Of a stretch of DNA of 64,000 bases, positions 1 through 64,000 are shown piece after piece. The notes under the pieces are model-generated. The model was not told where the DNA came from. It saw only the letters and a list, made by a program, of their open reading frames with translations, and did no database searches. Source of the DNA: Acidaminococcus fermentans (GTDB lineage Bacteria; Bacillota; Negativicutes; Acidaminococcales; Acidaminococcaceae); the NCBI RefSeq assembly GCF_009696675.1, contig NZ_VULN01000005.1:1-64000 (forward strand). Reading direction: 5' to 3'. The first letter of the stretch is position 1. Every line of letters starts with the position of its first letter. Made by a program: the position numbers and the translations under genes.

Positions 1-63
1 ATCCAAAACAAGCTTGCATACCTGGATTTTGAAATCCCTGGTGTACATTTTTAGACTCTTCAT
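1..63 (-). CDS. IS3-family transposase OrfA, N-terminal fragment cut by the window edge
   Basis: Only the first 21 codons are inside the window, beginning MKSLKMYTRDFKIQ. This looks like the helix-turn-helix start of IS3-type OrfA proteins (Transposase_8), which bind the element ends. A clear ribosome site, AGAAAGGAGCG, lies at about 70-80 on the minus strand, so the ATG at 63 is well supported. About 60 bp of leader separate it from heptad-repeat sequence at 127, so the element end is probably near 122. The identification rests on a short stretch; the group within IS3 cannot be named. Confidence 0.6.
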   Translation of the reverse strand, partial: MKSLKMYTRDFKIQVCKLVLD

Positions 64-126
64 AAAAGACGCTCCTTTCTCCAAGAAAGTCTCGCTTCAT
101 ACTGTCTAAATATATGATACACCTTT

Positions 127-190
127 CGTGACTGTCAGCTCATGATTATCTGCCCCCAGCAGATGGTCTCCTTCTGCGTGAGCCTGGAAA
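127..190. repeat. Heptad array plus GCAGATGG hairpin block at the sigma-like gene 3' end
   Basis: CGTGACT (127-133) and GTCAGCT (134-140) are two units of the heptad family seen again at 5114, 6258, 7957 and 23101. They are followed by a hairpin around CATCTGCC/GGCAGATGG-type arms and the tail TCTCCTTCTGCGTGAG. The same tail occurs at 3379-3397 and in part at 6306 and 8005. This block supplies the stop codon and last residues of the neighbouring minus-strand gene. Confidence 0.7.
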
Positions 191-733
191 GCGGCCCCTG
201 CCGCTTTTCACCATCTTCCTCACCTTTTTCAACGCCTTCTGATACCTTCCATACAGCGTGGAGACAGGTTTTCCGAATCCTTCTCCCAGGGTCTTCCAGG
301 GAATCCGCTGACCGGCGGCAAGATATACAAGCCGCTGCTCGTCAGGGGCAAGGCATAGGAACGCGTCCTGTAATTCCCTCCGTTGTACCCGCAGGATAAA
401 GTCTTCGGTGTAATTTTCCTGAGTCTGACCATAGAGTTTCTCTTTCAGTTTGTTCCAGCGCGCCTCTTTCCGGATGTAATGGGACAGCAGGAAGTTCAGA
501 TGGGTCTTCACAAAGCCAGGAAATCTTCTGGCGTCTTCTCCCGGATATTTCCTGATGGCTTCCAGGATTCCCAGCACCAGGGTACTTGCCAGATCCGGCC
601 GCAGAGACAGGTTCTTTTCCTGGCTGGCCATTTTTTTCATCAAGGGCTGAAAGGCTGTAACGATAGCCATCTGGGCTTTTTGATCTCCCTGTTTGGCTTC
701 AGGCAGCAGGGCTGCCAGATCCGTTTTTTCCAT
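146..733 (-). CDS. Sigma-70-like helix-turn-helix regulator of the mobile replication module
   Basis: A 195-residue protein. The opening MEKTDLAALLPEAKQGDQK resembles the region-2-like start of small sigma/HTH_16 proteins (UviA/TxeR-like and phage late regulators). A C-terminal segment around LGEGFGKPVSTLYGRYQKAL looks like a region-4 helix-turn-helix. The start at 733 follows AGGAGG about 8 bp upstream and lies 13 bp after the stop of the DnaC-like gene, so the two are probably cotranscribed. The frame is open further upstream but without a ribosome site. The last 15 or so residues, rich in Arg and ending PSAGGR, are encoded by an intergenic repeat, so the native C-terminus has been replaced. 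Target promoters are unknown. Confidence 0.6.
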   Translation of the reverse strand: MEKTDLAALLPEAKQGDQKAQMAIVTAFQPLMKKMASQEKNLSLRPDLASTLVLGILEAIRKYPGEDARRFPGFVKTHLNFLLSHYIRKEARWNKLKEKLYGQTQENYTEDFILRVQRRELQDAFLCLAPDEQRLVYLAAGQRIPWKTLGEGFGKPVSTLYGRYQKALKKVRKMVKSGRGRFPGSRRRRPSAGGR

Positions 734-746
734 AGGCGTTCCTCCT

Positions 747-1688
747 TCATGCCTTTGCAAAAAGTTCCATAGGAGCCGGTTGGCTTTTCCGGAACATTCC
801 CGGTTTCCCCTCTCCCATCTTCCGCCGGTCCAGTCCATACAGCAGGGCGGGCATAGTCATTCCCGCCAGACGGCTGCAAATCCGTTCTGCCACGTCCCGG
901 TCATGTTTATCCGGCTTGCCAATGACCTGGGCCATCTTTTCCCCAAGAGTTTTCAGCCCGTAATTGGTGGTCACGATGGTGAGCTTTTTCCCCATGTATC
1001 GGGCATCAATGACCCGTTCCAGCTGTTCCAGTCCCCAGGCACTGAACCGTTCTGATCCCAGATTGTCCATGATCAGCAGGTCAACATTCTCCAGGCTGCG
1101 GTCCTGCTGATCCGGATTCCGGGCATTGTTCCGGAACAGGTATCGCATCCAGCCTGTGGTGGCAAACATCACCTTCTTTCCCTGCTGCAGAAACTGGTTC
1201 CCCACAACGGAGGACAGAAATGTCTTTCCGGTACCCCGGCTCCCATAGATGTACATCCCTTTTTCCACATCTTTTCCCCGCACCAGTTCCTGAGCCATCC
1301 GCACGGCCTGCTGATTGCCTTCGGATACCTGATAGTCATCAAAGCCCTTTCCCTGGTACATGTCAGGAATCCCGGCTGCCGCTTTCTGTTCCTCGTACAG
1401 CTTTTTTCGCTGAAGCATTTTTACCTTGGGACAGGGTGTCAATGGAAAATAGGGATAGCCCCGATATCCGGTGAAAATGTGAACCATTTCTGGTACGGGC
1501 TGTCTGCATTTTCCATCCCTGCAGTTCCGGCAGAGTTCCTGTTCCTTTCGGACCCGCTCAATATCATCCTCACAGTTCTGGATATATTTCTCCATCACAT
1601 GGGCTGGAGGGCCAAACAGGTTGGCCAGATCCACATAGATGCTCTTTTCTTTTTTCGGTTGTTCTGTTGTCTCTCTGTTTTCTTCCAC
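747..1688 (-). CDS. DnaC-like helicase loader, AAA+ ATPase
   Basis: A 313-residue protein. The Walker A motif GSRGTGKT lies near residue 150, the Walker B-like LLIMDNLGSE near 207, and an arginine-rich sensor region near 270. The N-terminal part has CRNCRDGKCRQP and a later Cys, suggesting a small metal-binding domain as in DnaC/DnaI relatives. The expected role is loading replicative helicase at the element's own origin. The start is GTG at 1688 with GGAAGGAGA just upstream. It lies between a DnaD-like initiator and a sigma-like gene on the same strand, a typical phage or plasmid replication order. An IstB-type transposition helper is less likely because no transposase partner is adjacent. 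Confidence 0.75.
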   Translation of the reverse strand: MEENRETTEQPKKEKSIYVDLANLFGPPAHVMEKYIQNCEDDIERVRKEQELCRNCRDGKCRQPVPEMVHIFTGYRGYPYFPLTPCPKVKMLQRKKLYEEQKAAAGIPDMYQGKGFDDYQVSEGNQQAVRMAQELVRGKDVEKGMYIYGSRGTGKTFLSSVVGNQFLQQGKKVMFATTGWMRYLFRNNARNPDQQDRSLENVDLLIMDNLGSERFSAWGLEQLERVIDARYMGKKLTIVTTNYGLKTLGEKMAQVIGKPDKHDRDVAERICSRLAGMTMPALLYGLDRRKMGEGKPGMFRKSQPAPMELFAKA

Positions 1689-1765
1689 GGATGTGTCTCC
1701 TTCCCACGTACCCTGTCAACCAGATGGCTGTCAGGATTTTTCTTTTTTGTCTATTTTTCTTCTAT

Positions 1766-2066
1766 CCTTACCTAACCTAAACTAACCTAACCTGTGGCAA
1801 CCAAAACCAACATCCTGGCAACCAGATTGTGAAACCTGGTTGCCAAGGTGCTTTAGGCCCTGTCAGAATGCGGGTTTCCGGATTTTTCCCAGAAATCGGT
1901 TTCCATTTCTTCCTTCTCAGACGACTGCCATTCGGTTGCCAGGCTTTCCTCATCTGACTGCCAGGTGGGTGCCAGGTTATTCCCCTTTGGCTGCCACTGC
2001 GGTCTTCCTACTGGTTGACTGGGTGTTGGGTTCTGGTTGCCAGGATTCCAAAACCCGGGCAACCAG
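1766..2066. repeat. Candidate replication origin: pentamer repeats plus TGGCAACCA iterons
   Basis: Five pentamers of type CCTAA run from 1766 to 1790. Next come copies of TGGCAACCAG in both orientations at 1795-1803, 1816-1825, 1836-1845, 1933-1943, 2033-2044 and 2058-2066, with degenerate TGCCAGG or TGCCAC copies at 1956, 1967 and 1989. Copies 1816-1825 and 1836-1845 form a perfect 10-bp inverted repeat with a 10-bp spacer. Most others lie inside the 3' part of the initiator gene, an arrangement known from lambda O. Origin function is inferred. Confidence 0.5.
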
Positions 2067-2422
2067 TGTTCTTTACACTCTTCTTTGATTACGTAAACTC
2101 CTTCAGAAGAAAGTGTAACGTACTGTTTTTCTACAGCAGTACTGGCCCGATACCGATCTTTACGGATATTGTTGTGATAAAACCAGTGCCGGATTACAAC
2201 GACACCGGACGTAAAGGTCAGGATATAGTTCAATCGGTCCAGTTCTGCCATATCTTCCTCCGTACAACTGGTATACCGGACGATAGCCAGCGGATTCCCC
2301 ACGAACCCGTCATCATCTGCATCCAGCAGCAGGTGCATATAGAGCCCCTGGGAAGAAGGTTTCAGACGCAGAAAATGGTCTCTTTTGACCACATCTCTGC
2401 AGATCATGCGTCGGTTTGCCAT
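1853..2422 (-). CDS. DnaD-like replication initiator (phage replisome organizer)
   Basis: A 189-residue protein opening MANRRMICRDVVKRDHFL, with the compact N-terminal winged-helix fold typical of phage replisome organizers: FLRLKPSSQGLYMHLLLDAD, then WFYHNNIRKDRYRAS near residue 100. The C-terminal third is low complexity, rich in Trp, Gln, Asn and Ser, because its DNA consists of TGGTTGCCA-type iterons. The ATG at 2422 has AGAGGAGA about 10 bp upstream; an in-frame ATG nine codons earlier overlaps the ribosome site and is less likely. It lies upstream of the helicase-loader gene. Family members bind their own gene at iterons, which fits the repeats seen here. Confidence 0.65.
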   Translation of the reverse strand: MANRRMICRDVVKRDHFLRLKPSSQGLYMHLLLDADDDGFVGNPLAIVRYTSCTEEDMAELDRLNYILTFTSGVVVIRHWFYHNNIRKDRYRASTAVEKQYVTLSSEGVYVIKEECKEHWLPGFWNPGNQNPTPSQPVGRPQWQPKGNNLAPTWQSDEESLATEWQSSEKEEMETDFWEKSGNPHSDRA

Positions 2423-2458
2423 TTCATAAACATCTCCTCTCAAAATCAATAAAGGGAC

Positions 2459-2487
2459 AAAAAAATACCAGGAGCCGAAACTCCTGG
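2459..2487 (-). terminator. Rho-independent terminator between small ORFs and the initiator gene
   Basis: Inverted repeat CCAGGAG (2468-2474) and CTCCTGG (2481-2487). On the minus strand the hairpin is followed by a T-run at 2466-2459. It would end transcription of the two small upstream ORFs or attenuate read-through into the replication genes. Confidence 0.6.
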
Positions 2488-2491
2488 CATT

Positions 2492-2641
2492 TCATTTTGG
2501 CAGATTTTCTGCATAAAAAACAGGATTCCGTCTCGTCCGTTTCTGGTTTTCGGGTATGAAAAAACCGTGCAGCAAAACAGCCTCTTCTGCTGAAAGGGTC
2601 AGCAAAGCAGCCTGTTTCAGTAAGGCATAGGCCTTCTGCAC
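2492..2641 (-). CDS. Possible 49-residue small protein of unknown function
   Basis: GTG-initiated open frame, MQKAYALLKQAALLTLSAEE onward, ending in LPK. The composition looks like a real small helical protein, and the frame ends just before a terminator. It begins 4 nt after the stop of the preceding small ORF, so it could be translationally coupled. It has no good ribosome site of its own, and the frame is open further upstream. I do not recognise a family. Treat as tentative. Confidence 0.35.
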   Translation of the reverse strand: MQKAYALLKQAALLTLSAEEAVLLHGFFIPENQKRTRRNPVFYAENLPK

Positions 2642-2645
2642 AGAA

Positions 2646-2774
2646 TCAGAAACGACGGTAGGAATCCTCGTAATGGTTGTATTTCAAACGTCTGAAGGTA
2701 TTGTGTTTGATGGTTTGGGCTGTGCGGGAAATGCACTTCCAGGAACAACTTCCCTGGTAAGCGTTGATCAGCAA
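2646..2774 (-). CDS. Possible 42-residue basic small protein, first gene of the replication module
   Basis: TTG start at 2774 preceded by AGAGGAGTG at good spacing, downstream of a near-consensus promoter at 2838-2865. The product is basic and aromatic, with RRLKYNHYEDSYRRF at its C-terminus. Small early phage proteins in this position are often regulators or host-takeover peptides, but no family is recognised. Promoter, ribosome site and coding look together make it more likely than chance. Confidence 0.45.
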   Translation of the reverse strand: MLINAYQGSCSWKCISRTAQTIKHNTFRRLKYNHYEDSYRRF

Positions 2775-2819
2775 GGGGATCACTCCTCTGTTGGGATTTT
2801 TGGCAGAATTGATTAGTAA

Positions 2820-2905
2820 ATTTTATCAGATAATTTTATTATATCAAAATTTATAAAATAGTCAAGTAAGTTCAATGGATTTATGTTTAGATTATCTGAA
2901 CTGCC
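2820..2905 (-). promoter_or_regulatory. Near-consensus promoter and possible operator of the replication module
   Basis: On the minus strand TTGACT (2865-2860) and TATAAT (2843-2838) are separated by 16 bp, in the only strongly AT-rich stretch of the window. A palindrome TTATCAGATAA at 2824-2834 lies just downstream of the -10, and a related ATTATCTGA lies near 2890. These could be repressor sites. No repressor gene is seen nearby. Confidence 0.6.
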
Positions 2906-3139
2906 GTGATTTTTCAGTTAATTTTCTTTTTTCTTGATTTTTTGATTCTGTATTCAAGTTTTCAAGTGTACGCTTGTTCGGGTTGAACGTTCGATTCCAG
3001 ATTACGTTTGTCGTGAGTCATTATGCCAGGCATTTGCTTTTGGACATAGGGCCCTCTGGGCGCACCTGTTGGTTCATCGTTTATCGTTCATCGTGAGTCG
3101 TTATGGAAGGAACCCGTGACCGGGTTCCTTTGAATGAGG
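2906..3139. repeat. Intergenic stretch with heptads and GGAACC hairpin
   Basis: 2906-3000 is AT-rich with no convincing gene. Heptads TTCATCG, TTTATCG, TTCATCG and TGAGTCG occupy 3073-3100. Hairpin GGAACCCG/CGGGTTCC follows at about 3108-3130. The segment near 3020-3060 matches the opening hairpin of the composite repeat at 7687. Confidence 0.55.
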
Positions 3140-3400
3140 ACGCAGCTGACGCTGCTAACCCACCACCCATGCTGCGCATGGATACCCCCGCCCTTGAAAA
3201 GGGCGGATAGTGGGTACGCGGGCTTACGCCCTGGCACCCACATAAAGCAATGGGGCAAAGCCCCGAGCGTATATCCGCCCTTTTCAAGGGCGGGGGACCG
3301 TTGCGCTTGCGCAATGGTGGTGGGTTAGCAGCCCCCAGGGGCTGCGTTTCCCTTCAAAAGCATCTGCCTCCGGCAGATGGTCTCCTTCTGCGTGAGACGG
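3140..3400. repeat. Hairpin repeat block B, copy 1 (AACCCACCACC ... GGTGGTGGGTT)
   Basis: A long imperfect inverted repeat. The outer arms are AACCCACCACC at 3157 and GGTGGTGGGTT at 3316-3326. Inner arms carry the CCCGCCCTTGAAAAGGGCGG type and its complement. Small hairpins flank it at 3141-3154 and 3328-3345. Other copies at 22748 and 42611 keep the architecture but change both sides of the stems. The tail 3360-3397 is the CATCTGCC/GGCAGATGG block. Confidence 0.75.
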
Positions 3401-3482
3401 AAAAGCGTCCCTGCCCCTTTTCCCAATTTCCTCCGAAAAAATCCTCCCTGCCGTCTCTTATACAGTGTAAGGAGGCGGTGAC

Positions 3483-4034
3483 ATGGAAGCAATCAAACGG
3501 CAGGAGGTTCTGGAACTGGCCCGCAGGGCCCGTGGGCACATCCGGAAAATTTACCTGCACTGGACGGCTGGAACCTATGACCAGCTGTTCCCGGACTATC
3601 ACCTTCTGGTCCGGGGGGACGGGAGCCTGGTAACCAGTACCCGGGACTGGACCCGGATCCTCCCCCACACCTGGAACCGGAATACCGGTGCCCTGGGCAT
3701 TGCCCTGTGCTGTGCCAAAGATGCCATGCTCTACGCAGACGGCACCTTCGACCTGGGGGATTATCCCCCCACTCCCCTGCAGGTGGAAAGCACTTCCATC
3801 CTGCTGGCCACCCTGTCAGATGTCTGGAAACTCCCTCTGGAGCCTGCCCAGATCATGACCCATGCAGAGGCTGCCGACCTGGACGGTTACGGGCCAAGCA
3901 TGGCCGGGACGCCCGCTTTTGAACGGTGGGATCTGTGGAAGCTGAAAGACTATGACGGAGTATGGCGCAGCGGCGGGACAGTGCTCCGGGGCAAAGGACT
4001 GTATTATCAGTGGCTGAACAGAAGGAAGTCCTGA
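3483..4034 (+). CDS. N-acetylmuramoyl-L-alanine amidase, T7-lysozyme/PGRP fold
   Basis: A 183-residue protein with a single Amidase_2 domain and no signal peptide. Likely zinc ligands are His26 in LHWTAG, His62 in LPHTW and His127 in IMTHAEAAD; RNTGALGIAL is the core strand typical of the family. It would cleave the MurNAc-L-Ala bond of peptidoglycan and, lacking a signal, needs a holin-like route or lysis to reach it. AAGGAGG at 3469 supports the ATG. It is the first gene of a rightward cassette with DUF1659, DUF2922 and YvrJ genes, a set I recall travelling together in Firmicutes. Whether it is a domesticated phage lysin or part of a chromosomal envelope system is open. Confidence 0.8.
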   Translation: MEAIKRQEVLELARRARGHIRKIYLHWTAGTYDQLFPDYHLLVRGDGSLVTSTRDWTRILPHTWNRNTGALGIALCCAKDAMLYADGTFDLGDYPPTPLQVESTSILLATLSDVWKLPLEPAQIMTHAEAADLDGYGPSMAGTPAFERWDLWKLKDYDGVWRSGGTVLRGKGLYYQWLNRRKS

Positions 4035-4065
4035 TTCTTTCTTTCGCCGTCTCCCTGCAAGCCTT

Positions 4066-4087
4066 AAAAACGCGTTCTGGCGTTTTT
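4066..4087 (+). terminator. Hairpin between amidase and DUF1659 genes
   Basis: Arms AAAAACGC (4066-4073) and GCGTTTTT (4080-4087) make a weak intrinsic terminator or attenuator 32 bp after the amidase stop. It may lower expression of the three small downstream genes, or mark the end of a separate amidase transcript. Confidence 0.5.
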
Positions 4088-4145
4088 CTACCCATAGGCC
4101 ATGTCCTATGTCACATAACGATTCTTTTCAAAGGAGGAAGGAAAT

Positions 4146-4373
4146 ATGGCAGTACAGAAGAACCTCACCGCAGTGACCCTGCAGCTGGAAATCAGCAACG
4201 GGGTGGACAAAAATGACCAGCCCAAATTCAAGAACATCAGCTACGAAAAGCTGTCCACCGATGCCACCCCTGAAAAACTGGCGGAAGTGGGCAAGGAATT
4301 CGGCGGGCTGATGGCAGAAGCTCCCAAGGGGATGTACATCGTGGAACGGCATACCCTGGAAGAAGTGGCGTAA
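4146..4373 (+). CDS. DUF1659 family small protein
   Basis: A 75-residue protein, MAVQKNLTAVTLQLEISNG onward. The pattern of a short beta-rich N-terminus, a central KNISYEKLSTDATPEKLAEV and a C-terminal YIVERHTLEEV matches DUF1659 as I know it. No signal peptide or membrane span. Strong ribosome site AAAGGAGGAAGG. It lies 15 bp before the DUF2922 gene, and the two families are regular partners. Function is unknown; the constant company of a peptidoglycan amidase and a YvrJ membrane peptide suggests a structural or regulatory part of one envelope-acting unit. Confidence 0.75.
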   Translation: MAVQKNLTAVTLQLEISNGVDKNDQPKFKNISYEKLSTDATPEKLAEVGKEFGGLMAEAPKGMYIVERHTLEEVA

Positions 4374-4388
4374 AGGAGGTAGTGCACA

Positions 4389-4634
4389 ATGGCAGATTCC
4401 AGAAAACTGGACCTGATTTTCAAGGACAGCGAAAAAGCGACCAAAAACATCCGCATCGTGAACCCCCGCTCTGACGTGGACCGGGAAATGGTGCTGCCGG
4501 TGATGAACAAAGTGGTGGAAAGCAAAGTCTTCCTCACCAAGAACGGCATTCCTGTGGAAACCATCCAGGGGGCCAAAGTGACCGATGTCAAGGATCTGTT
4601 GGCAGACGGAACTGACGAAGTCACCGAGGGCTAA
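4389..4634 (+). CDS. DUF2922 family small protein
   Basis: An 81-residue soluble protein, MADSRKLDLIFKDSEKATK onward. The N-terminal strand-like LDLIF, central NPRSDVDREMVLPVMNKVVE and ending are as in DUF2922. The preceding AAAGGAGGTAGTGCACA is a strong ribosome site. It sits between DUF1659 and YvrJ with 3-15 bp gaps, so the three are surely one transcript. No catalytic motif is visible and function is unknown. A phage-tail or holin accessory role is possible but unproven. Confidence 0.75.
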   Translation: MADSRKLDLIFKDSEKATKNIRIVNPRSDVDREMVLPVMNKVVESKVFLTKNGIPVETIQGAKVTDVKDLLADGTDEVTEG

Positions 4635-4637
4635 CCC

Positions 4638-4787
4638 ATGGAGGACCTGTCCCTGCTGGCCGGCCAGGCTGCCCAGTACGGATTCCCCATGGTCATTTCC
4701 TGGTACCTGCTGGTACGCATGGAAGAGAAACTGGAGAACCTGACCCAGAGCATCGAACGGCTGCGCATGGCAGTGAAAATGGAATAG
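4638..4787 (+). CDS. YvrJ family small membrane protein
   Basis: A 49-residue peptide, MEDLSLLAGQAAQYGFPMVI onward. One hydrophobic helix (about residues 13-27, FPMVISWYLLV) is followed by an amphipathic charged helix, RMEEKLENLTQSIERLRMAV. Length and layout match YvrJ proteins. A single-span peptide beside an amidase is what a small holin or amidase-anchoring peptide would look like, but no function has been assigned that I know of. The start follows the DUF2922 stop by 3 bp, so translation is probably coupled. A strong terminator follows at 4792. Confidence 0.7.
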   Translation: MEDLSLLAGQAAQYGFPMVISWYLLVRMEEKLENLTQSIERLRMAVKME

Positions 4788-4791
4788 AGAA

Positions 4792-4826
4792 AAAGCGTGC
4801 TGCGGAAAATGCAGCACGCTTTTTTT
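4792..4826 (+). terminator. Rho-independent terminator of the amidase cassette
   Basis: Arms AAAGCGTGCTGC and GCAGCACGCTTT around a GGAAAAT loop, followed by a T-run. It closes the cassette five bases after the YvrJ stop. Confidence 0.9.
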
Positions 4827-5162
4827 GTCAGCGGTCAGCGGCCGTTGGAAACCAGATGCTGCCGCATCTGGTTTTGAATATATGGCCCCCTGGGCGGCCG
4901 GGACGGGCTCCCCTGCGGGGAGCCCCTACACCGTTGAATTCGGAGGACCAACGTAAAATCACAGAAACAAAGTTATCGAAGATTCCGTTTCTGTGACCAT
5001 CGGCTTGAACATATGACAGCAACGGCGTAGGGGCGGGCCCCAGGCCCGCCCATCCCGGCCTCCGTTTTTTATACGTTCCCAGGAACCCGCCCGGCGGGTT
5101 CCCTCCTTCTGCTAGAGACTAGAGACCAGTGACTGTCAGCTCATGACCATCGGCCTCCGGCA
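4827..5162. repeat. Composite intergenic repeat A, copy 1
   Basis: Starts with heptads GTCAGCG (4827, 4834) and GCCGTTG (4841). Hairpin ACCAGATGC/GCATCTGGT comes next, then a GGGCTCCCCTGCGGGGAGCCCC hairpin at about 4908-4929. CAGAAAC/GTTTCTG arms follow at about 4962-4999, then hairpins GGCGGGCC/GGCCCGCC and AACCCGCC/GGCGGGTT. It ends in heptads AGAGACT, AGAGACC, AGTGACT and GTCAGCT (5114-5141) and the CATCGGCC block. No gene is supported in this stretch; its open frames recur in other copies and lack ribosome sites. Confidence 0.8.
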
Positions 5163-5893
5163 GAAAGACCGTCAACCTCCGGCTGGACGGCAAAAGCATC
5201 CGTCTTGATGTATATGTGGAAGACGAAGAAGGCCGCGTGTACGACATCGAGATGCAGTGCACCAACTCCCCCAGAAATGATCTGGCCAAACGCAGCCGTT
5301 TCTACCAGAGTCTGATTGATGGGGAACTGCTGGATAAAGGCAAACCCTATGAAGAACTGAACCCGTCCCACGTAATCTTTATCTGCACGTTCGACCCGTT
5401 CCATCGGAATCTGCCAATTTACACATTTACCCATTGCTGTCAGGAAGATAACAGGGTAAAATTAAAAGATAAGGAAACCAGGATGTTCCTGAACAGTAAA
5501 GGCAGCGAAAATGCGGTTGATCCTGAGATTGCCGCTTTTCTCCGGTACGTGGATGGAAAAGCGGCAAAAGGGAAATTCGTGGAAAGCCTGGATCAGGAAG
5601 TCCATCTGGTAAAGAGTATGGATAAAGTGAGGCGAGAATATATGATTATTTTAAGTGGTGGATTCAAAAGACGCCAGAAAGAAAAAGACATACGGCAAGG
5701 TATGCGGCAAGGTATGCTACAAGGTATGCAGAAAGGCATACAGAAAGGCATACAAGAAGGCCGCCAGGAAGAACGGGAAGCCAACATTGTTGCCATGCTG
5801 AAAGAAAAGATCCCCATGGAGACCATTTCCCGGATCACCCATTACTCTCTGGACCAGATCCAGAAACTGGGAAAATTGCATGGATTGCTGTAG
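5163..5893 (+). pseudogene. Rpn/YhgA-type PD-(D/E)XK nuclease, 5'-truncated by repeat A
   Basis: Codons from about 5168 read TVNLRLDGKSIRLDVYVEDE, then EGRVYDIEMQ. This is the PD-(D/E)XK core (Asp, then Glu-x-Gln) of Rpn recombination-promoting nucleases. The C-terminal part has the usual charged heptad-like repeats built from RQGMRQGM and QKGIQKGI. Family members usually run near 290 residues; here roughly the first 60 are missing. An in-frame stop at 5144-5146 lies in the repeat, whose junction with the gene is at about 5162. The first in-frame start is GTG at 5216, after the first catalytic Asp, so any product is probably inactive. Rpn proteins promote RecA-independent recombination in E. 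coli. Confidence 0.7.
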
Positions 5894-5930
5894 GTTAGAA
5901 AACGCTCAGGGCGTTTTCCTTCCCAATGAT

Positions 5931-5961
5931 AAGGCCGCCGGACAATCCGGCGGCCTTTTGG
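5931..5961 (+). terminator. Strong GC-rich terminator after the Rpn remnant
   Basis: AAGGCCGCCGGA and TCCGGCGGCCTT arms with a four-base loop, then TTT. A second weaker hairpin GAAAACGC/GCGTTTTC lies at 5898-5918. An almost identical hairpin is at 7637-7662. Confidence 0.8.
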
Positions 5962-6330
5962 TTCATCGTTGGTCGTTCGTCGTGAGTCGTTTCGGATGCC
6001 AGATGCTCACACATCTGCCTTTGAACATAAAAAAACGCAGGCCGGGATGGGCTTCCCTGCGGGCAGCCCCTACCACGTTGGGATCAGAGATGCAACGGAA
6101 ATTCACAGAAACGAAGTTATCGAAGATTCCGTTTCTGTGACCATCGGCTTGAACATATGACAGCAACGGCGTAGGGGCGCGCCACAGGCACGCCCGTCCC
6201 GGCCTCCGGGTTTTATACGTTCCCAGGAACCCGCCCGGCGGGTTCCCTCCTTCCGCTGGAGACTAGAGACTAGTGACTGTCAGCTCATGACCATCTGCCC
6301 CCGGCAGATGGTCTCCATCGGCGTGAGACG
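5962..6330. repeat. Composite intergenic repeat A, copy 2
   Basis: Heptads TTCATCG, TTGGTCG, TTCGTCG and TGAGTCG (5962-5989) open it. The same module order as copy 1 follows, including the CAGAAAC/GTTTCTG stem, the AACCCGCC hairpin and closing heptads at 6258-6285. A CATCTGCC/GGCAGATGG hairpin ends it. No gene is supported. Confidence 0.8.
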
Positions 6331-6361
6331 GAAAAGCAGCAGGCCGTTTCTGACTTCTCTT

Positions 6362-7117
6362 TCACTCCGCCCTGTCATCCCGAATAAACACATACCGGTC
6401 ATCCCGGGACAGTTCCGGGCTCCAGACATAGCCGCTCCAGCAGAACCCTTTCATGTCTTCCGGCTTTGCCGCTCCTTTGCCTGCCAGATACCGGACCATT
6501 TCTCCCCGGGCCATTTTCACATAGACCCCTTTCTGGACCACCTTGTCTCCTGCCCATTCTCCAAAGATTACCTGGATGAGCCGGTCTCCCGGCTGCAAAT
6601 AAGCTTCGACTGCCCGGCTGTATTCTTTGGATGCCAGATTGATGATTACCCCGTCCTCATCCCGGCAGGCCCGGTACAGCCGGTCTCCCCAGAACTCATA
6701 CAGGTTCCGGGACCCTTCCGGTGCCCCCTTGGCCTGCATTTCCAACCGGTAGGGGACCACCCCGTCAAAGGGCCGCAGCACTCCATAAAATCCTGAAAGG
6801 ATCCGGACCCGTTCCCCCACCCAGTCCATCTGTCCGTCTTCGAACACAGCAGGGGCCATGTACTGGTACTGGATCCCTTCATAAGCCAGGATCGCCGGCG
6901 TAACCTCCCGGTCCAAATCCATCTGACGGAGCCGTGCATAATTTTCTTCTGCCAGGGCCGGACTGCAGGCCCACAGTTTCTGAAGCGCCTCAAAAGACAG
7001 GCCCCGGAGCCAGGTCAGCAGTTTTCGGGTTTCCTTCAAAAAAGAAGGCGGGGTGCAGGAGCACCCCGATTCCAGATCCACCTGCATTTTCTTGGCCGGG
7101 GAAATGATGATCCTCAT
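6362..7117 (-). CDS. yaaA: YaaA family peroxide stress protein (UPF0246)
   Basis: A 251-residue cytoplasmic protein. The opening MRIIISPAKKMQ, the central GFYGVLRPFDGVVPYRLEM, and the later INLASKEY and F-x-KMARGEM segments are hallmarks of YaaA/UPF0246. E. coli YaaA limits free iron and oxidative damage under peroxide stress and has a DNA-binding fold. The ATG overlaps the stop of the upstream bcp gene by 4 bp, so translation is coupled. Pairing with a thiol peroxidase supports an oxidative-stress role. Confidence 0.93.
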   Translation of the reverse strand: MRIIISPAKKMQVDLESGCSCTPPSFLKETRKLLTWLRGLSFEALQKLWACSPALAEENYARLRQMDLDREVTPAILAYEGIQYQYMAPAVFEDGQMDWVGERVRILSGFYGVLRPFDGVVPYRLEMQAKGAPEGSRNLYEFWGDRLYRACRDEDGVIINLASKEYSRAVEAYLQPGDRLIQVIFGEWAGDKVVQKGVYVKMARGEMVRYLAGKGAAKPEDMKGFCWSGYVWSPELSRDDRYVFIRDDRAE

Positions 7118-7569
7118 TCCAGCGCCTCCAGCATCTGGGCGGGATTTTCTGCCGGTTTCACTTTTCCCATAGCTTTAACGATGATTCCCTGTTCATCGAT
7201 CAGATAGGTGCTGCGCACCACGCCCATGGATACCTTTCCGTACAGCTTCTTTTCCTTCCAGACGTCATAGGCCTGGAGCACGTTTTTTTCCGTATCAGAA
7301 AGCAGGGTAAAAGGCAGACCGTATTTATCCTGGAATTTTTTGTGGGAAGCCACCGAATCCTTGCTGACCCCCAGTACCACAGCCCCCTTCTCCCGGAACT
7401 GAGGATACAGTTCTCCAAAGGCACAGGCCTGTTTGGTGCAGCCGGGGGTATTATCCCGTGGATAAAAATACAGGATCACTTTCTGTCCCCGATAGTCGGA
7501 CAAAGAATGCATGTCCCCATTTTGATCCGGAAGCGTAAAATCCGGTGCCGCCGTTCCAATTTCCAGCAT
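7114..7569 (-). CDS. bcp: Thioredoxin-dependent thiol peroxidase, Bcp/PrxQ type
   Basis: A 151-residue atypical 2-Cys peroxiredoxin. The peroxidatic Cys44 is in NTPGCTKQAC and the resolving Cys49 five residues on, the spacing of the PrxQ alpha type. The opening APDFTLPDQNG is also typical. It reduces hydrogen peroxide and organic peroxides using thioredoxin. AAGGAGGGG precedes the ATG. A TATAAT-like -10 lies at 7616-7611 on the minus strand without a clear -35. It forms a two-gene operon with yaaA. Confidence 0.95.
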   Translation of the reverse strand: MLEIGTAAPDFTLPDQNGDMHSLSDYRGQKVILYFYPRDNTPGCTKQACAFGELYPQFREKGAVVLGVSKDSVASHKKFQDKYGLPFTLLSDTEKNVLQAYDVWKEKKLYGKVSMGVVRSTYLIDEQGIIVKAMGKVKPAENPAQMLEALE

Positions 7570-7636
7570 GGCAAACCCCTCCTTGAAAACACTCAGTTTA
7601 TTTGGAAGATATTATAACATAGAATGGATCGGAAAA

Positions 7637-8018
7637 GGCCGCCGGAAAATCCGGAGGCCTTTTGGTGCATCGTGAGTCGTTCGTCGTTGTGGATGGCAAA
7701 TGCCAGGCATTTGCCGTTGAACGTATAGCCCTCTGGGCGGCCGGGACGGGCTCCCCTGCGGGGAGCCCCTACCACGTTGGGGTCAGAGGACCAGCAGGAA
7801 ATCAGAAAAACGGGGTTGTCAAAAAATCCGTTCCTGTGACCGTTGTATCCAACATCCGACCCCAACGCCGTAGGGGCGCGCCAAAGGCACGCCCATCCCG
7901 GCCTGCGCTTTTTATACGTTCCCAGGAACCCGCCCGGCGGGTTCCCTCCTTCCGCTAGAGACTAGAGACTAGTGACTGTCAGCTCATGACCATCTGCCTC
8001 CGGCAGATGGTCTCCTTT
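7637..8018. repeat. Terminator-like hairpin and composite repeat A, copy 3
   Basis: GGCCGCCGGA/TCCGGAGGCC hairpin at 7637-7662, heptads TGCATCG, TGAGTCG and TTCGTCG (7666-7686), hairpin GGCAAATG/CATTTGCC, then the same modules as copies 1 and 2. It ends in heptads at 7957-7984 and the CATCTGCC/GGCAGATGG hairpin. Compared with copy 1, both arms of the first hairpin differ, so pairing is kept while sequence is not. No gene is supported here. Confidence 0.8.
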
Positions 8019-8063
8019 TAAATCCCGGAGACTTGAAAGTCCCCACCCCATTTCACAAACTTT

Positions 8064-8966
8064 CTATCTCCCCCAATACCTTTTATACCACATTGCTGCC
8101 TGTTTCCATGACTGGGGAACACCCCTGCCTTCTTCGTACAGTCTGGCAATGGCATTGCAGGCGCTGGGGCTGCCTCGTAACCAGGCTTTCCGATACCAGA
8201 CCAGGGCCTGGGCAGGGTCTGCCTGGCCCAGGTATCCACTTTCCCAAAAGTGTCCCATGATTTCACAGGCCCCGGGATGGCCCTGTCGGGCGGCTTTCTC
8301 ATACCAGATTCCGGCCTGTTCCAGGTCATGGCAGCGCAGCCGGTATTCCTGGGCCAGGCGCACCTGGGCTTCTGCATGGCCTTTTGCAGCGGCTTTCTGA
8401 TACCATGCCAGCCGTTTCTCCCGCCAGCTTTCATTTTTCTCTTCACTCACCAGCCGGAGAAAGGAACCCATGGCCAGCTGGGCCGCTGCAAAGCCCTGGG
8501 CAGCGGACTTCCCGAACCAAATCAGAGCTTCTTCATAGGATGGATCCACGCCTTCTCCATAGGCGTACATGATTCCCAGATAATACTGTGCCAGGAAGTC
8601 TCCTTCTGCTGCCCGGGCCCGGATTTTTTCTCTCTGCCGGACGAACACCCGGACGGATTCGCCCAGGCCGGGCAGGTCTTTCAATGCGCCAAAGGCAGGA
8701 GCCACCGGATCCCCGGCCCGGGAAGCCGCAGAAGCGTAAGACCGGGCCAGTCCCTCATCCAGGAAGAAGGTTCCATATCCTCCATCCAGGTACAGAGCCA
8801 GAAGAAAAAGAGCCCGGCCGCAGCCATCCCAGGCTTTCGCCTGGATTTGAGGATAAGCCTCCCCAGCTGGAAGATTCAAAAACAGTTGATCCAGTTCACA
8901 AGTTTCTTTCCCCAGCTGTTCCTTTGCATCTGCCTGCTTTACTTTTTCCCCTGCTTTGCTCTCCAT
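8064..8966 (-). CDS. Sel1-repeat (TPR-like) protein
   Basis: A 300-residue soluble protein without a signal peptide. Several Sel1-like repeats of about 36 residues run from about residue 85 to the end, recognisable by LGIMYAYGEGVDPSYEEALI, AAAKGHAEAQVRLAQEY, AARQGHPGACEIMGHF and IARLYEEGRGVPQSWKQAAM. Sel1 repeats are protein-interaction scaffolds. The start at 8966 has AGGAGG 8 bp upstream; an in-frame GTG at 9017 overlaps the upstream gene and is less likely. It is the last gene of an operon with an HD hydrolase and a protein of unknown function. Partner unknown. Confidence 0.8.
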   Translation of the reverse strand: MESKAGEKVKQADAKEQLGKETCELDQLFLNLPAGEAYPQIQAKAWDGCGRALFLLALYLDGGYGTFFLDEGLARSYASAASRAGDPVAPAFGALKDLPGLGESVRVFVRQREKIRARAAEGDFLAQYYLGIMYAYGEGVDPSYEEALIWFGKSAAQGFAAAQLAMGSFLRLVSEEKNESWREKRLAWYQKAAAKGHAEAQVRLAQEYRLRCHDLEQAGIWYEKAARQGHPGACEIMGHFWESGYLGQADPAQALVWYRKAWLRGSPSACNAIARLYEEGRGVPQSWKQAAMWYKRYWGR

Positions 8967-9003
8967 AGTCTGAACCTCCTGCGATGCCCAGCTCTCTGTC
9001 GGC

Positions 9004-9438
9004 CTACTGCTCTTCACTTAAAATCCCGTACGCTTTGCGGTATTTTTCCACCCGTTTCCGGTCCTTTTCCGTCACTTCCGGCAGCCGGGTCAGGTCCATA
9101 TTGTTCCGCAGGTCCGCCTTTTTCACGGCGATGGCGTAGGGATTCCCGCTTTCTTTGATCTGCCGCACATACTCCAGATAGGGCACCTTCTTGTCATGGG
9201 TCAGCAGGGCCACCGCATCTGCCACGGTTTTCCCAAACAACTGTTCCAGGGTTCCCCGGTCCATGGCCGTATCTTCCAGGGTATCATGGAGCATCCCCAC
9301 CAGGGCATATTCTTCCCCCAGGGGAAGCACCTGATCCGATACGAACTTCACATGATAAATGTAGTCTTTCCCGGCCCGGTCCTTTTGTCCGGCGTGGAAT
9401 TTCTTTGCCACTTCATAGGCCAATACCAGTTTATCCAT
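9004..9438 (-). CDS. HD-domain protein, likely small alarmone hydrolase (MESH1/RelA HD-like)
   Basis: A 144-residue protein consisting of an HD domain only. It shows an N-terminal H-x-GQKDRAGKDYIYH, the metal/catalytic LHDTLEDT (HDxxED) and KKADLRNNMD. This set matches the hydrolase half of RelA/SpoT and stand-alone SAH enzymes that remove pyrophosphate from (p)ppGpp. Other nucleotide-polyphosphate substrates are possible. The ATG follows AAGGAG at 8 bp and lies two bases after the stop of the upstream gene, so translation is coupled. Confidence 0.7.
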   Translation of the reverse strand: MDKLVLAYEVAKKFHAGQKDRAGKDYIYHVKFVSDQVLPLGEEYALVGMLHDTLEDTAMDRGTLEQLFGKTVADAVALLTHDKKVPYLEYVRQIKESGNPYAIAVKKADLRNNMDLTRLPEVTEKDRKRVEKYRKAYGILSEEQ

Positions 9439-9440
9439 TT

Positions 9441-9962
9441 TCACCACTCCTTATTCACATTTGGATTTCCCATTCTCTCCAGGAACCGTACATCCCAGTC
9501 TTCATATTTTTCCATCAGCTCATGGACATGTTGGGCCATGATGATGGCAGGCACTCCGGTATTCACCGTGTACATGAATCGGAACCCCTGAAAGTGGAAG
9601 GGTTCCCCCAGGAGGCTGCTGTAAAACCGATCCAGCACCTGGGGTGTCAGTGGTCCCAGGGCTTTGCCCTTGTCTCCCTTTTGGGAAAATTCCCAGGCCT
9701 GGCCGTTTTCGTCGGCAAAAAGGGTTCCTTTCTGCCCAAACCGCCGGCTCATGGCAGGGCCCAGCCGTTCCAACACCGGCCGGTACAGTGCATTCATATG
9801 GACCAGTACCTGACAGCAGGGCTCCCGTCCGCCCCAGACCCATTCACAGCGAAAATCCACCAGACGCAGCCACCGCTTCAGGGCTTCCAGATTTTCGGGA
9901 TCCACCCCCAGGAATACCCCACAGTGCCGCGTTCCGAACTGATCCAGCAATTGGCTCTCCAT
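9441..9962 (-). CDS. Protein of unknown function upstream of the HD hydrolase
   Basis: A 173-residue soluble protein opening MESQLLDQFGTRHCGVFLGV. No signal peptide, membrane span or known motif is recognised. It is Trp- and Cys-containing in the N-terminal half, and its C-terminal half ends in VHELMEKYEDWDVRFLERM. It is the first gene of an operon: its stop is two bases from the HD hydrolase start. Coding potential is good across its length. Confidence 0.65.
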   Translation of the reverse strand: MESQLLDQFGTRHCGVFLGVDPENLEALKRWLRLVDFRCEWVWGGREPCCQVLVHMNALYRPVLERLGPAMSRRFGQKGTLFADENGQAWEFSQKGDKGKALGPLTPQVLDRFYSSLLGEPFHFQGFRFMYTVNTGVPAIIMAQHVHELMEKYEDWDVRFLERMGNPNVNKEW

Positions 9963-10094
9963 ACTCCATTCCTCCTATAGAAATCTCTCTTTGGATCCTT
10001 GGTTCTCTGCTTTCTCTCTTCTTATTATAAGACATCCAATGGGGAAAAAAGGGGACAGATATTTTTTAACAATCAAAGGAAAGTGACCCATCCA

Positions 10095-10338
10095 TGAGAC
10101 AGCCCACAGAACTGCACATGGAGGCCAAATGCCTGGCCATTTGGCCTTGCATGGAAAAACCGGCGGCCGGGACGGGTTCCCCTGGGTGCAGCCCCTACAA
10201 CCTTGGTATCAATCGATCCAAAAAAAATCCCAGAAACGGAATTGTCGAAAATTCCGTTTCTGGGATCATTTCATCCGACCCTGACGCCGTAGGGGCAGGC
10301 CACAGGCCCGCTCTTCACTCTTCACTCTGCACTCTTAC
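10095..10338. repeat. Composite intergenic repeat A, copy 4, with CTCTTCA heptads
   Basis: Hairpin GGCCAAATG/CATTTGGCC near 10122-10144, the GGGTTCCCC/GGGGC segment, and the CAGAAACGG...CCGTTTCTG stem (10229-10262). It closes with four heptads of type CTCTTCA/CTCTGCA (10311-10338). The heptads run into the stop codon of the M20 hydrolase gene. No gene in the repeat. Confidence 0.75.
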
Positions 10339-11633
10339 TTGTTCCCAAAATGCTCCACCAGCAGGGTGATGGTTGCGGCGGTGCGGGGCAGTACGTCTTC
10401 GTTGAAATCAAAATCGCTCTGATGGTGGCCGGCGGCTTCTTTGGTGCCGTAGAGCATGTAGACGGCCTGGCCGCCGTGTTCCTGGACCCGGCTCATGAAG
10501 TAGCAGCAGTCTTCACTGCCGCTGACTTTCTGTTCCTTTACCACATGCTGGTACAGATTCTGGGATTTCACCAAATCATAGATTTCTTCTCCCATCTCCT
10601 TGGAGGAGTTGGAGGAAGTGGCGCTGCCCCGGGGGGTGATCTTTACGTCCACATCATAGAGCATGGCAGCGGCCCGGCACATCCGTCTGGCTTCTTTGGC
10701 CATGAAGTCGTTGATTTCGGCAGTTTCTCCCCGGGTCTCGAATTTGATCAGACCGTTGGCGGGCACCACGTTCCGGCCGGTGCCGGCTTCCAGGACCCCT
10801 ACGTTGATCCGGGAAGAACCACCGCTGTGGCGGCTGATGGTGTGGAGGGAAATGGCAGCCTGGGCAGCGGCCAAAAGGGCATTCTTCCCTTTTTCCGGTT
10901 CGGCGCCTGCATGGCTGGGCACCCCGGTGAATTCCGCATCCAGTTTGTCGGTGGCCAGGAACCCTTTGGTCATGCACACCAGGGATCCGTCGTTGTAATC
11001 CCCCAGACCGATATGGCCGCTGAGGAAGTAGTCCACATCGTCCACAATGCCGCTCTGGACCATGCTCTTGGCCCCTACCACCCCTTCTTCCCCGGGCTGG
11101 AAGCAGATCTTCAGGGTACCGGCCATTTTGTCCTTATGAGCAGCCACCAGCCGGGCTACGGCCAGGCCAATGGTGGCATGGCCGTCATGGCCGCAGGCGT
11201 GCATGAGCCCGGGGTGTTTGGACTGGAACCCCAGGGCGCTGGGCCGGTGGCTGGGTGCCGGGTCCTCGGCCACGAACAGGGAGTCGATGTCGAACCGGAG
11301 AGCTACGGTTTTACCAGGTTTGGCAAAGTGCATGATCCCCACGCAGCCGGTCATGCCCCCTTTCATCCGGTCCACCAGCACCGGATTGGCCCCTTCCTTG
11401 ATGGCCCGCTGGGCGCATTTTTTCAGGGTATCTTCGTCGGGCACCAGCATCCGGGCACTGTCGTCCAGCACGTCGGCGCCCATTTTCACTTCATATCCCA
11501 GTTTTTCCAGTTCTGTGGCGATGATGGACGTAGTGCGGAATTCAGTCCAGGCGGTTTCCGGATGGGCATGGAGATCCCGTCTCTGCTGGATCATTTCGTC
11601 TTTCATTGCCAAAGCTTCCTCATAATAGGTCAT
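10335..11633 (-). CDS. M20 family metallo-amidohydrolase, AbgA-like
   Basis: A 432-residue cytoplasmic protein. QRRDLHAHPETAWTEF begins the M20D domain; MHACGHDGH carries metal ligands; FQPGEEGVVGAK is the catalytic Glu region; GVPSHAGAEPEKGKNAL opens the dimerisation domain. Overall it resembles the A subunit of p-aminobenzoyl-glutamate hydrolase or an N-acyl amino acid amidase. No AbgB partner is adjacent. Start at 11633: GGGAGGA lies 7 bp upstream, whereas the longer frame starts within repeat sequence. Exact substrate cannot be told from sequence. Confidence 0.85.
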   Translation of the reverse strand: MTYYEEALAMKDEMIQQRRDLHAHPETAWTEFRTTSIIATELEKLGYEVKMGADVLDDSARMLVPDEDTLKKCAQRAIKEGANPVLVDRMKGGMTGCVGIMHFAKPGKTVALRFDIDSLFVAEDPAPSHRPSALGFQSKHPGLMHACGHDGHATIGLAVARLVAAHKDKMAGTLKICFQPGEEGVVGAKSMVQSGIVDDVDYFLSGHIGLGDYNDGSLVCMTKGFLATDKLDAEFTGVPSHAGAEPEKGKNALLAAAQAAISLHTISRHSGGSSRINVGVLEAGTGRNVVPANGLIKFETRGETAEINDFMAKEARRMCRAAAMLYDVDVKITPRGSATSSNSSKEMGEEIYDLVKSQNLYQHVVKEQKVSGSEDCCYFMSRVQEHGGQAVYMLYGTKEAAGHHQSDFDFNEDVLPRTAATITLLVEHFGNK

Positions 11634-11673
11634 GGTTTTATCCTCCCTGAATATATTTGAACAGTCTCTAGCT

Positions 11674-11701
11674 CTCTTCACTCTTCACTCTGCCCTCTTC
11701 A
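11674..11701. repeat. Heptad array overlapping the DUF4127 gene stop
   Basis: Units CTCTTCA (11674), CTCTTCA (11681), CTCTGCC (11688) and CTCTTCA (11695). The TGA stop of the DUF4127 gene at 11685-11687 lies in the second unit, and the last few codons are heptad-encoded. Confidence 0.75.
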
Positions 11702-13256
11702 CTGCCACTTCGAAGGTCCTGTGCCAGGGCAGGCTGTACCGGTACTGTTCCGGCCGCTTGCCCAGGAGGGGCACTCCTTCTTTCAGCATTTTTTCGGTGA
11801 CCAGGGTTTCCGCCTGGGCGGTCTGGGCATCGGTGAGCTTTCCGTCCGTCCACTGTCGGGGCCAGATCAGTTCCTGGCGCACCTGCTGCCGGACTTTGCT
11901 CTGGTAGAGCCAGTCGTCCAGGTACCGGACGGTCAAAAGGTCCTGCCGGTCCCGGTCGCTCAGATACGGCCGGAGCATCCCCTGGCCCAGGGCGTATCCC
12001 AGGCTGTTGCTGGCAGTGTTCCACCCGGCGTAGGACCCCAGCCGGTACCCCAGAGGCTCCTGCCCCGGTTCCCCGGTCAGCAGGCCCTTTACCAGGGCGG
12101 TGCTGCCTCCGTTTCCAAAGGCCACGTCGGCGATCCCCACATTCCGTCCCTGCCGGACGTACTTTTGGGCAGTGGCCAGGAACTGCTGGCCCTGTTCATC
12201 CAGATCCGGTCCGTTGGCGGCAGAATCCGCACCCAGGGTCACCCCGTCCCCCGGGGTATAGAGCCCCAGCACCAGGTCCGCCCGCTTGTCCGTCCGGGCC
12301 GGGTATCCTCCTGCAGCCAGCACATGCTGCCGGTAACTGGTGCCCATGGGGCTGTCCTCGTAACTGGCCACAGTGGCGGCTCCGGTGCCCCCATTGTACC
12401 AGCCGTATACCAGAGGGGTCTCTCCCCGTGCCTTGTTCAGGGCCCGGTTCAGCAGCACCATCCCCAGTTCGTCCGCCCCGGAAAAACTCCGGAACTTGTA
12501 CCGGAAGGCCGGGTCGGCGAAATTTTCCAGGTCCGCCGCATCTTTATGGGCTTCGGAATAGGGGGCGGAATCGTCCCGTCCGATGAGGAAATAGTCCATT
12601 TTCCCTGCTTCCAGGCCCCGGGTAAGCCCTTTCAGCACAAACAGGTTCTTTCCCCGGCGTTCCAGTACATCCCGGCGGATATCCAGGGGCAGAGCCTGTT
12701 CCACCTGGTTCAGTTCGTTTTTCTCCTTCCGGGTGAGGATCCCCAGCCGCTTTCTGTCCCGGAGCTGTCCCCACCGGAAGATCTGAGGCCCGTACTGGGC
12801 ATAGTAAGCCGGTTCCGCCGGAGCGCTGCTCCACTTGGGGGAGCGCATCACCGTGGCAAAGCCGTAAAGGGGCACTCCCGGGTGCCGCTTTTTGAAGGCC
12901 AGCAGAGCATTGGCCCTTTGGGCCAGCACCGCCGGATCCAGTTCATGAGTCCGGGAAGGCACCAGGCCCCCGTAAATGAGACTGTCCGTGGACACCACCG
13001 CTCCTGCCGCTCCCCGGGCTTCCTGGTCCAGCCATTGGGCCAGCTTGTCCGGGTCCCCGTTCTGCCGGTCGCTGGCCAGGAACTTCTCCGGCGGGGTCAC
13101 CACCTGGACCCCTGCCTTCCGGAAGCTGTCCACCGTATAGGCCAGGGACACGGGACGGTTGTCCAGGGGAATGAAAAGGATTTTCTCCGCTGCCGCCGGT
13201 GCACAAACACCCATCAGCAGCACAACAAAAGCACCAAAACGTTTACACCAGCCCAA
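11685..13256 (-). CDS. DUF4127 family secreted protein
   Basis: A 523-residue protein with a signal peptide (about residues 1-23, ending CAPAAAEK). EKILFIPLDNRPVSLAYT, DSLIYGGLVPSRTH, FATVMRSPKWSSAPAEP and GRDDSAPYSEAHKDA are landmarks of DUF4127. Members are extracytoplasmic or lipid-anchored and of unknown function; the conserved Asp, Arg and His clusters hint at an enzyme. TTG start at 13256 with AAAGAGGTG upstream, 16 bp after the preceding gene. It ends the operon HD phosphohydrolase, membrane protein, DUF4127. Confidence 0.8.
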   Translation of the reverse strand: MGWCKRFGAFVVLLMGVCAPAAAEKILFIPLDNRPVSLAYTVDSFRKAGVQVVTPPEKFLASDRQNGDPDKLAQWLDQEARGAAGAVVSTDSLIYGGLVPSRTHELDPAVLAQRANALLAFKKRHPGVPLYGFATVMRSPKWSSAPAEPAYYAQYGPQIFRWGQLRDRKRLGILTRKEKNELNQVEQALPLDIRRDVLERRGKNLFVLKGLTRGLEAGKMDYFLIGRDDSAPYSEAHKDAADLENFADPAFRYKFRSFSGADELGMVLLNRALNKARGETPLVYGWYNGGTGAATVASYEDSPMGTSYRQHVLAAGGYPARTDKRADLVLGLYTPGDGVTLGADSAANGPDLDEQGQQFLATAQKYVRQGRNVGIADVAFGNGGSTALVKGLLTGEPGQEPLGYRLGSYAGWNTASNSLGYALGQGMLRPYLSDRDRQDLLTVRYLDDWLYQSKVRQQVRQELIWPRQWTDGKLTDAQTAQAETLVTEKMLKEGVPLLGKRPEQYRYSLPWHRTFEVAVKRAE

Positions 13257-13272
13257 GTCTGCACCTCTTTTT

Positions 13273-14397
13273 CTAATTCATCCATCTGGCCGCCAGATCC
13301 AGGATCTTGGCTATGGTCTGGAGCTGGCCCTGGTATTTGCTGATTTCCTGCTGGATGGCGGCATCTCCCTGGCCGTTCTGGGCAGCCTGGGCCAGCTGGT
13401 CCAGTTTGGCCAGGATCTCATCCTGGTGGTCCACCAGTGTCCTTACCACTTTGCCTACAAGGGGGCTGTTCAGGGCCTTCTGGAGGGCCTGACGCTGCTG
13501 TTCCAGGGTTTCCGGGCTGGTGGTTCCGGGTCCCTGGACCGCAGGAGGCAGAACGGTGCCCTGGCTGCCGGCACTTTTCCGCCGGGTGCCTCCCTGTGTC
13601 CCACTGCCCCCTGCTGGCTCATCACTGCCAGTGGCTTCCTGGACCTTGTCCCGGACTGCTTCATAGAGGGGAGCCAGGGGGGTGTCTTCCAGTCCCTGGG
13701 CCGCCTGGAGCACGGCTCCGGCCACTCCTGCCGCCTGTTTCGTCTGTTTGGTCCGGGGATTTTTCTGGAGGATCTTCCCGTAATACCCTTTCAGGTTGGT
13801 GATTTCCACCAGCTGCCAGTCCCCTTTTTCATTTTTCTGCATGTGGAGCACCAGGGTATCCGTGCCCACCGCCGGATTATCCAGCTGGACGTTCACCAGG
13901 GCGTCCTGGGGATAGCTGGCCCCGGGCTGGATGTCCTTCACCTTCAGGGCATTCCAGTCCACTGGCAGCACCTTGTCCGGGTGGGTCTTCCGGTAGGAAT
14001 CGGTCCAGTCCCCGGTCAGGACGGCATTGTGGATCAATTCCTCCAGGTGCCGGGTGATTTCATCCTTTTCCCCTTCGGTGTAACCGTCCTCCACGTCATT
14101 TTCCCCCTGGGCGGCCAGCAGGGCATCATACCCCTTGTCCACCACTTTCGTAAGGTCCGTATGGTCCTGGAAGGTAACGATATCGTGCTTGTTCACTGAT
14201 TCCCGGATCAGTTTCACCGCATACTGGGGGGTGCGGATATAGTACAGGAAGTACCAGCCGGAAACGGCCCCGATCAGCACCGCCAGGGCCGCCCCCAGAG
14301 CGATTTTTTTCTTTTTCCGGCGCCGGGCCTGTGCCTGCTCCTGTTCTTTTTGCCGGGGATCCGGCGAAGGATTCCCGGCGGTCTGCTGTTTTGTCAT
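13273..14397 (-). CDS. Membrane-anchored protein, DUF2939-like
   Basis: A 374-residue protein. A charged cytoplasmic N-terminus with RRRKKKKIA precedes one transmembrane helix (about residues 32-52). The extracytoplasmic part begins YYIRTPQYAVKLIRES, resembling DUF2939. A Gly/Thr/Ser/Pro-rich linker near residues 255-300 precedes a helical C-terminal region, LDQLAQAAQNGQGDAAIQQE. The start lies three bases after the stop of the HD gene. Function unknown; co-operation with the secreted DUF4127 product is suggested by position only. Confidence 0.65.
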   Translation of the reverse strand: MTKQQTAGNPSPDPRQKEQEQAQARRRKKKKIALGAALAVLIGAVSGWYFLYYIRTPQYAVKLIRESVNKHDIVTFQDHTDLTKVVDKGYDALLAAQGENDVEDGYTEGEKDEITRHLEELIHNAVLTGDWTDSYRKTHPDKVLPVDWNALKVKDIQPGASYPQDALVNVQLDNPAVGTDTLVLHMQKNEKGDWQLVEITNLKGYYGKILQKNPRTKQTKQAAGVAGAVLQAAQGLEDTPLAPLYEAVRDKVQEATGSDEPAGGSGTQGGTRRKSAGSQGTVLPPAVQGPGTTSPETLEQQRQALQKALNSPLVGKVVRTLVDHQDEILAKLDQLAQAAQNGQGDAAIQQEISKYQGQLQTIAKILDLAARWMN

Positions 14398-14400
14398 GAT

Positions 14401-14898
14401 TTATCGGTCCTTCAAATACAGCTCCTCGAACAACTTCTTCCCGGTTTCCGTCTTGTACAGCCGCTGATACAGGGCTTCATCCTGCTGCCGGTTATCTCCG
14501 TCTTCGTAGGGGTTCACCAGCATATCCGCTTCCGCCAGGATCTGGGCGTCCGGGCCGTCGATGCTGGCATAGGTATGATGATGGCCGATGAGCCACTTGA
14601 TCCGTTCTGCGTCTTCTCCGGTGATGCCGGCGTCTGCCAGGATGGGCTGGGCAATGTCCGGGCCCAGTTCTTCCTGGATCTTCCCGGTGCAGTGGCCGTA
14701 CCGGCGTTCTCCTTCGTGGATGCCGATATCATGGAGATAGGCGGCGGCTTCCAGCCGGAACAGGGTCCGGGGATCCAGCCCCTCCCCCATCCCGATCAGC
14801 CGGGCAAAAGCATGGACTTTCAAAAGATGATGGATCCGCCGGGGATCCCCTGCATCATAGACAATGGCAGCCCGGGCGATTTTTTCCAATGGTTCCAT
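14401..14898 (-). CDS. HD-domain phosphohydrolase
   Basis: A 165-residue single HD domain. RRIHHLLKVHAFARLI, AAYLHDIGIHEGERR (the HD pair) and IGHHHTYASIDGPDAQILAE,AD give the H...HD...H...D metal pattern. Likely a nucleotide or small-molecule phosphohydrolase; substrate not predictable. It is first in the operon with the DUF2939-like and DUF4127 genes. Confidence 0.8.
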   Translation of the reverse strand: MEPLEKIARAAIVYDAGDPRRIHHLLKVHAFARLIGMGEGLDPRTLFRLEAAAYLHDIGIHEGERRYGHCTGKIQEELGPDIAQPILADAGITGEDAERIKWLIGHHHTYASIDGPDAQILAEADMLVNPYEDGDNRQQDEALYQRLYKTETGKKLFEELYLKDR

Positions 14899-14952
14899 AA
14901 ATGATCACGACCTTTCTGATAGGGATATTATAGGGGAAGAAGGGGGAAAAAG

Positions 14953-14990
14953 AAAGGGGCTGTTGCCCGTGCAACAGCCCTTTTGCTTTT
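14953..14990 (-). terminator. Terminator of the OmpA gene, CTGTTGC-type
   Basis: Minus-strand hairpin GGGCTGTTGC/GCAACAGCCC with loop ACGG, then CTTTCTTTTT. It lies ten bases after the ompA-like stop. One of a set of terminators in this window sharing the same stem core. Confidence 0.9.
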
Positions 14991-14994
14991 TCAA

Positions 14995-16053
14995 TTATTT
15001 ATGTTCCCAGATATCCACACGGCGGTTGTCGGCTTTGCCGGCTTCGGTGGCGTTGTTGGACGCAGGGTTGTTTTCGCCCTTGTAGTTCAGCTGCATACGG
15101 GAAGCAGCCACACCGTTGTCGTTGGCGTATTTGGCCACGTTCAGCACACGGCGTTTGGACAGGTCTTCGTTGTAGGCGTTGGAAGCATCGGAGTCGGTGT
15201 TCCCTACCAGTTTAAAGGTGGAATCCGGATGAGCCTTGGCTACGGCTACGAAGTTGGCCAGTTTGGCAGCTTCGGAAGCCTTCGGGGTATCCACGTCGGA
15301 ATCGAAGTGGATGCTGTCCAGATAGTAGTCATTGTACACATGAGCCGGAGCAACCGGTTCAGCCACCGTCGGTGCCACCGGTTCTTCCACAGGTGCCGGA
15401 GCCGCTTTCTTGTGGCCGCCGAACCGATAGGACAGACCTACCAGGAAGCCCCGGTATTTGATGTTGTTGTCGTCATCCAGCTTGGTATCCACATACCGGT
15501 ATCCGGCGTTCAGATCCCAGTTGTCAGCGAAGGTGTAAGCCAGGCCGGCATCCCACTGGCTGGTCTTCTTAGTGCCCAGGGCGCCTTCTGCATAGAAAGC
15601 CAGGTTCTTGGCCAGGTCGTATTTGGTCCGTACACCGAACTGAGCCACGTTGTTGATCACGCTGTCAGCGCTGCCGGTGTGTGCCCCATGGTAGCTGCCG
15701 TCAAAATCATTGTTGATCCGGTTCCAGCCGCCGAACAGAGCCCAGTTCTTGCCCAGGCTGTATACCAGGTTCACTTCGTTCTGGTCCCCGTCGGTCTTGA
15801 AATCTCCGGCTTTGGTCTTCAGGCCCCGATAGTTGTATTCCAGAGCCCATTTGTCGGAAATCCCATAACCCAGGCCACCGTCAAAGTTCCATTTGGTGCT
15901 GGATTCATTCCCGTCGAATTTGGCTTTGGGAGCCCAGGCCCCTGCGTTCAGCTGCCATTCTCCCTGATCCCAGCTGGTCTGAGGAGCTGCAAAACCCATG
16001 GAAGCAACGGAAGCCAGTACAGCCAGCGTCACTGCAAATGCTTTCTTCTGCAT
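14995..16053 (-). CDS. OmpA-like outer membrane protein
   Basis: A 352-residue precursor with a Sec signal peptide (about residues 1-22, ending GFAAPQ). An eight-strand barrel of about 165 residues follows, with alternating aromatic strands such as KWALEYNYRGL and LGYGISD. Then comes a Pro/Ala/Val hinge (PAPVEEPVAPTVAEP), and a C-terminal OmpA domain with the peptidoglycan-binding GNTDSDASNAYNEDLSKRR. It tethers the outer membrane to the wall, direct evidence for a diderm cell. Start at 16053 follows AAGAAGGAA; the longer frame adds eight residues before the signal and is unlikely. Confidence 0.93.
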   Translation of the reverse strand: MQKKAFAVTLAVLASVASMGFAAPQTSWDQGEWQLNAGAWAPKAKFDGNESSTKWNFDGGLGYGISDKWALEYNYRGLKTKAGDFKTDGDQNEVNLVYSLGKNWALFGGWNRINNDFDGSYHGAHTGSADSVINNVAQFGVRTKYDLAKNLAFYAEGALGTKKTSQWDAGLAYTFADNWDLNAGYRYVDTKLDDDNNIKYRGFLVGLSYRFGGHKKAAPAPVEEPVAPTVAEPVAPAHVYNDYYLDSIHFDSDVDTPKASEAAKLANFVAVAKAHPDSTFKLVGNTDSDASNAYNEDLSKRRVLNVAKYANDNGVAASRMQLNYKGENNPASNNATEAGKADNRRVDIWEHK

Positions 16054-16179
16054 TGAAGATTCCTTCTTCCCGTTCAATTTTTTCCATATAAAAAGTACTG
16101 GACTGACCAGTCACTTTACAATTCATATTGTATACCTTTCTGGATGAAGAGATTATGAATGGTTTGTGACATAAATGTG

Positions 16180-16227
16180 AAAAGGGACTGTGAAAAAATG
16201 ATTTCTCATTTTTTCACAGTCCCTTTT
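16180..16227 (-). terminator. Long hairpin terminator between the 388-residue gene and ompA
   Basis: A 22-bp stem (16180-16201 pairs with 16206-16227) built on AAAAGGGACTGTGAAAAAAT, with a four-base loop. Symmetric A and T ends allow termination in both directions. Confidence 0.85.
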
Positions 16228-17393
16228 CACATATCCTTCCCCGGCTTCAGGCCGCTTCCGTCGTTGTTCTGGAGGAGGCTGAAGCTTTCCACGGACTGTT
16301 TGAAGGCCCGGAGTTTCAGGTCGTAGTTGATGGTGTCGTCGGTCTGGTACCGGATCTGATACCCGTTGCCCTGGGCGTTCATCAGATAGGTGTTCACCAC
16401 AAAGACCTTTTTCAGGTCCCCGCTGTCGGTGCATTCCGCCATGCTCCCGTTGAGGGTGCCCACGGAAATGGGTTCGTGGCGCAGTACCGTAATGTTGGGC
16501 GTATACCGGGTCACCTTCTGGATGAAGGCGCTCTCCGCTTCCTTCAGCCCTTCGGGGGTGGAATTCCCCAGTTCCGCAAAAGTGTCATCGGAAAATTCCC
16601 GGACCATCATCCCGTCGGTGTGGACGCTGCTCAGAGACCGTCCGAACAGCACATTGTCCGCCCGGAGGGTGTACATCCGCCAGCCGCTGGGGATTTCCAT
16701 TTCATAGCCCATGCCGGGCACCGTGAGAAGGTTCACATCGGTGTACTTCACCCGGCTGAGCGTCAGGTCGGAACACAGGGACTGGAGGGCGGACCGGGCC
16801 GCCGCTTCCAGGTTTTCCGGCGCGCTTACGTTCACCACCAGCAGCACGTTCTTTTCCGGCTGGTAGGCCCGGCCGATCAGAAAGGGCCGGTGGGTCCGCA
16901 GCTTGTCTTCCGGCACCGCCACATAGGTATAGCTGTCCAGATCCTTCTTCTTGTCCTTTTTGGGTTCCGGTTCTCCGGAAGTGCTCCGATACTTTCGGAG
17001 CTTTTCTCCCAGGATCCCGTCCAGGGCCGGCTGGCTGCCGAAATTCCGGGAGCTGCCGTCATCCTGGATGGTGTCGTTTTCCTGGTCCTGGATCTTCCCC
17101 AGGAACTTCTTGAAATCTTTCTTCTGCTCCGTGGAGTACTGCTTCATGGGGACGGACACAAAACTGGGCAGGGTGTACAGATCCGCACTGACCAGGAAAT
17201 CCTTCCCCACGGTGAAGCGGATCCCCGTGGAGGTATGGTAAATCTCTTTGCTGCCGGGAGGCACCGTCAGGGTATAGCCTCCGCTGGCAGGTTTGTAGGT
17301 GTTTTTGGGTGCTGCCGCTCCGGCCTCCCCGGCCTGGAACAGACCCAGGCACAGGAGAGCCGCAGCCAGCCCCCATCGTTTCAGTTTATTCAT
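16227..17393 (-). CDS. Secreted protein of unknown function
   Basis: A 388-residue protein with a signal peptide (about residues 1-26, LALLCLGLF-type core ending AGAAAPK). Two similar-looking beta-rich halves begin near GGYTLTVPPGSKEIY and PGMGYEMEIPSGWRM, recalling PsbP/DUF-type lipoprotein domains. A charged insert, EPEPKKDKKKDLDS, lies near residue 145. No Cys lipobox is seen. It starts 10 bp after nfnB and may share its transcript. No family is assigned. Confidence 0.65.
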   Translation of the reverse strand: MNKLKRWGLAAALLCLGLFQAGEAGAAAPKNTYKPASGGYTLTVPPGSKEIYHTSTGIRFTVGKDFLVSADLYTLPSFVSVPMKQYSTEQKKDFKKFLGKIQDQENDTIQDDGSSRNFGSQPALDGILGEKLRKYRSTSGEPEPKKDKKKDLDSYTYVAVPEDKLRTHRPFLIGRAYQPEKNVLLVVNVSAPENLEAAARSALQSLCSDLTLSRVKYTDVNLLTVPGMGYEMEIPSGWRMYTLRADNVLFGRSLSSVHTDGMMVREFSDDTFAELGNSTPEGLKEAESAFIQKVTRYTPNITVLRHEPISVGTLNGSMAECTDSGDLKKVFVVNTYLMNAQGNGYQIRYQTDDTINYDLKLRAFKQSVESFSLLQNNDGSGLKPGKDM

Positions 17394-17402
17394 GCTCTGC
17401 AG

Positions 17403-18791
17403 TTACTTCCCTAATTTTTCTTTCAGATAGGCATCCATTTCCAGGGCGGCCTTCTTGCCGGCCCCCATGGCGGAAATAACGGTGGCTGCCCCGGTGACGA
17501 TGTCACCGCCGGCAAAGACTCCCGGGATGGAGGTTTCTTCCTTTTCATCCACGGTAATGAGCCCCTTCCGGTTGGTCACCAGATCCGGGGTGGTGTGTTT
17601 CAGCAGGGGGTTGGGGCCCTGGCCGATGGCCATCACCACCATGTCCACATCGAACACATGGTTGGAGCCGGGGATCTCCACCGGGCTCCGGCGGCCGGAG
17701 GCATCCGGTTCGCCCAACTGGGTCCGGACACATTCCATGCCGGTGACCCAGCCATCTTCGTTCCCCAGGATCTTCACCGGGTTGTTCAGCATGTGGAGTT
17801 CGATGCCTTCCGCCTTGGCGTGCTGGATTTCTTCCTTCCGGGCGGGCATTTCCGCTTCGCTCCGGCGGTAGACCACGTAGACGTTTTCCGCTCCCAGCCG
17901 TTTGGCGGTCCGGGCGGCATCCATGGCCACGTTGCCGGCCCCCACCACAGCCACGTTCTTCCCTACATACACGGGAGTGGCCATTTTCGGGAACTTCCAG
18001 GCTCCCATCAGGTTCACCCGGGTAAGGAATTCGTTGGCAGCGTACACCCCGTTGAGGGCTTCTCCGGGGATCCGCATAAAATGGGGCAGCCCGGCGCCGG
18101 TACCCACGTACACAGCCTGGAACCCTTCTTCACCCAACAGTTCATGGAGGGTAAAGGTGCGGCCGATCACCACATCGGTCATGATCTTCACGCCCAGCAC
18201 CTTCAGCTGTTCGATTTCGTGCTGGACGATGGCTTTGGGCAGACGGAATTCAGGGATGCCGTACATGAGCACCCCGCCCACTTTGTGGAGGGCTTCGAAC
18301 AGGGTCACGTCATAGCCCATTTTGGCCAGATCCCCGGCAGCGGTGAGACAGGAGGGGCCTCCGCCCACTACAGCCACTTTGATGCCGTTCTTGGGTGCCA
18401 GGCCTTCCTTCACCATGTCCGTGCCCTTTTCCCGGGCCCGGTCCGCCACGAACCGTTCCAGACGGCCGATGGCCACCGGTTCTCCCTTGATGCCCAGGAT
18501 GCAGTGTTTTTCGCACTGGTTTTCCTGGGGACACACCCGGCCGCACACGGCAGGCAGGGAGTTCTTGTTCTTCAGGATGTGGATGGCGCCGTCAAAATCC
18601 TTTTCCGTCAGGGCATGGATGAACTGGGGAATGTCCACGTTCACCGGGCACCCCTTCACGCACTGGGGATTCTTGCAGTTCAGGCAGCGCTGGGCTTCAT
18701 CCACCGCCGTGTCTTCCGGATAGCCCAGGGCCACTTCCTCGAAATTATGGTTCCGTACATCAGCCGGCTGTTCCGGCATGGGATTTCTCAT
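17403..18791 (-). CDS. nfnB: NADP-binding subunit of Nfn transhydrogenase, GltD-like
   Basis: About 462 residues. Two 4Fe-4S cysteine sets, CLNCKNPQCVKGCPV and CGRVCPQENQCEKHC, occur in the N-terminal 100 residues. An FAD-binding VVGGGPSCLTAAGDLAK follows, then an NADPH-binding GAGNVAMDAARTAKRLGA and a C-terminal IPGVFAGGDIVTGAATV. Together with the adjacent FAD/2Fe-2S protein this is the NfnAB pair. NfnAB couples reduced ferredoxin and NADH to NADP reduction by electron bifurcation. Its start overlaps the nfnA stop (ATGA at 18791-18788); an alternative ATG is at 18779. Glutamate synthase small subunit is the usual mis-annotation; no large subunit is nearby. Confidence 0.85.
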   Translation of the reverse strand: MRNPMPEQPADVRNHNFEEVALGYPEDTAVDEAQRCLNCKNPQCVKGCPVNVDIPQFIHALTEKDFDGAIHILKNKNSLPAVCGRVCPQENQCEKHCILGIKGEPVAIGRLERFVADRAREKGTDMVKEGLAPKNGIKVAVVGGGPSCLTAAGDLAKMGYDVTLFEALHKVGGVLMYGIPEFRLPKAIVQHEIEQLKVLGVKIMTDVVIGRTFTLHELLGEEGFQAVYVGTGAGLPHFMRIPGEALNGVYAANEFLTRVNLMGAWKFPKMATPVYVGKNVAVVGAGNVAMDAARTAKRLGAENVYVVYRRSEAEMPARKEEIQHAKAEGIELHMLNNPVKILGNEDGWVTGMECVRTQLGEPDASGRRSPVEIPGSNHVFDVDMVVMAIGQGPNPLLKHTTPDLVTNRKGLITVDEKEETSIPGVFAGGDIVTGAATVISAMGAGKKAALEMDAYLKEKLGK

Positions 18792-19630
18792 TCCTCCACG
18801 CATCTGCAATGCCCCCCGCAACTGTATTCTACTGCTTCCTGGTCCTTGTACATCTTGGAACGCTGCATCAGGTTCTTGAAGTCCACCTGATGGGCATCGA
18901 ATTCCGGCCCGTCACAGCAGGTGAACTTGCTTTCATTGCCCACCTGCACCCGGCAGCCGCCGCACATGCCGGTGCCGTCCACCATAAGGCAGCTGAGGCT
19001 GGCAGTGGTCTTCACGTTGTAAGGCCGGGTGACCTTGGCCACGTTCATCATCATGATGATGGGGCCGATGGCCACCACCAGATCCGGATGGTTCCCTGCT
19101 TCCAGCATTTTCCGGAGGGGATCGGTAACAAAGCCCTTGATGCCTTCGGACCCGTCGTCGGTGGTGATGATCATTTCATCGCTGATCTTTTCCATCCGGT
19201 CCCGCCACAGGATCAGGTCTTTGTGACGGCCCCCGATGATGGTGATCACCTTGTTGCCCAGTTCGTGATAGGCCCGGGCGATGGGATGGACCGGTGCTAC
19301 GCCGATGCCCCCGCAGACCATGACCACAGTACCGAATTTGCCCATTTCAGAAGGCTGGCCCAGAGGTCCCAGGATGTGCTGGATATCGTCTCCCTGGGCG
19401 AAATCTTCACACAGGTGCCGGGTGGTGTTCCCCACCGCCTGGACCATCAGGGTGATGGAGCCTTTTTCCCGGTCGAAATCGCCGATGGTCAGAGGGATCC
19501 GTTCGCTGGTTTCATCCACCAGTACCATGACGAACTGTCCCGGTTTGCATTTGTGCGCAATGAGAGGCGCATCCACTTCAAATTCCCAGACTGCAGGTGC
19601 CAACTGCAGTTTTTTCAAGATCTTTGCCAC
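18788..19630 (-). CDS. nfnA: NAD/FAD/2Fe-2S subunit of Nfn transhydrogenase
   Basis: About 280 residues. A ferredoxin-reductase beta-barrel carries PLTIGDFD; the NAD-binding core has VCGGIGVAPVHPIARA; C-terminal cysteines in GMCGGCRVQVG and TCCDGPEFDAH bind 2Fe-2S, as in PyrK/SudB/NfnA proteins. I chose the GTG at 19630 because AAAGGAG lies 8 bp upstream and the resulting length matches known NfnA. The in-frame ATG at 19660 falls inside a heptad repeat and has no ribosome site. Confidence 0.85.
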   Translation of the reverse strand: MAKILKKLQLAPAVWEFEVDAPLIAHKCKPGQFVMVLVDETSERIPLTIGDFDREKGSITLMVQAVGNTTRHLCEDFAQGDDIQHILGPLGQPSEMGKFGTVVMVCGGIGVAPVHPIARAYHELGNKVITIIGGRHKDLILWRDRMEKISDEMIITTDDGSEGIKGFVTDPLRKMLEAGNHPDLVVAIGPIIMMMNVAKVTRPYNVKTTASLSCLMVDGTGMCGGCRVQVGNESKFTCCDGPEFDAHQVDFKNLMQRSKMYKDQEAVEYSCGGHCRCVEE

Positions 19631-19657
19631 ACCAAACACTCCTTTATTGTCGTTTTT

Positions 19658-19742
19658 CATTCATCGTCAGCCGTTCATCGTCCGTCAGGACGGTGGTGGG
19701 GTCCGGCCAGCGGCCCCGTTCTTCACTCTGCACTGGCTGTCA
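19658..19742. repeat. Heptad arrays between mtaD and nfnA
   Basis: TTCATCG, TCAGCCG, TTCATCG and TCCGTCA run from 19660 to 19687, and CTTCACT, CTGCACT-type units span the mtaD stop near 19721-19734. This short gap between two same-strand genes thus carries two different heptad families. Confidence 0.65.
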
Positions 19743-21018
19743 TTTCCTTCAGACACTGTCCCACTTCCGCGGTGACTTTCTCCAGGTCGATGGTGGTCAG
19801 TTCTCCTTTGCGCAGCAGGATGTTCCCGTCCACCAGCACCGTGTCCACGTCCGCGGAGGACCCGGCGTACACCAGAAGGGACGTGCGGTCGTGCCGGGGG
19901 TACCAGGCCGGGGAGGCCATGTTGTAGAGCACCACATCCGCCTTCTGGCCCACTTCCAGTTTCCCCAGGTTTTTCAGGCCCACAGCTTCCGCCCCCATCC
20001 AGGTGCCCATGGCAAGGGCCTGGGAAGCCGGTACCGCCTTGGGATCCCCGGACTGGGTCTTGGCCAGCATGGCCGCCAGCCGGACTTCTTCCAGCATGTC
20101 CAGATTGTTGTTGCTGCTGGCCCCGTCGGTGCCCAGACCTACGGTGATGCCCTTTTCCAGCATCCGGGCCACAGGAGCGATGCCGCTGGCCAGTTTCAGG
20201 TTGCTCTGGGGGTTGTGGGCCACCCGGACCCGGTGCCGGGCCATAATGTCCATATCCTCCTCATCCACATGGACACAGTGGGCCGCCAGGGTCCCTCCGT
20301 CGAACATCCCCAGTTCTTCCATCAGGGCAATGGGGCTCTTGCCGTACTGTTTCCGGCAGTCCGCCACTTCCCCGGCGGTTTCCGCAAGATGCATGTGGAT
20401 TTCCGCCCCCAGTTCCCGGGCCCGGGCGATGACGGATTTCAGATAATCCGGGCTGCAGGTGTAGGGGGCATGAGGACCGAACATCACGGTGATCCGTCCG
20501 TTCTGGGCCCCGTTCCAGGTCTTGTACAGCTGCGTGTTCTCCTCCAGACGGGCGGCCCCGTCTGCCACGCTGCTGCCGGTGAGACCCCGGGACAGTACTG
20601 CCCGGATGCCGCTGTCCGCTGCAGCCTTGGCAGTTTCTTCCATAAAGAAATACATGTCGGCGAAACAGGTGGTGCCGGTGCGGATCATTTCCGCGATCCC
20701 CAACAGGCTCCCCCAGTACACCGCCCGGCCGTCCAGTCTGGCTTCCAGGGGCCAGATCCGGTTCTGGAGCCAGTCCATCAGGGCCATGTCGTCGGCATAG
20801 CTGCGGAACAGGGTCATGGCCACATGGGTATGGGCGTTCACCCACCCGGGCACCGCCAGGTGATTCCGTCCGTCGATCACTTCCCGGCCTGCCACCGGTT
20901 CTGTGCCCACATACCCAATGGTGCTGCCGTTGATCCCGATGTTGAACAGGGTCCCGTCCCCGGGATCTGTCAGTTCCACATTCTGCAATACGATATCATA
21001 TACCATGTCCAGCGTCAT
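19723..21018 (-). CDS. mtaD: 5-methylthioadenosine/S-adenosylhomocysteine deaminase-type amidohydrolase
   Basis: About 431 residues, amidohydrolase superfamily. Metal site WVNAHTHVAMTLFRSYADDM, later HMHLAETAGEV, AAHCVHVDEEDM, and GLGTDGASSNNNLDML with the catalytic Asp. The set is typical of MtaD/SsnA enzymes, which deaminate MTA or SAH to the inosyl form. The ATG overlaps the mtnP stop (ATGA), and an alternative ATG is four codons later. Pairing with mtnP supports a role in methylthioadenosine salvage. The stop codon lies within a heptad repeat. Confidence 0.85.
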   Translation of the reverse strand: MTLDMVYDIVLQNVELTDPGDGTLFNIGINGSTIGYVGTEPVAGREVIDGRNHLAVPGWVNAHTHVAMTLFRSYADDMALMDWLQNRIWPLEARLDGRAVYWGSLLGIAEMIRTGTTCFADMYFFMEETAKAAADSGIRAVLSRGLTGSSVADGAARLEENTQLYKTWNGAQNGRITVMFGPHAPYTCSPDYLKSVIARARELGAEIHMHLAETAGEVADCRKQYGKSPIALMEELGMFDGGTLAAHCVHVDEEDMDIMARHRVRVAHNPQSNLKLASGIAPVARMLEKGITVGLGTDGASSNNNLDMLEEVRLAAMLAKTQSGDPKAVPASQALAMGTWMGAEAVGLKNLGKLEVGQKADVVLYNMASPAWYPRHDRTSLLVYAGSSADVDTVLVDGNILLRKGELTTIDLEKVTAEVGQCLKEMTASAE

Positions 21019-21842
21019 TCCTCCTTTTTGTCCCCGCCGAAAGCCTCCAGCCGGAAGCCCCCGTATTCCTGCAGGGCCTGGGCGCAATGGCAGCTGTGGG
21101 TCAAAGGCCCGTCATCCTGCACATAGGCTTCGATCACGGACAGGATCTGCTTTCCCAGCTTCTCCATGGCTTCCGTCACTTCTTCGTGGGACAGGGCCCG
21201 GGCCGCCAGCCCGGAACCCATATTGGTGACCACGGAACAGTTGGCGTAGCAGATTTCCGCTTCCCGGGCCAGCACCGCTTCCGGCATGTTGGTCATCCCG
21301 GCCACGTCCCCGCCCATGGCTCCATACATCCGCACTTCCGCCGCCGTTTCATACCGGGGCCCTTCCGTCACCACATAGGTCCCCTGTTTGCTGTGCCGGA
21401 GCCCCAGTTTCACCAGGCAGCGGATCAGCCGTTCCCGGAGCGCCGGGCAGTAGGGCTGGGCGAAATCCACATGGGCCACCTGGCCGTTCTCCCCGTTGAA
21501 GAAGGTGTTCACCCGGCTTTTGGTAAAGTCCAGGATCTGGGTGGTGGCCACAAAAGTCCCCGGAGGCAGTCCCCGGTTCAGGGACCCCACCGCCGTAAAG
21601 GACAGGATCTCCGTGACTCCCAGCTTCTTCAGGGCGAAAATGTTGGCCCGGTAGTTGATTTTGTGGGGCGGGACACTGTGGTCCAGGCCGTGCCGGGCCA
21701 GGAAATAGATCTCATGGCCGGCGGCGGTCCCCTTCAGGCAGTGAGCCTGGCCGAAGGGCGTATCCACCGTTAAGGCGGTGAGCCGGCCGAAGGAGGACGC
21801 ATCCTCCACCCCGGTGCCGCCGATGATGCCGATTTTCCGCAA
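21015..21842 (-). CDS. mtnP: S-methyl-5'-thioadenosine (or 6-oxopurine nucleoside) phosphorylase
   Basis: A 275-residue PNP/MTAP family II enzyme: KIGIIGGTGVEDASSF opening, FLARHGLDHSVPPHKINYRA phosphate and substrate loop, TEGPRYETAAEVRMYGAMG, and GMTNMPEAVLAREAEICYA. It phosphorolyses MTA or a 6-oxopurine nucleoside. Downstream deamination of MTA to MTI by the coupled mtaD product would make an inosine-type substrate plausible here. Operon order HAD phosphatase, mtnP, mtaD with 4-bp overlap to mtaD. Confidence 0.85.
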   Translation of the reverse strand: MRKIGIIGGTGVEDASSFGRLTALTVDTPFGQAHCLKGTAAGHEIYFLARHGLDHSVPPHKINYRANIFALKKLGVTEILSFTAVGSLNRGLPPGTFVATTQILDFTKSRVNTFFNGENGQVAHVDFAQPYCPALRERLIRCLVKLGLRHSKQGTYVVTEGPRYETAAEVRMYGAMGGDVAGMTNMPEAVLAREAEICYANCSVVTNMGSGLAARALSHEEVTEAMEKLGKQILSVIEAYVQDDGPLTHSCHCAQALQEYGGFRLEAFGGDKKEE

Positions 21843-21857
21843 TTGGAATCACCTCGC

Positions 21858-22520
21858 TCAGTTTGATGGTTCAACAAAGGAAAGCAGGTCTCCCAGGGAC
21901 CGGATCACATAATCCGGCTGAATGAACCGGTCGAAGAATTCCTGCCGGAATGAGGTCCAGCCCACCTTCACCGTCTGGCAGCCGGCTTTGTGGCCGCTGA
22001 CCAGGTCATAGGGGCTGTCTCCCACACAGAGGCAGTCCTCTCCGGCAAGGCCCAGCAGTTCCAGGCCCTTTTCCATAGGTTCCGGGTCCGGCTTGTGGGC
22101 GCTGCATTCCTGGCACCCGATGATGCCGTCGATGCAGTCTTCCAGCCCCAGACACCGGAGCCCCCTAAGGCAGCTGGCTTTGAACTTGCTGGTGACAATG
22201 GCCATGGGGACCCCGGCCCGGCGCAGGGCAGCAAGCCCCTCCTTCACTCCGGGAAAGGGCTGGATCATGGCGTCGTGCCAGGCGGTGTTGTACTGGCGGT
22301 AATAAGCCACCATCCGGTCCATCTCTTCCGGATCGGTGCAGCCGGTGATCCCGGCCAGGCCGTCCCGGAGGGGCAGGCCGAAGGTGTTGATGATGGTCTG
22401 GTCATCCACCTGATTCCCTGGGACGAAATGGTCCAGGGTCTGGTGGAAGGTGGCCAGGATCAGGGGCGTGGTGTTGGCCAGCGTCCCGTCAAAGTCAAAT
22501 AAAATTCCCCGTGCAGCCAC
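21858..22520 (-). CDS. HAD-superfamily phosphatase, PpaX/Gph-like
   Basis: A 220-residue HAD subfamily IA protein: motif I ILFDFDGTLANTTPL, motif II IVTSKFKASCLRGL, motif III KPDPEPMEKG with Lys, motif IV CVGDSPYDLVSGHKAG. Length and motifs resemble PpaX pyrophosphatase or phosphoglycolate phosphatase. Fifteen bases separate it from mtnP. Substrate cannot be fixed from sequence. Confidence 0.8.
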   Translation of the reverse strand: MAARGILFDFDGTLANTTPLILATFHQTLDHFVPGNQVDDQTIINTFGLPLRDGLAGITGCTDPEEMDRMVAYYRQYNTAWHDAMIQPFPGVKEGLAALRRAGVPMAIVTSKFKASCLRGLRCLGLEDCIDGIIGCQECSAHKPDPEPMEKGLELLGLAGEDCLCVGDSPYDLVSGHKAGCQTVKVGWTSFRQEFFDRFIQPDYVIRSLGDLLSFVEPSN

Positions 22521-22589
22521 AGAAAGCCTCCTTCGAACATACTACAACGGTCATTTTACCATGAATCGACAGAAAATTAAAGGATTTTA

Positions 22590-23128
22590 AAAAGGGGCCG
22601 CCGCACTCGCGGCAGCCCCGTCAATGGTCAATGGTCAATGGTCAATGGCCGAAGGAAGCCAAATGCTGAAGCATTCGGCGCAGAACATACGGCCCGCCCT
22701 TCTTCCCTGGCGGGCAAAAGGAAACGGCGCCGAAAATGGCGGCGCCTAACCCACCACCAGCCTTACGGCTGGTCCCCCGCCCTTGTAAAGGGCGGATATG
22801 GCGCATCGGGCTGAAGCCCTGATGCAAAAAAGTCATGGATTTCAGGCGCCAGCGTATATTGCCTCCTGCAGGACCAAGACTGCAGGACTCAAACCATCAT
22901 TCCGCTTATATATCCGCCCTTTTCAAAGGAGAGATCGCCGCGCGGGCCCAAGACTGCAGGACTCAAACTATTATTCTGCTTATATATCCGCCCTTTTCAA
23001 GGGCGGGGGACCGCTGCGCTTGCACAGTGGTGGTGGGTTAGCAGCGTCAGCTGCATTTCCCATCAAAGGAACCTGCCGCCGCAGGTTCCTTCCTTTGGCT
23101 GCAGACTGATGCCTAGTGACTGTCAGCT
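22590..23128. repeat. Repeat-rich intergenic region: GTCAATG heptads, hairpin block B copy 2, 76-bp tandem unit
   Basis: Four exact GTCAATG units occupy 22620-22647. A GGCGCC hairpin (22727-22746) leads into block B with outer arms AACCCACCACC (22748) and GGTGGTGGGTT (23029-23039). Inside, a segment starting CAAGACTGCAGGACTCAAAC is present twice, at 22874 and 22950. It ends with hairpins GCAGCGTCAGCTGC and GGAACCTG/CAGGTTCC and heptads at 23101-23128 that include the addA stop. No gene is supported in this stretch. Confidence 0.75.
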
Positions 23129-26100
23129 GCTCCCTCCGTGCAGAAGTACCGGTACGGGCACCACTGGCACCCCTCTTTCCTGGCCGGGAACTGTTCCTCT
23201 TTGTCCCAGGTCAGCAGATTTTCCAGAAGGGTCTTCAGCTTTTCTTCTTCCCTAGCCCGGTCCTTCAGTTCCCAGCTGCTGCAGTCCTTCAGGAAATGGA
23301 GCCTGGCCCAGGCCACTTTCTGTCCCAGGTACAGGGTTTCCGCCGCCAGGGCGTAGATGGTCAGCTGCCGGGTGTACCCCTGCTTTTCTTCCCCGTCCGC
23401 CGGAGGATGGCCGGTTTTGTAGTCCACGATCCCCAGCTGTCCCTCCGGCAGGGTCACCAGCCGGTCGATGCTCCCCTGGAAGGTCACTTTCCCCGCTTCC
23501 AGGGGGAACAGTTCCAGTTCGAAATCCCGTTCCGCCTGGGCGGGCAGGCCGGCGATTTCCTGGAACAGGGGGCTGGCGCAGTATTTTTCCACCATTTTCC
23601 GCCCTTCCCGGAGGAACACCTGCTTTTCTTCCTCCGTCCGGTCCAGCAGGACCAGAGCTTCTTCCAGGGCCTCCTTTTCCGGTTCTTCCTGGAGCAGTTC
23701 CAGCACCCGGTGCACATAGGTCCCCAGGTCGATGGCGGAAATCCGGCTGGTGCCGATGCCCACCGTATCCGGGTCGATACCGGGCATGTGCTGGAAATAA
23801 TGGTAATAGAAGCTCCGGGGACAGTTGTCGTATTCCAGCAGGGCGCTGGCGGACAGTTCCAGGTTCCGGGGCACGGTCACCGGACGGATCCGGTCATAGA
23901 CTGCCGGATCCAGGACGAAGGTTTCCCCTTCCCCGGCCTGCTGGGTTTCCTCTGCCTCCAGGATTTCCGCCACATCCAGCATCTCCCAGTCCATCTGGTC
24001 CCCGTGAGGACCGCCAGGAGCGAACACCCGCTGGAGGGACTGACCCCATTTTTCCTTGTCCGGATCCGGAGCCTTGCTGTTTTCTTTGGTTTCGTCCACA
24101 TTCACCAGATACAGGTATTTTTCCGCCCGGGTCATGGCCACGTACAGCTGCCGGTGCTTTTCCGCCCGTTCCAGCCGGTGTTTTTCCCCTTTCAGCCGGG
24201 TGTATACGGACGTTTCCGCCAGGTTCCCGTCCCCCGGATCCACCCTGACCCCGAATCCCTGGCCGGGGAGGAACTGGATCCCCAGATGGTCCGAAGGATC
24301 CTTTTTGGACAGATCCGGCAGGAACACCGCCGGGAATTCCAGCCCCTTGGACTTGTGGATGGTCATGATCTTCACCGCCTCCGGATCTTCCTCCTGGTTG
24401 GCGGCGCTTTCCCGGGCGGACAGCTGGCGCATAAGATCCAGCCGGTCGAGGAAATCCCGGGCCGTGAACCCTTCTTCCATGGCCGCCTTCACCCCCAGGG
24501 CCCGGAGCTTCCGGAAGTTGGCCAGTTTTTCCCGCCCGCCCCGCTGGGCCAGCAGGGTGGGTTCCACGGCAAAGGCTTCCTGGAAGCCGTCCATCAGTTC
24601 CGGCAGGGACTGGAACAGGGCAGTCCGGTGCAGGGTCTCCAGCTTCCGGGACAGGGTCACGAAGGGTTCTTCCAGGCTCTGTTCCAGGCTTTCCCACAGG
24701 CTCAGTTCCGGCCAGGGCTTCAAAAGATCCGTCATCTGCCGGTCGCTGATCCCGCAGAAGGGGGACCGGAGGAACCCGGCCAGGGCCCAGTCCTTCCGGG
24801 TGTTCAGCAGGAAGGTGAGCAGGTTGATCCAGTCCACCACTTCCTGCCGGTCGTAGAACCCCTTCCCGTCACTGACCTGGGATTTGATCCCCAGGGCGGT
24901 GAGGGCTTCCTCATACTGCCGGGACAGATGGATGGCGGGCAGCAGGATGGCCATCTGGCCGTAGGGGAGCCCGGTATCCTCCCGGAGCTGCCGGATGGCC
25001 TGGGCCACATACCGGCCTTCCGCCTGCTGGCATTCCTCCAGGGTGCAGTCCCCCTTCTTCAGCACCGCAAAAACAGGATTCCGGGACGAGGGCTGATGGG
25101 GATGGAGGGGCTGGGCGGTCACATCGGACTGGCTGTCGGTGCCCAGAAGGTCGTCGAACAGGGTGTTGCAGGCCCCGATGATTTCCGGAGCCGACCGGAA
25201 GTTGTCATCCATGACAATGTTGTTCCCGCCGGTCTTTCCGATGGCGTCCCGGACCTGGCGGAACACGCTTACATCCGCCCCCCGGAACCGGTAGATGGAC
25301 TGCTTGGCGTCCCCCACCACAAACAGGTTCCGGCCCTGGAGGCTCTGGCTGCTGCCTCCGCTGAGGAGATACACCAGTTTCTTCTGTTCTTCGTTGGTGT
25401 CCTGGAATTCGTCCACCATCACATACTTGAACCGGCTCTTGTACCGGAGCAGTACATTGGGCCGTTTTTCCAGAAGGTCCACCGCCTTGGCGGACAGGTA
25501 CCCGAAACTGTACATTTCTTTGGCTTCCGCCGTATCCAGCAGGGTCTGGCGGAACCGGCCAAGGACGGTTTCCCAGTTCCGGGCCTGCTCCGCCCCCAGG
25601 GCATCCAGGGACAGCACCTGGAGCCGGTCCAGGGCGGCTTTGGCCTCCTTCACCAGGTCTTTCACCTTCCCGGCGGCGGAAACGGGCTTTAAGGCAGCGG
25701 CGGCCCTGTCATAGCACCCCTCAGCGATCCACTGGTGGATCTCTTCCCGCTGGCCGGCCAGGACTTCCAGCTTTTCCCGGCCTTTGGGGCCTGCCTGGTC
25801 CCGGGCTTCCAGCAGGGCATCCAGGGCCCCTTCTGCAGCGATTTTCCCCTCTTCTTCCCCTGCCAGGCTGGCTTCATAGGGGGCGGCCAGCCCTCCCGGC
25901 AGCGCCAGGATGGCCGGGAGATCATCGATGAGGGCGGTCAGGATCCCCGCCAGACGGTCCGCCGGGTACAGGTCCAACAGGGCCGCCACATCCCCGGCCT
26001 GCTGCTGGATTTCCTTCTGGATAAAGGCCTGGGCGGTTTCTTCCCGGAAGGCCCGGATCTGGTATTCTTCCCTGACGGCGAAATCAGGATCCAGGCCGGC

Positions 26101-26451
26101 TTCCACCGGATTCTCCCGGAGCACCTGGGAACAGAAGCTGTCGATGGTGGTAATGGGAGCCCGGTCCGCCAGCTGGAGCTGTTCCTGCCAGTAGGCCTTT
26201 TCTTCCGGATCCAGGGTCTCCGTCAGCCGTTCCAGGATCCCTTTCCGCACCCGTTCCTGCATTTCCCGGGCGGCTTTCCGGGTGAAGGTGATGGCCAGGA
26301 TTTCCTGGGCAGTGGCCTTCCGTTCCTGGAGGATCTTCAAAAACCGTTCCACCAGCACCCGGGTCTTCCCGGACCCGGCCCCGGCGGATACGGACACGTT
26401 CCGGTCCAGGGTGGAGATGGCTTCCTGCTGCTGTGGGGTAAAACTGGCCAT
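23113..26451 (-). CDS. addA: AddA helicase-nuclease subunit
   Basis: A 1112-residue UvrD/RecB-type helicase: Walker A SAGAGSGKTR at residues 22-31, motif II VDEFQDTNEEQ, motif III GDAKQSIYRFRGAD, motif V MTIHKSKGLEFPAV, motif VI YVAMTRAEKYLYL. A C-terminal PD-(D/E)XK nuclease has GSIDRL and GIVDYKTG. With AddB it resects double-strand ends for RecA loading. The last residues contain CQWCPYRYFC, and an earlier Cys lies in EYDNCPRSFYYHY; this spacing resembles the iron-sulfur staple usually described for AddB. The final codons and stop are encoded by heptad repeat. It is 4 bp from addB. Confidence 0.95.
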   Translation of the reverse strand: MASFTPQQQEAISTLDRNVSVSAGAGSGKTRVLVERFLKILQERKATAQEILAITFTRKAAREMQERVRKGILERLTETLDPEEKAYWQEQLQLADRAPITTIDSFCSQVLRENPVEAGLDPDFAVREEYQIRAFREETAQAFIQKEIQQQAGDVAALLDLYPADRLAGILTALIDDLPAILALPGGLAAPYEASLAGEEEGKIAAEGALDALLEARDQAGPKGREKLEVLAGQREEIHQWIAEGCYDRAAAALKPVSAAGKVKDLVKEAKAALDRLQVLSLDALGAEQARNWETVLGRFRQTLLDTAEAKEMYSFGYLSAKAVDLLEKRPNVLLRYKSRFKYVMVDEFQDTNEEQKKLVYLLSGGSSQSLQGRNLFVVGDAKQSIYRFRGADVSVFRQVRDAIGKTGGNNIVMDDNFRSAPEIIGACNTLFDDLLGTDSQSDVTAQPLHPHQPSSRNPVFAVLKKGDCTLEECQQAEGRYVAQAIRQLREDTGLPYGQMAILLPAIHLSRQYEEALTALGIKSQVSDGKGFYDRQEVVDWINLLTFLLNTRKDWALAGFLRSPFCGISDRQMTDLLKPWPELSLWESLEQSLEEPFVTLSRKLETLHRTALFQSLPELMDGFQEAFAVEPTLLAQRGGREKLANFRKLRALGVKAAMEEGFTARDFLDRLDLMRQLSARESAANQEEDPEAVKIMTIHKSKGLEFPAVFLPDLSKKDPSDHLGIQFLPGQGFGVRVDPGDGNLAETSVYTRLKGEKHRLERAEKHRQLYVAMTRAEKYLYLVNVDETKENSKAPDPDKEKWGQSLQRVFAPGGPHGDQMDWEMLDVAEILEAEETQQAGEGETFVLDPAVYDRIRPVTVPRNLELSASALLEYDNCPRSFYYHYFQHMPGIDPDTVGIGTSRISAIDLGTYVHRVLELLQEEPEKEALEEALVLLDRTEEEKQVFLREGRKMVEKYCASPLFQEIAGLPAQAERDFELELFPLEAGKVTFQGSIDRLVTLPEGQLGIVDYKTGHPPADGEEKQGYTRQLTIYALAAETLYLGQKVAWARLHFLKDCSSWELKDRAREEEKLKTLLENLLTWDKEEQFPARKEGCQWCPYRYFCTEGAADSH

Positions 26452-26455
26452 GGTA

Positions 26456-29400
26456 TCACTCCTCTTCCTTTTCGATCTCAGTTCTGTGGGGGTTCTCCCC
26501 GATCCGGCACAGGTCCCGGGCCGGGCACCAGGCCGGGCATTTTCCTGCAGGCCGGGCAGGGAAACGGCCCTTTCTCATATCCCCCACCGCCTGGTCCACC
26601 GCCTTTTGGGCGGCTTCCAGAGCCTGTTTCATTTCCGGGGGACGGGCTTTGGCCATCCAGGGGAAGGCGGTCTTTGCAGCCTTGTCCCAGGCCCCACCCT
26701 TCCGGTCCCCGCTGCGCAGGTGCACATAGCCGGCCCCCAGGATCTGCTCTTTGGGCACTTTTCCCAGAGTTTCCAGGGCTTCCAGGTACAGGGGCAGCTG
26801 CACCGCCTTTCCCTGGAGGATGTCCTGGCCGGAAGGGGGTGTGCCGGTTTTGTAATCCAGCAGGGTCCAGTTCTTTCCATTGGTATCGATCCGGTCGATC
26901 TGGCCGGAGAAATACACCTTTTCCCCGTCGATGGTTTTCACCAGATCCGGCCAGGGGCTGTGCTCCCGTCCAAAGCTCCATTCCACCCGGCCGGGCTTCA
27001 GGCCCAGCAGGTCGGCGGCTTCATATTCCATTTCCTTCCGGAGCCAGGCCTTCAGCCATTTCCCGTACCGGTCCCGGAGATGATCCAGAAGAGGACTGTC
27101 AGGGATCTTCCCTTCCAGGCAGAGCTTGTGGAACATGTCCCGGTAAACCCCATCCAGTTCCTGTTCCAGGGCTTTTCGGTCCAGTCCGGCCAGGCCCTTT
27201 CCCAGATGTTTCCCCAGAAAAGCCGCCAGGGTCCGGTGGATCAGGTCCCCCACCACATCCGGCGCAGGGAAGGCACCCTGTTCCTCCCAGGGTTCCAGCT
27301 TCCACACCTGGCTCACCAGGGCGGCAAAAGGACACTGGAGATATCCCTCCAGGCTGGAAGCGGACAGATGGAGGGGCCGCTTCACCACCCCGGGCACCGT
27401 ACCGTTCCAGGGGCTGTCCGTCTCTTCCCACCGGCGCTGTTCCGTCCGGGACCGTTCCAAAAAGTCCTGTCCGGCTGCTTCCAGCAGGAAGGCCTTCTCC
27501 CGGGGGGCCAGATGGGGCTGTTCCCCCAGGAAATCCGCCAGTTGGGCCGCACTGGCACACCGGTCCGGGGTGTTTTCATAGACCGTCACCGGCAGGGCCT
27601 CTGTCCCGAAGAAATGGTCCAGTTCAGTGATGTAGGGACTGGGGCCCCCTTCCTCATCCCGGTACCAGCTGAGGTGGAGTTCCCGGCCGGCCAGGGCCAC
27701 GGCGGACCCGAAAAAGTACCGGTCTGTATCCAGGGCCCGGGCGGTCAGGCTCAGTTCCAGGCCCAGGGCATTCAGTTCTCCCCGTTCCTGGTCGCTGTAG
27801 AGCCAGCTTTCCCGTTTCACCGCCGGGAACAGCCCTTCCCGGACACCCAGGATGTACACATAGGGAAAGGATACTCCCTGGATCTCCCCGGCTTCCAGCA
27901 CCGGCACCCCCTGAGGTTCCCCGGGGGTCAGGGGCAGTTTGCCCTGGTCCAGGGAATCCTTCCAGAATTTCTGCACCAGGTCCAGACTGATTTCTTCATC
28001 TGCTTTTCCCAGTTGTTCCCAGGTCTTCACCAGGCTGTCCAAAGTCTTCCGGACGAAATCCTCCGTTTTGGCCAGCACCTTCACCTGGGCCAGGTCTACC
28101 TTCCCCTCCTGGTGGAGTTTTCCCCAGGCCAGGGCCAGCTGCCATCCATCCAGTTTTTCTGTAAGGGTGTCCCGCCATTCTTTCGGGGTATGGGAGGTCT
28201 GGAGGAAGTCCGTCAAGGTCCAGAAATCCGTATCTACCAGTTCCTTCCGCTGGATATGGGACAGGAGGCTGCCGGCGGTGGGAAAATATTCCTGGGTGTA
28301 CAGCAGGTCCAGTTTTTCCCGGTCCGTCCGGTACAGCACTTCCATCAGAGGACACCGGAACAGGGCCTGCCATTGGGCCAGGTCCCACTTTTCTTTGGCC
28401 GCTGCCAGCAGCTTGGTGAAGAAATCCGTGAGAGGCTGGCTTTTCAGGTCCGCCGCCTGGGGCAGCCGGCAAGGGATCCCGTATTCAGCAAAGGACCGGA
28501 CCAGCCCCTGGTAATCCGCCAGTTTCCGGACCAGCACCAGGATTTCCTCCGGCTTCACTCCCTGCTGGAGCCGTTCTTTAATGGACGTAAGGGCCAGACG
28601 GATTTCCTGTTCCTGGCTCACCCCTTCCCCCAGGTGGATGTGGGGCGCCCCGGTATCCGTCCGGGCTCCCGGCTTCCAGTCCCGGGTCAGGGCAGTCAGG
28701 TCTTCCGGCTTTTCTGTCACCGGTTCTTCCTGGACCGGAAGGAATCCGTCCCCCAGCAAATCCCCGTAGATTTTTTCCGTCACCTGGCTCAGTTCCGGCC
28801 GTTTGGGATCATAAAACAGGCCCACTTCCACTTCGCAGCAGTGTCCCAGGGCCCGGAGCAGCCGGAGCTGGACCGGGGTGAACTGGTAGAATTCGCTGAA
28901 GAAGCATTTTTCCCAGGGCACGGTGCCTCCCTGTTCCAGTACTTCCGCCGCCCGGGCGTATTCCTGGGACAGGTCTTCCAGGCGCCGCTCCCGGACTTTG
29001 CTGCTGTACACCAGATACAGCTTGGCCAGGTCCATGTCTTTGTTCCGGAGCGCTCCCTCCCGGTTCCAGTTCAGCAGCACCTGCTGATAAGTGGCCGGGT
29101 CCAGATCATCCCGGGAAAATTCGTCGAACAGGGTCAGCAGGCTGTCCCGGAACCCGTCCTTCCCCACCAGGGAGGAAAAGTAGGACAGCTGCCCCTTGAG
29201 ATAGTCCAGGGTGTCTTCCAGGATCTTTTTCTGGGCAGGCCGGGTGATCCGGGTGAATTCCGTTTCCGCCCGGTTCCACCGGAGGATTTCCCGGGGCAGG
29301 GCATCCAGGATGGCAGCCCGGACCGCCCCGGTTTCCCGGACCTTCTGGAAGAAGTACCGGTTGGGCACCAGAAACAGGACCGCCCCGTAAGGCAGCTCCC

Positions 29401-29467
29401 GGGCCGCGGCTATGAACCGGTCCCCCATGGATTCCCCCAGCTGGAGGCAGTGAAGGATGTTGGACAT
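26456..29467 (-). CDS. addB: AddB nuclease subunit
   Basis: A 1003-residue inactive-helicase/nuclease subunit. The N-terminal region lacks a GKT/S Walker A motif (LGESMGDRF in its place), as in RexB-like forms. The C-terminal PD-(D/E)XK nuclease shows GQIDRIDTNGKNWTLLDYKT. A Cys in EGYLQCPFAALV and the cluster KCPAWCPARDLC near the C-terminus are candidate iron-sulfur ligands, though the first gap is three residues rather than the usual two. It acts with AddA in end resection and forms an addB-addA operon. Confidence 0.93.
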   Translation of the reverse strand: MSNILHCLQLGESMGDRFIAAARELPYGAVLFLVPNRYFFQKVRETGAVRAAILDALPREILRWNRAETEFTRITRPAQKKILEDTLDYLKGQLSYFSSLVGKDGFRDSLLTLFDEFSRDDLDPATYQQVLLNWNREGALRNKDMDLAKLYLVYSSKVRERRLEDLSQEYARAAEVLEQGGTVPWEKCFFSEFYQFTPVQLRLLRALGHCCEVEVGLFYDPKRPELSQVTEKIYGDLLGDGFLPVQEEPVTEKPEDLTALTRDWKPGARTDTGAPHIHLGEGVSQEQEIRLALTSIKERLQQGVKPEEILVLVRKLADYQGLVRSFAEYGIPCRLPQAADLKSQPLTDFFTKLLAAAKEKWDLAQWQALFRCPLMEVLYRTDREKLDLLYTQEYFPTAGSLLSHIQRKELVDTDFWTLTDFLQTSHTPKEWRDTLTEKLDGWQLALAWGKLHQEGKVDLAQVKVLAKTEDFVRKTLDSLVKTWEQLGKADEEISLDLVQKFWKDSLDQGKLPLTPGEPQGVPVLEAGEIQGVSFPYVYILGVREGLFPAVKRESWLYSDQERGELNALGLELSLTARALDTDRYFFGSAVALAGRELHLSWYRDEEGGPSPYITELDHFFGTEALPVTVYENTPDRCASAAQLADFLGEQPHLAPREKAFLLEAAGQDFLERSRTEQRRWEETDSPWNGTVPGVVKRPLHLSASSLEGYLQCPFAALVSQVWKLEPWEEQGAFPAPDVVGDLIHRTLAAFLGKHLGKGLAGLDRKALEQELDGVYRDMFHKLCLEGKIPDSPLLDHLRDRYGKWLKAWLRKEMEYEAADLLGLKPGRVEWSFGREHSPWPDLVKTIDGEKVYFSGQIDRIDTNGKNWTLLDYKTGTPPSGQDILQGKAVQLPLYLEALETLGKVPKEQILGAGYVHLRSGDRKGGAWDKAAKTAFPWMAKARPPEMKQALEAAQKAVDQAVGDMRKGRFPARPAGKCPAWCPARDLCRIGENPHRTEIEKEEE

Positions 29468-29484
29468 GATTGGCTCCTTTCGGT

Positions 29485-29518
29485 AAAAGGGGCTGTTGCA
29501 AAAGCAACAGCCTCCTTT
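29485..29518. terminator. CTGTTGC-type hairpin directly upstream of addB
   Basis: GGCTGTTGC (29491-29499) and GCAACAGCC (29504-29512) with loop AAAA and flanking A and T runs. It lies between the 346-residue gene and addB and ends about 20 bp before the addB ATG, next to its ribosome site. It may terminate the upstream gene or attenuate addB. Confidence 0.75.
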
Positions 29519-29584
29519 TCAGGTCTCGGGCCACTGGATAGAACCTGTCCTTTGACCAGGTTCTTTTTATTGTGTATCACTGTG

Positions 29585-29700
29585 TATAACCGTAGGGGGC
29601 GCAGGCCCGGCGCCCCGCAAAATGCGCAGATCATCGATGATTTGGCGGGCTGCCCGGCGTGCAGCCCCTACGGTACCGATTTACACGTTCAAAAATATGG
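29585..29700. repeat. Short diverged copy of repeat A
   Basis: CGTAGGGGGCGCAGGCCCGG and the GGCTGCCCGGCGTGCAGCCC segment match the GTAGGGGC and CAGCCCCTAC ends of the composite repeat, with most inner modules absent. No gene is seen in this gap. Confidence 0.55.
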
Positions 29701-29716
29701 GGTTCATGAGGCTGGT

Positions 29717-30757
29717 TCACCTTGGAAACGTCAGTGCGAAGATCCGGATCTCCACCAGCCGGGTCTGGGCATTCCGGACGAAGGCCAGGATCCCCAGGGT
29801 GTTCCCGTCGATGGGAGCCAGTTTGGCGCAGTTCAGGTTGTCTCCCAGCACCTTGGAACTGTTCAGGGTCCCCAGGTACTGTCCCTCCCGGGTCCAGAAC
29901 TTCAGGGTGAACCCGTCGATGACCACCAGATAATGGTCCAGCACCGCCATATCGATCAGGTTGTAGATGGAATCCTTATCCGTCTGGATGGGACTGCCAA
30001 AGCTCCGGAGAGCCTTGCCCCTGCTGTTGAAAGCTTCCACCATATTCAGGCCGTTGGGCTTGATCCGTCCGCCCCCGAAAATGGTTCCGTCTTTCGTGAT
30101 CCGCACCTGGGTCAGGCCTCCTGCAAAAGGTTTGGCCCGGTTGTGGAGGAAGGCGGGCTTGTTCTTTTCAAAGGCTCCGTCATGGTACTCCGCCAGGGTG
30201 AAATTGTCGTTGCCGTACAGATAGGCCTGTTCCCCACTGGGCAGGAAGGCCACCCGGGTAGCGGTGGTGTTCCCCTTCAGGCTGATGATGTCGTTCCCGT
30301 CCCGGAGGGTATGGAGTCCCTTCTTCACATACACAATGTCCCCGTTTTCGGCAATATTCACGCTCAGGACCATTTTATCCGGGATGGTGTAGGTGCCCTT
30401 TTTCCCGAAGCTCCGGAGAGGAAACAGGCTCCCCTCTTTCCGTTCATAGGCCTGGACTGCCGTGCTGTCCCCGTCCTGGCTCCGGAGGGCCAGATAGAAC
30501 CGGTCGTCCCGGATCACGAAGCTGAGGATCTTGTCCACATCGTAGCTGGTGATTTCCGGGGTATTGAACCGCTGGAGCTGGAGCCCCATTTTTCCCAGTT
30601 CCACCTGGCGCACCGGCTGGGGTTTCAAATGGACGATGCGCATCTCGATGTCCGTCCGGTAATTGTACCCCACCACCCCCAGGATCACCAAAAGGGTCAG
30701 TACCAGAAAGGGCAGTTTGGACCGGATCCAGGACCGTTTCTTCTTTTCCTCCGTCAT
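29717..30757 (-). CDS. Membrane-anchored beta-propeller-like protein, unknown function
   Basis: About 346 residues. A short basic cytoplasmic tail, MTEEKKKRSWIRSK, is followed by one transmembrane helix (PFLVLTLLVILGVVGYNY). An extracytoplasmic domain of repeated beta strands follows, with segments such as DRFYLALRSQDGDSTAVQAY and GTIFGGGRIKPNGLNMVEAF that look like propeller blades. Start is uncertain: ATG at 30757 is 12 bp from GGAGG, and a TTG two codons upstream has better spacing. No family recognised. Confidence 0.6.
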   Translation of the reverse strand: MTEEKKKRSWIRSKLPFLVLTLLVILGVVGYNYRTDIEMRIVHLKPQPVRQVELGKMGLQLQRFNTPEITSYDVDKILSFVIRDDRFYLALRSQDGDSTAVQAYERKEGSLFPLRSFGKKGTYTIPDKMVLSVNIAENGDIVYVKKGLHTLRDGNDIISLKGNTTATRVAFLPSGEQAYLYGNDNFTLAEYHDGAFEKNKPAFLHNRAKPFAGGLTQVRITKDGTIFGGGRIKPNGLNMVEAFNSRGKALRSFGSPIQTDKDSIYNLIDMAVLDHYLVVIDGFTLKFWTREGQYLGTLNSSKVLGDNLNCAKLAPIDGNTLGILAFVRNAQTRLVEIRIFALTFPR

Positions 30758-30805
30758 GGACAAAAAAAGCCTCCTTTGTTTCATTCCTATCAGTATACCA
30801 TGGGG

Positions 30806-30823
30806 CTGTTGCGTGGGCAACAG
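30806..30823. other. CTGTTGC-type hairpin without T-run
   Basis: CTGTTGC (30806-30812) and GCAACAG (30817-30823) with a four-base loop, upstream of the 346-residue gene. It has the same core as the window's terminators but lacks a downstream T-run, so it may be a degraded terminator. Confidence 0.5.
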
Positions 30824-30837
30824 GAAGGGAGTGACGA

Positions 30838-31500
30838 GGTATGTGTCAACAAGTTCTCGGTGAACCCTTCATCACAGTATAGTTATTCGTTCATGGGGCC
30901 GAAAGCGCAGAGTGAAGAGCACAGAACCGTAGGAGCCGCCCAGAAGGCAAAAAGCTTCTATACTCTTCCATCCGCGAAAGCGCTCCGCCGGGAGGGCAGA
31001 CCCGTTCGTCCCTGGCGGGAGGCTCACAGCCTATCGCCTTGCCCTTTCGGTCAAAGGCTGCGGCTACGGACCAGGAAACCGGACTCTATCGCCCGCGTGC
31101 TCCACCCCAGGAGCGACAACACCCGATGTTGTCCCGCCGACTCCTCCTGGGCCTGCCCTCCCGGCTCCCGAATAATCGATGTATACTCGTACAAAGTACC
31201 AGCAAGGCCGGAGGCCAAGTCCGCCCTGCAGGGGCGGGGGACCGGGCTTGCCCGGTGGTGGGGGCATGAGGTCCTGAAAGGACCGAATACCTTGGCGAGG
31301 GAACGGACTCAGCGGTTGGAAATGCAGCAATGGAAACTGTAGACCCAGAGGCCTTGCTCCTACCCGTACACTCCATTGTTGTCTGCCGGACCTGCAAAAT
31401 ATCGGCTGTCGCCGATGCCCCCACCACCGTGCTCCGCACGGTCCCCCGCCCCTCCCTGGGCGGACATTGTGTCCGTTCCCATCACCAGTTTAGTGCTGCG
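30838..31500. mobile_element. MITE-like repeat element C, copy 1
   Basis: Opens with GGTATGTGTCAACAAGTTCTC and contains a 101-bp core (31193-31293) that is identical to 42092-42192. A second conserved part, 31379-31498, matches 42274-42395. The GGGCGGGGGACC...GGTGGTGGGGGCAT segment at about 31222-31266 is inverted at 31413-31455, making a large hairpin. No convincing gene lies in it; open frames here are not conserved between copies. Confidence 0.65.
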
Positions 31501-31591
31501 GCCAAGTGTCCCATGGAACTGCTGCTGGGTCTGTAATTGGCAATGCTGCATTGATGAGTACCTGCATAGGGTGCCAGGGCAACTCCTTCCT

Positions 31592-31618
31592 GTCAATGGT
31601 CAACAGTCAGCGGCCGTT
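31592..31618. repeat. GTCAATG/GTCAGCG heptads at the DASS gene 3' flank
   Basis: Units GTCAATG (31592), GTCAACA (31599), GTCAGCG (31606) and GCCGTTG (31613), 17 bp beyond the transporter stop codon. Confidence 0.7.
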
Positions 31619-31634
31619 GACGATGGCTTGCCGT

Positions 31635-33008
31635 CTATCCGGCCATCCATCCCATCACCGCTGCACACAAGATCCGCACCGCACACACGGGCAGCCCTCT
31701 TTGGAACAGGGTGGCCGTATCCAGGCCGGCGCCGCAGGGAATGGCCCGGATGCCGGTGGGCAGCAGAAAAGCTCCGTTGAACCCCATCACCGCCGCCATC
31801 CAGTAGGGCAGCAGGGGCAGGCCGGCACTCTGGGTGTAGGTGATCACCAGGGGCACCGTCAGGGCCGAAGAGATGGTGATGCTGGACACTTCGGACAGAA
31901 AGGCCCCCAAAAGGACGATTCCCGCCACCAAAGGCAGCCCCGGCGCCGGAGCCATTCCCCCCACCCACCGGGCCAGCCGGCCGTTGGCTCCTGAGGCTTC
32001 CAGCAGATTCCCCATGGCCAGGCCTCCGGCGAAGAGGATCAGTACGCCCCAGATCATGTGCTGCTGGGCATAGTTCCAGGTAAGCAGGGGCTTTCCGTCC
32101 TTTCCATTGATAAAGAACAACAGGAACCCCAGGCTCCCGTACAGATAGGCCGGCTGGAGCCCGGGCAGCACAGGGGCATACAAAGGCCGGAGAAAGGACC
32201 CTGCCAGGGCCAGGCCGAACAGTCCCAGGCAGATCTTTTCATCCCGGCTCATGGCCCCCATCCGCCGGCATTCCGCCAGGAAGTATTCCCGGGTACCCTG
32301 GAGCCGGCTCACCGGGTCCTTCTGGAGCAGCTGGACCCCCAGGGTGGCCGCGGTGGCTGTTCCCAGATAGGGCAGGAAGACTCCGAACCACCGGGTGAAC
32401 AGGAATTCCTCTCCAGTGGCCTGCTGGTAAAGGGCAGCGGCAATTACGTCCATGGCGCCTCCCACCGGAGTCCCCACCCCTCCCACCACGGAACCGAACA
32501 CAATGGCGCAGAGGATGGGCCCCGTTGCCGGGTCGCTGCCCCGGTACCCGGCAGCCTTCAGCATGGCCAGGGCCGTGGGGGTGAACACGGCTACCACCAC
32601 CGCATTGGGCAGCACGATAGAAAACAGGGTGGCCGCCAGGAACCATACGGTGATCTGGCTTTTCATGGAAGGGCCGATAAAGGCCAGGCACCGGAGGGCG
32701 ATCCGGTGGTCCAGGCCGATTTTTTCCCAGGGGAGGGTCAGCAGGGTGGCGGCAAACAGCAGGACGATGCTGCTGGAAGCGTACTGGGCCAGCAGATGGT
32801 CCATGGGCGCCAGGCTTAGAAAGGCATTGGCCACCACCGGCACCAGGGCCGTCACCGTCAGCCCCACTGGCCGGGTGATCCACCAGAAGATCATCCACAG
32901 GGACACTCCCAGAGCCCAGGCCCCGCCGGCCCCAAAGGTCCCTGCCAAAACCCACCGGCAGAGCAAAAGCAGCCCGGGCCCCAGCCCCAGGCAGATCCGT
33001 TTCTTCAT
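31635..33008 (-). CDS. DASS/SLC13-type anion (dicarboxylate) symporter
   Basis: A 457-residue membrane protein with about 11-13 hydrophobic helices. Two inverted-repeat-like halves occur: AATLLTLPWEKIGLDHRIAL with LPNAVVVAVFTPTALAML, and later GAFLSEVSSITISSALTVPL. The substrate loops resemble the family's Ser-Asn-Thr motifs but are diverged (PNA and SSI), so the substrate may differ from succinate or citrate. Start at 33008 follows GGGGAAGGG. It is divergent from ttcA with an 84-bp gap. A much longer frame over this gene and the opposite-strand ttcA is an artefact. Confidence 0.75.
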   Translation of the reverse strand: MKKRICLGLGPGLLLLCRWVLAGTFGAGGAWALGVSLWMIFWWITRPVGLTVTALVPVVANAFLSLAPMDHLLAQYASSSIVLLFAATLLTLPWEKIGLDHRIALRCLAFIGPSMKSQITVWFLAATLFSIVLPNAVVVAVFTPTALAMLKAAGYRGSDPATGPILCAIVFGSVVGGVGTPVGGAMDVIAAALYQQATGEEFLFTRWFGVFLPYLGTATAATLGVQLLQKDPVSRLQGTREYFLAECRRMGAMSRDEKICLGLFGLALAGSFLRPLYAPVLPGLQPAYLYGSLGFLLFFINGKDGKPLLTWNYAQQHMIWGVLILFAGGLAMGNLLEASGANGRLARWVGGMAPAPGLPLVAGIVLLGAFLSEVSSITISSALTVPLVITYTQSAGLPLLPYWMAAVMGFNGAFLLPTGIRAIPCGAGLDTATLFQRGLPVCAVRILCAAVMGWMAG

Positions 33009-33027
33009 GACCCTTCCCCCCTTTTGG

Positions 33028-33056
33028 TTGATAGGTTCATTATAGCATGGTAAAAT
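33028..33056 (+). promoter_or_regulatory. Promoter of the rhodanese-ttcA gene
   Basis: TTGATA (33028-33033), 17-bp spacer, TAAAAT (33051-33056), 36 bp before the ATG at 33093. Confidence 0.6.
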
Positions 33057-33092
33057 GGAAAATATTCTACTATAAAGGAAGCTTTTGCATCT

Positions 33093-34268
33093 ATGGATAC
33101 TACCCTTTCCCTTTGGGAAGACAAAACTGAAATCACGGTGGAGGAACTGGCGGCCCTGGCCCCGGAACAGGTGTTCCTGGCGGATATCCGGGACCCGGCG
33201 GCTTTTGACCGGGGCACGGTGCCCGGCGCCGTGAACCTGAACCCCCTGGAACTCCAGGCAGGCAGCGTGGACCTGCCGGAAGACAAACTGATCGTCCTGC
33301 TCTGCATGTGGGGAAAAATCAGCCTGGGCCTTGCCGCCAACCTCCGGGACCAGGGCTGGACCGCCGTTTCCCTTCAGGGGGGCTATTCCCTTTGGCTCCA
33401 GAAGAAGCTGGAACGGGAGAACGCCCTGGCGGCGGAAGATTCCCAGCGGCTGAAACGGATCGAATCCTCCCTGCGCCGGAAGTACAAACGGCGGATCTCC
33501 AGCAAATTCGTCCAGGCCATCTGCGATTATGACATGATCCAGCCCGGAGACAGGATCGCCGTGTGCATTTCCGGGGGCAAGGATTCCATGCTCATGGCCA
33601 AACTGTTCCAGGACCTGAAGCGCCACAACAAGATTCCCTTTGACCTGGTGTTTTTGTGCATGGACCCGGGATACAATGAAATGAACCGGAAGATCATCGA
33701 GGAAAACGCCAAACTGCTCCAGGTGCCCCTGACCTTCTTTTCCACCAACATTTTCGAATCCGTATTCCATGTGGAGGATTCTCCCTGCTACCTGTGCGCC
33801 AAAATGCGCCGGGGGTACCTGTATCGGAAGGCCCGGGACCTGGGATGCAATAAGATCGCCCTGGGCCACCATTTCGATGACGTGATCGAGACCAATCTTA
33901 TGAGCATGCTCTATTCCGGCGCCATCCGCACCATGCTCCCCCGGCTGAAAAGCACCAGCTGCCCGGGGATGGAGCTGATCCGGCCCCTGTACTATGTACG
34001 GGAAGCCGACATCAAAAGCTGGCGGGACGAAAACGGCCTGTACTTCATCCAGTGCGCCTGCAAGTTCACCGAAACCTGCTCCACCTGCCACACCGACGGC
34101 ACCACCGATTCCAAGCGGCTGGAAGTGAAGAAGCTCATTGCCGCCCTGGCGGAAAAGAACCCCCAGGTCCCCGCCAACATCTTCCACAGCCTGGAAAACG
34201 TGAACCTGGACACGGTACTGAAGTACAAGGAAAAAGGAAAGGAACATTCGTTTTTGGAGGACATGTAA
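33093..34268 (+). CDS. Rhodanese-TtcA fusion, tRNA 2-thiolation enzyme
   Basis: A 391-residue two-domain protein. Residues 10-103 form a rhodanese domain with active-site loop CMWGKIS (Cys71). A linker helix leads to an ATP-pyrophosphatase domain with the PP-loop SGGKDS (160-165), a CYLC pair (232-235), HHFDDVIET and a C-terminal CACKFTETCSTC. The second domain matches TtcA, which makes 2-thiocytidine at position 32 of tRNA. A fused rhodanese would supply persulfide sulfur to the same polypeptide. Some TtcA-like proteins act on other tRNA bases, so the exact target is not certain. Confidence 0.85.
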   Translation: MDTTLSLWEDKTEITVEELAALAPEQVFLADIRDPAAFDRGTVPGAVNLNPLELQAGSVDLPEDKLIVLLCMWGKISLGLAANLRDQGWTAVSLQGGYSLWLQKKLERENALAAEDSQRLKRIESSLRRKYKRRISSKFVQAICDYDMIQPGDRIAVCISGGKDSMLMAKLFQDLKRHNKIPFDLVFLCMDPGYNEMNRKIIEENAKLLQVPLTFFSTNIFESVFHVEDSPCYLCAKMRRGYLYRKARDLGCNKIALGHHFDDVIETNLMSMLYSGAIRTMLPRLKSTSCPGMELIRPLYYVREADIKSWRDENGLYFIQCACKFTETCSTCHTDGTTDSKRLEVKKLIAALAEKNPQVPANIFHSLENVNLDTVLKYKEKGKEHSFLEDM

Positions 34269-34305
34269 AAAAAGAGGCTGCTGCGCATGCAACAGTCTCT
34301 TTTTT
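34266..34305 (+). terminator. Terminator after rhodanese-ttcA, CTGTTGC-type
   Basis: AAAAAAGAGGCTGCTGC and GCAACAGTCTCTTTTTT arms with loop GCAT (one mismatch, one wobble). GTCAGCG heptads follow at 34306. Confidence 0.85.
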
Positions 34306-34447
34306 GTCAGCGGTCAACGGCCGACTGTCTTCCAACAGTTAATGTCCGTATAGACACTGTCACCACACCCATCCGGAACCTCCCCCTTCCCTACAGCGTC
34401 CATATAGAGTATACTTAATGGTAAGATAAGGGAAGGAAAACAACTGT
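34306..34447. repeat. Heptads and leader before the MBL gene
   Basis: GTCAGCG (34306), GTCAACG (34313) and GCCGACT (34320) units. The remaining leader has a TATACT-like -10 near 34412 without a clear -35. Confidence 0.5.
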
Positions 34448-35248
34448 ATGGAAATTTTATTTTTAGGTACAGGCCATGCCATCTCCACCCGGTGCTACAA
34501 CACCTGCTATGTCCTGCGCCAGAATGAACGTTACCTGTTGGTGGACGGGGGCGGCGGCAACGGGATCCTGCGCCAGCTGAAGCGGGCCCGGCTGCCCTGG
34601 CAAAAGATCAAGGACATCTTTGTCACCCACCGGCATATGGACCATGTGCTGGGGGTCTTCTGGGTAATCCGGATGATCGTGAAGGCCATGAAACGGGGCA
34701 CCTATGTGGGAGAAGCCCGGATCTACGGCCACGATGAGGTGATCACCCTGCTCCGGAGCACGGCCCGGCTGCTGCTGGACCCGGGAGACCTGAAATACCT
34801 GGACACCCGGCTCCACTTCATCACCGTGGAAGACGGAGAGACCCGGAAGATCCGGGGCTGGGACGTGACCTTTTTCGACATCCATTCCACCAAGGCCAAG
34901 CAGTTCGGCTATGTATTGGAAAGCAACGGCCACAAACTGGGCTGCTGCGGGGATGAACCCATGAACGACCATAACTTTACCCGGCTCTCCGGCAGCCAGT
35001 GGCTCCTCCATGAAGCCTTCTGCCTGTACCGGGACCGGGACCGGTTCCGTCCCTACGAAAAGCACCATTCCACTGTACGGGAAGCCTGTGAAAACGCCGA
35101 CCGGCTCCAGGTGCCCAATCTGATCCTGTACCACACCGAAGACAACCACCTGCCCCAGCGGAAAGAGCTGTATACCGCTGAAGGAAAGAACTACTACCGG
35201 GGAAATCTGTGGGTGCCGGATGATTTGGAACAAATGAAACTGTGGTAA
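34448..35248 (+). CDS. Metallo-beta-lactamase-fold hydrolase, RNase Z-like
   Basis: A 266-residue protein. MEILFLGTGHAIS opening, TRCYNTCYVL, metal site THRHMDHVLG (His61, His63, Asp65, His66), later FDIHSTKAKQFGYVL and a C-terminal ILYHTEDNH. The layout is that of RNase Z/ElaC-type MBL proteins, but the exosite arm typical of RNase Z is not obvious. Could act on tRNA 3' ends or on a small phosphodiester. AAGGGAAGG precedes the ATG. The next gene (pilin-like) starts 25 bp later. Confidence 0.75.
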   Translation: MEILFLGTGHAISTRCYNTCYVLRQNERYLLVDGGGGNGILRQLKRARLPWQKIKDIFVTHRHMDHVLGVFWVIRMIVKAMKRGTYVGEARIYGHDEVITLLRSTARLLLDPGDLKYLDTRLHFITVEDGETRKIRGWDVTFFDIHSTKAKQFGYVLESNGHKLGCCGDEPMNDHNFTRLSGSQWLLHEAFCLYRDRDRFRPYEKHHSTVREACENADRLQVPNLILYHTEDNHLPQRKELYTAEGKNYYRGNLWVPDDLEQMKLW

Positions 35249-35273
35249 GAAGAGAGGGAAAGGAGGCCTTCTC

Positions 35274-35897
35274 ATGCAGCACAACAGAAAACACGCTCTG
35301 CGCTCCAAAGGACAGAACATCATTGAATACGCCCTGATGCTGGCCATTATCGTAGGCATCGGATTCCTGATCTACAGCCAGAACAACTTCGGCCAGAAAA
35401 TACAGGCCGTATTCGGGAATGCCAACAACCTGCTGGCCACCGTGGAAAAAGAAAGCGACCCGGCGGTGATCCACGACCGGGGCTATGCAGACGCCATGGC
35501 GAAAATGCTGAAGGCAGCCATTGCCAAGGGGACGGTTCAGCTTGACAGAGGAGCCACCGTGGGCATCTATGCCCAGAATGCCAACAACGGGAACGCCGAT
35601 GGTTACCACATCAACGGCCTGGTGGGAAAAACAGGCTCAGTGACAGTCAACGGAAAAAACTATATGGCTAACGGGGGATTTTACGGTTTCTGGAAGTCTG
35701 TTGACGGGGAAAAATCCTATACCGGGGCTTCCGTGGACCAGAAAAATGTAGACTGGTACGGCGTGGAAATCACCCGGACAGGGGAAAACTCCTATCAGGT
35801 GAAATACCGGGAAGGCACCGGTTACACCAATGAAAATAAAGACGGGTTCCGGCCTTCCGACAGCAACAACTACAAGAAAGAAATCTGGAATCCCTGA
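35274..35897 (+). CDS. Flp-type (class III signal) pilin-like protein, orphan
   Basis: A 207-residue protein. The N-terminus RSKGQNIIEYALMLAIIVG has the prepilin peptidase signature: Gly13 before the cut, Gln14, Glu18 at +5 and Tyr19, then a 20-residue hydrophobic helix. The remainder is a soluble domain rich in Asn, Gly and Tyr with GGFYGFWKSVDGEKSYT. Flp pilins are usually 50-70 residues, so this is a large pseudopilin-like form. No tad assembly genes or peptidase are in the window. GGAGG precedes the ATG. It may be processed by machinery encoded elsewhere. Confidence 0.7.
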   Translation: MQHNRKHALRSKGQNIIEYALMLAIIVGIGFLIYSQNNFGQKIQAVFGNANNLLATVEKESDPAVIHDRGYADAMAKMLKAAIAKGTVQLDRGATVGIYAQNANNGNADGYHINGLVGKTGSVTVNGKNYMANGGFYGFWKSVDGEKSYTGASVDQKNVDWYGVEITRTGENSYQVKYREGTGYTNENKDGFRPSDSNNYKKEIWNP

Positions 35898-35914
35898 CGA
35901 AAGGACCTGACTGT

Positions 35915-36592
35915 ATGCACTATCCCAACATCACAGCCGGTACCTTCCTTTCCCGGCCCAACCGTTTCATCGCCCAGGTGGAGATTGCCGGGAAGGAAGA
36001 AACCTGCCATGTGAAGAACACCGGCCGGTGCCGGGAACTGCTGGTCCCCGGTGCCGCCGTGTACCTTACCGCCAGTGACAATCCCAAACGGAAGACCAAA
36101 TACGACCTGGTGGCCGTGGAAAAAGGCTCCCGGCTCATCAACATGGATTCCCAGGCTCCCAACAAGGTGGTCCAGGAATGGCTGGAACAGGGAGGCCTCC
36201 CCGGCCTGACCAAAATCCAGCCCGAATTCCGGTACGACCAGTCCCGGTTCGACTTCTACCTGGAACAGGGGGACAGGAAATCCTTCCTGGAAGTGAAGGG
36301 CGTCACCCTGGAAGAAGACGGGGTGGTCCGTTTTCCCGATGCCCCCACCGCCCGGGGTGCCAAGCACCTCCACGAACTGATCCGGGCGGCGGAAGAAGGC
36401 TACGGAGCCTATGTGTTCCTGGTGATCCAGATGGCAGATGTGGACCATTTCGAACCCAACCGGAAAACCGACCCGGATTTCGCCCAGGCCCTCCAGGAAG
36501 CCCGAAACAAAGGAGTGACCCTCCTGGCCTACGATTGTAACGTAACCCCGGGGACCCTGGAGATCGGGAAGCAGGTGGAGATTGTGTTGTAA
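35915..36592 (+). CDS. sfsA: SfsA family DNA/RNA nuclease
   Basis: A 225-residue protein with all SfsA landmarks: GTFLSRPNRFIAQVEI, CHVKNTGRCRELLVPGA, the nuclease-like core ending FLEVKGVTLEEDG, FPDAPTARGAKHL, and YDCNVTPG near the C-terminus. SfsA was named for effects on maltose regulation and has an OB-like domain plus a PD-(D/E)XK-like nuclease domain. Its gene starts 17 bp after the pilin-like gene. Confidence 0.95.
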   Translation: MHYPNITAGTFLSRPNRFIAQVEIAGKEETCHVKNTGRCRELLVPGAAVYLTASDNPKRKTKYDLVAVEKGSRLINMDSQAPNKVVQEWLEQGGLPGLTKIQPEFRYDQSRFDFYLEQGDRKSFLEVKGVTLEEDGVVRFPDAPTARGAKHLHELIRAAEEGYGAYVFLVIQMADVDHFEPNRKTDPDFAQALQEARNKGVTLLAYDCNVTPGTLEIGKQVEIVL

Positions 36593-36640
36593 AAAAATGT
36601 GGGGTGCTGCACAAAACGTGCAGCACCCCACATTTTTTTA
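36591..36640. terminator. Bidirectional terminator between sfsA and leuA
   Basis: A 21-bp stem, AAAAAATGTGGGGTGCTGCA type, with loop AAAAC and matching T-run on each strand. It serves the convergent sfsA and leuA genes. Confidence 0.92.
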
Positions 36641-38326
36641 TTTCTGTCCGATCGCCCGGTTGATGGCATTGACGATGCCCAACAGGGATGCGGTGTTGAT
36701 ATTGGGATGGATGCCCACACCGAAAATGTGGTTTCCGTCCGGTTTCTTCAGTTCGATGTAGGAAATGGCCTTGGAATTGGACCCCTGGCTGATGGCGTGT
36801 TCGTGATAGTTGATGAACTCGAACCCGTCCACCCCGATCTTGTTCAGGGCATTGAAGAAGGCATCGATGGGCCCGTTCCCGTTGCCGGTCACGTGCATCA
36901 CCGTACCGTCGGCCTTCACATCCCCTTCGAAGATGGTGCTGGTATCCTCATCCCCTTCGTGGTTGTCGTACACCTTGTGGGCTCCCAGTTCGAACTTGCC
37001 CTTATAGTCCACATACTTTTTGTTGAACAGTTCCACGATCTGGCTGGCGCTCAGTTCGTCCCCGTATTCATCGGCGGCTTCCTTCACCATATGGCCGAAT
37101 TCCGGATGCATTTCTTTCGGCAGGTAATACCCCACTGCCTGCTGCATTACAAAGGCGGCGCCGCCCTTGCCGGACTGGCTGTTGATCCGGATCACCGGTT
37201 CATATTCCCGGTGGATATCCGCCGGGTTGATGGGCAGATAGGGAACTTCCCAGTACCGGCTGTTGGTATCTGCCATGTACTTGAAGCCCTTCCGGATGGC
37301 ATCCTGATGGGATCCGGAGAAAGCGGTGAAGACCAGTTCCCCGGCGTAGGGATGACGGGGTTCCACTTTCATCTTGGTGACGCTTTCGCAGATCCGTTTG
37401 ATCCGGTTGATGTGGGAGAAGTCCAGCTGGGGATCCACATTGTGGGTGTACATGTTGAGGGCCAGGGTGACGATGTCCACGTTCCCGGTCCGTTCCCCGT
37501 TGCCGAACAGGGTCCCTTCCACCCGGTCCGCACCGGCCATCATGGCCAGTTCCGTGGCGGCCACCCCTTCGCCCCGGTCATTGTGGGGATGGACACTGAT
37601 AATGGCCCGGTCCCGGTCCTTCAGGTGCCGGATGAAGTATTCAATCTGGTCCGCATAGGTGTTGGGGGTGGACATTTCCACCGTAGAAGGCAGGTTGATG
37701 ATCACCGGTTTTTCCTTGGTGGCTCCCAGGGTATCCATCACCGCTTCACAGATTTCCACCGCATAGTCGGTTTCCGTGCCGGTGAAGCTTTCGGGAGAAT
37801 ATTCGTACCGGATGTTCATGCCGCTTTTGGCGATTTCCTTTTCCGTCAGTTCCCGGATCAGTTTGGCCCCGTCCACGGCAATCTTGGTGATTCCTTCCAT
37901 GTCCTTCCGGAACACGATTTTCCGCTGGAGGGTGGAAGTGGAGTTGTAGAAGTGGATGATCACGTTCTTGGCGCCCTTCACCGCTTCAAAGGTCTTTTTG
38001 ATCAGTTCCGGACGGGCCTGGACCAGGACCTGGATGGTCACGTCATCGGGGATGTAGTTGTCCTCGATCAGGGTCCGGAGGATTTCATATTCCGTATCAG
38101 AAGCGGAAGGGAACCCTACTTCGATTTCCTTGAAACCGATCTTCACCAGGGTGGTGAACAGCAGCAGCTTCTCTTCCAGCTGCATGGGGGTCACCAGGGC
38201 CTGGTTCCCGTCCCGCAGGTCCACGCTGCACCAGATGGGGGGCTTGGTGATGGTCTTGTCCGGCCAGGTACGGTCCGGCAGGCTGACTCCCTGGAAGGGA
38301 ATGTACTTTTTAATGGGCTTATGCAT
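36638..38326 (-). CDS. leuA: 2-isopropylmalate synthase
   Basis: A 562-residue enzyme of the long (type 2) form. CSVDLRDGNQALVTPMQLEEK holds the catalytic region, EVGFPSASDTEYE, the metal ligands in VHPHNDRGEG, GNGERTGNVDIVTLALNMY, and a C-terminal regulatory domain of about 130 residues for leucine feedback. It condenses acetyl-CoA and 2-oxoisovalerate in the first step of leucine synthesis. AAGGAGG precedes the ATG. A T-box leader and a consensus promoter lie upstream, so expression follows leucyl-tRNA charging. No other leu genes are adjacent. Confidence 0.95.
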   Translation of the reverse strand: MHKPIKKYIPFQGVSLPDRTWPDKTITKPPIWCSVDLRDGNQALVTPMQLEEKLLLFTTLVKIGFKEIEVGFPSASDTEYEILRTLIEDNYIPDDVTIQVLVQARPELIKKTFEAVKGAKNVIIHFYNSTSTLQRKIVFRKDMEGITKIAVDGAKLIRELTEKEIAKSGMNIRYEYSPESFTGTETDYAVEICEAVMDTLGATKEKPVIINLPSTVEMSTPNTYADQIEYFIRHLKDRDRAIISVHPHNDRGEGVAATELAMMAGADRVEGTLFGNGERTGNVDIVTLALNMYTHNVDPQLDFSHINRIKRICESVTKMKVEPRHPYAGELVFTAFSGSHQDAIRKGFKYMADTNSRYWEVPYLPINPADIHREYEPVIRINSQSGKGGAAFVMQQAVGYYLPKEMHPEFGHMVKEAADEYGDELSASQIVELFNKKYVDYKGKFELGAHKVYDNHEGDEDTSTIFEGDVKADGTVMHVTGNGNGPIDAFFNALNKIGVDGFEFINYHEHAISQGSNSKAISYIELKKPDGNHIFGVGIHPNINTASLLGIVNAINRAIGQK

Positions 38327-38351
38327 AATGAATTCCTCCTTGGATTTTCGA

Positions 38352-38640
38352 GGCGGTCATAAAAAAATCCCCGCCCCCTGTTTTCTCTAGGGGCGAGGCA
38401 AATAATTCCACGCTGTACCACCCTGATTCAGCCAGCCAAAAAGCCGGCCCTTTCACCTCTTACTCAAGCAAGTATAAGGCTAAGGTCTGTAACGGGACCT
38501 CCCGTTCCGGACTACTTATCACCCGGACGACTCTGGAACCAGTTATCATTCAGAAGCGAACTATCGACTCCCAGCAAATGTCGACTCTCTGTGAATTCCC
38601 TTTCTGATCTTCTTTCCTTCGCAGTCATTGTTGGTTACAC
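38352..38640 (-). ncRNA. T-box leader controlling leuA
   Basis: On the minus strand CAGAGAGTCG and GCTGGGAGTCG near 38598-38565 fit the distal Stem I. The T-box itself, CAGGGTGGTACAGCGTGG, lies at about 38431-38413. A terminator follows: GCCTCGCCCC pairs with GGGGCGGGG before a run of seven T at 38359. The specifier codon is not certain; CTG at 38542-38540 is a leucine candidate. Uncharged tRNA would stabilise the antiterminator and allow leuA transcription. Confidence 0.85.
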
Positions 38641-38660
38641 TTTTGAACTTGATGGTGCTT

Positions 38661-38689
38661 ATTATAGAGCCTTTTATAATGGCTGTCAA
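38661..38689 (-). promoter_or_regulatory. Consensus promoter of the leuA leader
   Basis: TTGACA (38689-38684) and TATAAT (38666-38661) with a 17-bp spacer, a perfect sigma-A promoter just upstream of the T-box RNA. Confidence 0.9.
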
Positions 38690-38715
38690 CAGTTTTGTGG
38701 AAAAATGTTTAAAAA

Positions 38716-38750
38716 AATAGGTGCTGTTGCATAAGCAACAGCACCCTCCC
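38716..38750 (-). terminator. Terminator of the AICAR transformylase gene, CTGTTGC-type
   Basis: GGTGCTGTTGC/GCAACAGCACC with a four-base loop (38720-38745), followed on the minus strand by TATTTTTTT. Confidence 0.9.
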
Positions 38751-38752
38751 CA

Positions 38753-39928
38753 TCAATGATGGAACAGCCGTACTCCCGTCATGGCCATGGCGATGTTGTA
38801 TTTGTCGCAGGTGGCAATCACATTGTCGTCCCGGATGCTGCCGCCGGTCTGAGCGATGTATTCCACCCCGCTTCGGTGGGCCCGTTCAATGTTGTCCCCA
38901 AAGGGGAAGAAGGCGTCGGAACCCAGGGCTACCCCGGTGTTCTTGGCAATCCAGGCCTTCCGTTCTTCCCGGGTCATGGGTTCCGGTTTTTCCGTAAAGA
39001 AGTTTTCCCATACCCCGTCAGCCAGCACATCTTCCCAGTCGTCAGAAGTGTACACGTCGATGGTGTTGTCCCGGTCCGGTTTCCGGATATCCGCCCGGAA
39101 GGGAAGGTTCAGCACCTTGGGGCTCTGGCGCAGCCACCATTTGTCCGCTTTGTCCCCGGCCAGACGGGTGCAGTGGATCCGGGACTGCTGGCCGGCGCCC
39201 ACGCCGATGGTCTGGCCGTCCTTCACATAGCACACAGAGTTGGACTGGGTATATTTCAGGGTAATCATGGCGATCAGCAGATCCCGCCGGGCTGCTTCCG
39301 GGATTTCCTTGTTCTTCGTAGGCCGGTTCTGGAGCAGGTCTTCCGTAATATGGTCATTGTTCCGTTTCTGTTCAAAGGTGATGCCGAAGACCTGCTTGGT
39401 TTCCAGTTCTTCCGGTTCGTAGGCCGGATCGATCTGGATCACATTGTATTTGCCCTTTTTCTTGGCGGACAGGATTTCCAGGGCTTCCGGTTCGTACCCA
39501 GGCGCAATGACCCCGTCGGACACTTCATGCTGGAGCACCAGGGCGGTGGATTTGTCGCACACGTCGGACAGAGCCACGAAATCCCCGAAAGAACTCATCC
39601 GGTCGGCCCCGCGGGCCCGGGCATAGGCACTGGCCAGAGGGGACAGGTCCATGCCTTCCACGCTGTAGATCTTCTTCAGGGTATCCGTCAGGGGCAGGCC
39701 CACAGCCGCCCCGGCCGGGCTTACATGTTTGAAGGAAGCAGCTGCCGGCAGGCCGGTGGCTCTCCGCAGTTCCCGCACCAGCTGCCAGCTGTTGAAGGCA
39801 TCCAGGAAGTTGATGTACCCGGGTCTGCCGTTGAGCACCGTAATGGGCAGGTCTGCCCCGCTCTGCATATAGATCCGGGCCGGGATCTGGTTGGGATTGC
39901 AGCCATACTTCAGTTTCAGTTCTTTCAT
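38753..39928 (-). CDS. AICAR transformylase, stand-alone PurH-like
   Basis: A 391-residue protein that corresponds to the formyltransferase domain of PurH: MKELKLKYGCNPNQIPARIY opening, SFKHVSPAGAAVG catalytic region, KYTQSNSVCYVKDGQTIGVG, AGQQSRIHCTRLAG, and SDAFFPFGDNIE near the end. It formylates AICAR with 10-formyl-THF, the ninth step of purine synthesis. The IMP cyclohydrolase domain is absent and must be encoded separately. The start at 39928 follows AAGGAGGG; the longer frame runs into the riboswitch. A ZTP riboswitch upstream senses ZTP, which forms when formyl-THF is short, a direct match to this enzyme. Confidence 0.92.
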   Translation of the reverse strand: MKELKLKYGCNPNQIPARIYMQSGADLPITVLNGRPGYINFLDAFNSWQLVRELRRATGLPAAASFKHVSPAGAAVGLPLTDTLKKIYSVEGMDLSPLASAYARARGADRMSSFGDFVALSDVCDKSTALVLQHEVSDGVIAPGYEPEALEILSAKKKGKYNVIQIDPAYEPEELETKQVFGITFEQKRNNDHITEDLLQNRPTKNKEIPEAARRDLLIAMITLKYTQSNSVCYVKDGQTIGVGAGQQSRIHCTRLAGDKADKWWLRQSPKVLNLPFRADIRKPDRDNTIDVYTSDDWEDVLADGVWENFFTEKPEPMTREERKAWIAKNTGVALGSDAFFPFGDNIERAHRSGVEYIAQTGGSIRDDNVIATCDKYNIAMAMTGVRLFHH

Positions 39929-39955
39929 GAAAGATTCCCTCCTTAAGGTCAAAAG

Positions 39956-40050
39956 AAAAAGCCGACCCCGGGCCACAGCAGGTGCCCAGACGGTCGGCAT
40001 TCTACGACCATGCTCCCTGTGGGTAAACCCACTTCCGTCAGTCACATGAT
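39956..40050 (-). ncRNA. ZTP (pfl) riboswitch with terminator
   Basis: Minus strand: GTGACTGACGG, then a GTGGGTTTACCCAC hairpin, AGGGAGCATGG, and the conserved CCGTCTGGGCA, as in the pfl/ZTP aptamer. GCCGACC (39998-39992) and GGTCGGC (39967-39961) then form a terminator followed by five T. ZTP binding should relieve termination and switch on the AICAR transformylase gene. Confidence 0.9.
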
Positions 40051-40061
40051 CTGTCCGTTTC

Positions 40062-40091
40062 ATTATAGCATTGTCAGCGGGAAATGGTCAA
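40062..40091 (-). promoter_or_regulatory. Promoter of the ZTP riboswitch RNA
   Basis: TTGACC (40091-40086), 18-bp spacer, TATAAT (40067-40062), immediately upstream of the aptamer. Confidence 0.75.
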
Positions 40092-40121
40092 GAAGGGGTC
40101 ACGACCCGCGACCGGGGGCCT

Positions 40122-41036
40122 TCAGGTCCCCTTCACCCCCGTCCCGTCGAAGGCCGGGATGAACTGGCTGTCGGCGGAACTGGCTTCCTGGACGAACCCG
40201 TCTTCGATGGGGCTCTGGAACAGGTAGTCCTCCACTTCCTGGTATTCTTCTTCGGTCAGGGGCCGGCCGATTTCCGGATACTTTCCCTCTTTGGCCAGGC
40301 CGCAGGGCACATACTGGCGCATCAGGCTGAACAGCACCTGGCCCGGGCCGAAATTGGACCCCACCCAGTCGATGATCCGCTTGCTGTCTTCCAAAAACCC
40401 CGGCAGGATCATGTGCCGGATGATCACCCCTTTTTTCAGGAGCCCGGTTCCCTCATCCATTTCGTAAGGCCCGGTCTGCCGGAACATTTCCCGGATGGCT
40501 GACGTGGCCACGGCGAAATAATCCTTTGCATGGCTGTACCGCCAGGCCGCTTCTTCGCTGACGTATTTCAGATCCGGCAGGTAGATCTGCACCTTCCCCT
40601 CCAGCCTCCGGAGGGTCTCCACCTTTTCATAGCCCCCGCAGTTGTACACCACCGGCACCGGCAGCTTCGGCTCCAGGGATTCCAGGATGGTGGGAAGGAA
40701 ATGGGTGGGAGTCACCAGGTTGATGTTGTGGGCCCCCTGGGCGATGAGATTTCGGTAGATCCGCCGCAGGTCGTCGGCGGTCACTTCCCAGCCCTTTCCC
40801 CCGCTGCTGATTTCGCTGTTCTGGCAGAACACGCACTGGAGAGTGCAGCCGGAAAAGAACACCGTGCCGCTGCCTCCGGAGGTGCCGCTGATACAGGGTT
40901 CCTCCCAAAGATGCAGGGCCGCCCGTGCTGCCCGGGGCCGACAGGGCATCCGGCACCACCCCAGCTGCCCGGGGTCCCCGGAAGTCTCCGGCCGTTCCAC
41001 CCCACATTCATGGGGACAAAGAGTACATTTGGTCAT
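40122..41036 (-). CDS. Radical SAM protein, PFL-activase-like (COG1313 type)
   Basis: A 304-residue protein. The N-terminal MTKCTLCPHECGVER is a second cysteine motif seen in this group. The radical SAM motif SGCTLQCVFCQN lies near residue 64, then GGKGWEVTADDL and VVYNCGGYE. Family members are annotated as putative pyruvate formate-lyase activating enzymes but substrates are unproven. AAAGGAAC precedes the ATG. It ends 30 bp from the promoter of the AICAR transformylase gene and is separated by a terminator from the peptidase upstream. Confidence 0.85.
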   Translation of the reverse strand: MTKCTLCPHECGVERPETSGDPGQLGWCRMPCRPRAARAALHLWEEPCISGTSGGSGTVFFSGCTLQCVFCQNSEISSGGKGWEVTADDLRRIYRNLIAQGAHNINLVTPTHFLPTILESLEPKLPVPVVYNCGGYEKVETLRRLEGKVQIYLPDLKYVSEEAAWRYSHAKDYFAVATSAIREMFRQTGPYEMDEGTGLLKKGVIIRHMILPGFLEDSKRIIDWVGSNFGPGQVLFSLMRQYVPCGLAKEGKYPEIGRPLTEEEYQEVEDYLFQSPIEDGFVQEASSADSQFIPAFDGTGVKGT

Positions 41037-41056
41037 GTTGGTTCCTTTCGTAAAAG

Positions 41057-41092
41057 AAGGGGCTGTTGCACGTGCAACAGCCCCTCTCCAAT
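41057..41092 (-). terminator. Terminator of the M15-like gene, CTGTTGC-type
   Basis: Perfect 13-bp palindrome-like stem GGGGCTGTTGCAC/GTGCAACAGCCCC (41059-41084), followed by CTTCTTTTA on the minus strand. Confidence 0.88.
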
Positions 41093-41731
41093 TCAGTATT
41101 TATACCCCCAGGAATACCGTCCCCGGTAATTGTAGGGATAAATGGTAATGTCGTAATGGGCATTTTCCAGTTCGTGGGTAATCTGGTGCTTGAAGGGCGC
41201 CAACGCCATATGGAGCACCTTGAAGGACTTGGACCCCCACATGGCGCCTTCATCGGAAATGTCCACCTTGTATCCGTTTTCGTGGGAATAAGTGCCGGAC
41301 GCATGGTAGCCCCGTTCCGCCCCGCCGGTGATCACAAAGGTGACTCCATTCCGCCGGGCCAGCTCATTCAGATGGTCCAGGAAGGCCACCGTGGAGGCTT
41401 TGAAATGAGCCGTATCCGTAGTACTGTTGCTCCGCCAGGGAGTATCCATCCCCTCGGTGCTGCTCCACTTCCGCAGGTTGCTTTTGCCGAAATCCCGACG
41501 CCAGGCATAGGCCTGCTTGGTGGAAATAGGCGTATAGGACAAAGCCTTCCTCCGGTTTTCCATGGTGGAAACCCGGTAGCCCGGATTGCTGGAAACCCTT
41601 GCCGATGCAGCAGAAGACGCACGAGCGCCATAGTTAAAAGGCACGGCACGGCGGGCCATACCGGCTGCAGAGGCAGATACGGACACAGTCAGCGAAGAAA
41701 AGACAACAGCAGTGAGTACGACTTTATTCAT
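41093..41731 (-). CDS. Secreted M15-like (D-Ala-D-Ala carboxypeptidase) protein
   Basis: About 212 residues with a signal peptide (LTAVVFSSLTVSVSASAAG). The C-terminal half has GGAERGYHASGTYSHENG followed by YKVDISD, resembling the His-x6-Asp zinc site of peptidase M15 and VanY-type enzymes, and a later HELENAHYDITIY that could give the third ligand. It would trim peptidoglycan stem peptides. An Ala/Ser/Arg-rich linker lies between signal and domain. Start chosen at ATG 41731; upstream GTG or TTG starts are possible. Assignment is moderate because the catalytic region is short. Confidence 0.6.
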   Translation of the reverse strand: MNKVVLTAVVFSSLTVSVSASAAGMARRAVPFNYGARASSAASARVSSNPGYRVSTMENRRKALSYTPISTKQAYAWRRDFGKSNLRKWSSTEGMDTPWRSNSTTDTAHFKASTVAFLDHLNELARRNGVTFVITGGAERGYHASGTYSHENGYKVDISDEGAMWGSKSFKVLHMALAPFKHQITHELENAHYDITIYPYNYRGRYSWGYKY

Positions 41732-41832
41732 GCGGTCATGCACATCTCCCAACGTTAAGATTCAAAAGCATAAGAAATCTCTTTAATTATACGCGAAAAA
41801 GGCAGAAATTTCAAGGGTACCGCCAGAACCGG

Positions 41833-42524
41833 TATGTGTTAACAAGTTCTCAGTAAAACCTTCATCACAGTATAGTTATTCATCCATGTCCGAAAGTGAA
41901 GAGTGCAGAGTGAAGAGCATGGGCCCGTAGAGGCCGCACAACCGGCGACTCGCCAGATGTACGAATCTCTGACCCCAACGATGTAGGGGTTTCGCCGCAG
42001 GCAAACCCGTCCCGGCCGCCCAGAGGGCAAAACTTCTATACCCATACACCCGCGAGGGCTCTCCGCCGGGAGAATCGATGTATACCCGCAAAAAGTACCA
42101 GCAAGGCCGGAGGCCAAGTCCGCCCTGCAGGGGCGGGGGACCGGGCTTGCCCGGTGGTGGGGGCATGAGGTCCTGAAAGGACCGAATACCTTGACGGGGG
42201 TACGGACTCATCGGCTGGGAATGCAGCAACGAAAACTGAAATCATCATATTCCTGCTCCTGCCATACGCTTTCTTGTTGTCTGCCGGTCCTGCGAAGTAT
42301 CGGCTGTCGCCGATGCCCCCACCACCATCCTTGCGGATGGTCCCCCGCCCCTCACAGGGCGGACTTTGGGTCCGTTCCCATCACCAGTTCAGTACTGCTG
42401 GGACCGTAAAATCCATGGAAGACCTTTTCCTATCTATAGTGTTGGTGTCGTGACTTATACTATAAGATGAAGGTCTTTCTTTTTGCAAGTTTATAATGGA
42501 TTATTCATTTCACCGAGAACTATT
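41833..42524. mobile_element. MITE-like repeat element C, copy 2
   Basis: The left end GGTATGTGTTAACAAGTTCTC matches copy 1. AGTTCTCAGTAAA (41844) and TTCACCGAGAACT (42512-42524) form imperfect terminal inverted repeats. Inside are heptads GAAGAGT/GCAGAGT (41898-41918), a diverged repeat-A piece (about 41935-42030), the 101-bp core 42092-42192, and the inverted GGGGGCAT...GGGCGG arms ending near 42365. No transposase or other gene is seen. Confidence 0.6.
42418..42476. other. Nested hairpin GAAGACCTT/AAGGTCTTTC
   Basis: The outer arms are GAAGACCTT and AAGGTCTTTC. Between them an inner pair TATAGT and ACTATA encloses a 16-18-base loop, and a T-rich stretch follows. It could act as a rightward terminator inside the right end of the MITE-like element. 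Confidence 0.4.
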
Positions 42525-42589
42525 TTACACTAAGGTGGCACGTTGTGTGAACAACCCCGGTCACTGGCCGATGGAAAGAACCCGTGGCT

Positions 42590-42874
42590 GACGGGTTCTT
42601 TTGAAAAGAAACGCAGCCCTTTGGGCTGCTAACCCACCACCAGCCTTGCGGCTGGTCCCCCGCCCTTGCAAAGGACGGATAAAATACGCGGGCTCGCGCC
42701 CTGGTATTTACAAAAAGCGATGGGCGCCAGCCCCAGCGTATATCCGCCCTTTGCAAGGGCGGGGGACCGTTGCGCTTGCGCAATGGTGGTGGGTTAGCAG
42801 CCGCAGGCTGCGTTTCCATTCCTGAAAATCTGACTGCAAATTGATTCTTCGGCCGCTGACCGTTGACAGCTGAC
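42590..42874. repeat. Hairpin repeat block B, copy 3, with TGAC heptads
   Basis: Flanking hairpin CGCAGCCC/GGGCTGC at 42612-42629, outer arms AACCCACCACC (42631) and GGTGGTGGGTT (42785), inner CCCGCCCTTGCAAAGGACGG-type arms, and closing hairpin GCAGCCGCAGGCTGC (42797-42811). Heptads CGCTGAC, CGTTGAC and AGCTGAC follow at 42854-42874. No gene is supported. Confidence 0.75.
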
Positions 42875-42902
42875 GGGACCTGCGGTCTCTGCAGCAGCCC
42901 CC

Positions 42903-43784
42903 TCACACCTGGGCCAGCAGCACCGCCACGAACACCAGCACGCAGCCGGCGATTTCCCGTCCTGTCATCACTTCTCCCAGGAACAGCCAGCCGGAGAGCA
43001 CGGCGAACACGGATTCCAGGCTCATGATCAGGGTGGCGGTGGTGGGTTCCGTGTATTTCTGGCCGATGATCTGCAGGGTATAGGCCACCCCGCTGGAGAG
43101 CCCCGCCGTATAGAAAAGGGGCCACCGGGCCGCCCACAGGGCACTGGCCAATCCCCCTGCCGGCACACTTTCCCACATCCCGGCCCCCAGGGCGGACAAA
43201 AGACAGGTCATGGCGAACTGGAGCCAGGCCACCCGCACCCCGCTGGCTCCCTTCCGGAGGAAATGGTCTACAAAAAGGATGTGGAGGGCGAAGAACACCG
43301 CACAGCAGAACACCAGGAAATCCCCGAACGAAACGGTGAAATCCCCCTTCACGCACAGGAGATAGAATCCCACCAGAGCCATGGGTACGCACAGCAGCAT
43401 GATCTTCCGCACCGTCCGGCCCAGGAAGCGCCCCAGGATGGGCACCAGGATAATGTACAGGGCGGTGATGAACCCGGCCTTCCCGGCGGTGGTCTGGGCG
43501 ATGCCCACCTGCTGGAGGTTGCTGGCGATTCCCATGATCAGCCCGCAGCAAAGGCCCCCTTTCAGGGTCACTCCATCCGGCTTCAGCCGCTGCCACAGGC
43601 TTCCCTGGCGTTTTCCCCCAAAGGCCAGCACCACCGGCACCAGCACCCCGGTGGCCAGAAGATTCCGGGCCGCGTTGAAGGTAAAGGGCCCCACATAATC
43701 CATGCCCACGCTCTGGGCCACAAAAGCGCTGCCCCAGATCAGGGCCGTCAGCAGCAGCAGCAGATTTCCTTTCATGCGATCCAT
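42903..43784 (-). CDS. EamA/DMT-family exporter
   Basis: A 293-residue membrane protein with ten predicted helices in two EamA repeats. The first begins GNLLLLLTALIWGSAFVAQS with FTFNAARNLLA; the second ends SLESVFAVLSGWLFLGEVMT, the usual closing signature. Members export amino acids or other small metabolites; substrate unknown. Start at 43784 has AAGGGGAA upstream; the longer frame starts inside the CTGTTGC hairpin. Confidence 0.85.
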   Translation of the reverse strand: MDRMKGNLLLLLTALIWGSAFVAQSVGMDYVGPFTFNAARNLLATGVLVPVVLAFGGKRQGSLWQRLKPDGVTLKGGLCCGLIMGIASNLQQVGIAQTTAGKAGFITALYIILVPILGRFLGRTVRKIMLLCVPMALVGFYLLCVKGDFTVSFGDFLVFCCAVFFALHILFVDHFLRKGASGVRVAWLQFAMTCLLSALGAGMWESVPAGGLASALWAARWPLFYTAGLSSGVAYTLQIIGQKYTEPTTATLIMSLESVFAVLSGWLFLGEVMTGREIAGCVLVFVAVLLAQV

Positions 43785-43824
43785 AGTATTCCCCTTTTCA
43801 CACATTGTAAGAATAAGGATACCA

Positions 43825-43862
43825 TAAAAAAGGAGCTGTTGCACGTGCAGCAGCTCCTTTTT
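43825..43862. terminator. Bidirectional CTGTTGC-type terminator after the dehydratase genes
   Basis: AAAAAAGGAGCTGTTGCAC and GTGCAGCAGCTCCTTTTTT arms with no extra loop beyond the palindrome centre, and T-runs on both strands. It lies 7 bp beyond the beta-subunit stop. Confidence 0.9.
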
Positions 43863-43868
43863 TGTTGC

Positions 43869-44489
43869 TTATTTAATGAACCGGACGTTGGGGATAATTT
43901 CCTCGTATACTTCTTCGGCCCGTTTCTTGTAGGTCTTCTTGTTTTCTTCGAACAGGTTGCCGCCTTTGGTGTCAACAGCCACGATCAGGGGCCCCAGTTC
44001 TTCCACTTCGCTGGTTCACAGGGTTTCCGGCATCCCCAGGTCTTTCCACTGGGCGTCGATGATCTTCTTGAAATGGACGGCGGATACCACGGCACAGCCG
44101 GCCGGGAACACACAGAAGATGGTTTTGTACTTCTGGCAGGCATCCATGGTGTCCTGGCCCATGCCCCCTTTGCCCACGATCAGCTTCACGCCGGTCTGGG
44201 GAATGAAATCCTTTTCGAATTTTTCCATCCGCATGGAAGTGGTGGGTCCGATGGAAACCATTTCATAGGCGTTTTCCTGGCCTTCAATGGGACGGACAAT
44301 GGGGCCTGCGTGGAAAATGGCGCCCCCTTCCAGGTCCACCGGCAGCTTCCGGCCTTCTTCGATGAGCCGGCGGTGAGCCACGTCCCGGCAGGTGGTGATC
44401 TTGCCGGTCAGATAGACGATGTCCCCGATTTTCAGGTTCTCGATGTCTTCGGATTTAATGGGTGTATGCAGCACAACTTTGTTAGCCAT
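43869..44489 (-). pseudogene. Fumarate hydratase (class I) beta subunit with in-frame TGA
   Basis: The frame is 207 codons from ATG 44489 to TAA 43869, interrupted by TGA at 44018-44016. Before it: [51 protein letters not shown] and [19 protein letters not shown]. After it the same frame continues TSEVEELGPLIVAVDTKGGN to NVRFIK, the conserved C-terminal part of TtdB/FumB-type proteins. Trp is expected at the TGA position, so a single TGG to TGA change explains it. The truncated product would lack 48 residues. It overlaps the alpha gene by one base (TAATG). A base error, a real mutation or read-through all remain possible. Confidence 0.85.
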
Positions 44490-45388
44490 TATAATTCAGC
44501 CCCCTTATGAGAAGTGATGGTGTAATGCAGGTCTTTGTCGAAAATGATGTGGCCCCGGCGGTGGTTCCAGCAGCCGATGTTCACAGCCACCCCGATGGCG
44601 GACGGATGCCGGGCGGTGTTTTCGATGTGTACACCCAGTACGGAAGCGCTGCCGGTCATGCCCTGAGGCCCCAGACCGATCTTGTTGATGCCTTCTTCCA
44701 GGAGTTTTTCCATTTCCGCAGCTCGGGGGTTGGGATTGTGGGAACCCAGAGGACGCATGAGAGCCTTTTTGGACAGGAGAGCGGCGGTTTCCACAGAGGT
44801 GGCCACCCCTACCCCCACCAGGAAGGGCGGGCAGGCGTTGGGTCCATAGGTGTACATCCGCTCCAGGACGAACTTGGTGACCCCTTCATACCCTTCCCCG
44901 GGCATCAGCACCATGGCGTGGCCCGGCAGGGTGCAGCCGCCCCCGGCCATGTAGGTGTCGATTTCGCAGGTGTCGGAATCGGGCACGATTTCCCAGAACA
45001 CGGTGGGAGTCCCTTTCCCCACATTCTTGCCGGTGTTGTATTCATCGAAGGTTTCCACGCTGTTGTGGCGCAGGGGGGTGGCGAAGGTGGCCTGTACAGT
45101 GGCTTCCTTCAGCAGCCCTTCCAGTTCCCCGATGAGGGGGAAGTTGGTGCCGCATTTCACGAAATACTGGAGCACGCCGGTATCCTGGCAGGAAGGACGG
45201 TTCAGTTCCTTGGCCAGCTTCTGGTTCTTGGCGTAGGTTTCATACAGCAGCTTGGCAATGGGCACCGTTTCCTTTTCGGCCAGTTCCTTCAGTTTGGCAG
45301 CCACATCATCGGGCAGCACCTTGGCGGTGTAGCCGACGAACTTGGCCATAATGTCGGTCATTTGTTTGACTTGGGCTTCTTTGGACAT
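44489..45388 (-). CDS. Fumarate hydratase (class I) / tartrate dehydratase alpha subunit
   Basis: A 299-residue 4Fe-4S dehydratase subunit. Candidate cluster cysteines lie in [28 protein letters not shown] and [32 protein letters not shown] and [16 protein letters not shown] are family landmarks. With the beta subunit it interconverts fumarate and malate, or dehydrates L-tartrate; the two cannot be told apart here. The ATG at 45388 has AAGGAGG 8 bp upstream. It is cotranscribed with the SLC13 permease upstream. Confidence 0.9.
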
Positions 45389-45449
45389 TTTCATTTCCTC
45401 CTTATACTTGAACACACAGGTTGTTTTCTATTCACATGTTCCCGTACCA

Positions 45450-46541
45450 TCAGGGATAGAAGGGGAACAGGATGGGCAGCAGGACAAGAGAGACGATGTA
45501 GCCGATGATCACCATGGGAAGGCCGGCCTTCACATAATCGTTGAAGTTGTATCCCCCAGGGGCGAACACCATCATGTTGGCCGGCATCCCGATGGGAGTG
45601 GCAAAGGCCAGGGAAGCACCGATGACAGTGGCTACGATCACGGCCTTGGGGTCAGCCCCCATGGCTTCGGAAATGTTCACGCTGATGGGGATCAAAAGGG
45701 CCGCCGTGCCGAAGTTGCTCATGAAGTTGGTCATGATGCAGCTGAGCAGTAGGATCACCGTCACCAGCACCAGAGCCCCGATGCAACCGGACAGGTAGAA
45801 CTTGATGCCGATCTGTTTTTCGAAGATCATGGCGATAATGGTAAGGACCATGACAATCAGGGAAACTTTCTGTTTCCAGGGAGCCACCTGGGAGAAATCC
45901 GGAGCCTTGTCATAGATGCTTTCTCCGGCTTTGGCCTGATGGTCCGGCAGGAACTGGTAGCCTACAGTGGCGAAGAACAGGGTGCCGATCAGCAGGATGG
46001 GCAGCCCCACATAGCCGTATTCGAAGAAGCTGATATCTTGACCGATGGCTTCCAGGGCGCTTTTCCCCAGCAGGTTACCAGGGGCCCCGATGATGGACAG
46101 GTTCCCGCCCATGGCCGCCGCAAAAATCAGAGGCAGCAGCAGCCGGGACCGGGCGAAACCGGATTTGGAGGCGATGCCGATGACCACGGGGATCAGGATG
46201 GCCGCCGTACCGGTGTTGGACAAAAAGCCGCTCATGATGCCGGTGACCAGCATCACGGAAACGATCAGCTGCCGTTCGGTTTTGGCAAACCGGGTGACGA
46301 TGCCCCCTGCCTTGTTGGCCATGCCCGTTTCAAAAAAGGCACCGCCGATGACGAACATGGCCACGAACAGGATCAGGTTGCTGTCCACAAAGCCTGCAAA
46401 GGCATCCTTGGGGCTCAGTACCCCGGTAAGGACCAGAACCATCAGGGCGATCATGGACGTAACCGCCAGGGGAAGTTTTTCAGTGACAAACAGGATGATG
46501 ACCAGTACCAGCAAAGTCAAAGTAATGGCAATGGGTGACAT
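45450..46541 (-). CDS. SLC13-type dicarboxylate permease with apparent internal deletion
   Basis: A 363-residue membrane protein. The N-terminal half is complete, with VTEKLPLAVTSMIALMVLVL, FVDSNLILFVAMFVIGG, GFLSNTGTAAILIPV and MGGNLSIIGAPGN. In the second half, ALVLVTVILLLSCIMTNF joins two parts that relatives keep about 50-55 residues apart, and the whole is short against a usual length near 425. The join is at about 45755-45775, where the DNA is repetitive (GGTGCTGGTGACGGTG). The loss removes about two helices of the second repeat, so transport is doubtful. Start at 46541 follows AAAGGAGGAG. It is in an operon with the dehydratase genes. Confidence 0.75.
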   Translation of the reverse strand: MSPIAITLTLLVLVIILFVTEKLPLAVTSMIALMVLVLTGVLSPKDAFAGFVDSNLILFVAMFVIGGAFFETGMANKAGGIVTRFAKTERQLIVSVMLVTGIMSGFLSNTGTAAILIPVVIGIASKSGFARSRLLLPLIFAAAMGGNLSIIGAPGNLLGKSALEAIGQDISFFEYGYVGLPILLIGTLFFATVGYQFLPDHQAKAGESIYDKAPDFSQVAPWKQKVSLIVMVLTIIAMIFEKQIGIKFYLSGCIGALVLVTVILLLSCIMTNFMSNFGTAALLIPISVNISEAMGADPKAVIVATVIGASLAFATPIGMPANMMVFAPGGYNFNDYVKAGLPMVIIGYIVSLVLLPILFPFYP

Positions 46542-46626
46542 TATGTTTTCTCCTCCTTTGTTCTCCATCAATCCTGCGCGCTTGAATTAATTTTGATATT
46601 TGATAATGTATCCATTTCTTGATGAT

Positions 46627-46664
46627 ACTATAACCCCATTGGCAGAAAGAGTCAATGGGGTTAT
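46627..46664 (-). promoter_or_regulatory. Promoter and palindromic operator of the SLC13-dehydratase operon
   Basis: TTGACT (46655-46650), 17-bp spacer, TATAGT (46632-46627). The promoter is spanned by a 12-bp inverted repeat ATAACCCCATTG (46630-46641) and CAATGGGGTTAT (46653-46664) with an 11-bp spacer. A regulator bound here would cover both promoter boxes; the adjacent GntR protein is the obvious candidate. Confidence 0.7.
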
Positions 46665-46768
46665 GGAATTATCTGATTTTTGACTACAAATTTGGATATA
46701 ATATCATAAATACAAAATGATTGCTGTCAAAAACAGCACTCATTGGTCAGCGGCCAAAAAAGGGGCGC

Positions 46769-47773
46769 TCACGCACCCCCGCCCTTCCCCACCTGTTCCC
46801 GGTAGTTGGTAAGGATATTGTCCATACTCCGTTTCATGTGTTCGTCCATGAGCTTTTTGGCTCTTTCCGGATCGTGGGCCCGGAGGGCTTCCATCAGCTG
46901 CTCGTGTTCGAAGAAGGAGATCTTGGCGTAATCGGTTTCCGTCACCAGGAAACCCAGGGACAGGCCGTTCCACAGGCTGGCCAGGATCTGGGTCAGTTTG
47001 GGATTCCCGGCGGCCTCCCACAGGGCCATATGGAAGCTTTCGTTGTAGTGCTTGTATTCGGCATACCGGTGCTGGGCCAGGCACTCCTGCATCCCGGCGT
47101 ACACCCGCTCCACTTCCCGCAGGTCGCTGCCGGGACGGGCGGCCAGGGCCGCCGCTTCCCGTTCCAGGATCTCCCGGACGGCGAAATGGTCCCGGATGGA
47201 TTTTTCGTCGATGCCCAGCACCACGGCCCCCTTGTTGGGCCGCAGCTTCACCAGCCCCTGGGTGGCCAGCAGCTGGAGGGCTTCCCGGACCGGGGTGGTG
47301 GACACCCCCATGTGCCGGGCGGTCTCTTCCAGGGTCAGGACGCTCCCTTCCGGGATTTCCCGGCGGAGAATAGCCTTCCGGAGATAGGAGGCCACCTGTT
47401 CCCGTGCCGGCAGGAGATGAATCTTCCCGATGGTTTCCGGCACCGTTTCCGTCTCCACCCGGTAAGCCGGGGAACCAGCCGCCTTTTCTTCCGGTGCCGG
47501 AGCCTCATTTTCCTCAGTCCGGGGCACCTTCCGGTTCTCCAGGATCTCCCGGGCATGGCAAGACACCACCATGTGCCGGTTGCTGAGCCGGGTCACCAGT
47601 CCTTCCAGCATCAGGCCCTGGAGGGCCTCCCGGATGGGCATCCGGGACACCCCGTAGGTTTTGGCCAGTTCCACCTGCTTCAGTTCCGTCCCTGGTTCCA
47701 GATCACCGGAGGCGATCCGGCTCCGGAGAGACTGGCAGATCAGATCCTGGGTGGATTTCTGCAGGGTCACCAT
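46769..47773 (-). CDS. GntR/FadR-type regulator with two HTH domains
   Basis: A 334-residue protein. A first GntR winged helix (about residues 5-70: LICQSLRSRIASGDLEPGTE ... VSRMPIREALQGLMLEGLV) is followed by an acidic linker and a second, separate GntR helix (about 125-195: VASYLRKAILRREIPEGSVL ... VSTTPVREALQLLATQGLV). A FCD ligand domain follows, with VREILEREAAALAARPG and HYNESFHMALWEAAGNPKL. Most FCD regulators have one HTH, so this is an internal duplication. Start at 47773 follows AAAGGAGGG. It lies just upstream of the SLC13-dehydratase operon, its probable target. Confidence 0.8.
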   Translation of the reverse strand: MVTLQKSTQDLICQSLRSRIASGDLEPGTELKQVELAKTYGVSRMPIREALQGLMLEGLVTRLSNRHMVVSCHAREILENRKVPRTEENEAPAPEEKAAGSPAYRVETETVPETIGKIHLLPAREQVASYLRKAILRREIPEGSVLTLEETARHMGVSTTPVREALQLLATQGLVKLRPNKGAVVLGIDEKSIRDHFAVREILEREAAALAARPGSDLREVERVYAGMQECLAQHRYAEYKHYNESFHMALWEAAGNPKLTQILASLWNGLSLGFLVTETDYAKISFFEHEQLMEALRAHDPERAKKLMDEHMKRSMDNILTNYREQVGKGGGA

Positions 47774-47794
47774 GGCCCTCCCTCCTTTCACCGG

Positions 47795-49600
47795 TTATTT
47801 GTCGTCCATTTTCAGGATGGCCATAAAGGCTTCCTGAGGCAGTTCCACGCTGCCCACCTGCTTCATGCGCTTTTTCCCGGCTTTCTGCTTTTCCAGCAGC
47901 TTCCGCTTCCGGGTAATGTCCCCGCCGTAGCATTTGGCCAGCACGTCCTTCCGGAGGGCGCTGACGTTTTCCCGGGCGATGATCTTGCTGCCGATGGCCG
48001 CCTGGATGGGGATTTCGAACAGCTGCCGGGGAATCAGCTTCCGGAGCTTTTCCACCAGGGCACGGCCCCAGTACTGGGCCCGGTCCCGATGGACGATGGC
48101 GCTGAGAGCATCCACCGGATCCCCGTTCAGGAGGATATCCACCTTCACCATGTCCGAAGGCCGGTAGCCGCTGAGCTCATAGTCCAGGGAAGCATAGCCC
48201 CGGGACACGCTTTTCAGCCGGTCGAAATAGTCGAAGATGATTTCCGACAGGGGCAGGGCATAGTGGATCATTACCCGGGTTTCGTCCAGGTAGGTCATGT
48301 TCTGGTATTCTCCCCGCTTTTCCTGGGACAGTTCCATCACCGGCCCCACAAAGTCCTTGGGCACGATGATGGTGGCGTTCACGAAAGGTTCCTCCACATG
48401 CTCGATCACTGTGGGGTTGGGGAACTGGGAGGGGTTGTCCACCATTTCGATGTCCCCGTTGGTCTTCACCACTTCGTAGATAACGTTGGGGGCGGTGGTG
48501 ATCAGGCTCAGGCCGTATTCCCGTTCCAGCCGTTCCTTGATCACGTCCATGTGGAGCAGGCCCAGGAACCCGCACCGGAACCCGAAGCCCAGGGCGGAAG
48601 AGGTTTCCGGCTCGAAGGTCAGGGAAGCGTCGTTGAGCTGGAGTTTTTCCAGGGCGTCCCGGAGGTTGTCATAGTCGGAGTTCTCGATGGGATACAGGCC
48701 GCAGTACACCATGGGGGTAGCCTTCCGGTACCCTGGCAGAGGCTCTTTGGCCGGCCGGTTGTTGTCGGTGATGGTATCCCCCACCCGGGCGTCCTTGACG
48801 GTCTTGATGGCTGCCGCCAGGAAACCCACCTGGCCTTCTCCCAGTTCCGGCACGTTGACCATGGCAGGCTTGAACACCCCCACTTCCGTTACGTCATAGA
48901 CCTTGCCGGTGGCCATGAGACGGATGGACATGCCCTTTTTCAGGCAGCCGTTCACCACCCGCACATACAGCATGACCCCTTTGTAGGCGTCGAACTTGGA
49001 ATCGAAGATCAAGGCCTGGAGAGGAGATTCCGGGTCCCCTTTGGGGGCCGGCACCCGGTTCACCACCGCTTCCAGCACCTGGTCCACTCCCAGGCCGGTT
49101 TTGGCGGAGCACAGGACACAGTCACTTTTGTCGATGCCCAGGATGTCCTCGATTTCCTTTTCCACCCGGGGCACGTCGGCGCTGGGCAGGTCGATTTTGT
49201 TGATCACCGGGATGATCTCCAGATCGTGGTCCATGGCCAGGTACACATTGGCCAGGGTCTGGGCCTCGATGCCCTGGGTGGCGTCGATGACCAGGAGCGC
49301 CCCCTCACAGGCCGCCAGGGCCCGGGAAACTTCATAGGTAAAGTCCACATGCCCCGGGGTGTCGATCAGGTTCAGGATGTAGTCGTTCCCGTCCTTGGCC
49401 TTGTAGTCCAGCTGGACTGCCTGGTCCTTGATGGTGATGCCCCGTTCCCGTTCCAGGCTCATGGAGTCCAGGATCTGGTCCTCCATTTCCCGTTTGGACA
49501 GGGTCCCGGTCATTTCAATAAGCCGGTCGGCCAGGGTGGATTTGCCGTGGTCGATATGGGCGATAATGGAAAAATTTCGAATATGATCACGTTTTGCCAT
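47795..49600 (-). CDS. lepA: Elongation factor 4
   Basis: A 601-residue translational GTPase. G1 is [14 protein letters not shown], switch [16 protein letters not shown]3 DTPGHVDF, G4 [13 protein letters not shown]. The C-terminal domain specific to LepA includes [20 protein letters not shown]. It binds the ribosome and affects elongation and initiation under stress. Start [13 protein letters not shown] with GTGAGAG upstream. It stands alone, 22 bp from the GntR start. Confidence 0.97.
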
Positions 49601-49698
49601 GGATTCTCTCACTTTCTGTCAACGCCTGAAAAACAGGCGGAGATGTTTCAATACTTTATTATACCATGTATGGGGAGGCCCTTCCACACGCAACAAAA

Positions 49699-49726
49699 AA
49701 GGCCGGCAACCGAAGTTGTCAGCCTT
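49699..49726 (-). terminator. Terminator of rpsT
   Basis: Minus strand AAGGCTGACAAC, TTCG tetraloop, GTTGCCGGCCTT, then TTTTTTGTTG. Fourteen bases beyond the rpsT stop. Confidence 0.92.
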
Positions 49727-49740
49727 CCTGCTGTTCAGCC

Positions 49741-50004
49741 TTATTTTACTGCGTTGACTTTCTTAGCTAAACGGGATTTCTTGCGGGCTGCGGCTTTTTT
49801 GTTCACCGTGCCTTTCCGAGCAGCTTTATCTAATAAGCTCGCTGCTACTTTCAAAGTGGCCTGGGCCTCTTCTTTGGATCCTGCAGCAGCAAAAGCTTCA
49901 ACCTTGCGTGCGGTGCTGCGGATTTCAGCTTTCACCGGGCCATTGGCAGCGCGCCGTTCGGCATCAGTCTTGACACTACGAATGGAAGACTTAATATTCG
50001 GCAT
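49741..50004 (-). CDS. rpsT: 30S ribosomal protein S20
   Basis: An 87-residue basic protein: MPNIKSSIRSVKTDAERRAA, central RSTARKVEAFAAAGSKEEAQ, C-terminal KGTVNKKAAARKKSRLAKKV. It binds 16S rRNA early in 30S assembly. GGAGGTGAG lies before the ATG at 50004; an in-frame ATG ten codons earlier overlaps the ribosome site. Single-gene transcript with its own promoter and terminator. Confidence 0.97.
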   Translation of the reverse strand: MPNIKSSIRSVKTDAERRAANGPVKAEIRSTARKVEAFAAAGSKEEAQATLKVAASLLDKAARKGTVNKKAAARKKSRLAKKVNAVK

Positions 50005-50037
50005 GTTCTCACCTCCACCAATAAGCTTTACCAAAAT

Positions 50038-50066
50038 ATAATATCATGGATGCTCCCTTTGTGCAA
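50038..50066 (-). promoter_or_regulatory. rpsT promoter
   Basis: TTGCAC (50066-50061), 17-bp spacer, TATTAT (50043-50038), 34 bp before the rpsT start. Confidence 0.7.
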
Positions 50067-50099
50067 GGGATTTTTCCATTTATTTCTCAATCTTTCTGT

Positions 50100-51053
50100 T
50101 CAGCCCTTCCGGCCGACGGATTCTTCCTCCATGGCCAAAAGGCTCTGGGCATTCCGGGCGTCCTTCCGGAGCTGTTCCTGGAGCCGGTCCAGGTCAGGGA
50201 ATTTTTCTTCTCCCCGGAGCCGGGCCACCAGCTGGACCAGCACCTCCCGGCCGTAGAGATCCCCTTCGAACCGGAACAGATGGGCTTCCAGGCGGGCTTC
50301 CTGGTTGGCAAAGGTGGGATTGTCCCCCACGTTCACCATGGCGTCATACCATTGCCCTGCCACCAGTACCCGGCCGGCGTACACCCCGAAGGCAGGCACG
50401 GCAAAATGCTGGCCCAGGATCTTCAGGTTGGCCGTAGGGAACCCCAGCAGCCGTCCCCGGTGATCTCCGGGCACCACCTGGCCCCGGATGGCATAAGGCC
50501 GTCCCAGCATCTGGGCCGCCAGCTCCACCCGGCCTTCGGCGATGGCCTTCCGGATGTTGGTGCTGCTCACCACCAGCCCGTCCTGCTTCAGCAGAGGCCG
50601 GGACAGGATGGTGAGCCCGAACCGGCTGTGTTCCGTCTTCAAAAGGCGGACGTTTCCCTTGCCTCCGGCACCGAAGCTGAAATTGTCCCCGATGCCCACA
50701 GCCTTCACCCCGCAGTCCACCAGCATCTGGAGGAACGCGTCGGCACTCATGGCCGCCAGTTCCTGGGTAAAGGGTATGTTCACCAGGATGTCCACCCCCA
50801 GTTCCACCATGAGCTTTTCCTTGGCGGTGTTGTCCAACAGCCGGGGCGGTTCCAGCTCCGGCTTCAGGCTGGCCAGGGGATGGGTGCTGAAGGTAAAGAC
50901 CATCAGCTGGAGATGGTGCTCCCGGGCATAGAGCCGGGTGGTCCCGATCACCTCCTGGTGGCCCCGGTGGACCCCGTCAAAGGTCCCCAGTGCCGCCGCA
51001 GAAGGCAGCAGATGGGCGCTGTGCAGTTCATCCAGCGATGTAATCAGTTTCAT
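50100..51053 (-). CDS. ribF: Bifunctional riboflavin kinase/FMN adenylyltransferase
   Basis: A 317-residue enzyme. The N-terminal nucleotidyltransferase has ALGTFDGVHRGHQEVI and SSTNIRKAIAEGRVELAAQM; the C-terminal flavokinase has GQVVPGDHRGRLLGFPTAN, VYAGRV and NVGDNPTFAN. It makes FMN and FAD from riboflavin. Last gene of the large nusA-infB operon; its start overlaps the truB stop by 4 bp. Confidence 0.96.
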   Translation of the reverse strand: MKLITSLDELHSAHLLPSAAALGTFDGVHRGHQEVIGTTRLYAREHHLQLMVFTFSTHPLASLKPELEPPRLLDNTAKEKLMVELGVDILVNIPFTQELAAMSADAFLQMLVDCGVKAVGIGDNFSFGAGGKGNVRLLKTEHSRFGLTILSRPLLKQDGLVVSSTNIRKAIAEGRVELAAQMLGRPYAIRGQVVPGDHRGRLLGFPTANLKILGQHFAVPAFGVYAGRVLVAGQWYDAMVNVGDNPTFANQEARLEAHLFRFEGDLYGREVLVQLVARLRGEEKFPDLDRLQEQLRKDARNAQSLLAMEEESVGRKG

Positions 51054-51946
51054 GGTCTATCTTCCGTCCTTGTTTCCACGTCAGGGATGTGGATGATCTT
51101 GTGGGGCCGGAGCCGGCCGTCCACAGCTTTGGCCAGGCCCACCAGGAGCCCCTCCCGGGTCCACAGCTGGTACAGGGTACCGTCCTGGATCCCGGGCAGG
51201 GTGGTGGCCACCCCCTGGGCGATCCGCCGGCCCTGGAGGTTGTTCACCACCAGTTTGGGGAAAGACGCCAGTACCGTCTCCACCCCGGTGCAGCACCCTT
51301 CCGGGTCGGCGGCGATCTCTTCCAGGGTATGGGACTCTTCCAGGGTAAACACCCCGGCCTTCCGCCGGAGCAGGAAGCTCATGGTCCCCTTCATCCCCAG
51401 CTTTTCCGCCAGATCCTCACAGAGGGTCCGGATGAAGGTGCCCTTGGAACAGGTCACGTCGAACACCAGGGTGTCCCCGGTATAGTCCACCTTTTCCAGT
51501 TCATAGAGGGTAATGGGCCGGGGCTCCCGCTTCACTTCGATGCCCTGCCGGGCCAGCTTGTACAGCTTGGTGCCCCCTACGCTGATGGCGGAATACATGG
51601 GCGGGATCTGGGTCCCCTCTCCCCGGAAGGAAGCCAGGGCTGCTTCGATTTCCTCATCCGTCAGCGGACGCACGGGACTTTGGGCAATGACCTTCCCTTC
51701 CGTATCCCCGGTATCGGTCTGGAACCCGAAGGTCAGTTCCGCCCGGTAGCTTTTTTCCTCATGGGCCGCATATTCCAGGAACCGGGTGGCAATGCCGGTA
51801 AACACCGGCAGTACCCCGGCAGCCAGAGGATCCAGGGTGCCCCCGTGGCCGATTTTCTTCATGTTGAGGATTTTCCGCAGGGCCCCCACCACATCATGGC
51901 TGGTCATGCCCGGTGGTTTGAGTACGTTGAAAATCCCGTCCATCAC
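51050..51946 (-). CDS. truB: tRNA pseudouridine(55) synthase
   Basis: A 298-residue enzyme. MDGIFNVLKPPGMTSHDVV, GHGGTLDPLAAGVLPV with the catalytic Asp, ATRFLEYAAHEEKSYRAEL, PPMYSAISVGGTKLYKLAR and CSKGTFIRTLCEDL, then a C-terminal PUA-like part. It forms pseudouridine 55 in the T-loop of tRNAs. Four-base overlaps on both sides tie it to nrnA and ribF. Confidence 0.96.
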   Translation of the reverse strand: MMDGIFNVLKPPGMTSHDVVGALRKILNMKKIGHGGTLDPLAAGVLPVFTGIATRFLEYAAHEEKSYRAELTFGFQTDTGDTEGKVIAQSPVRPLTDEEIEAALASFRGEGTQIPPMYSAISVGGTKLYKLARQGIEVKREPRPITLYELEKVDYTGDTLVFDVTCSKGTFIRTLCEDLAEKLGMKGTMSFLLRRKAGVFTLEESHTLEEIAADPEGCCTGVETVLASFPKLVVNNLQGRRIAQGVATTLPGIQDGTLYQLWTREGLLVGLAKAVDGRLRPHKIIHIPDVETRTEDRP

Positions 51947-52899
51947 AGTTCCTCCAGGGCCTTTTCCAGGGCTTCCAGGAGAGCCTTCTTGGCTTCTTCC
52001 AGAGGCAGCCCGATGGTGCAGCCGGCGGCTTTGGGGTGTCCCCCGCCGTTGAAGGCCACCGCCACCTTGCTCACATCCACCTGTTTGGACCGCATGCTCA
52101 CCCGGGTGGACCGGGGTTCCACCTGCTTGAACAGCACCGCCACATCCACCCCGGCAATGTACCGGGGATGGTAGATGAAGCTTTCGGTGGAAACGGTCTT
52201 GTCATAAAGGGCCAGGGGCACCTCCAGGGTGGCAATCTTCCCTCCTGCATAGAAGCTCAGGCTGGGCAGTACCTTGGCCAGCAGCTCCACGGAATTCCGG
52301 GCCTTCAGTTCCAGCTGGTCGGAAATCTCGTTGGGCTTCACCCCCAGGGCCAAAAGGTCCGCCCCCACCCGCATGCAGCGGGGGGTGGTGTTGGCGTACT
52401 TGAAATAGCCGCAGTCGGTGACAATGGCCGTGTACAAGTCCGTGGCCAGTTCCTGGTCCACAGGCACCCCGTTCTCTTCCAGCATCAGATACATGATCTC
52501 CCCGGTGGCCGCCGCCTGGTCATCCAGCAGCAGATAATCCGCATACCGGGTGTTGGACACGTGATGGTCGATGTTCAGGATCGGCGCGGAAAGGCATTCT
52601 TCCGCCTCCCCCATCCGGTCCTTGGAAGAAGCATCCACCACCACCGTCAGATCGCAATGGATCTTCTCCCCCTGTTTGGGCTGTTCATAGGCATCCAGCC
52701 CGGGCAGGAACTGGTACACCGCCGGCAGGATATCATCCACCAGCAGCCGCACCTTTTTCCCCGCCTGGCGCAGGGCCCGGGCCAGGCCCAGGGTGGAGCC
52801 CAGGGTATCCCCGTCAGGCCCCACATGGCTCACCAGCACCAGGTCCTGGACGCTCATGAGCAGCTGCCAGGTTTCTTTCAGATCCAGTGCCTTACTCAT
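51943..52899 (-). CDS. nrnA: DHH/DHHA1 phosphoesterase, NrnA-like
   Basis: A 318-residue enzyme. VLVSHVGPDGDTLGSTLGLA and NIDHHVSNTRYADY give the DHH metal site; the C-terminal DHHA1 domain has FNGGGHPKAAGCTIG. Members degrade oligoribonucleotides and 3'-phosphoadenosine 5'-phosphate. It overlaps rbfA by 8 bp; this position between rbfA and truB is standard in Firmicutes. Confidence 0.93.
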   Translation of the reverse strand: MSKALDLKETWQLLMSVQDLVLVSHVGPDGDTLGSTLGLARALRQAGKKVRLLVDDILPAVYQFLPGLDAYEQPKQGEKIHCDLTVVVDASSKDRMGEAEECLSAPILNIDHHVSNTRYADYLLLDDQAAATGEIMYLMLEENGVPVDQELATDLYTAIVTDCGYFKYANTTPRCMRVGADLLALGVKPNEISDQLELKARNSVELLAKVLPSLSFYAGGKIATLEVPLALYDKTVSTESFIYHPRYIAGVDVAVLFKQVEPRSTRVSMRSKQVDVSKVAVAFNGGGHPKAAGCTIGLPLEEAKKALLEALEKALEEL

Positions 52900-53248
52900 G
52901 ATGCTCTTCTTTCTTCAGCTCATGAAGGATGGATTCAATATGGGCGCTGTATTCCATGGAAGTATCCTTGTGGAAACTGAGCACCGGAGCCACCCGCAGA
53001 TCGATCCGCCGGGCGATTTCCCGACGGAAGAAGCCCAGGGCGGACTGGAGGCCCTTCCAGGCTGCCGCCTGCTGTTCCTCGCTGCCGTAGAGGCTTACAT
53101 AGATCTTGGCGTAGCTCAGGTCGTTGCTCACTTCCACGCCGGTAATGGTAACGAACTTCACCCGGGGATCCTTTACGTCCCGGATCAGCATGTTGCTCAT
53201 TTCCTGCTTGATCAGCGCCTGGAGTTTTTCCGCACGAAGTTTGGACAT
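52892..53248 (-). CDS. rbfA: Ribosome-binding factor A
   Basis: A 118-residue KH-fold protein: LRAEKLQALIKQEMSNMLIR, DPRVKFVTITGVEVSNDLSY, AKIYVSLYGSEEQQ, and a C-terminal APVLSFHKDTSMEYSAHIES. It matures the 16S 5' end in 30S assembly. It begins 9 bp after infB. Confidence 0.96.
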   Translation of the reverse strand: MSKLRAEKLQALIKQEMSNMLIRDVKDPRVKFVTITGVEVSNDLSYAKIYVSLYGSEEQQAAAWKGLQSALGFFRREIARRIDLRVAPVLSFHKDTSMEYSAHIESILHELKKEEHHE

Positions 53249-53257
53249 GGTCCCTCC

Positions 53258-55861
53258 TTATTCTGCCGCCACTTCTTCCATGGTGTAGACTTCCAGCTGG
53301 TCGCCCACCTTGATATCCCGGTAGTCGGCCAGGGTCAGCCCGCATTCGAAGTTGGCCGCCACTTCCTTCACATCGTCCTTGAACCGGCGCAGGGAATCCA
53401 GTTCCCCTTCGTGGATCACGATGCCGTCCCGGACCAGCCGCACTTTGGCAGACCGGGTGATCTTCCCGTCCTTCACATAGGCACCGGCAATCAGCATCTT
53501 GTTGATGGGGATCACCTGCCGGATTTCCACATGGCCGATGATCTTTTCCTTGAATTTGGGAGCCAGCATCCCCTTGATGGCGGCTTCCACATCGTTCAGG
53601 GCATCGTAGATGACCCGGTAGGTGCGGATGTCCACCTTTTCCTGTTCGGCGGTCTTCCGGGCATTGGCATCCGGACGGACGTTGAAGCCGATGATCAGGG
53701 CGTTGGCGGCGGAAGCCAGCATCACGTCGGATTCGTTGATGGCCCCTACCCCGGAATGGACGATGACCACTTTCACTTCATCGTTCTTGATCTTGGTGAG
53801 TGCCTGTTCCAGGGCCTGGATGGTGCCCTGTACGTCGGCCTTCACCACAATGTTCAGGTCCTTCAGTTCCCCTTCCTGGATCCGGTTGAAAATATCGTCC
53901 AGGGAAACCTTGGCCTTCTTCTGTTCTTCCATCTTCTGCTTGGCCAGGCGTTTTTCCGCCACGGTCCGGGCCACATGTTCGTCACAGGCGTCCATGATGT
54001 CCCCGGCTTCCGGCACGTCATTGAGCCCAAGCACTTCCACAGGGGTGGAAGGCAGCGCCTTCTTCACCTTTTCGCCCCGGTCGTTGACCATGGCACGGAC
54101 CTTCCCGTAGCAGGTGCCGGCCAGGATGGAATCCCCGATGTGCAGGGTCCCCCGGTCGATGAGCACGGAGGCCACAGGCCCTCTGCCCTTGTCCAGTTTG
54201 GCTTCGATGATGGTGCCGTGGGCAGGCAGGTTGGGGTTGGCTTTCAGATCCTGCATTTCAGCCACCAGCAGGATCATTTCCAGCAGGTCGGAGATACCGG
54301 TCTTCTGCCGGGCAGATACGGGAACCATGATGGTGTCCCCGCCCCAGGCTTCCGGGATCAGTCCGTGTTCGGACAGCTGCTGCATGACAAAGTCCGGGTT
54401 GGCCCCTTCCTTGTCGATTTTGTTGATGGCCACGATAATAGGCACCTTGGCGGCCTTGGCATGGTTGATGGCTTCGATGGTCTGAGGCATTACCCCGTCG
54501 TCAGCGGCCACCACCAGCACGGCGATATCCGTCACCTGGGCCCCCCGGGCACGCATGGCGGTAAAGGCTTCGTGGCCGGGAGTATCCAGGAACACAATGG
54601 GCTTGCCCTGGCACACCACCCGGTAAGCACCGATGTGCTGGGTGATCCCGCCGGCTTCCCGGGCGGTTACGTTGGTTTTCCGGATGGCATCCAGAAGGGA
54701 GGTCTTGCCGTGGTCCACGTGGCCCATAACCGTCACCACAGGAGGACGGGGCACCCGCAGAACCGGGTCGTCTTCCACTTCCGGCACTTCCGTGGGATCC
54801 GCTTCAGGAGGCGGTTCCTTGATTTCGCAGTTGAAGTCCATGCCCACCAGTTCAGCGGTTTCATGGTCGATTTCCTGGTTGATGGTGACCATCTTGCCCA
54901 GCATGAACAGCTTTTTGATCACTTCGTTCACGTCCCGGCACAGGAGCTTGGCGAAATCCTTCACGCTGATGCTTTCTCCCACTTCCACGCTGGTGGGACG
55001 GACCACTTCGGTCTTTCTGGCAGGAGCAGCGTTCCGGTTGTTGTTATTGTTGTTTTTGTGTTTATGGTTTTTCATCATATGATCAGCACTGCGGGTAGGA
55101 CGGTCCTCCCGGGTGGCGTAAGAGCCCTTGATTTTCTCCCGTTTTTCCTGATGGTTGTGGCTGCCGTTCCGTTTGCCCATATCCTTGCCGGCATGGGCGC
55201 TGTTGCCGTTGATGGGGGCACCGGCTTTCCCGCCCCGGTTGTTCTGGGGCTTGTTCCGGTTGTTGTTCCCATTGTTTCCGTTCCGGTTCTGGCCGTTGTT
55301 CCGGTCGTTGTGGCTGAACCGGCTGTTCCCGCTGCCGTTCCCGTTCCGGTTCTGGCCATTCTGGGGACGGTCGTTCCGGCGGCCGTTGTCCCGGTTCTGG
55401 TTCTGGCCGTTCTGGGGACGGTCGTTTCTCCGGTCGTTCCGGTTCTGACCATGGTTCCGGTCGTTGGACCGGTTTTCCGGACGACTGTCGTTTCTCCGGT
55501 CATTCCGGTCGTTCCGGCCTTCCGGACGCTGGCTGTTCCGGTTCTGTTCCTTCTGCTGGGCCTGGGCCGCATGATGGGCCTGGATGGCCGCTTTGCCCAC
55601 CGCCACATCGCTCTTTACCTGGGCCACTTTGGCCGCTACCGGAGCCGCTGCCTGGGTCACTTTTTCCTGGACCTTCTGGGCAGCCGCCTTCACGGCACCC
55701 TGGTTGTTCTTCAGGCCCTTGACGATCATGTCCCGGACCCCGGCTTCCACCGTGCTCATGTGGTTCTTCACCGTGATTTTATGGTCAGCCAGGAACCCCA
55801 GTACCTTTTTGTTGTCCAGGTTCAATTCTTTGGCGATCTCATAGATTCTGTATTTTGTCAT
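53258..55861 (-). CDS. infB: Translation initiation factor IF-2
   Basis: A 867-residue GTPase. The N-terminal IF2N helix bundle ([19 protein letters not shown]) is followed by a roughly 170-residue disordered stretch of Asn, Arg, Gly, Asp and Gln built from repeats such as [11 protein letters not shown] second IF2N domain ([19 protein letters not shown]) comes next, then the G domain with [20 protein letters not shown] and [10 protein letters not shown], and the C-terminal tRNA-binding domains. It brings initiator tRNA to the 30S subunit. The ATG at 55861 follows GGAGG; the low-complexity stretch also makes the DNA at 55200-55560 repetitive. Confidence 0.97.
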
Positions 55862-55877
55862 CCGCACACCTCCATAG

Positions 55878-56174
55878 TCAAAAGCCCATCATCTTCCGGA
55901 AGTTGTCATCCATCAGGACCACAGCCGCCCGGGGCGCTTTTCCGATGGCGGCACCCAGCCGGGCACGGTCCAGGATCTTCCCGTAAGGGATCTTCCCGGC
56001 ATCGCACCAGCGCTGGATCTTCTCCACCGTACGGGGCGAGGCATCAGCGGCAATCAGCACGTAACGGGCACGGCCTTTTTTCAGCGTGTCCCATACGCCC
56101 TGATCGCCGGATGCCAGCTTCCCGGCCTTCTGCGCCAGACTCAGGGCAAAGCAGAGCTGTTCATCCGTTTTCAT
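55878..56174 (-). CDS. ylxQ: YlxQ, L7Ae-family RNA-binding protein
   Basis: A 98-residue protein with the L7Ae/L30e fold: [39 protein letters not shown], and [15 protein letters not shown]. It likely binds kink-turn RNA; its role in the operon is not settled. It overlaps ylxR by 14 bp and lies 16 bp before infB. Confidence 0.92.
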
Positions 56175-56433
56175 GGGTGAGCTCCGCCAGCAATGCTTCC
56201 TTCGTTTCCGGAGAAACCTTCACCTGCAGGGCTCTTTCCAGGGCTTTGCTCTGGAAGGCCTTTTCGATGCAGGAAGCCTGGGGGCACACATAGGCACCCC
56301 GGCCCGGTTTCTTCCCGGAACGGTCCAGGCTCACGGCTCCTTCCGGAGACCGGACGATCCGGACCATTTCCTTCTTATTGTGGATTTCCCCGCAGCCGAT
56401 GCAGGTCCGCTGGGGAATCTTCTTTACTTTCAT
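56161..56433 (-). CDS. ylxR: YlxR (DUF448) nucleic-acid-binding protein
   Basis: A 90-residue basic protein: PQRTCIGCGEIHNKKEMVRI, DRSGKKPGRGAYVCPQASC and ALERALQVKVSPE, the DUF448 pattern. The Cys pairs may hold zinc or shape the fold. YlxR has been linked to RNase P and to regulation, but function is not fully settled. Four-base overlap with nusA. Confidence 0.92.
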   Translation of the reverse strand: MKVKKIPQRTCIGCGEIHNKKEMVRIVRSPEGAVSLDRSGKKPGRGAYVCPQASCIEKAFQSKALERALQVKVSPETKEALLAELTHENG

Positions 56434-57518
56434 GCGTCCTCACCACTTTCCTCAGGGGCTTCCTGAGCCTGGGCAGCTTCTGCACCAGCCGCCTGGGATT
56501 CGCTCTTGATGTCGATCTTCCAGCCGGTGAGTTTGGCGGCCAGACGGGCGTTCTGCCCTTCCTTGCCGATGGCCAGGGACAGCTGGTAGTCAGGGACCAC
56601 CACCCGGCAGATCTTTTCATCCTTGTCCGCCCGGGCGGAAACCACCTTGGAGGGGGACAGGGCGTTGGCCACATATTCTTCCGGATCTTCACTGTATTTC
56701 ACAATGTCGATTTTTTCTCCCCGGAGTTCGTCCACAATGGCCCGTACCCGCATGCCCTTGGGTCCCACACAGGCCCCTACCGGATCCACGCTGGGATTGG
56801 TGCTGTGGACGGCGATCTTGCTGCGCATCCCCGGTTCCCGGGCCACACTGTCGATGACCACGGTGCCATCCTGGATTTCGGACACTTCCAGTTCGAACAG
56901 CCGCTTCAGGAGGCCGGGATGGGTCCGGGACAGGATGATCTGGGGACCCTTGGTGGTCTTCTTCACTTCCACCACATAGCATTTCAGCCGCTGATGGTAG
57001 TCGTAGGTTTCATGAGGGATCTGTTCGTTGGGCAGCAGCAGGCCTTCCGCCGTGCCCAGGTCGATGAACACATTGTGGCCTTCGATCCGCTGGACGGTAC
57101 CGGTGACAATGTCGTTTTCCCGGTCAGAATACCGTTCGTACACCATCCCCCGTTCCGCTTCCCGGATCCGCTGGACGATCACCTGCTTGGCGTTCTGGGC
57201 GGCGATCCGGCCGAAGTTCTTGGGGGTCACTTCCGTTTCCAGGATATCCCCGGCCTGGTAGTGGGGATTCAGCTTCTGGGCGTCTTCCAGGCTGATTTCC
57301 GTAGTGGGATCCGTGACTTCCTCCACAATGTTCTTCCGGGCATAGACATGGATCTCCCCGGTTTCTTTATGCATGGAAACCCGTACATTCTGGGCAGAAC
57401 CGTAGTTTTTCTTGTAAGCGGTAATCAGGGCTTCCTCCACTGCACTGTACAGTACGTCGGGAGAAATGCTTTTCTCCTTGGCCAGGAGCGCAATGGCTTT
57501 CACGAAATCCGCATTCAC
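56430..57518 (-). CDS. nusA: Transcription termination/antitermination protein NusA
   Basis: A 362-residue protein. N-terminal RNAP-binding domain ([20 protein letters not shown]), S1 domain ([20 protein letters not shown]), two KH domains ([20 protein letters not shown] and [19 protein letters not shown]), and a short acidic C-terminal tail with [15 protein letters not shown]. It binds RNA polymerase and nascent RNA at pauses. It starts 30 bp after rimP. Confidence 0.96.
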
Positions 57519-57548
57519 TTCAAAATTCCTCCTTAACAGTTGTATCCT

Positions 57549-58010
57549 TTAAAAATCGATATGGGGCCGGACCGAAGCGATCAGCTTCCGGTCGATGGCC
57601 AGTTCTTTCTTTTTGGCGTCTTCCAGCACCAGCTTTTCGGCGTCGTGGCTTTTCAGCACCGCCGTCAGCTGCTTCTTCCCTTCATAAGGAGCAAAGAAGG
57701 CCAGGTCCACTTTCTTGCCATAGTGGGCTTCCAGGTCCTTGTCCTTTTTCAGGGGCCGGTCGATCCCCGGAGAAGAGACTTCCAGGTAGTACTTCTCCTT
57801 GATGAAGTCCTCCTCGTCCAGCTTCTTGGCCAGAGCATTGCTGACCGCCGAGCAGTCATCGATGTCGATGCCGCCCTCTTTGTCGATGAAGACCCGCAGG
57901 AACCAGTCCCGTTCCCGCACGTACTCCACATCCACCAGTTCCAGACCGGCCGCCTCCACAATAGGAGAGACCAGTTCCGTAACCCGTTCGGTGATTTTCT
58001 TTTTGTCCAT
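57549..58010 (-). CDS. rimP: Ribosome maturation factor RimP
   Basis: A 153-residue two-domain protein: VSPIVEAAGLELVDVEYVRE, LRVFIDKEGGIDIDDCSAVS, YLEVSSPGIDRPLKK with the conserved Pro-Gly-Ile-Asp-Arg, and a C-terminal SH3-like part. It promotes 30S assembly. It is the first gene of the nusA-infB operon. Its AGGTGCC region upstream is a modest ribosome site. Confidence 0.95.
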   Translation of the reverse strand: MDKKKITERVTELVSPIVEAAGLELVDVEYVRERDWFLRVFIDKEGGIDIDDCSAVSNALAKKLDEEDFIKEKYYLEVSSPGIDRPLKKDKDLEAHYGKKVDLAFFAPYEGKKQLTAVLKSHDAEKLVLEDAKKKELAIDRKLIASVRPHIDF

Positions 58011-58376
58011 TCAGGCACCTCTGCTTTTTTCTTCCTAGTAAACGAAAGAGCGGGTATCAAATACCCACTCTCTAAGGTCTGCCTCAGTTTTCTTATTTAT
58101 TATAGCACCCCACGGGGAAAATGGCAACAAGCCCGATGAAACCGGGTATGTGTCAACGGTCGGCGGCCCTCCGGGCAACCCCCTTCCCTGCACACAAGAA
58201 GGCCCCAGATGCGCGAAAACACCCCACCTTTCGACCTTTTCCCTGGGCGTCAGAGTGGGTCAGATGCGCGAAAGGCGGAATTTGGAAGTTGGGCATAGTA
58301 CAAAGTGGTACATGCCCGGCTTCCAAATTCCGCCTGACAAAGCAGATGGCCCGCTATGGCGCCCAGGGGTTATGCG
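58011..58376. other. Intergenic region with terminator-like hairpin, heptads and a long inverted repeat
   Basis: AGAGCGGGTAT/ATACCCACTCT hairpin lies at about 58047-58072. GTATGTGTCAACG at 58146 matches the left end of the MITE-like elements and carries heptads GTCAACG and GTCGGCG (58152-58165). GGCGGAATTTGGAAG (58274) pairs with CTTCCAAATTCCGCC (58319-58333), with a second stem TGGGCAT/ATGCCC inside. No gene is supported. Confidence 0.55.
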
Positions 58377-58889
58377 TCAGCCCCACAAAGCCAATCCAGC
58401 TATAACCCCCACCATCATCCCCGCCCCCACATCAGTGGGATAGTGCACTCCGGCCAGCACCCGCACCAGGGCACTGATAAGGCTCACCAGGAGGAAAGCT
58501 GCCCCCACCGGCGGGTGAAAGTACAGATACGTCATGGCGATGATGGTGGAGGAAAACACATGGCGGCTGGGGAAGGATTCCCCCTGTTTGTTCCGGGGGA
58601 TCAGGGGGGTAATGGGCCAGGCCTCATAGGGCCGGGGCCGGTTGATCCTGCTGCGGACCAGGGTAAGGAGCAGGAAAGAAATGGCCGGGATCCAGAAGGC
58701 CTTCCGGAGGCCGGGGCTGGCCATTCCCCCCTGGGTATAGAGCTGCCACAGGAGCAGAGGATAGGCGATGTACATCAGCACCACCAGAGCCCCGTTCAGA
58801 AGAAAAAGCCCCCGGACAGCCCAGGGCCGGCCCCGGAAAGGCCGGGTCAGCCGGGCATAGGTACGGTCATAATGGCGTTCGAAGTGCAT
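58377..58889 (-). CDS. PAP2-family membrane phosphatase
   Basis: A 170-residue protein with about five membrane helices. The phosphatase motifs are RSRINRPRPYE, GESFPSRHVFS and RVLAGVHYPTDV, giving the Lys/Arg, Ser-Arg-His and Arg-His-Asp set. Likely substrates are undecaprenyl pyrophosphate or a phospholipid phosphate. Start at 58889 follows GAAAGGAAT; the longer frame runs into the tRNA-Cys gene and is not real. Confidence 0.88.
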   Translation of the reverse strand: MHFERHYDRTYARLTRPFRGRPWAVRGLFLLNGALVVLMYIAYPLLLWQLYTQGGMASPGLRKAFWIPAISFLLLTLVRSRINRPRPYEAWPITPLIPRNKQGESFPSRHVFSSTIIAMTYLYFHPPVGAAFLLVSLISALVRVLAGVHYPTDVGAGMMVGVIAGLALWG

Positions 58890-58904
58890 GGGGATTCCTT
58901 TCTG

Positions 58905-58942
58905 TAAAAAAGGAGCTGTTGCGCATGCAACAGCTCCTTTTA
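58905..58942 (-). terminator. Terminator of the tRNA cluster, CTGTTGC-type
   Basis: AAAAGGAGCTGTTGC and GCAACAGCTCCTTTT arms with a four-base loop, T-run on the minus strand. It lies eight bases beyond the tRNA-Cys CCA. Confidence 0.88.
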
Positions 58943-58949
58943 CTTCATT

Positions 58950-59023
58950 TGGAGGCGACGCCCAGAATCGAACTGGGGATAAAGGTTTTGCAGACCTCTG
59001 CCTTACCGCTTGGCTACGTCGCC
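58950..59023 (-). tRNA. tRNA-Cys (GCA)
   Basis: A 74-nt cloverleaf with encoded CCA. Acceptor GGCGACG pairs with CGTCGCC, anticodon loop CTGCAAA, T-loop TTCGATT, discriminator T. Last of four tRNAs on the minus strand. Confidence 0.95.
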
Positions 59024-59032
59024 ATAAAAAAT

Positions 59033-59107
59033 TGGAGCGGAAAACGAGATTCGAACTCGCGACCCCCACCTTGGCAAGGTGATGCTCTACCACTGAGCTA
59101 CTTCCGC
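59033..59107 (-). tRNA. tRNA-Gly (GCC)
   Basis: A 75-nt cloverleaf with encoded CCA. Acceptor GCGGAAG opposite TTTCCGC, anticodon loop TTGCCAA, T-loop TTCGAAT. Confidence 0.95.
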
Positions 59108-59116
59108 TTGAAGAAA

Positions 59117-59192
59117 TGGTGCCTCAGCGCAGAATCGAACTGCGGACACAAGGATTTTCAGTCCTTTGCTCTACCAACTGAGCTACCGAGGC
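59117..59192 (-). tRNA. tRNA-Phe (GAA)
   Basis: A 76-nt cloverleaf with encoded CCA. Acceptor GCCTCGG opposite CTGAGGC, anticodon loop CTGAAAA, T-loop TTCGATT, discriminator A. Confidence 0.95.
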
Positions 59193-59194
59193 AT

Positions 59195-59271
59195 TGGCGA
59201 CCCAGGACGGACTCGAACCGACGATCTCCGCCGTGACAGGGCGGCATTCTAACCAACTGAACTACTGGGCC
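59195..59271 (-). tRNA. tRNA-Asp (GTC)
   Basis: A 77-nt cloverleaf with encoded CCA. Acceptor GGCCCAG opposite CTGGGTC, anticodon loop CTGTCAC, T-loop TTCGAGT, discriminator G. First of the cluster, only two bases from tRNA-Phe. Confidence 0.95.
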
Positions 59272-59355
59272 GTTGCGGCGTCTTCTTCAAGCGCCGACTT
59301 GTATAGTATACGAGAGAAGGAGAAAAAAGTCAAGGACTTTTTTCTCCTTCTCCGG

Positions 59356-60039
59356 TCAAATGGTATGATCTGCCTGGTCCACCTTTTTCAGGGTTTCTTC
59401 CAGGTGTTCTTTCAGTTTGCCTTCCAGCTCCTTGAGATTTTTGCTGTCGAAATCCATGGAGGCGTGGAATACGGAGTTGATCTTCACTTCCCCGAAGAAC
59501 TGGTCCCGCAGCCGGTTGTACATGATGATCAGCTGGTCCATCCGGTCGAAGTTGGAATAGTCGATCATGATGATGGACCCGTTGATGTGCTCGATGGCGT
59601 TGGCGGGTTTGATGTACAGTTCAAAGGGGCCGATCTTTTTCGGCAGATGGTTCCCGTAGTCCCAGGTCAGGATCCCGTGTTCCGCCACCTGCTCTCCCAG
59701 GTTCACGCTGGTGGGGTCTTCCATGCTGTGGAGGATCCCGGGCAGGTAGGCCTGGACGTTTTTGGCGAACACATCCTTGTCCTTGTAGATGAACCGGATG
59801 TCCCGGTAGGAATTCATCCCCATGGTGTGGACCACGATATAGTCGAAGGTCTCGGAAGTGTAGATGATATCCAGCTTGGCTCGGAGTTCCGGAGCTTCAT
59901 ACCGGCAGATGGTGAGCACCTGGCCGTCGATGGTGTCCACCAGTTTCTTGGTGAACTTCCCCACCTGGTCCGGCAGCCCTTTGATGAAATCCCACTGACG
60001 GGTCTCCTGCTGGATCTCTTCAATCGGTTTGTACCCCAT
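59356..60039 (-). CDS. Conserved-looking protein of unknown function next to thyX
   Basis: A 227-residue soluble protein opening MGYKPIEEIQQETRQWDFIK. It has a beta-rich middle (IICR-YEAP, DIIYTSETFDYIVVHTMGMN) and a long charged C-terminal helix from NLKELEGKLKEHLEETLKK. No signal peptide or catalytic motif is recognised. It begins six bases after thyX and closes the gltX-cysS-mrnC-thyX run, so it is probably cotranscribed. Confidence 0.65.
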   Translation of the reverse strand: MGYKPIEEIQQETRQWDFIKGLPDQVGKFTKKLVDTIDGQVLTICRYEAPELRAKLDIIYTSETFDYIVVHTMGMNSYRDIRFIYKDKDVFAKNVQAYLPGILHSMEDPTSVNLGEQVAEHGILTWDYGNHLPKKIGPFELYIKPANAIEHINGSIIMIDYSNFDRMDQLIIMYNRLRDQFFGEVKINSVFHASMDFDSKNLKELEGKLKEHLEETLKKVDQADHTI

Positions 60040-60045
60040 GGCCGG

Positions 60046-60756
60046 TTACGCCTTCTTTTCAGCAGCTCTGGCGGCGTCCTGGGCCAGGAGTTTTTCCAGC
60101 CGGCCGCAGCTCATTTTCCCTTCGTGGCAGACCCGGTCGCTGTCGCAGGTGGGGCCGGCCTTCTCAAAGAGGATGGGAGCCACTTCCTTCACCTGCCGGA
60201 GCATTTCCCAGGCCAGGGCCCGGATCTCCCACTGGGCCCTGGCGCAGCACCGGAGCTGGAAGAAATGGAGCAGGCTCCGGGCGTTCATGGTGACCACGAT
60301 CTTGGTTTCCGCCGCGTTGGGCAGGATGTACCGGGCATCTTCCGCCGGCACCCCTGCCTCCGTCCATTTGTTGTACAGGTCCTGGATCCGGCTGCACAGG
60401 TCCTCAAATTCCTTCTTGCATTCCGGCCGGGCTGCCAGGGTAGGCGGCAGGATGGTCTCGAAATCGTGTTCCTTCACATACCGCTGGCTCTGCTGGCTGT
60501 AGGAAGCGATCCGGTGGCGCACCAGCTGGTGGGTCAGCACCCGGGACACCCCTTCGATGGCAAAGGTGAAGCTTACATGCTCAAAGGTGGAGGTGTGCCC
60601 CATCTGGCCCAGCCGGCGCACCAGGCTGGCCACTTCCTGGTCGGTCATCTTGGTTTCCAGTTCCGCTGCCCCGATGGGAGAATAGCAGAGCCGGGCGCTC
60701 ATGGCCACGGTCCGGTCCGGTTCGGGAGTATAGCGGAGCAGTTTTACATGCATCAT
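60046..60756 (-). CDS. thyX: Flavin-dependent thymidylate synthase
   Basis: A 236-residue enzyme with the ThyX signature [13 protein letters not shown] at residues 80-92, and [15 protein letters not shown] before it. Later, [20 protein letters not shown] carries the substrate-binding Arg. It makes dTMP from dUMP with FAD and methylene-THF. It overlaps mrnC by 4 bp, the usual Firmicute order. Confidence 0.96.
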
Positions 60757-61244
60757 TTCTTTTTCTGTTTCCTTTCGTCCTCCATGGCCCGGCGGATCAG
60801 CTCAAAGGACCGGTCCATCAGTTCCTGGAGCCGGTCCTTCCGGTCCGTCAGGTGCAGGTAGCCCATCAGGGCTTCGAAAGCCGTGCCCTGGCGGTATTCC
60901 CGGACACTGGCACTTTTGGGCACCGTGCTTTTGGTGTTCCGGCCCCGCCGGGCGATCTGGGCTTCCTCTTCCGTCAGGATCCCGGCTTCTTCCATGTCAT
61001 CCATGGCTTTGGCCTGCATCACCGCGGATACCATCCGGCTGGCCAGGTCGTGGAGCACCTGCACATGGCTGCTCACGGGCAAAAGCCGCATCCGCACATA
61101 CAGGGAAAACACCGCATCCCCGATATAGGCCAGTTCCACCGGGTGGATCAGCCGGGGTTCCGGCAGGGTCTGCGGGGTTCCGCAGGTATGCAGCACATGG
61201 TCCAGGAGCCGCTGATACTGTTCGTATCTCACTTTCTCTTCCAC
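60753..61244 (-). CDS. mrnC: Mini-ribonuclease III
   Basis: A 163-residue RNase III catalytic domain without a dsRNA-binding domain: [40 protein letters not shown], and [13 protein letters not shown] with the second acidic pair. It matures 23S rRNA ends in Firmicutes. It overlaps cysS by 16 bp. Confidence 0.95.
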
Positions 61245-62674
61245 CGTACGCCCTGGGGCGTGTCTTCCAGGATGATCCCCTTGGCGGCCAGTTCGTCACG
61301 GATGGCATCGGCCTTGGCAAAATCCCGGGCTTTCCGGGCAGCCTGCCGTTCTTCGATCTTGGCGGCGATTTCCGCTTCCTCGTTGCTCACCGCGCCCCCT
61401 TCGCTGTTGGCGGCCGGTTCACTTTCCAGGATCCCGATGACCCCGGTCATTTCCTTCCAGGCCTTGTCCATCTGTTCCACCAGTTTGCCGTCAGGCTTCT
61501 TGGCGCCGCTGAGGATGGCGTTGTGGTACACGTTGATCTCCTTGGCCAGGGCGAACAGATAGCTGATGGCCAGAGAGGTGTTGAAATCGTCGCTCATGGC
61601 GTCGAAGAACCCCTGGCGCAGTTCCGCCACTTTGTCCCGGAGAGCCAGGCTTTCCGCGTCCGGCCCCACGGTGATCACCTGCTGGATCTCCCGCAGGTTG
61701 TTCTGGGCCGTGCGCAGCCGTTCCAGGCTCCGTCCCGCTTCCGCCAGCCGTTCCTGGCTGAAGTCCAGAGGACTCCGGTAGTGGGTGTTCAGGATGAAAT
61801 ACCGGATGGTTTCCGGTTCGTATTCTTTCAGCAGATCATACACGGTCTTGAAGTTGCCCAGGGATTTGGACATCTTTTCTTCATTGATGGTGATGAATCC
61901 GTTGTGGACCCAGTACCGGACGAAGGGATGGACCCCGGTGGCTCCTTCGCTCTGGGCAATTTCATTTTCGTGGTGAGGGAAGATCAGGTCGCTGCCGCCC
62001 CCATGGAAGTCCAGGGTGTTGCCCAGGTACTTGGTGCTCATGGTGGAGCATTCAATGTGCCAGCCCGGCCGGCCTTTGCCCCAGGGGCTGTCCCAGGAGG
62101 GTTCTCCCGGTTTGGCGGATTTCCACAGGGCGAAATCCATGGGGTTCTCTTTCCGTTCGTCCACGTCCACCCGGGCGCCGGCCATCATGTCTTCCAGCTT
62201 CCGGCCGGACAGTTCCCCGTAATGGGCGAACTTTTCCACCCGGTAGTACACGTCCCCGTCCACCACATAGCCGTAGCCATGGTCGATCAGCTGCTGGACC
62301 GTGTGGATGATGTCAGGGATGTGTTCGGAAACCCGGGGATAGATATGGGCCCGCTTCACATGGAGCTTGTCCATCACTTCGAAATAGGCTTTGATGTACC
62401 GGTTGGCGATCACGTCCCAGGTGACCCCTTCTTCATTGGCGGCCCGGATGATCTTGTCATCCACGTCGGTGAAGTTCTGGACATAGGTCACATCGTACCC
62501 TTCATGGTCCAAAAACCGGCGGATGGTGTCCCACACCACAAAGGGCCGGGCATTGCCGATATGGGGATGGTTGTAGGGAGTGACCCCGCACACATAGATC
62601 CCCACCTTCCCGGGATGGAGAGGCACGAACTCCTCTTTCTGCCGGGTCATGTCATTATATACACGGATGCTCAT
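61229..62674 (-). CDS. cysS: Cysteinyl-tRNA synthetase
   Basis: A 481-residue class I enzyme. VCGVTPYNHPHIGNAR holds the Cys zinc ligand and the HIGH motif; GWHIECSTMSTKYLG and HHENEIAQSEGATG give further zinc ligands; EEKMSKSLGNF is KMSKS. The C-terminal domain is of normal length. It lies 16 bp after gltX. A tRNA-Cys gene is encoded 2 kb downstream. Confidence 0.97.
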   Translation of the reverse strand: MSIRVYNDMTRQKEEFVPLHPGKVGIYVCGVTPYNHPHIGNARPFVVWDTIRRFLDHEGYDVTYVQNFTDVDDKIIRAANEEGVTWDVIANRYIKAYFEVMDKLHVKRAHIYPRVSEHIPDIIHTVQQLIDHGYGYVVDGDVYYRVEKFAHYGELSGRKLEDMMAGARVDVDERKENPMDFALWKSAKPGEPSWDSPWGKGRPGWHIECSTMSTKYLGNTLDFHGGGSDLIFPHHENEIAQSEGATGVHPFVRYWVHNGFITINEEKMSKSLGNFKTVYDLLKEYEPETIRYFILNTHYRSPLDFSQERLAEAGRSLERLRTAQNNLREIQQVITVGPDAESLALRDKVAELRQGFFDAMSDDFNTSLAISYLFALAKEINVYHNAILSGAKKPDGKLVEQMDKAWKEMTGVIGILESEPAANSEGGAVSNEEAEIAAKIEERQAARKARDFAKADAIRDELAAKGIILEDTPQGVRWKRK

Positions 62675-62689
62675 AGAAAGCTCCTTTCC

Positions 62690-64000
62690 TTACAGGTTCA
62701 CGCCGGCTTTGGCCAGGCTGCCCCGGATCCGGGCGGCCGCACGGTCTTTGCCCAGGAGGGGAATCATTTCCGCCAGTTCCGGTCCGTGCTGGTTGCCGGT
62801 GAGAGCCACCCGCACAGGCATGAACACTTTCTTGCCCCCCAGCTTGGTTTCCTTCTGGACGGCTTTGAACAGGGCCTTGGTGCCGGCATGGTCCAGGTTT
62901 TCCGCAGCTGCCAGTTTGTCCAGGAACAGGCTCATCACCTGGGGCACTGTTTCTTCCTTCAGCACGGCTTCCGCTTCCGGAGTTTCGAAGTCGAATTCGT
63001 CAGTGAAGTACAGGGCCACTTTTTCCGGGATTTCCTTCCCGAATTCCGCCTGGTCCCGGGCGGTCAGGATGACTTTCTTCAGCCATTCCAGCTTGTCCCC
63101 GGTTTCTTCCCCGGTCATGTACCCGGCTTCCTTCATGAAGGGTACGGCAAAAGCCACATAGTCTTCGTCGGACAGCTGGCGCATGTAATGGGCGTTCAGC
63201 CAGTTCAGTTTCTTGATGTCGAATACCGCCGGGTTCTTGGCCACATGGTCCAGAGAGAACTGCTGGATCAGTTCTTCCCGGGAGAAGATTTCCTGGTCAG
63301 AATTGGGCGCCCAGCCCAGGAGAGCCAGGAAGTTCACAATGGCGTCAGGCAGGTAGCCCATCTGCCGGTACTGGTCCACGGAAGTGGCCCCGTGCCGTTT
63401 GCTCATCTTCTTGTGGTCCGGTCCCAGGATCAGGGAAATATGACCGAAGGTGGGTTTTTCGAATCCCAGGGCATCGTACAGCAGCAGCTGCCGGGGCGTG
63501 TTGGACAGATGTTCTTCCGCCCGGATCACACAGTTGACCCCCATCAGGGCGTCGTCGATGACCACGGCGTAGTTGTAGGTGGGGATCCCGTCGCTTTTCA
63601 CGATGACAAAGTCCCCGATGCCGTTGGAATCGAAATGCACGTCCCCACGGACTTCATCGTGGACCACAATATCCTGGTCTTCCGGCACCCGGAACCGGAT
63701 GGTGGGTTTCCGGCCTTCCGCTTCGTAGGCGGCCCGCTGCTCCGGAGTCAGGTTCCGGCATTTCCCCATGTACCGGGGCGTCTTCCCCTGGGCGGTCAGG
63801 GCTTCCCGTTCCGCTTCCAGTTCTTCCGGAGTGCAGTAGCAGTAATAGGCCTTGCCTTCTGCCAGCAGCTTGTCGGTGTATTTCTTGTAGATGTCCAGCC
63901 GTTCCATCTGCCGGTAGGGGCCGTTGGGGCCTCCCACATCCACCCCTTCATCCCAGTCGATGCCCAGCCATTTCAGGGCCGCTTTGATGTTGGCTTCCCA
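62690..64000 (-). CDS. gltX: Glutamyl-tRNA synthetase, 5' part beyond the window
   Basis: 437 codons are inside the window; the start lies to the right. At the edge the frame reads WEANIKAALKWLGIDWDEGV, then GGPNGPYRQMERLDIYKKY. The zinc-like CTPEELEAEREAL region follows, FDSNGIGDFVIVKSDGIPTY, and the KMSKS equivalent KMSKRHGA, then the anticodon-binding helical domain. It charges tRNA-Glu. Gene order gltX-cysS-mrnC-thyX is classic for Firmicutes. Confidence 0.96.
   Translation of the reverse strand, partial: WEANIKAALKWLGIDWDEGVDVGGPNGPYRQMERLDIYKKYTDKLLAEGKAYYCYCTPEELEAEREALTAQGKTPRYMGKCRNLTPEQRAAYEAEGRKPTIRFRVPEDQDIVVHDEVRGDVHFDSNGIGDFVIVKSDGIPTYNYAVVIDDALMGVNCVIRAEEHLSNTPRQLLLYDALGFEKPTFGHISLILGPDHKKMSKRHGATSVDQYRQMGYLPDAIVNFLALLGWAPNSDQEIFSREELIQQFSLDHVAKNPAVFDIKKLNWLNAHYMRQLSDEDYVAFAVPFMKEAGYMTGEETGDKLEWLKKVILTARDQAEFGKEIPEKVALYFTDEFDFETPEAEAVLKEETVPQVMSLFLDKLAAAENLDHAGTKALFKAVQKETKLGGKKVFMPVRVALTGNQHGPELAEMIPLLGKDRAAARIRGSLAKAGVNL

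Follow-up and report, generated by a model that had tools for sequence, protein, structure and literature searches.

The genes encoding DUF1659, DUF2922 and YvrJ constituted a real and widely shared module of bacterial chromosomes and plasmids rather than a phage lysis cassette. At the start of the window, which is the whole 64,000-nucleotide stretch of Acidaminococcus fermentans DNA analysed here, this trio followed an amidase gene, and the trio and the amidase together probably open the cell envelope from inside. Our preferred reading, to which we gave about an even chance, was a sigma-controlled module in which a holin-like peptide and a wall hydrolase serve release or controlled wall opening. 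The trio occurred in two overlapping settings, namely a chromosomal row linked to a sigma factor and a hydrolase-bearing arrangement that was often located on mobile DNA. Gene anatomy, conservation, selection, family relations and co-localisation were computed here.

The sequence-only reading had proposed an amidase, two small soluble proteins and a short membrane peptide beside a phage-like replication module. All four genes were intact, with Pfam scores above the cut-offs, and the replication module corresponded to the sigma-70-family, DnaC-like and DnaD-like genes on the minus strand. The features were as follows:

146-838, minus strand: sigma-70-family factor (TIGR02937, 48.3 bits, cut-off 42.9; Pfam HTH_16); the first ATG was taken as the start and the real start may be internal
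747-1688, minus strand: DnaC-like helicase loader (PHROG 50, E 1e-37; IstB_IS21)
1853-2449, minus strand: DnaD-like replisome organiser (PHROG 5708, E 1e-37)
3483-4034, plus strand: Amidase_2, 183 aa (Pfam 40 bits, cut-off 26)
4066-4087, plus strand: hairpin ending in T5 in the gap between amidase and DUF1659, a possible partial terminator (predicted fold)
4146-4373, plus strand: DUF1659, 75 aa (Pfam 56.9 bits, cut-off 24.1)
4389-4634, plus strand: DUF2922, 81 aa (Pfam 58.3 bits, cut-off 25.5)
4638-4787, plus strand: YvrJ (PF12841), candidate holin-like membrane peptide, 49 aa (Pfam 60.5 bits, cut-off 29.5)
4788-4826, plus strand: intrinsic terminator

The description of the cassette as tightly packed was accurate for the trio, with gaps of 15 bp between DUF1659 and DUF2922 and 3 bp between DUF2922 and YvrJ, and inaccurate for the amidase, which was separated from DUF1659 by 111 bp containing the hairpin at 4066-4087. 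Because of this hairpin, the amidase and the trio may belong to two separate transcripts. The strong terminator assigned to the end of the cassette was borne out by the folding energy of the surrounding 51-base segment (-26.1 kcal/mol) and by a stem that ran into T7; a simple terminator scan did not include 4788-4826 among those it listed. The sigma gene was divergent from the amidase and 2.6 kb away from it, and it fell into the same cluster as the sigma genes that abutted the trio in other genera. Directly downstream of the cassette, positions 5216-5893 carried a partial PD-(D/E)XK family transposase-like ORF that scored just under the Pfam cut-off. Additionally, dispersed repeats of about 50-350 bp, present in many copies with 70-95% identity, were located between genes in the window (3068-3391, 4844-5078, 5992-6270, 7634-8017, 10120-10316, 29523-29684 and 42571-42821) and in loci L005-L007, and the same repeats occupied gaps in other copies of the module.

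The genome (34 contigs) contained four trios, the window being the start of contig C30. Three of the four had the amidase, and these amidases were 96-100% identical. The copy on contig C1 was accompanied by the sigma/DnaC/DnaD group, the copy on C17 was without it, and the fourth trio (contig C34), a degenerate one, had a frameshift in DUF1659 and lacked an amidase beside it. In the C1 and C17 copies, the gap between amidase and DUF1659 was occupied by 430-500 bp of dispersed repeat. The DnaC-like gene adjoined the module in two copies and the DnaD-like gene in two copies and in genome G094, with relatives of the latter present in loci L005 and L069. Between the copies, the amidase had dN of 0.01-0.05 and dS of 0.06-0.26, and dN was well under dS for DUF2922 as well; thus, the copies were maintained and not decaying. 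All 82 codons of the DUF2922 gene in the C17 copy (L006 3613-3858) agreed with those of the gene in a second genome of the genus (G073; L068 6776-7021), whereas at least 25 codons differed from the copies in the window and on C1, which suggested a recent exchange. Contigs C30 and C17 began with the same 127 bases, counted from base 2 in C30 (window 1-128; L006 1-127), which suggested that the assembly broke at a repeat there.

In the family to which the window belongs, taken to be Acidaminococcaceae, the amidase type and DUF2922 were each present in 49 of 59 genomes. The amidase was located no more than 2.1 kb from DUF2922 in 57 of the 88 family copies (37 genomes), several of the other 31 copies lying at contig ends. 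All 57 nearby amidases were on the same strand as DUF2922, 49 of them upstream and 8 downstream. Together with the three copies in the genome and the low dN relative to dS, this placed the four-gene arrangement beyond chance. Among 150 genomes of the class Negativicutes, YvrJ was found in 87 and DUF1659 in 121. We examined 40 regions from class genomes, 79 named loci (mostly Clostridia) and annotated plasmids, where 109 of 134 clusters contained the complete trio; with rare exceptions its genes shared a strand and ran DUF1659, DUF2922, YvrJ. The three families, which tend to occur together in Firmicutes, were conserved as a trio in Negativicutes, Clostridia and Firmicute plasmids. A locus in one class genome (G056) shared 90-96% identity with one from Pelosinus, which identified the class as Negativicutes. 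In some class genomes, an encapsulin (Linocin_M18) and an EncFtn-like protein were encoded upstream of the core trio locus (L062 2314-3150, L060 3089-3430; clusters also in L053 and L058).

Neighbouring genes were counted in 109 loci outside the Acidaminococcus fermentans genome that had YvrJ and at least one of the two DUFs; this set is not the same as the 109 clusters with all three families, and the equal numbers are coincidental. A wall hydrolase was present within 2 kb in 26 of these loci (23 on the same strand), mostly from families unrelated to that of the window; one of the 26 (L088) was on the opposite strand and was called from a single-sequence GH25 seed without a Pfam check. Of 430 near genes 26 encoded hydrolases, as did 4 of 713 genes farther away (odds ratio 11, P 3e-8), a test biased by seeds drawn from the near genes and by the descent relationships of the loci. 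Amidase_3 was located directly upstream of the trio in Romboutsia and in three Negativicutes class loci. On plasmids of Geobacillus and Parageobacillus, an M15 peptidase came directly after YvrJ, and in Clostridia MAGs Amidase_2 or VanY had the corresponding position directly downstream of the trio; a Vagococcus plasmid carried Amidase_3 near the trio. Absence of the amidase from most loci of the trio had been named as a reason to reject the sequence-only reading, and on this point the counts were split: the amidase was present in at least 65% of loci in its own family, and 83 of the 109 loci outside the Acidaminococcus fermentans genome had no wall hydrolase found within 2 kb. Therefore, the trio must be useful without an adjacent hydrolase. 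Hydrolase, sigma factor and ComK-like gene were all absent within 2 kb in 45 of the 109 loci.

The suggestion that YvrJ is a holin-like partner of a hydrolase was strengthened. The PHROG 4898 family, annotated as holin, was matched by 16 of 21 YvrJ peptides (best E 8.9e-8), the match of the window peptide being weak (20.7 bits). A YvrJ query of the Geobacillus type matched a protein annotated as holin in Bacillus phage KonjoTrouble (E 1e-3), and this 49-aa protein (gp33) matched Pfam YvrJ with E 1.3e-6 and 28.3 bits, just below the cut-off of 29.5. Its gene was directly followed by that of a GH25 endolysin (gp34). The KonjoTrouble holin has been assigned from domains, transmembrane prediction and position beside the endolysin (PMC9965433), and since this call was bioinformatic, it counts as family evidence and not as experimental evidence. 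The proposal gained real support because the PHROG holin matches were joined by a phage holin encoded before an endolysin; several unrelated hydrolase families beside the trio agreed with it. The locus in the window likewise had a small membrane peptide and an adjacent wall hydrolase on the same strand. Neither the YvrJ of the window (at E 0.1) nor 21 YvrJ members (at E 1) matched the BhlA/UviB Pfam family. The single membrane span attributed to YvrJ was plausible and its hydrophobicity was weak (best 17-residue Kyte-Doolittle mean 1.1).

The amidase had been called signal-less, and no signal sequence was recognisable by eye at its N-terminus (MEAIKRQEVLEL). It retained the motifs that do not vary in its relatives (LHWTA, DYH, HTW, TH.E and RWDL), matched the PHROG 5867 endolysin family (E 7e-29) and was 32-39% identical to the nearest phage amidases. 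Among solved structures, no sequence relative of the amidase, DUF1659 or DUF2922 was found. Both DUFs were small and without a signal sequence by eye. The AF2 model of DUF1659 (pLDDT 81, moderate) was predicted as strand-strand-helix-strand and had no Foldseek match at E 0.001; the model of DUF2922 was of low confidence (pLDDT 61). The best VIA match of DUF1659, phi29 p6 (Z 5.1, rmsd 2.9, 60 aligned), was set aside because its score was within the range of common arrangements. Homology between DUF1659 and DUF2922 was unsupported (hhalign probability 1.1%). The literature searched contained no paper on the function of YvrJ, DUF1659 or DUF2922.

In the preferred mechanism, a dedicated sigma-70-family factor (in the window, the divergent gene 146-838) would turn on the trio together with the amidase. 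The very short membrane peptide YvrJ, a relative of a phage holin, would permeabilise the cytoplasmic membrane, and the signal-less amidase would then cross it and cut the wall. As a result, cargo protein, DNA or cell contents might be released or passed on, either lytically or along a local route without lysis, as has been proposed for the UviA/UviB/amidase loci. DUF1659 and DUF2922 would act as soluble partners of YvrJ, that is, as cargo, assembly or timing factors. Sigma control of the operon, pore formation, transit of the amidase and these DUF roles are the steps that we infer. The relation of YvrJ to holins, the same-strand hydrolases, the sigma factor near 45 of 109 loci, the transcription of B. 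subtilis yvrJ by SigO-RsoA, the purifying selection and a layout like that of Bcn5 spoke for this reading, and the loci without a nearby hydrolase (83 of 109), the bioinformatic nature of the KonjoTrouble holin call, the lack of a BhlA match, the weak span, the hairpin and the distance of 2.6 kb to the sigma gene spoke against it.

The layout most resembled the loci for release of the bacteriocin Bcn5, which encode the sigma factor UviA, the single-span holin UviB and an amidase (PMC9527704). As in those loci, a sigma-70-family factor, a very short peptide with a putative holin-like single span and an N-acetylmuramoyl-L-alanine amidase shared a neighbourhood. However, YvrJ fell outside the BhlA Pfam family to which UviB belongs, the amidase and the peptide were separated by two conserved small DUFs, a bacteriocin gene was not recognised, and the trio was a chromosomal core in many genera. 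The gp33-gp34 cassette of KonjoTrouble (Salasmaviridae) also had a 49-aa YvrJ-related peptide directly beside a same-strand wall hydrolase, but it was phage-borne, used a GH25 endolysin and had neither annotated DUF1659 or DUF2922 nor a sigma factor. According to PMC9527704, the clostridial TcdR/TcdE release loci likewise combine a sigma factor and a holin, with an endolysin remnant, and differ in the holin family and in the toxin cargo, for which the present locus had no counterpart. The SigO-RsoA factor of B. subtilis transcribes three operons, of which yvrJ is one (PMC8103513). This regulon (oxdC-yvrL, yvrJ) thus also places yvrJ under a dedicated, split sigma factor, whereas the DUF1659 and DUF2922 profiles had no match in the B. 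subtilis genome. A link of the trio to OxdC export was searched for and not found.

More broadly, the trio might be the core of an undescribed Firmicute machine that opens the envelope for the passage of DNA or proteins, has its own sigma factor and a ComK-like regulator, and acquired hydrolases of several unrelated families in independent events on mobile elements; we put this forward tentatively, as possible and on balance doubtful. Three families of many Firmicutes that had no assigned function gain a testable role here, with a holin-type YvrJ, interchangeable hydrolases and sigma control. If the role is true, YvrJ would be a new peptide family for holin-dependent release or DNA passage, and it would be explained why B. 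subtilis keeps yvrJ under SigO-RsoA.

The commonest partner of the trio was the sigma-70-family factor (within 2 kb in 45 of 109 loci), which often abutted DUF1659 and in core loci overlapped its start. In one genome of the same genus, two copies had the sigma gene adjoining the amidase. In the chromosomal setting, the sigma gene abutting DUF1659 was followed by the trio, often by a ComK-like gene, and then by RecD2; in Clostridia, metK was upstream, giving the row metK - sigma - DUF1659 - DUF2922 - YvrJ - ComK-like - RecD2. This row favoured an alternative that we considered fairly unlikely, namely that YvrJ and the DUFs form an accessory module for DNA uptake or transfer, which aids DNA passage in a competence-like state while the hydrolase opens the wall. 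A ComK-like gene was within 2 kb of the trio in 17 of 109 loci. ComK was directly upstream of the trio on Geobacillus and Parageobacillus plasmids, the Geobacillus protein passing the Pfam PF06338 cut-off (25.3 bits, cut-off 22.3), and a profile of the Negativicutes ComK-like proteins matched it with 45 bits. On elements from Psychrobacillus, Lactobacillus and Negativicutes, the trio had SSB and tyrosine integrase genes as neighbours. Moreover, rsoA was up 8.7-fold and sigO 3.9-fold in competent B. subtilis cells (PMC7317962), which keeps a role in DNA passage possible, although this induction was correlative and yvrJ was absent from that table. On the other hand, scans of individual Clostridia and Negativicutes ComK-like proteins gave no match to Pfam ComK with an E value of 0.1 or lower, whole-genome scans gave weak matches below the PF06338 cut-off, the ComK-like gene and RecD2 may lie near the trio simply through synteny, and com pilus genes were not seen beside the trio.

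The ComK-like family, remote from Pfam ComK, adjoined the sigma-trio row in both Clostridia and Negativicutes, and if the proposed role of the trio is right, this regulator is a candidate for testing. It was found beside the trio in L124, L126, L133, L137, L138, L140, L142, L147, L150, L153, L161, L163, L164, L166 and L169, and upstream of the trio in L053, L056, L059, L061, L063, L081, L121 and L123.

The frequency of the sigma factor and its overlap with DUF1659, as well as a sigma - YvrJ - HTH row without the DUFs on a Paenibacillus plasmid, could also mean that YvrJ and the DUFs are a membrane-linked regulator of sigma, such as an anti-sigma factor or a sensor, with hydrolases adjacent only through shared mobile elements. 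We regarded this as quite unlikely given the uniform strand of the family amidases (57 of 57), the several unrelated hydrolases elsewhere and the relation of YvrJ to a holin family; no sigma-binding domain was detected.

The earlier proposal that the cassette could serve the phage-like element beside it as lysis genes was not supported. The YvrJ and DUF2922 of the window had no tblastn match in 50,697 phage records, viral contigs (IMG/VR) scanned for YvrJ and the amidase type gave nothing at close range, and the trio was nearly absent from phages, most of its loci being chromosomal and tied to sigma. Phage-type replication genes recurred near the trio in Terrisporobacter and beside sigma and amidase in genome G114. 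Mobile elements may thus carry the amidase-bearing copies without using them for lysis. We considered it very unlikely that a decayed prophage was the source of both the DnaC/DnaD module and a lysis cassette made up of amidase and YvrJ: the endolysin and replication PHROG matches, the recurring replication genes and an integrase near the trio in L082 and L083 would fit, but close phage or viral-contig relatives were not found, the amidase-trio was under purifying selection and occurred in many genera, and no capsid, tail or terminase gene was recognised by eye among the ORFs of window 1-12000. Loci L082 and L083 were two Amidase_3-trio copies of genome G034 near a tyrosine integrase gene, with an SSB gene too in L082, and their setting was much like that of the Psychrobacillus plasmid pPB01.
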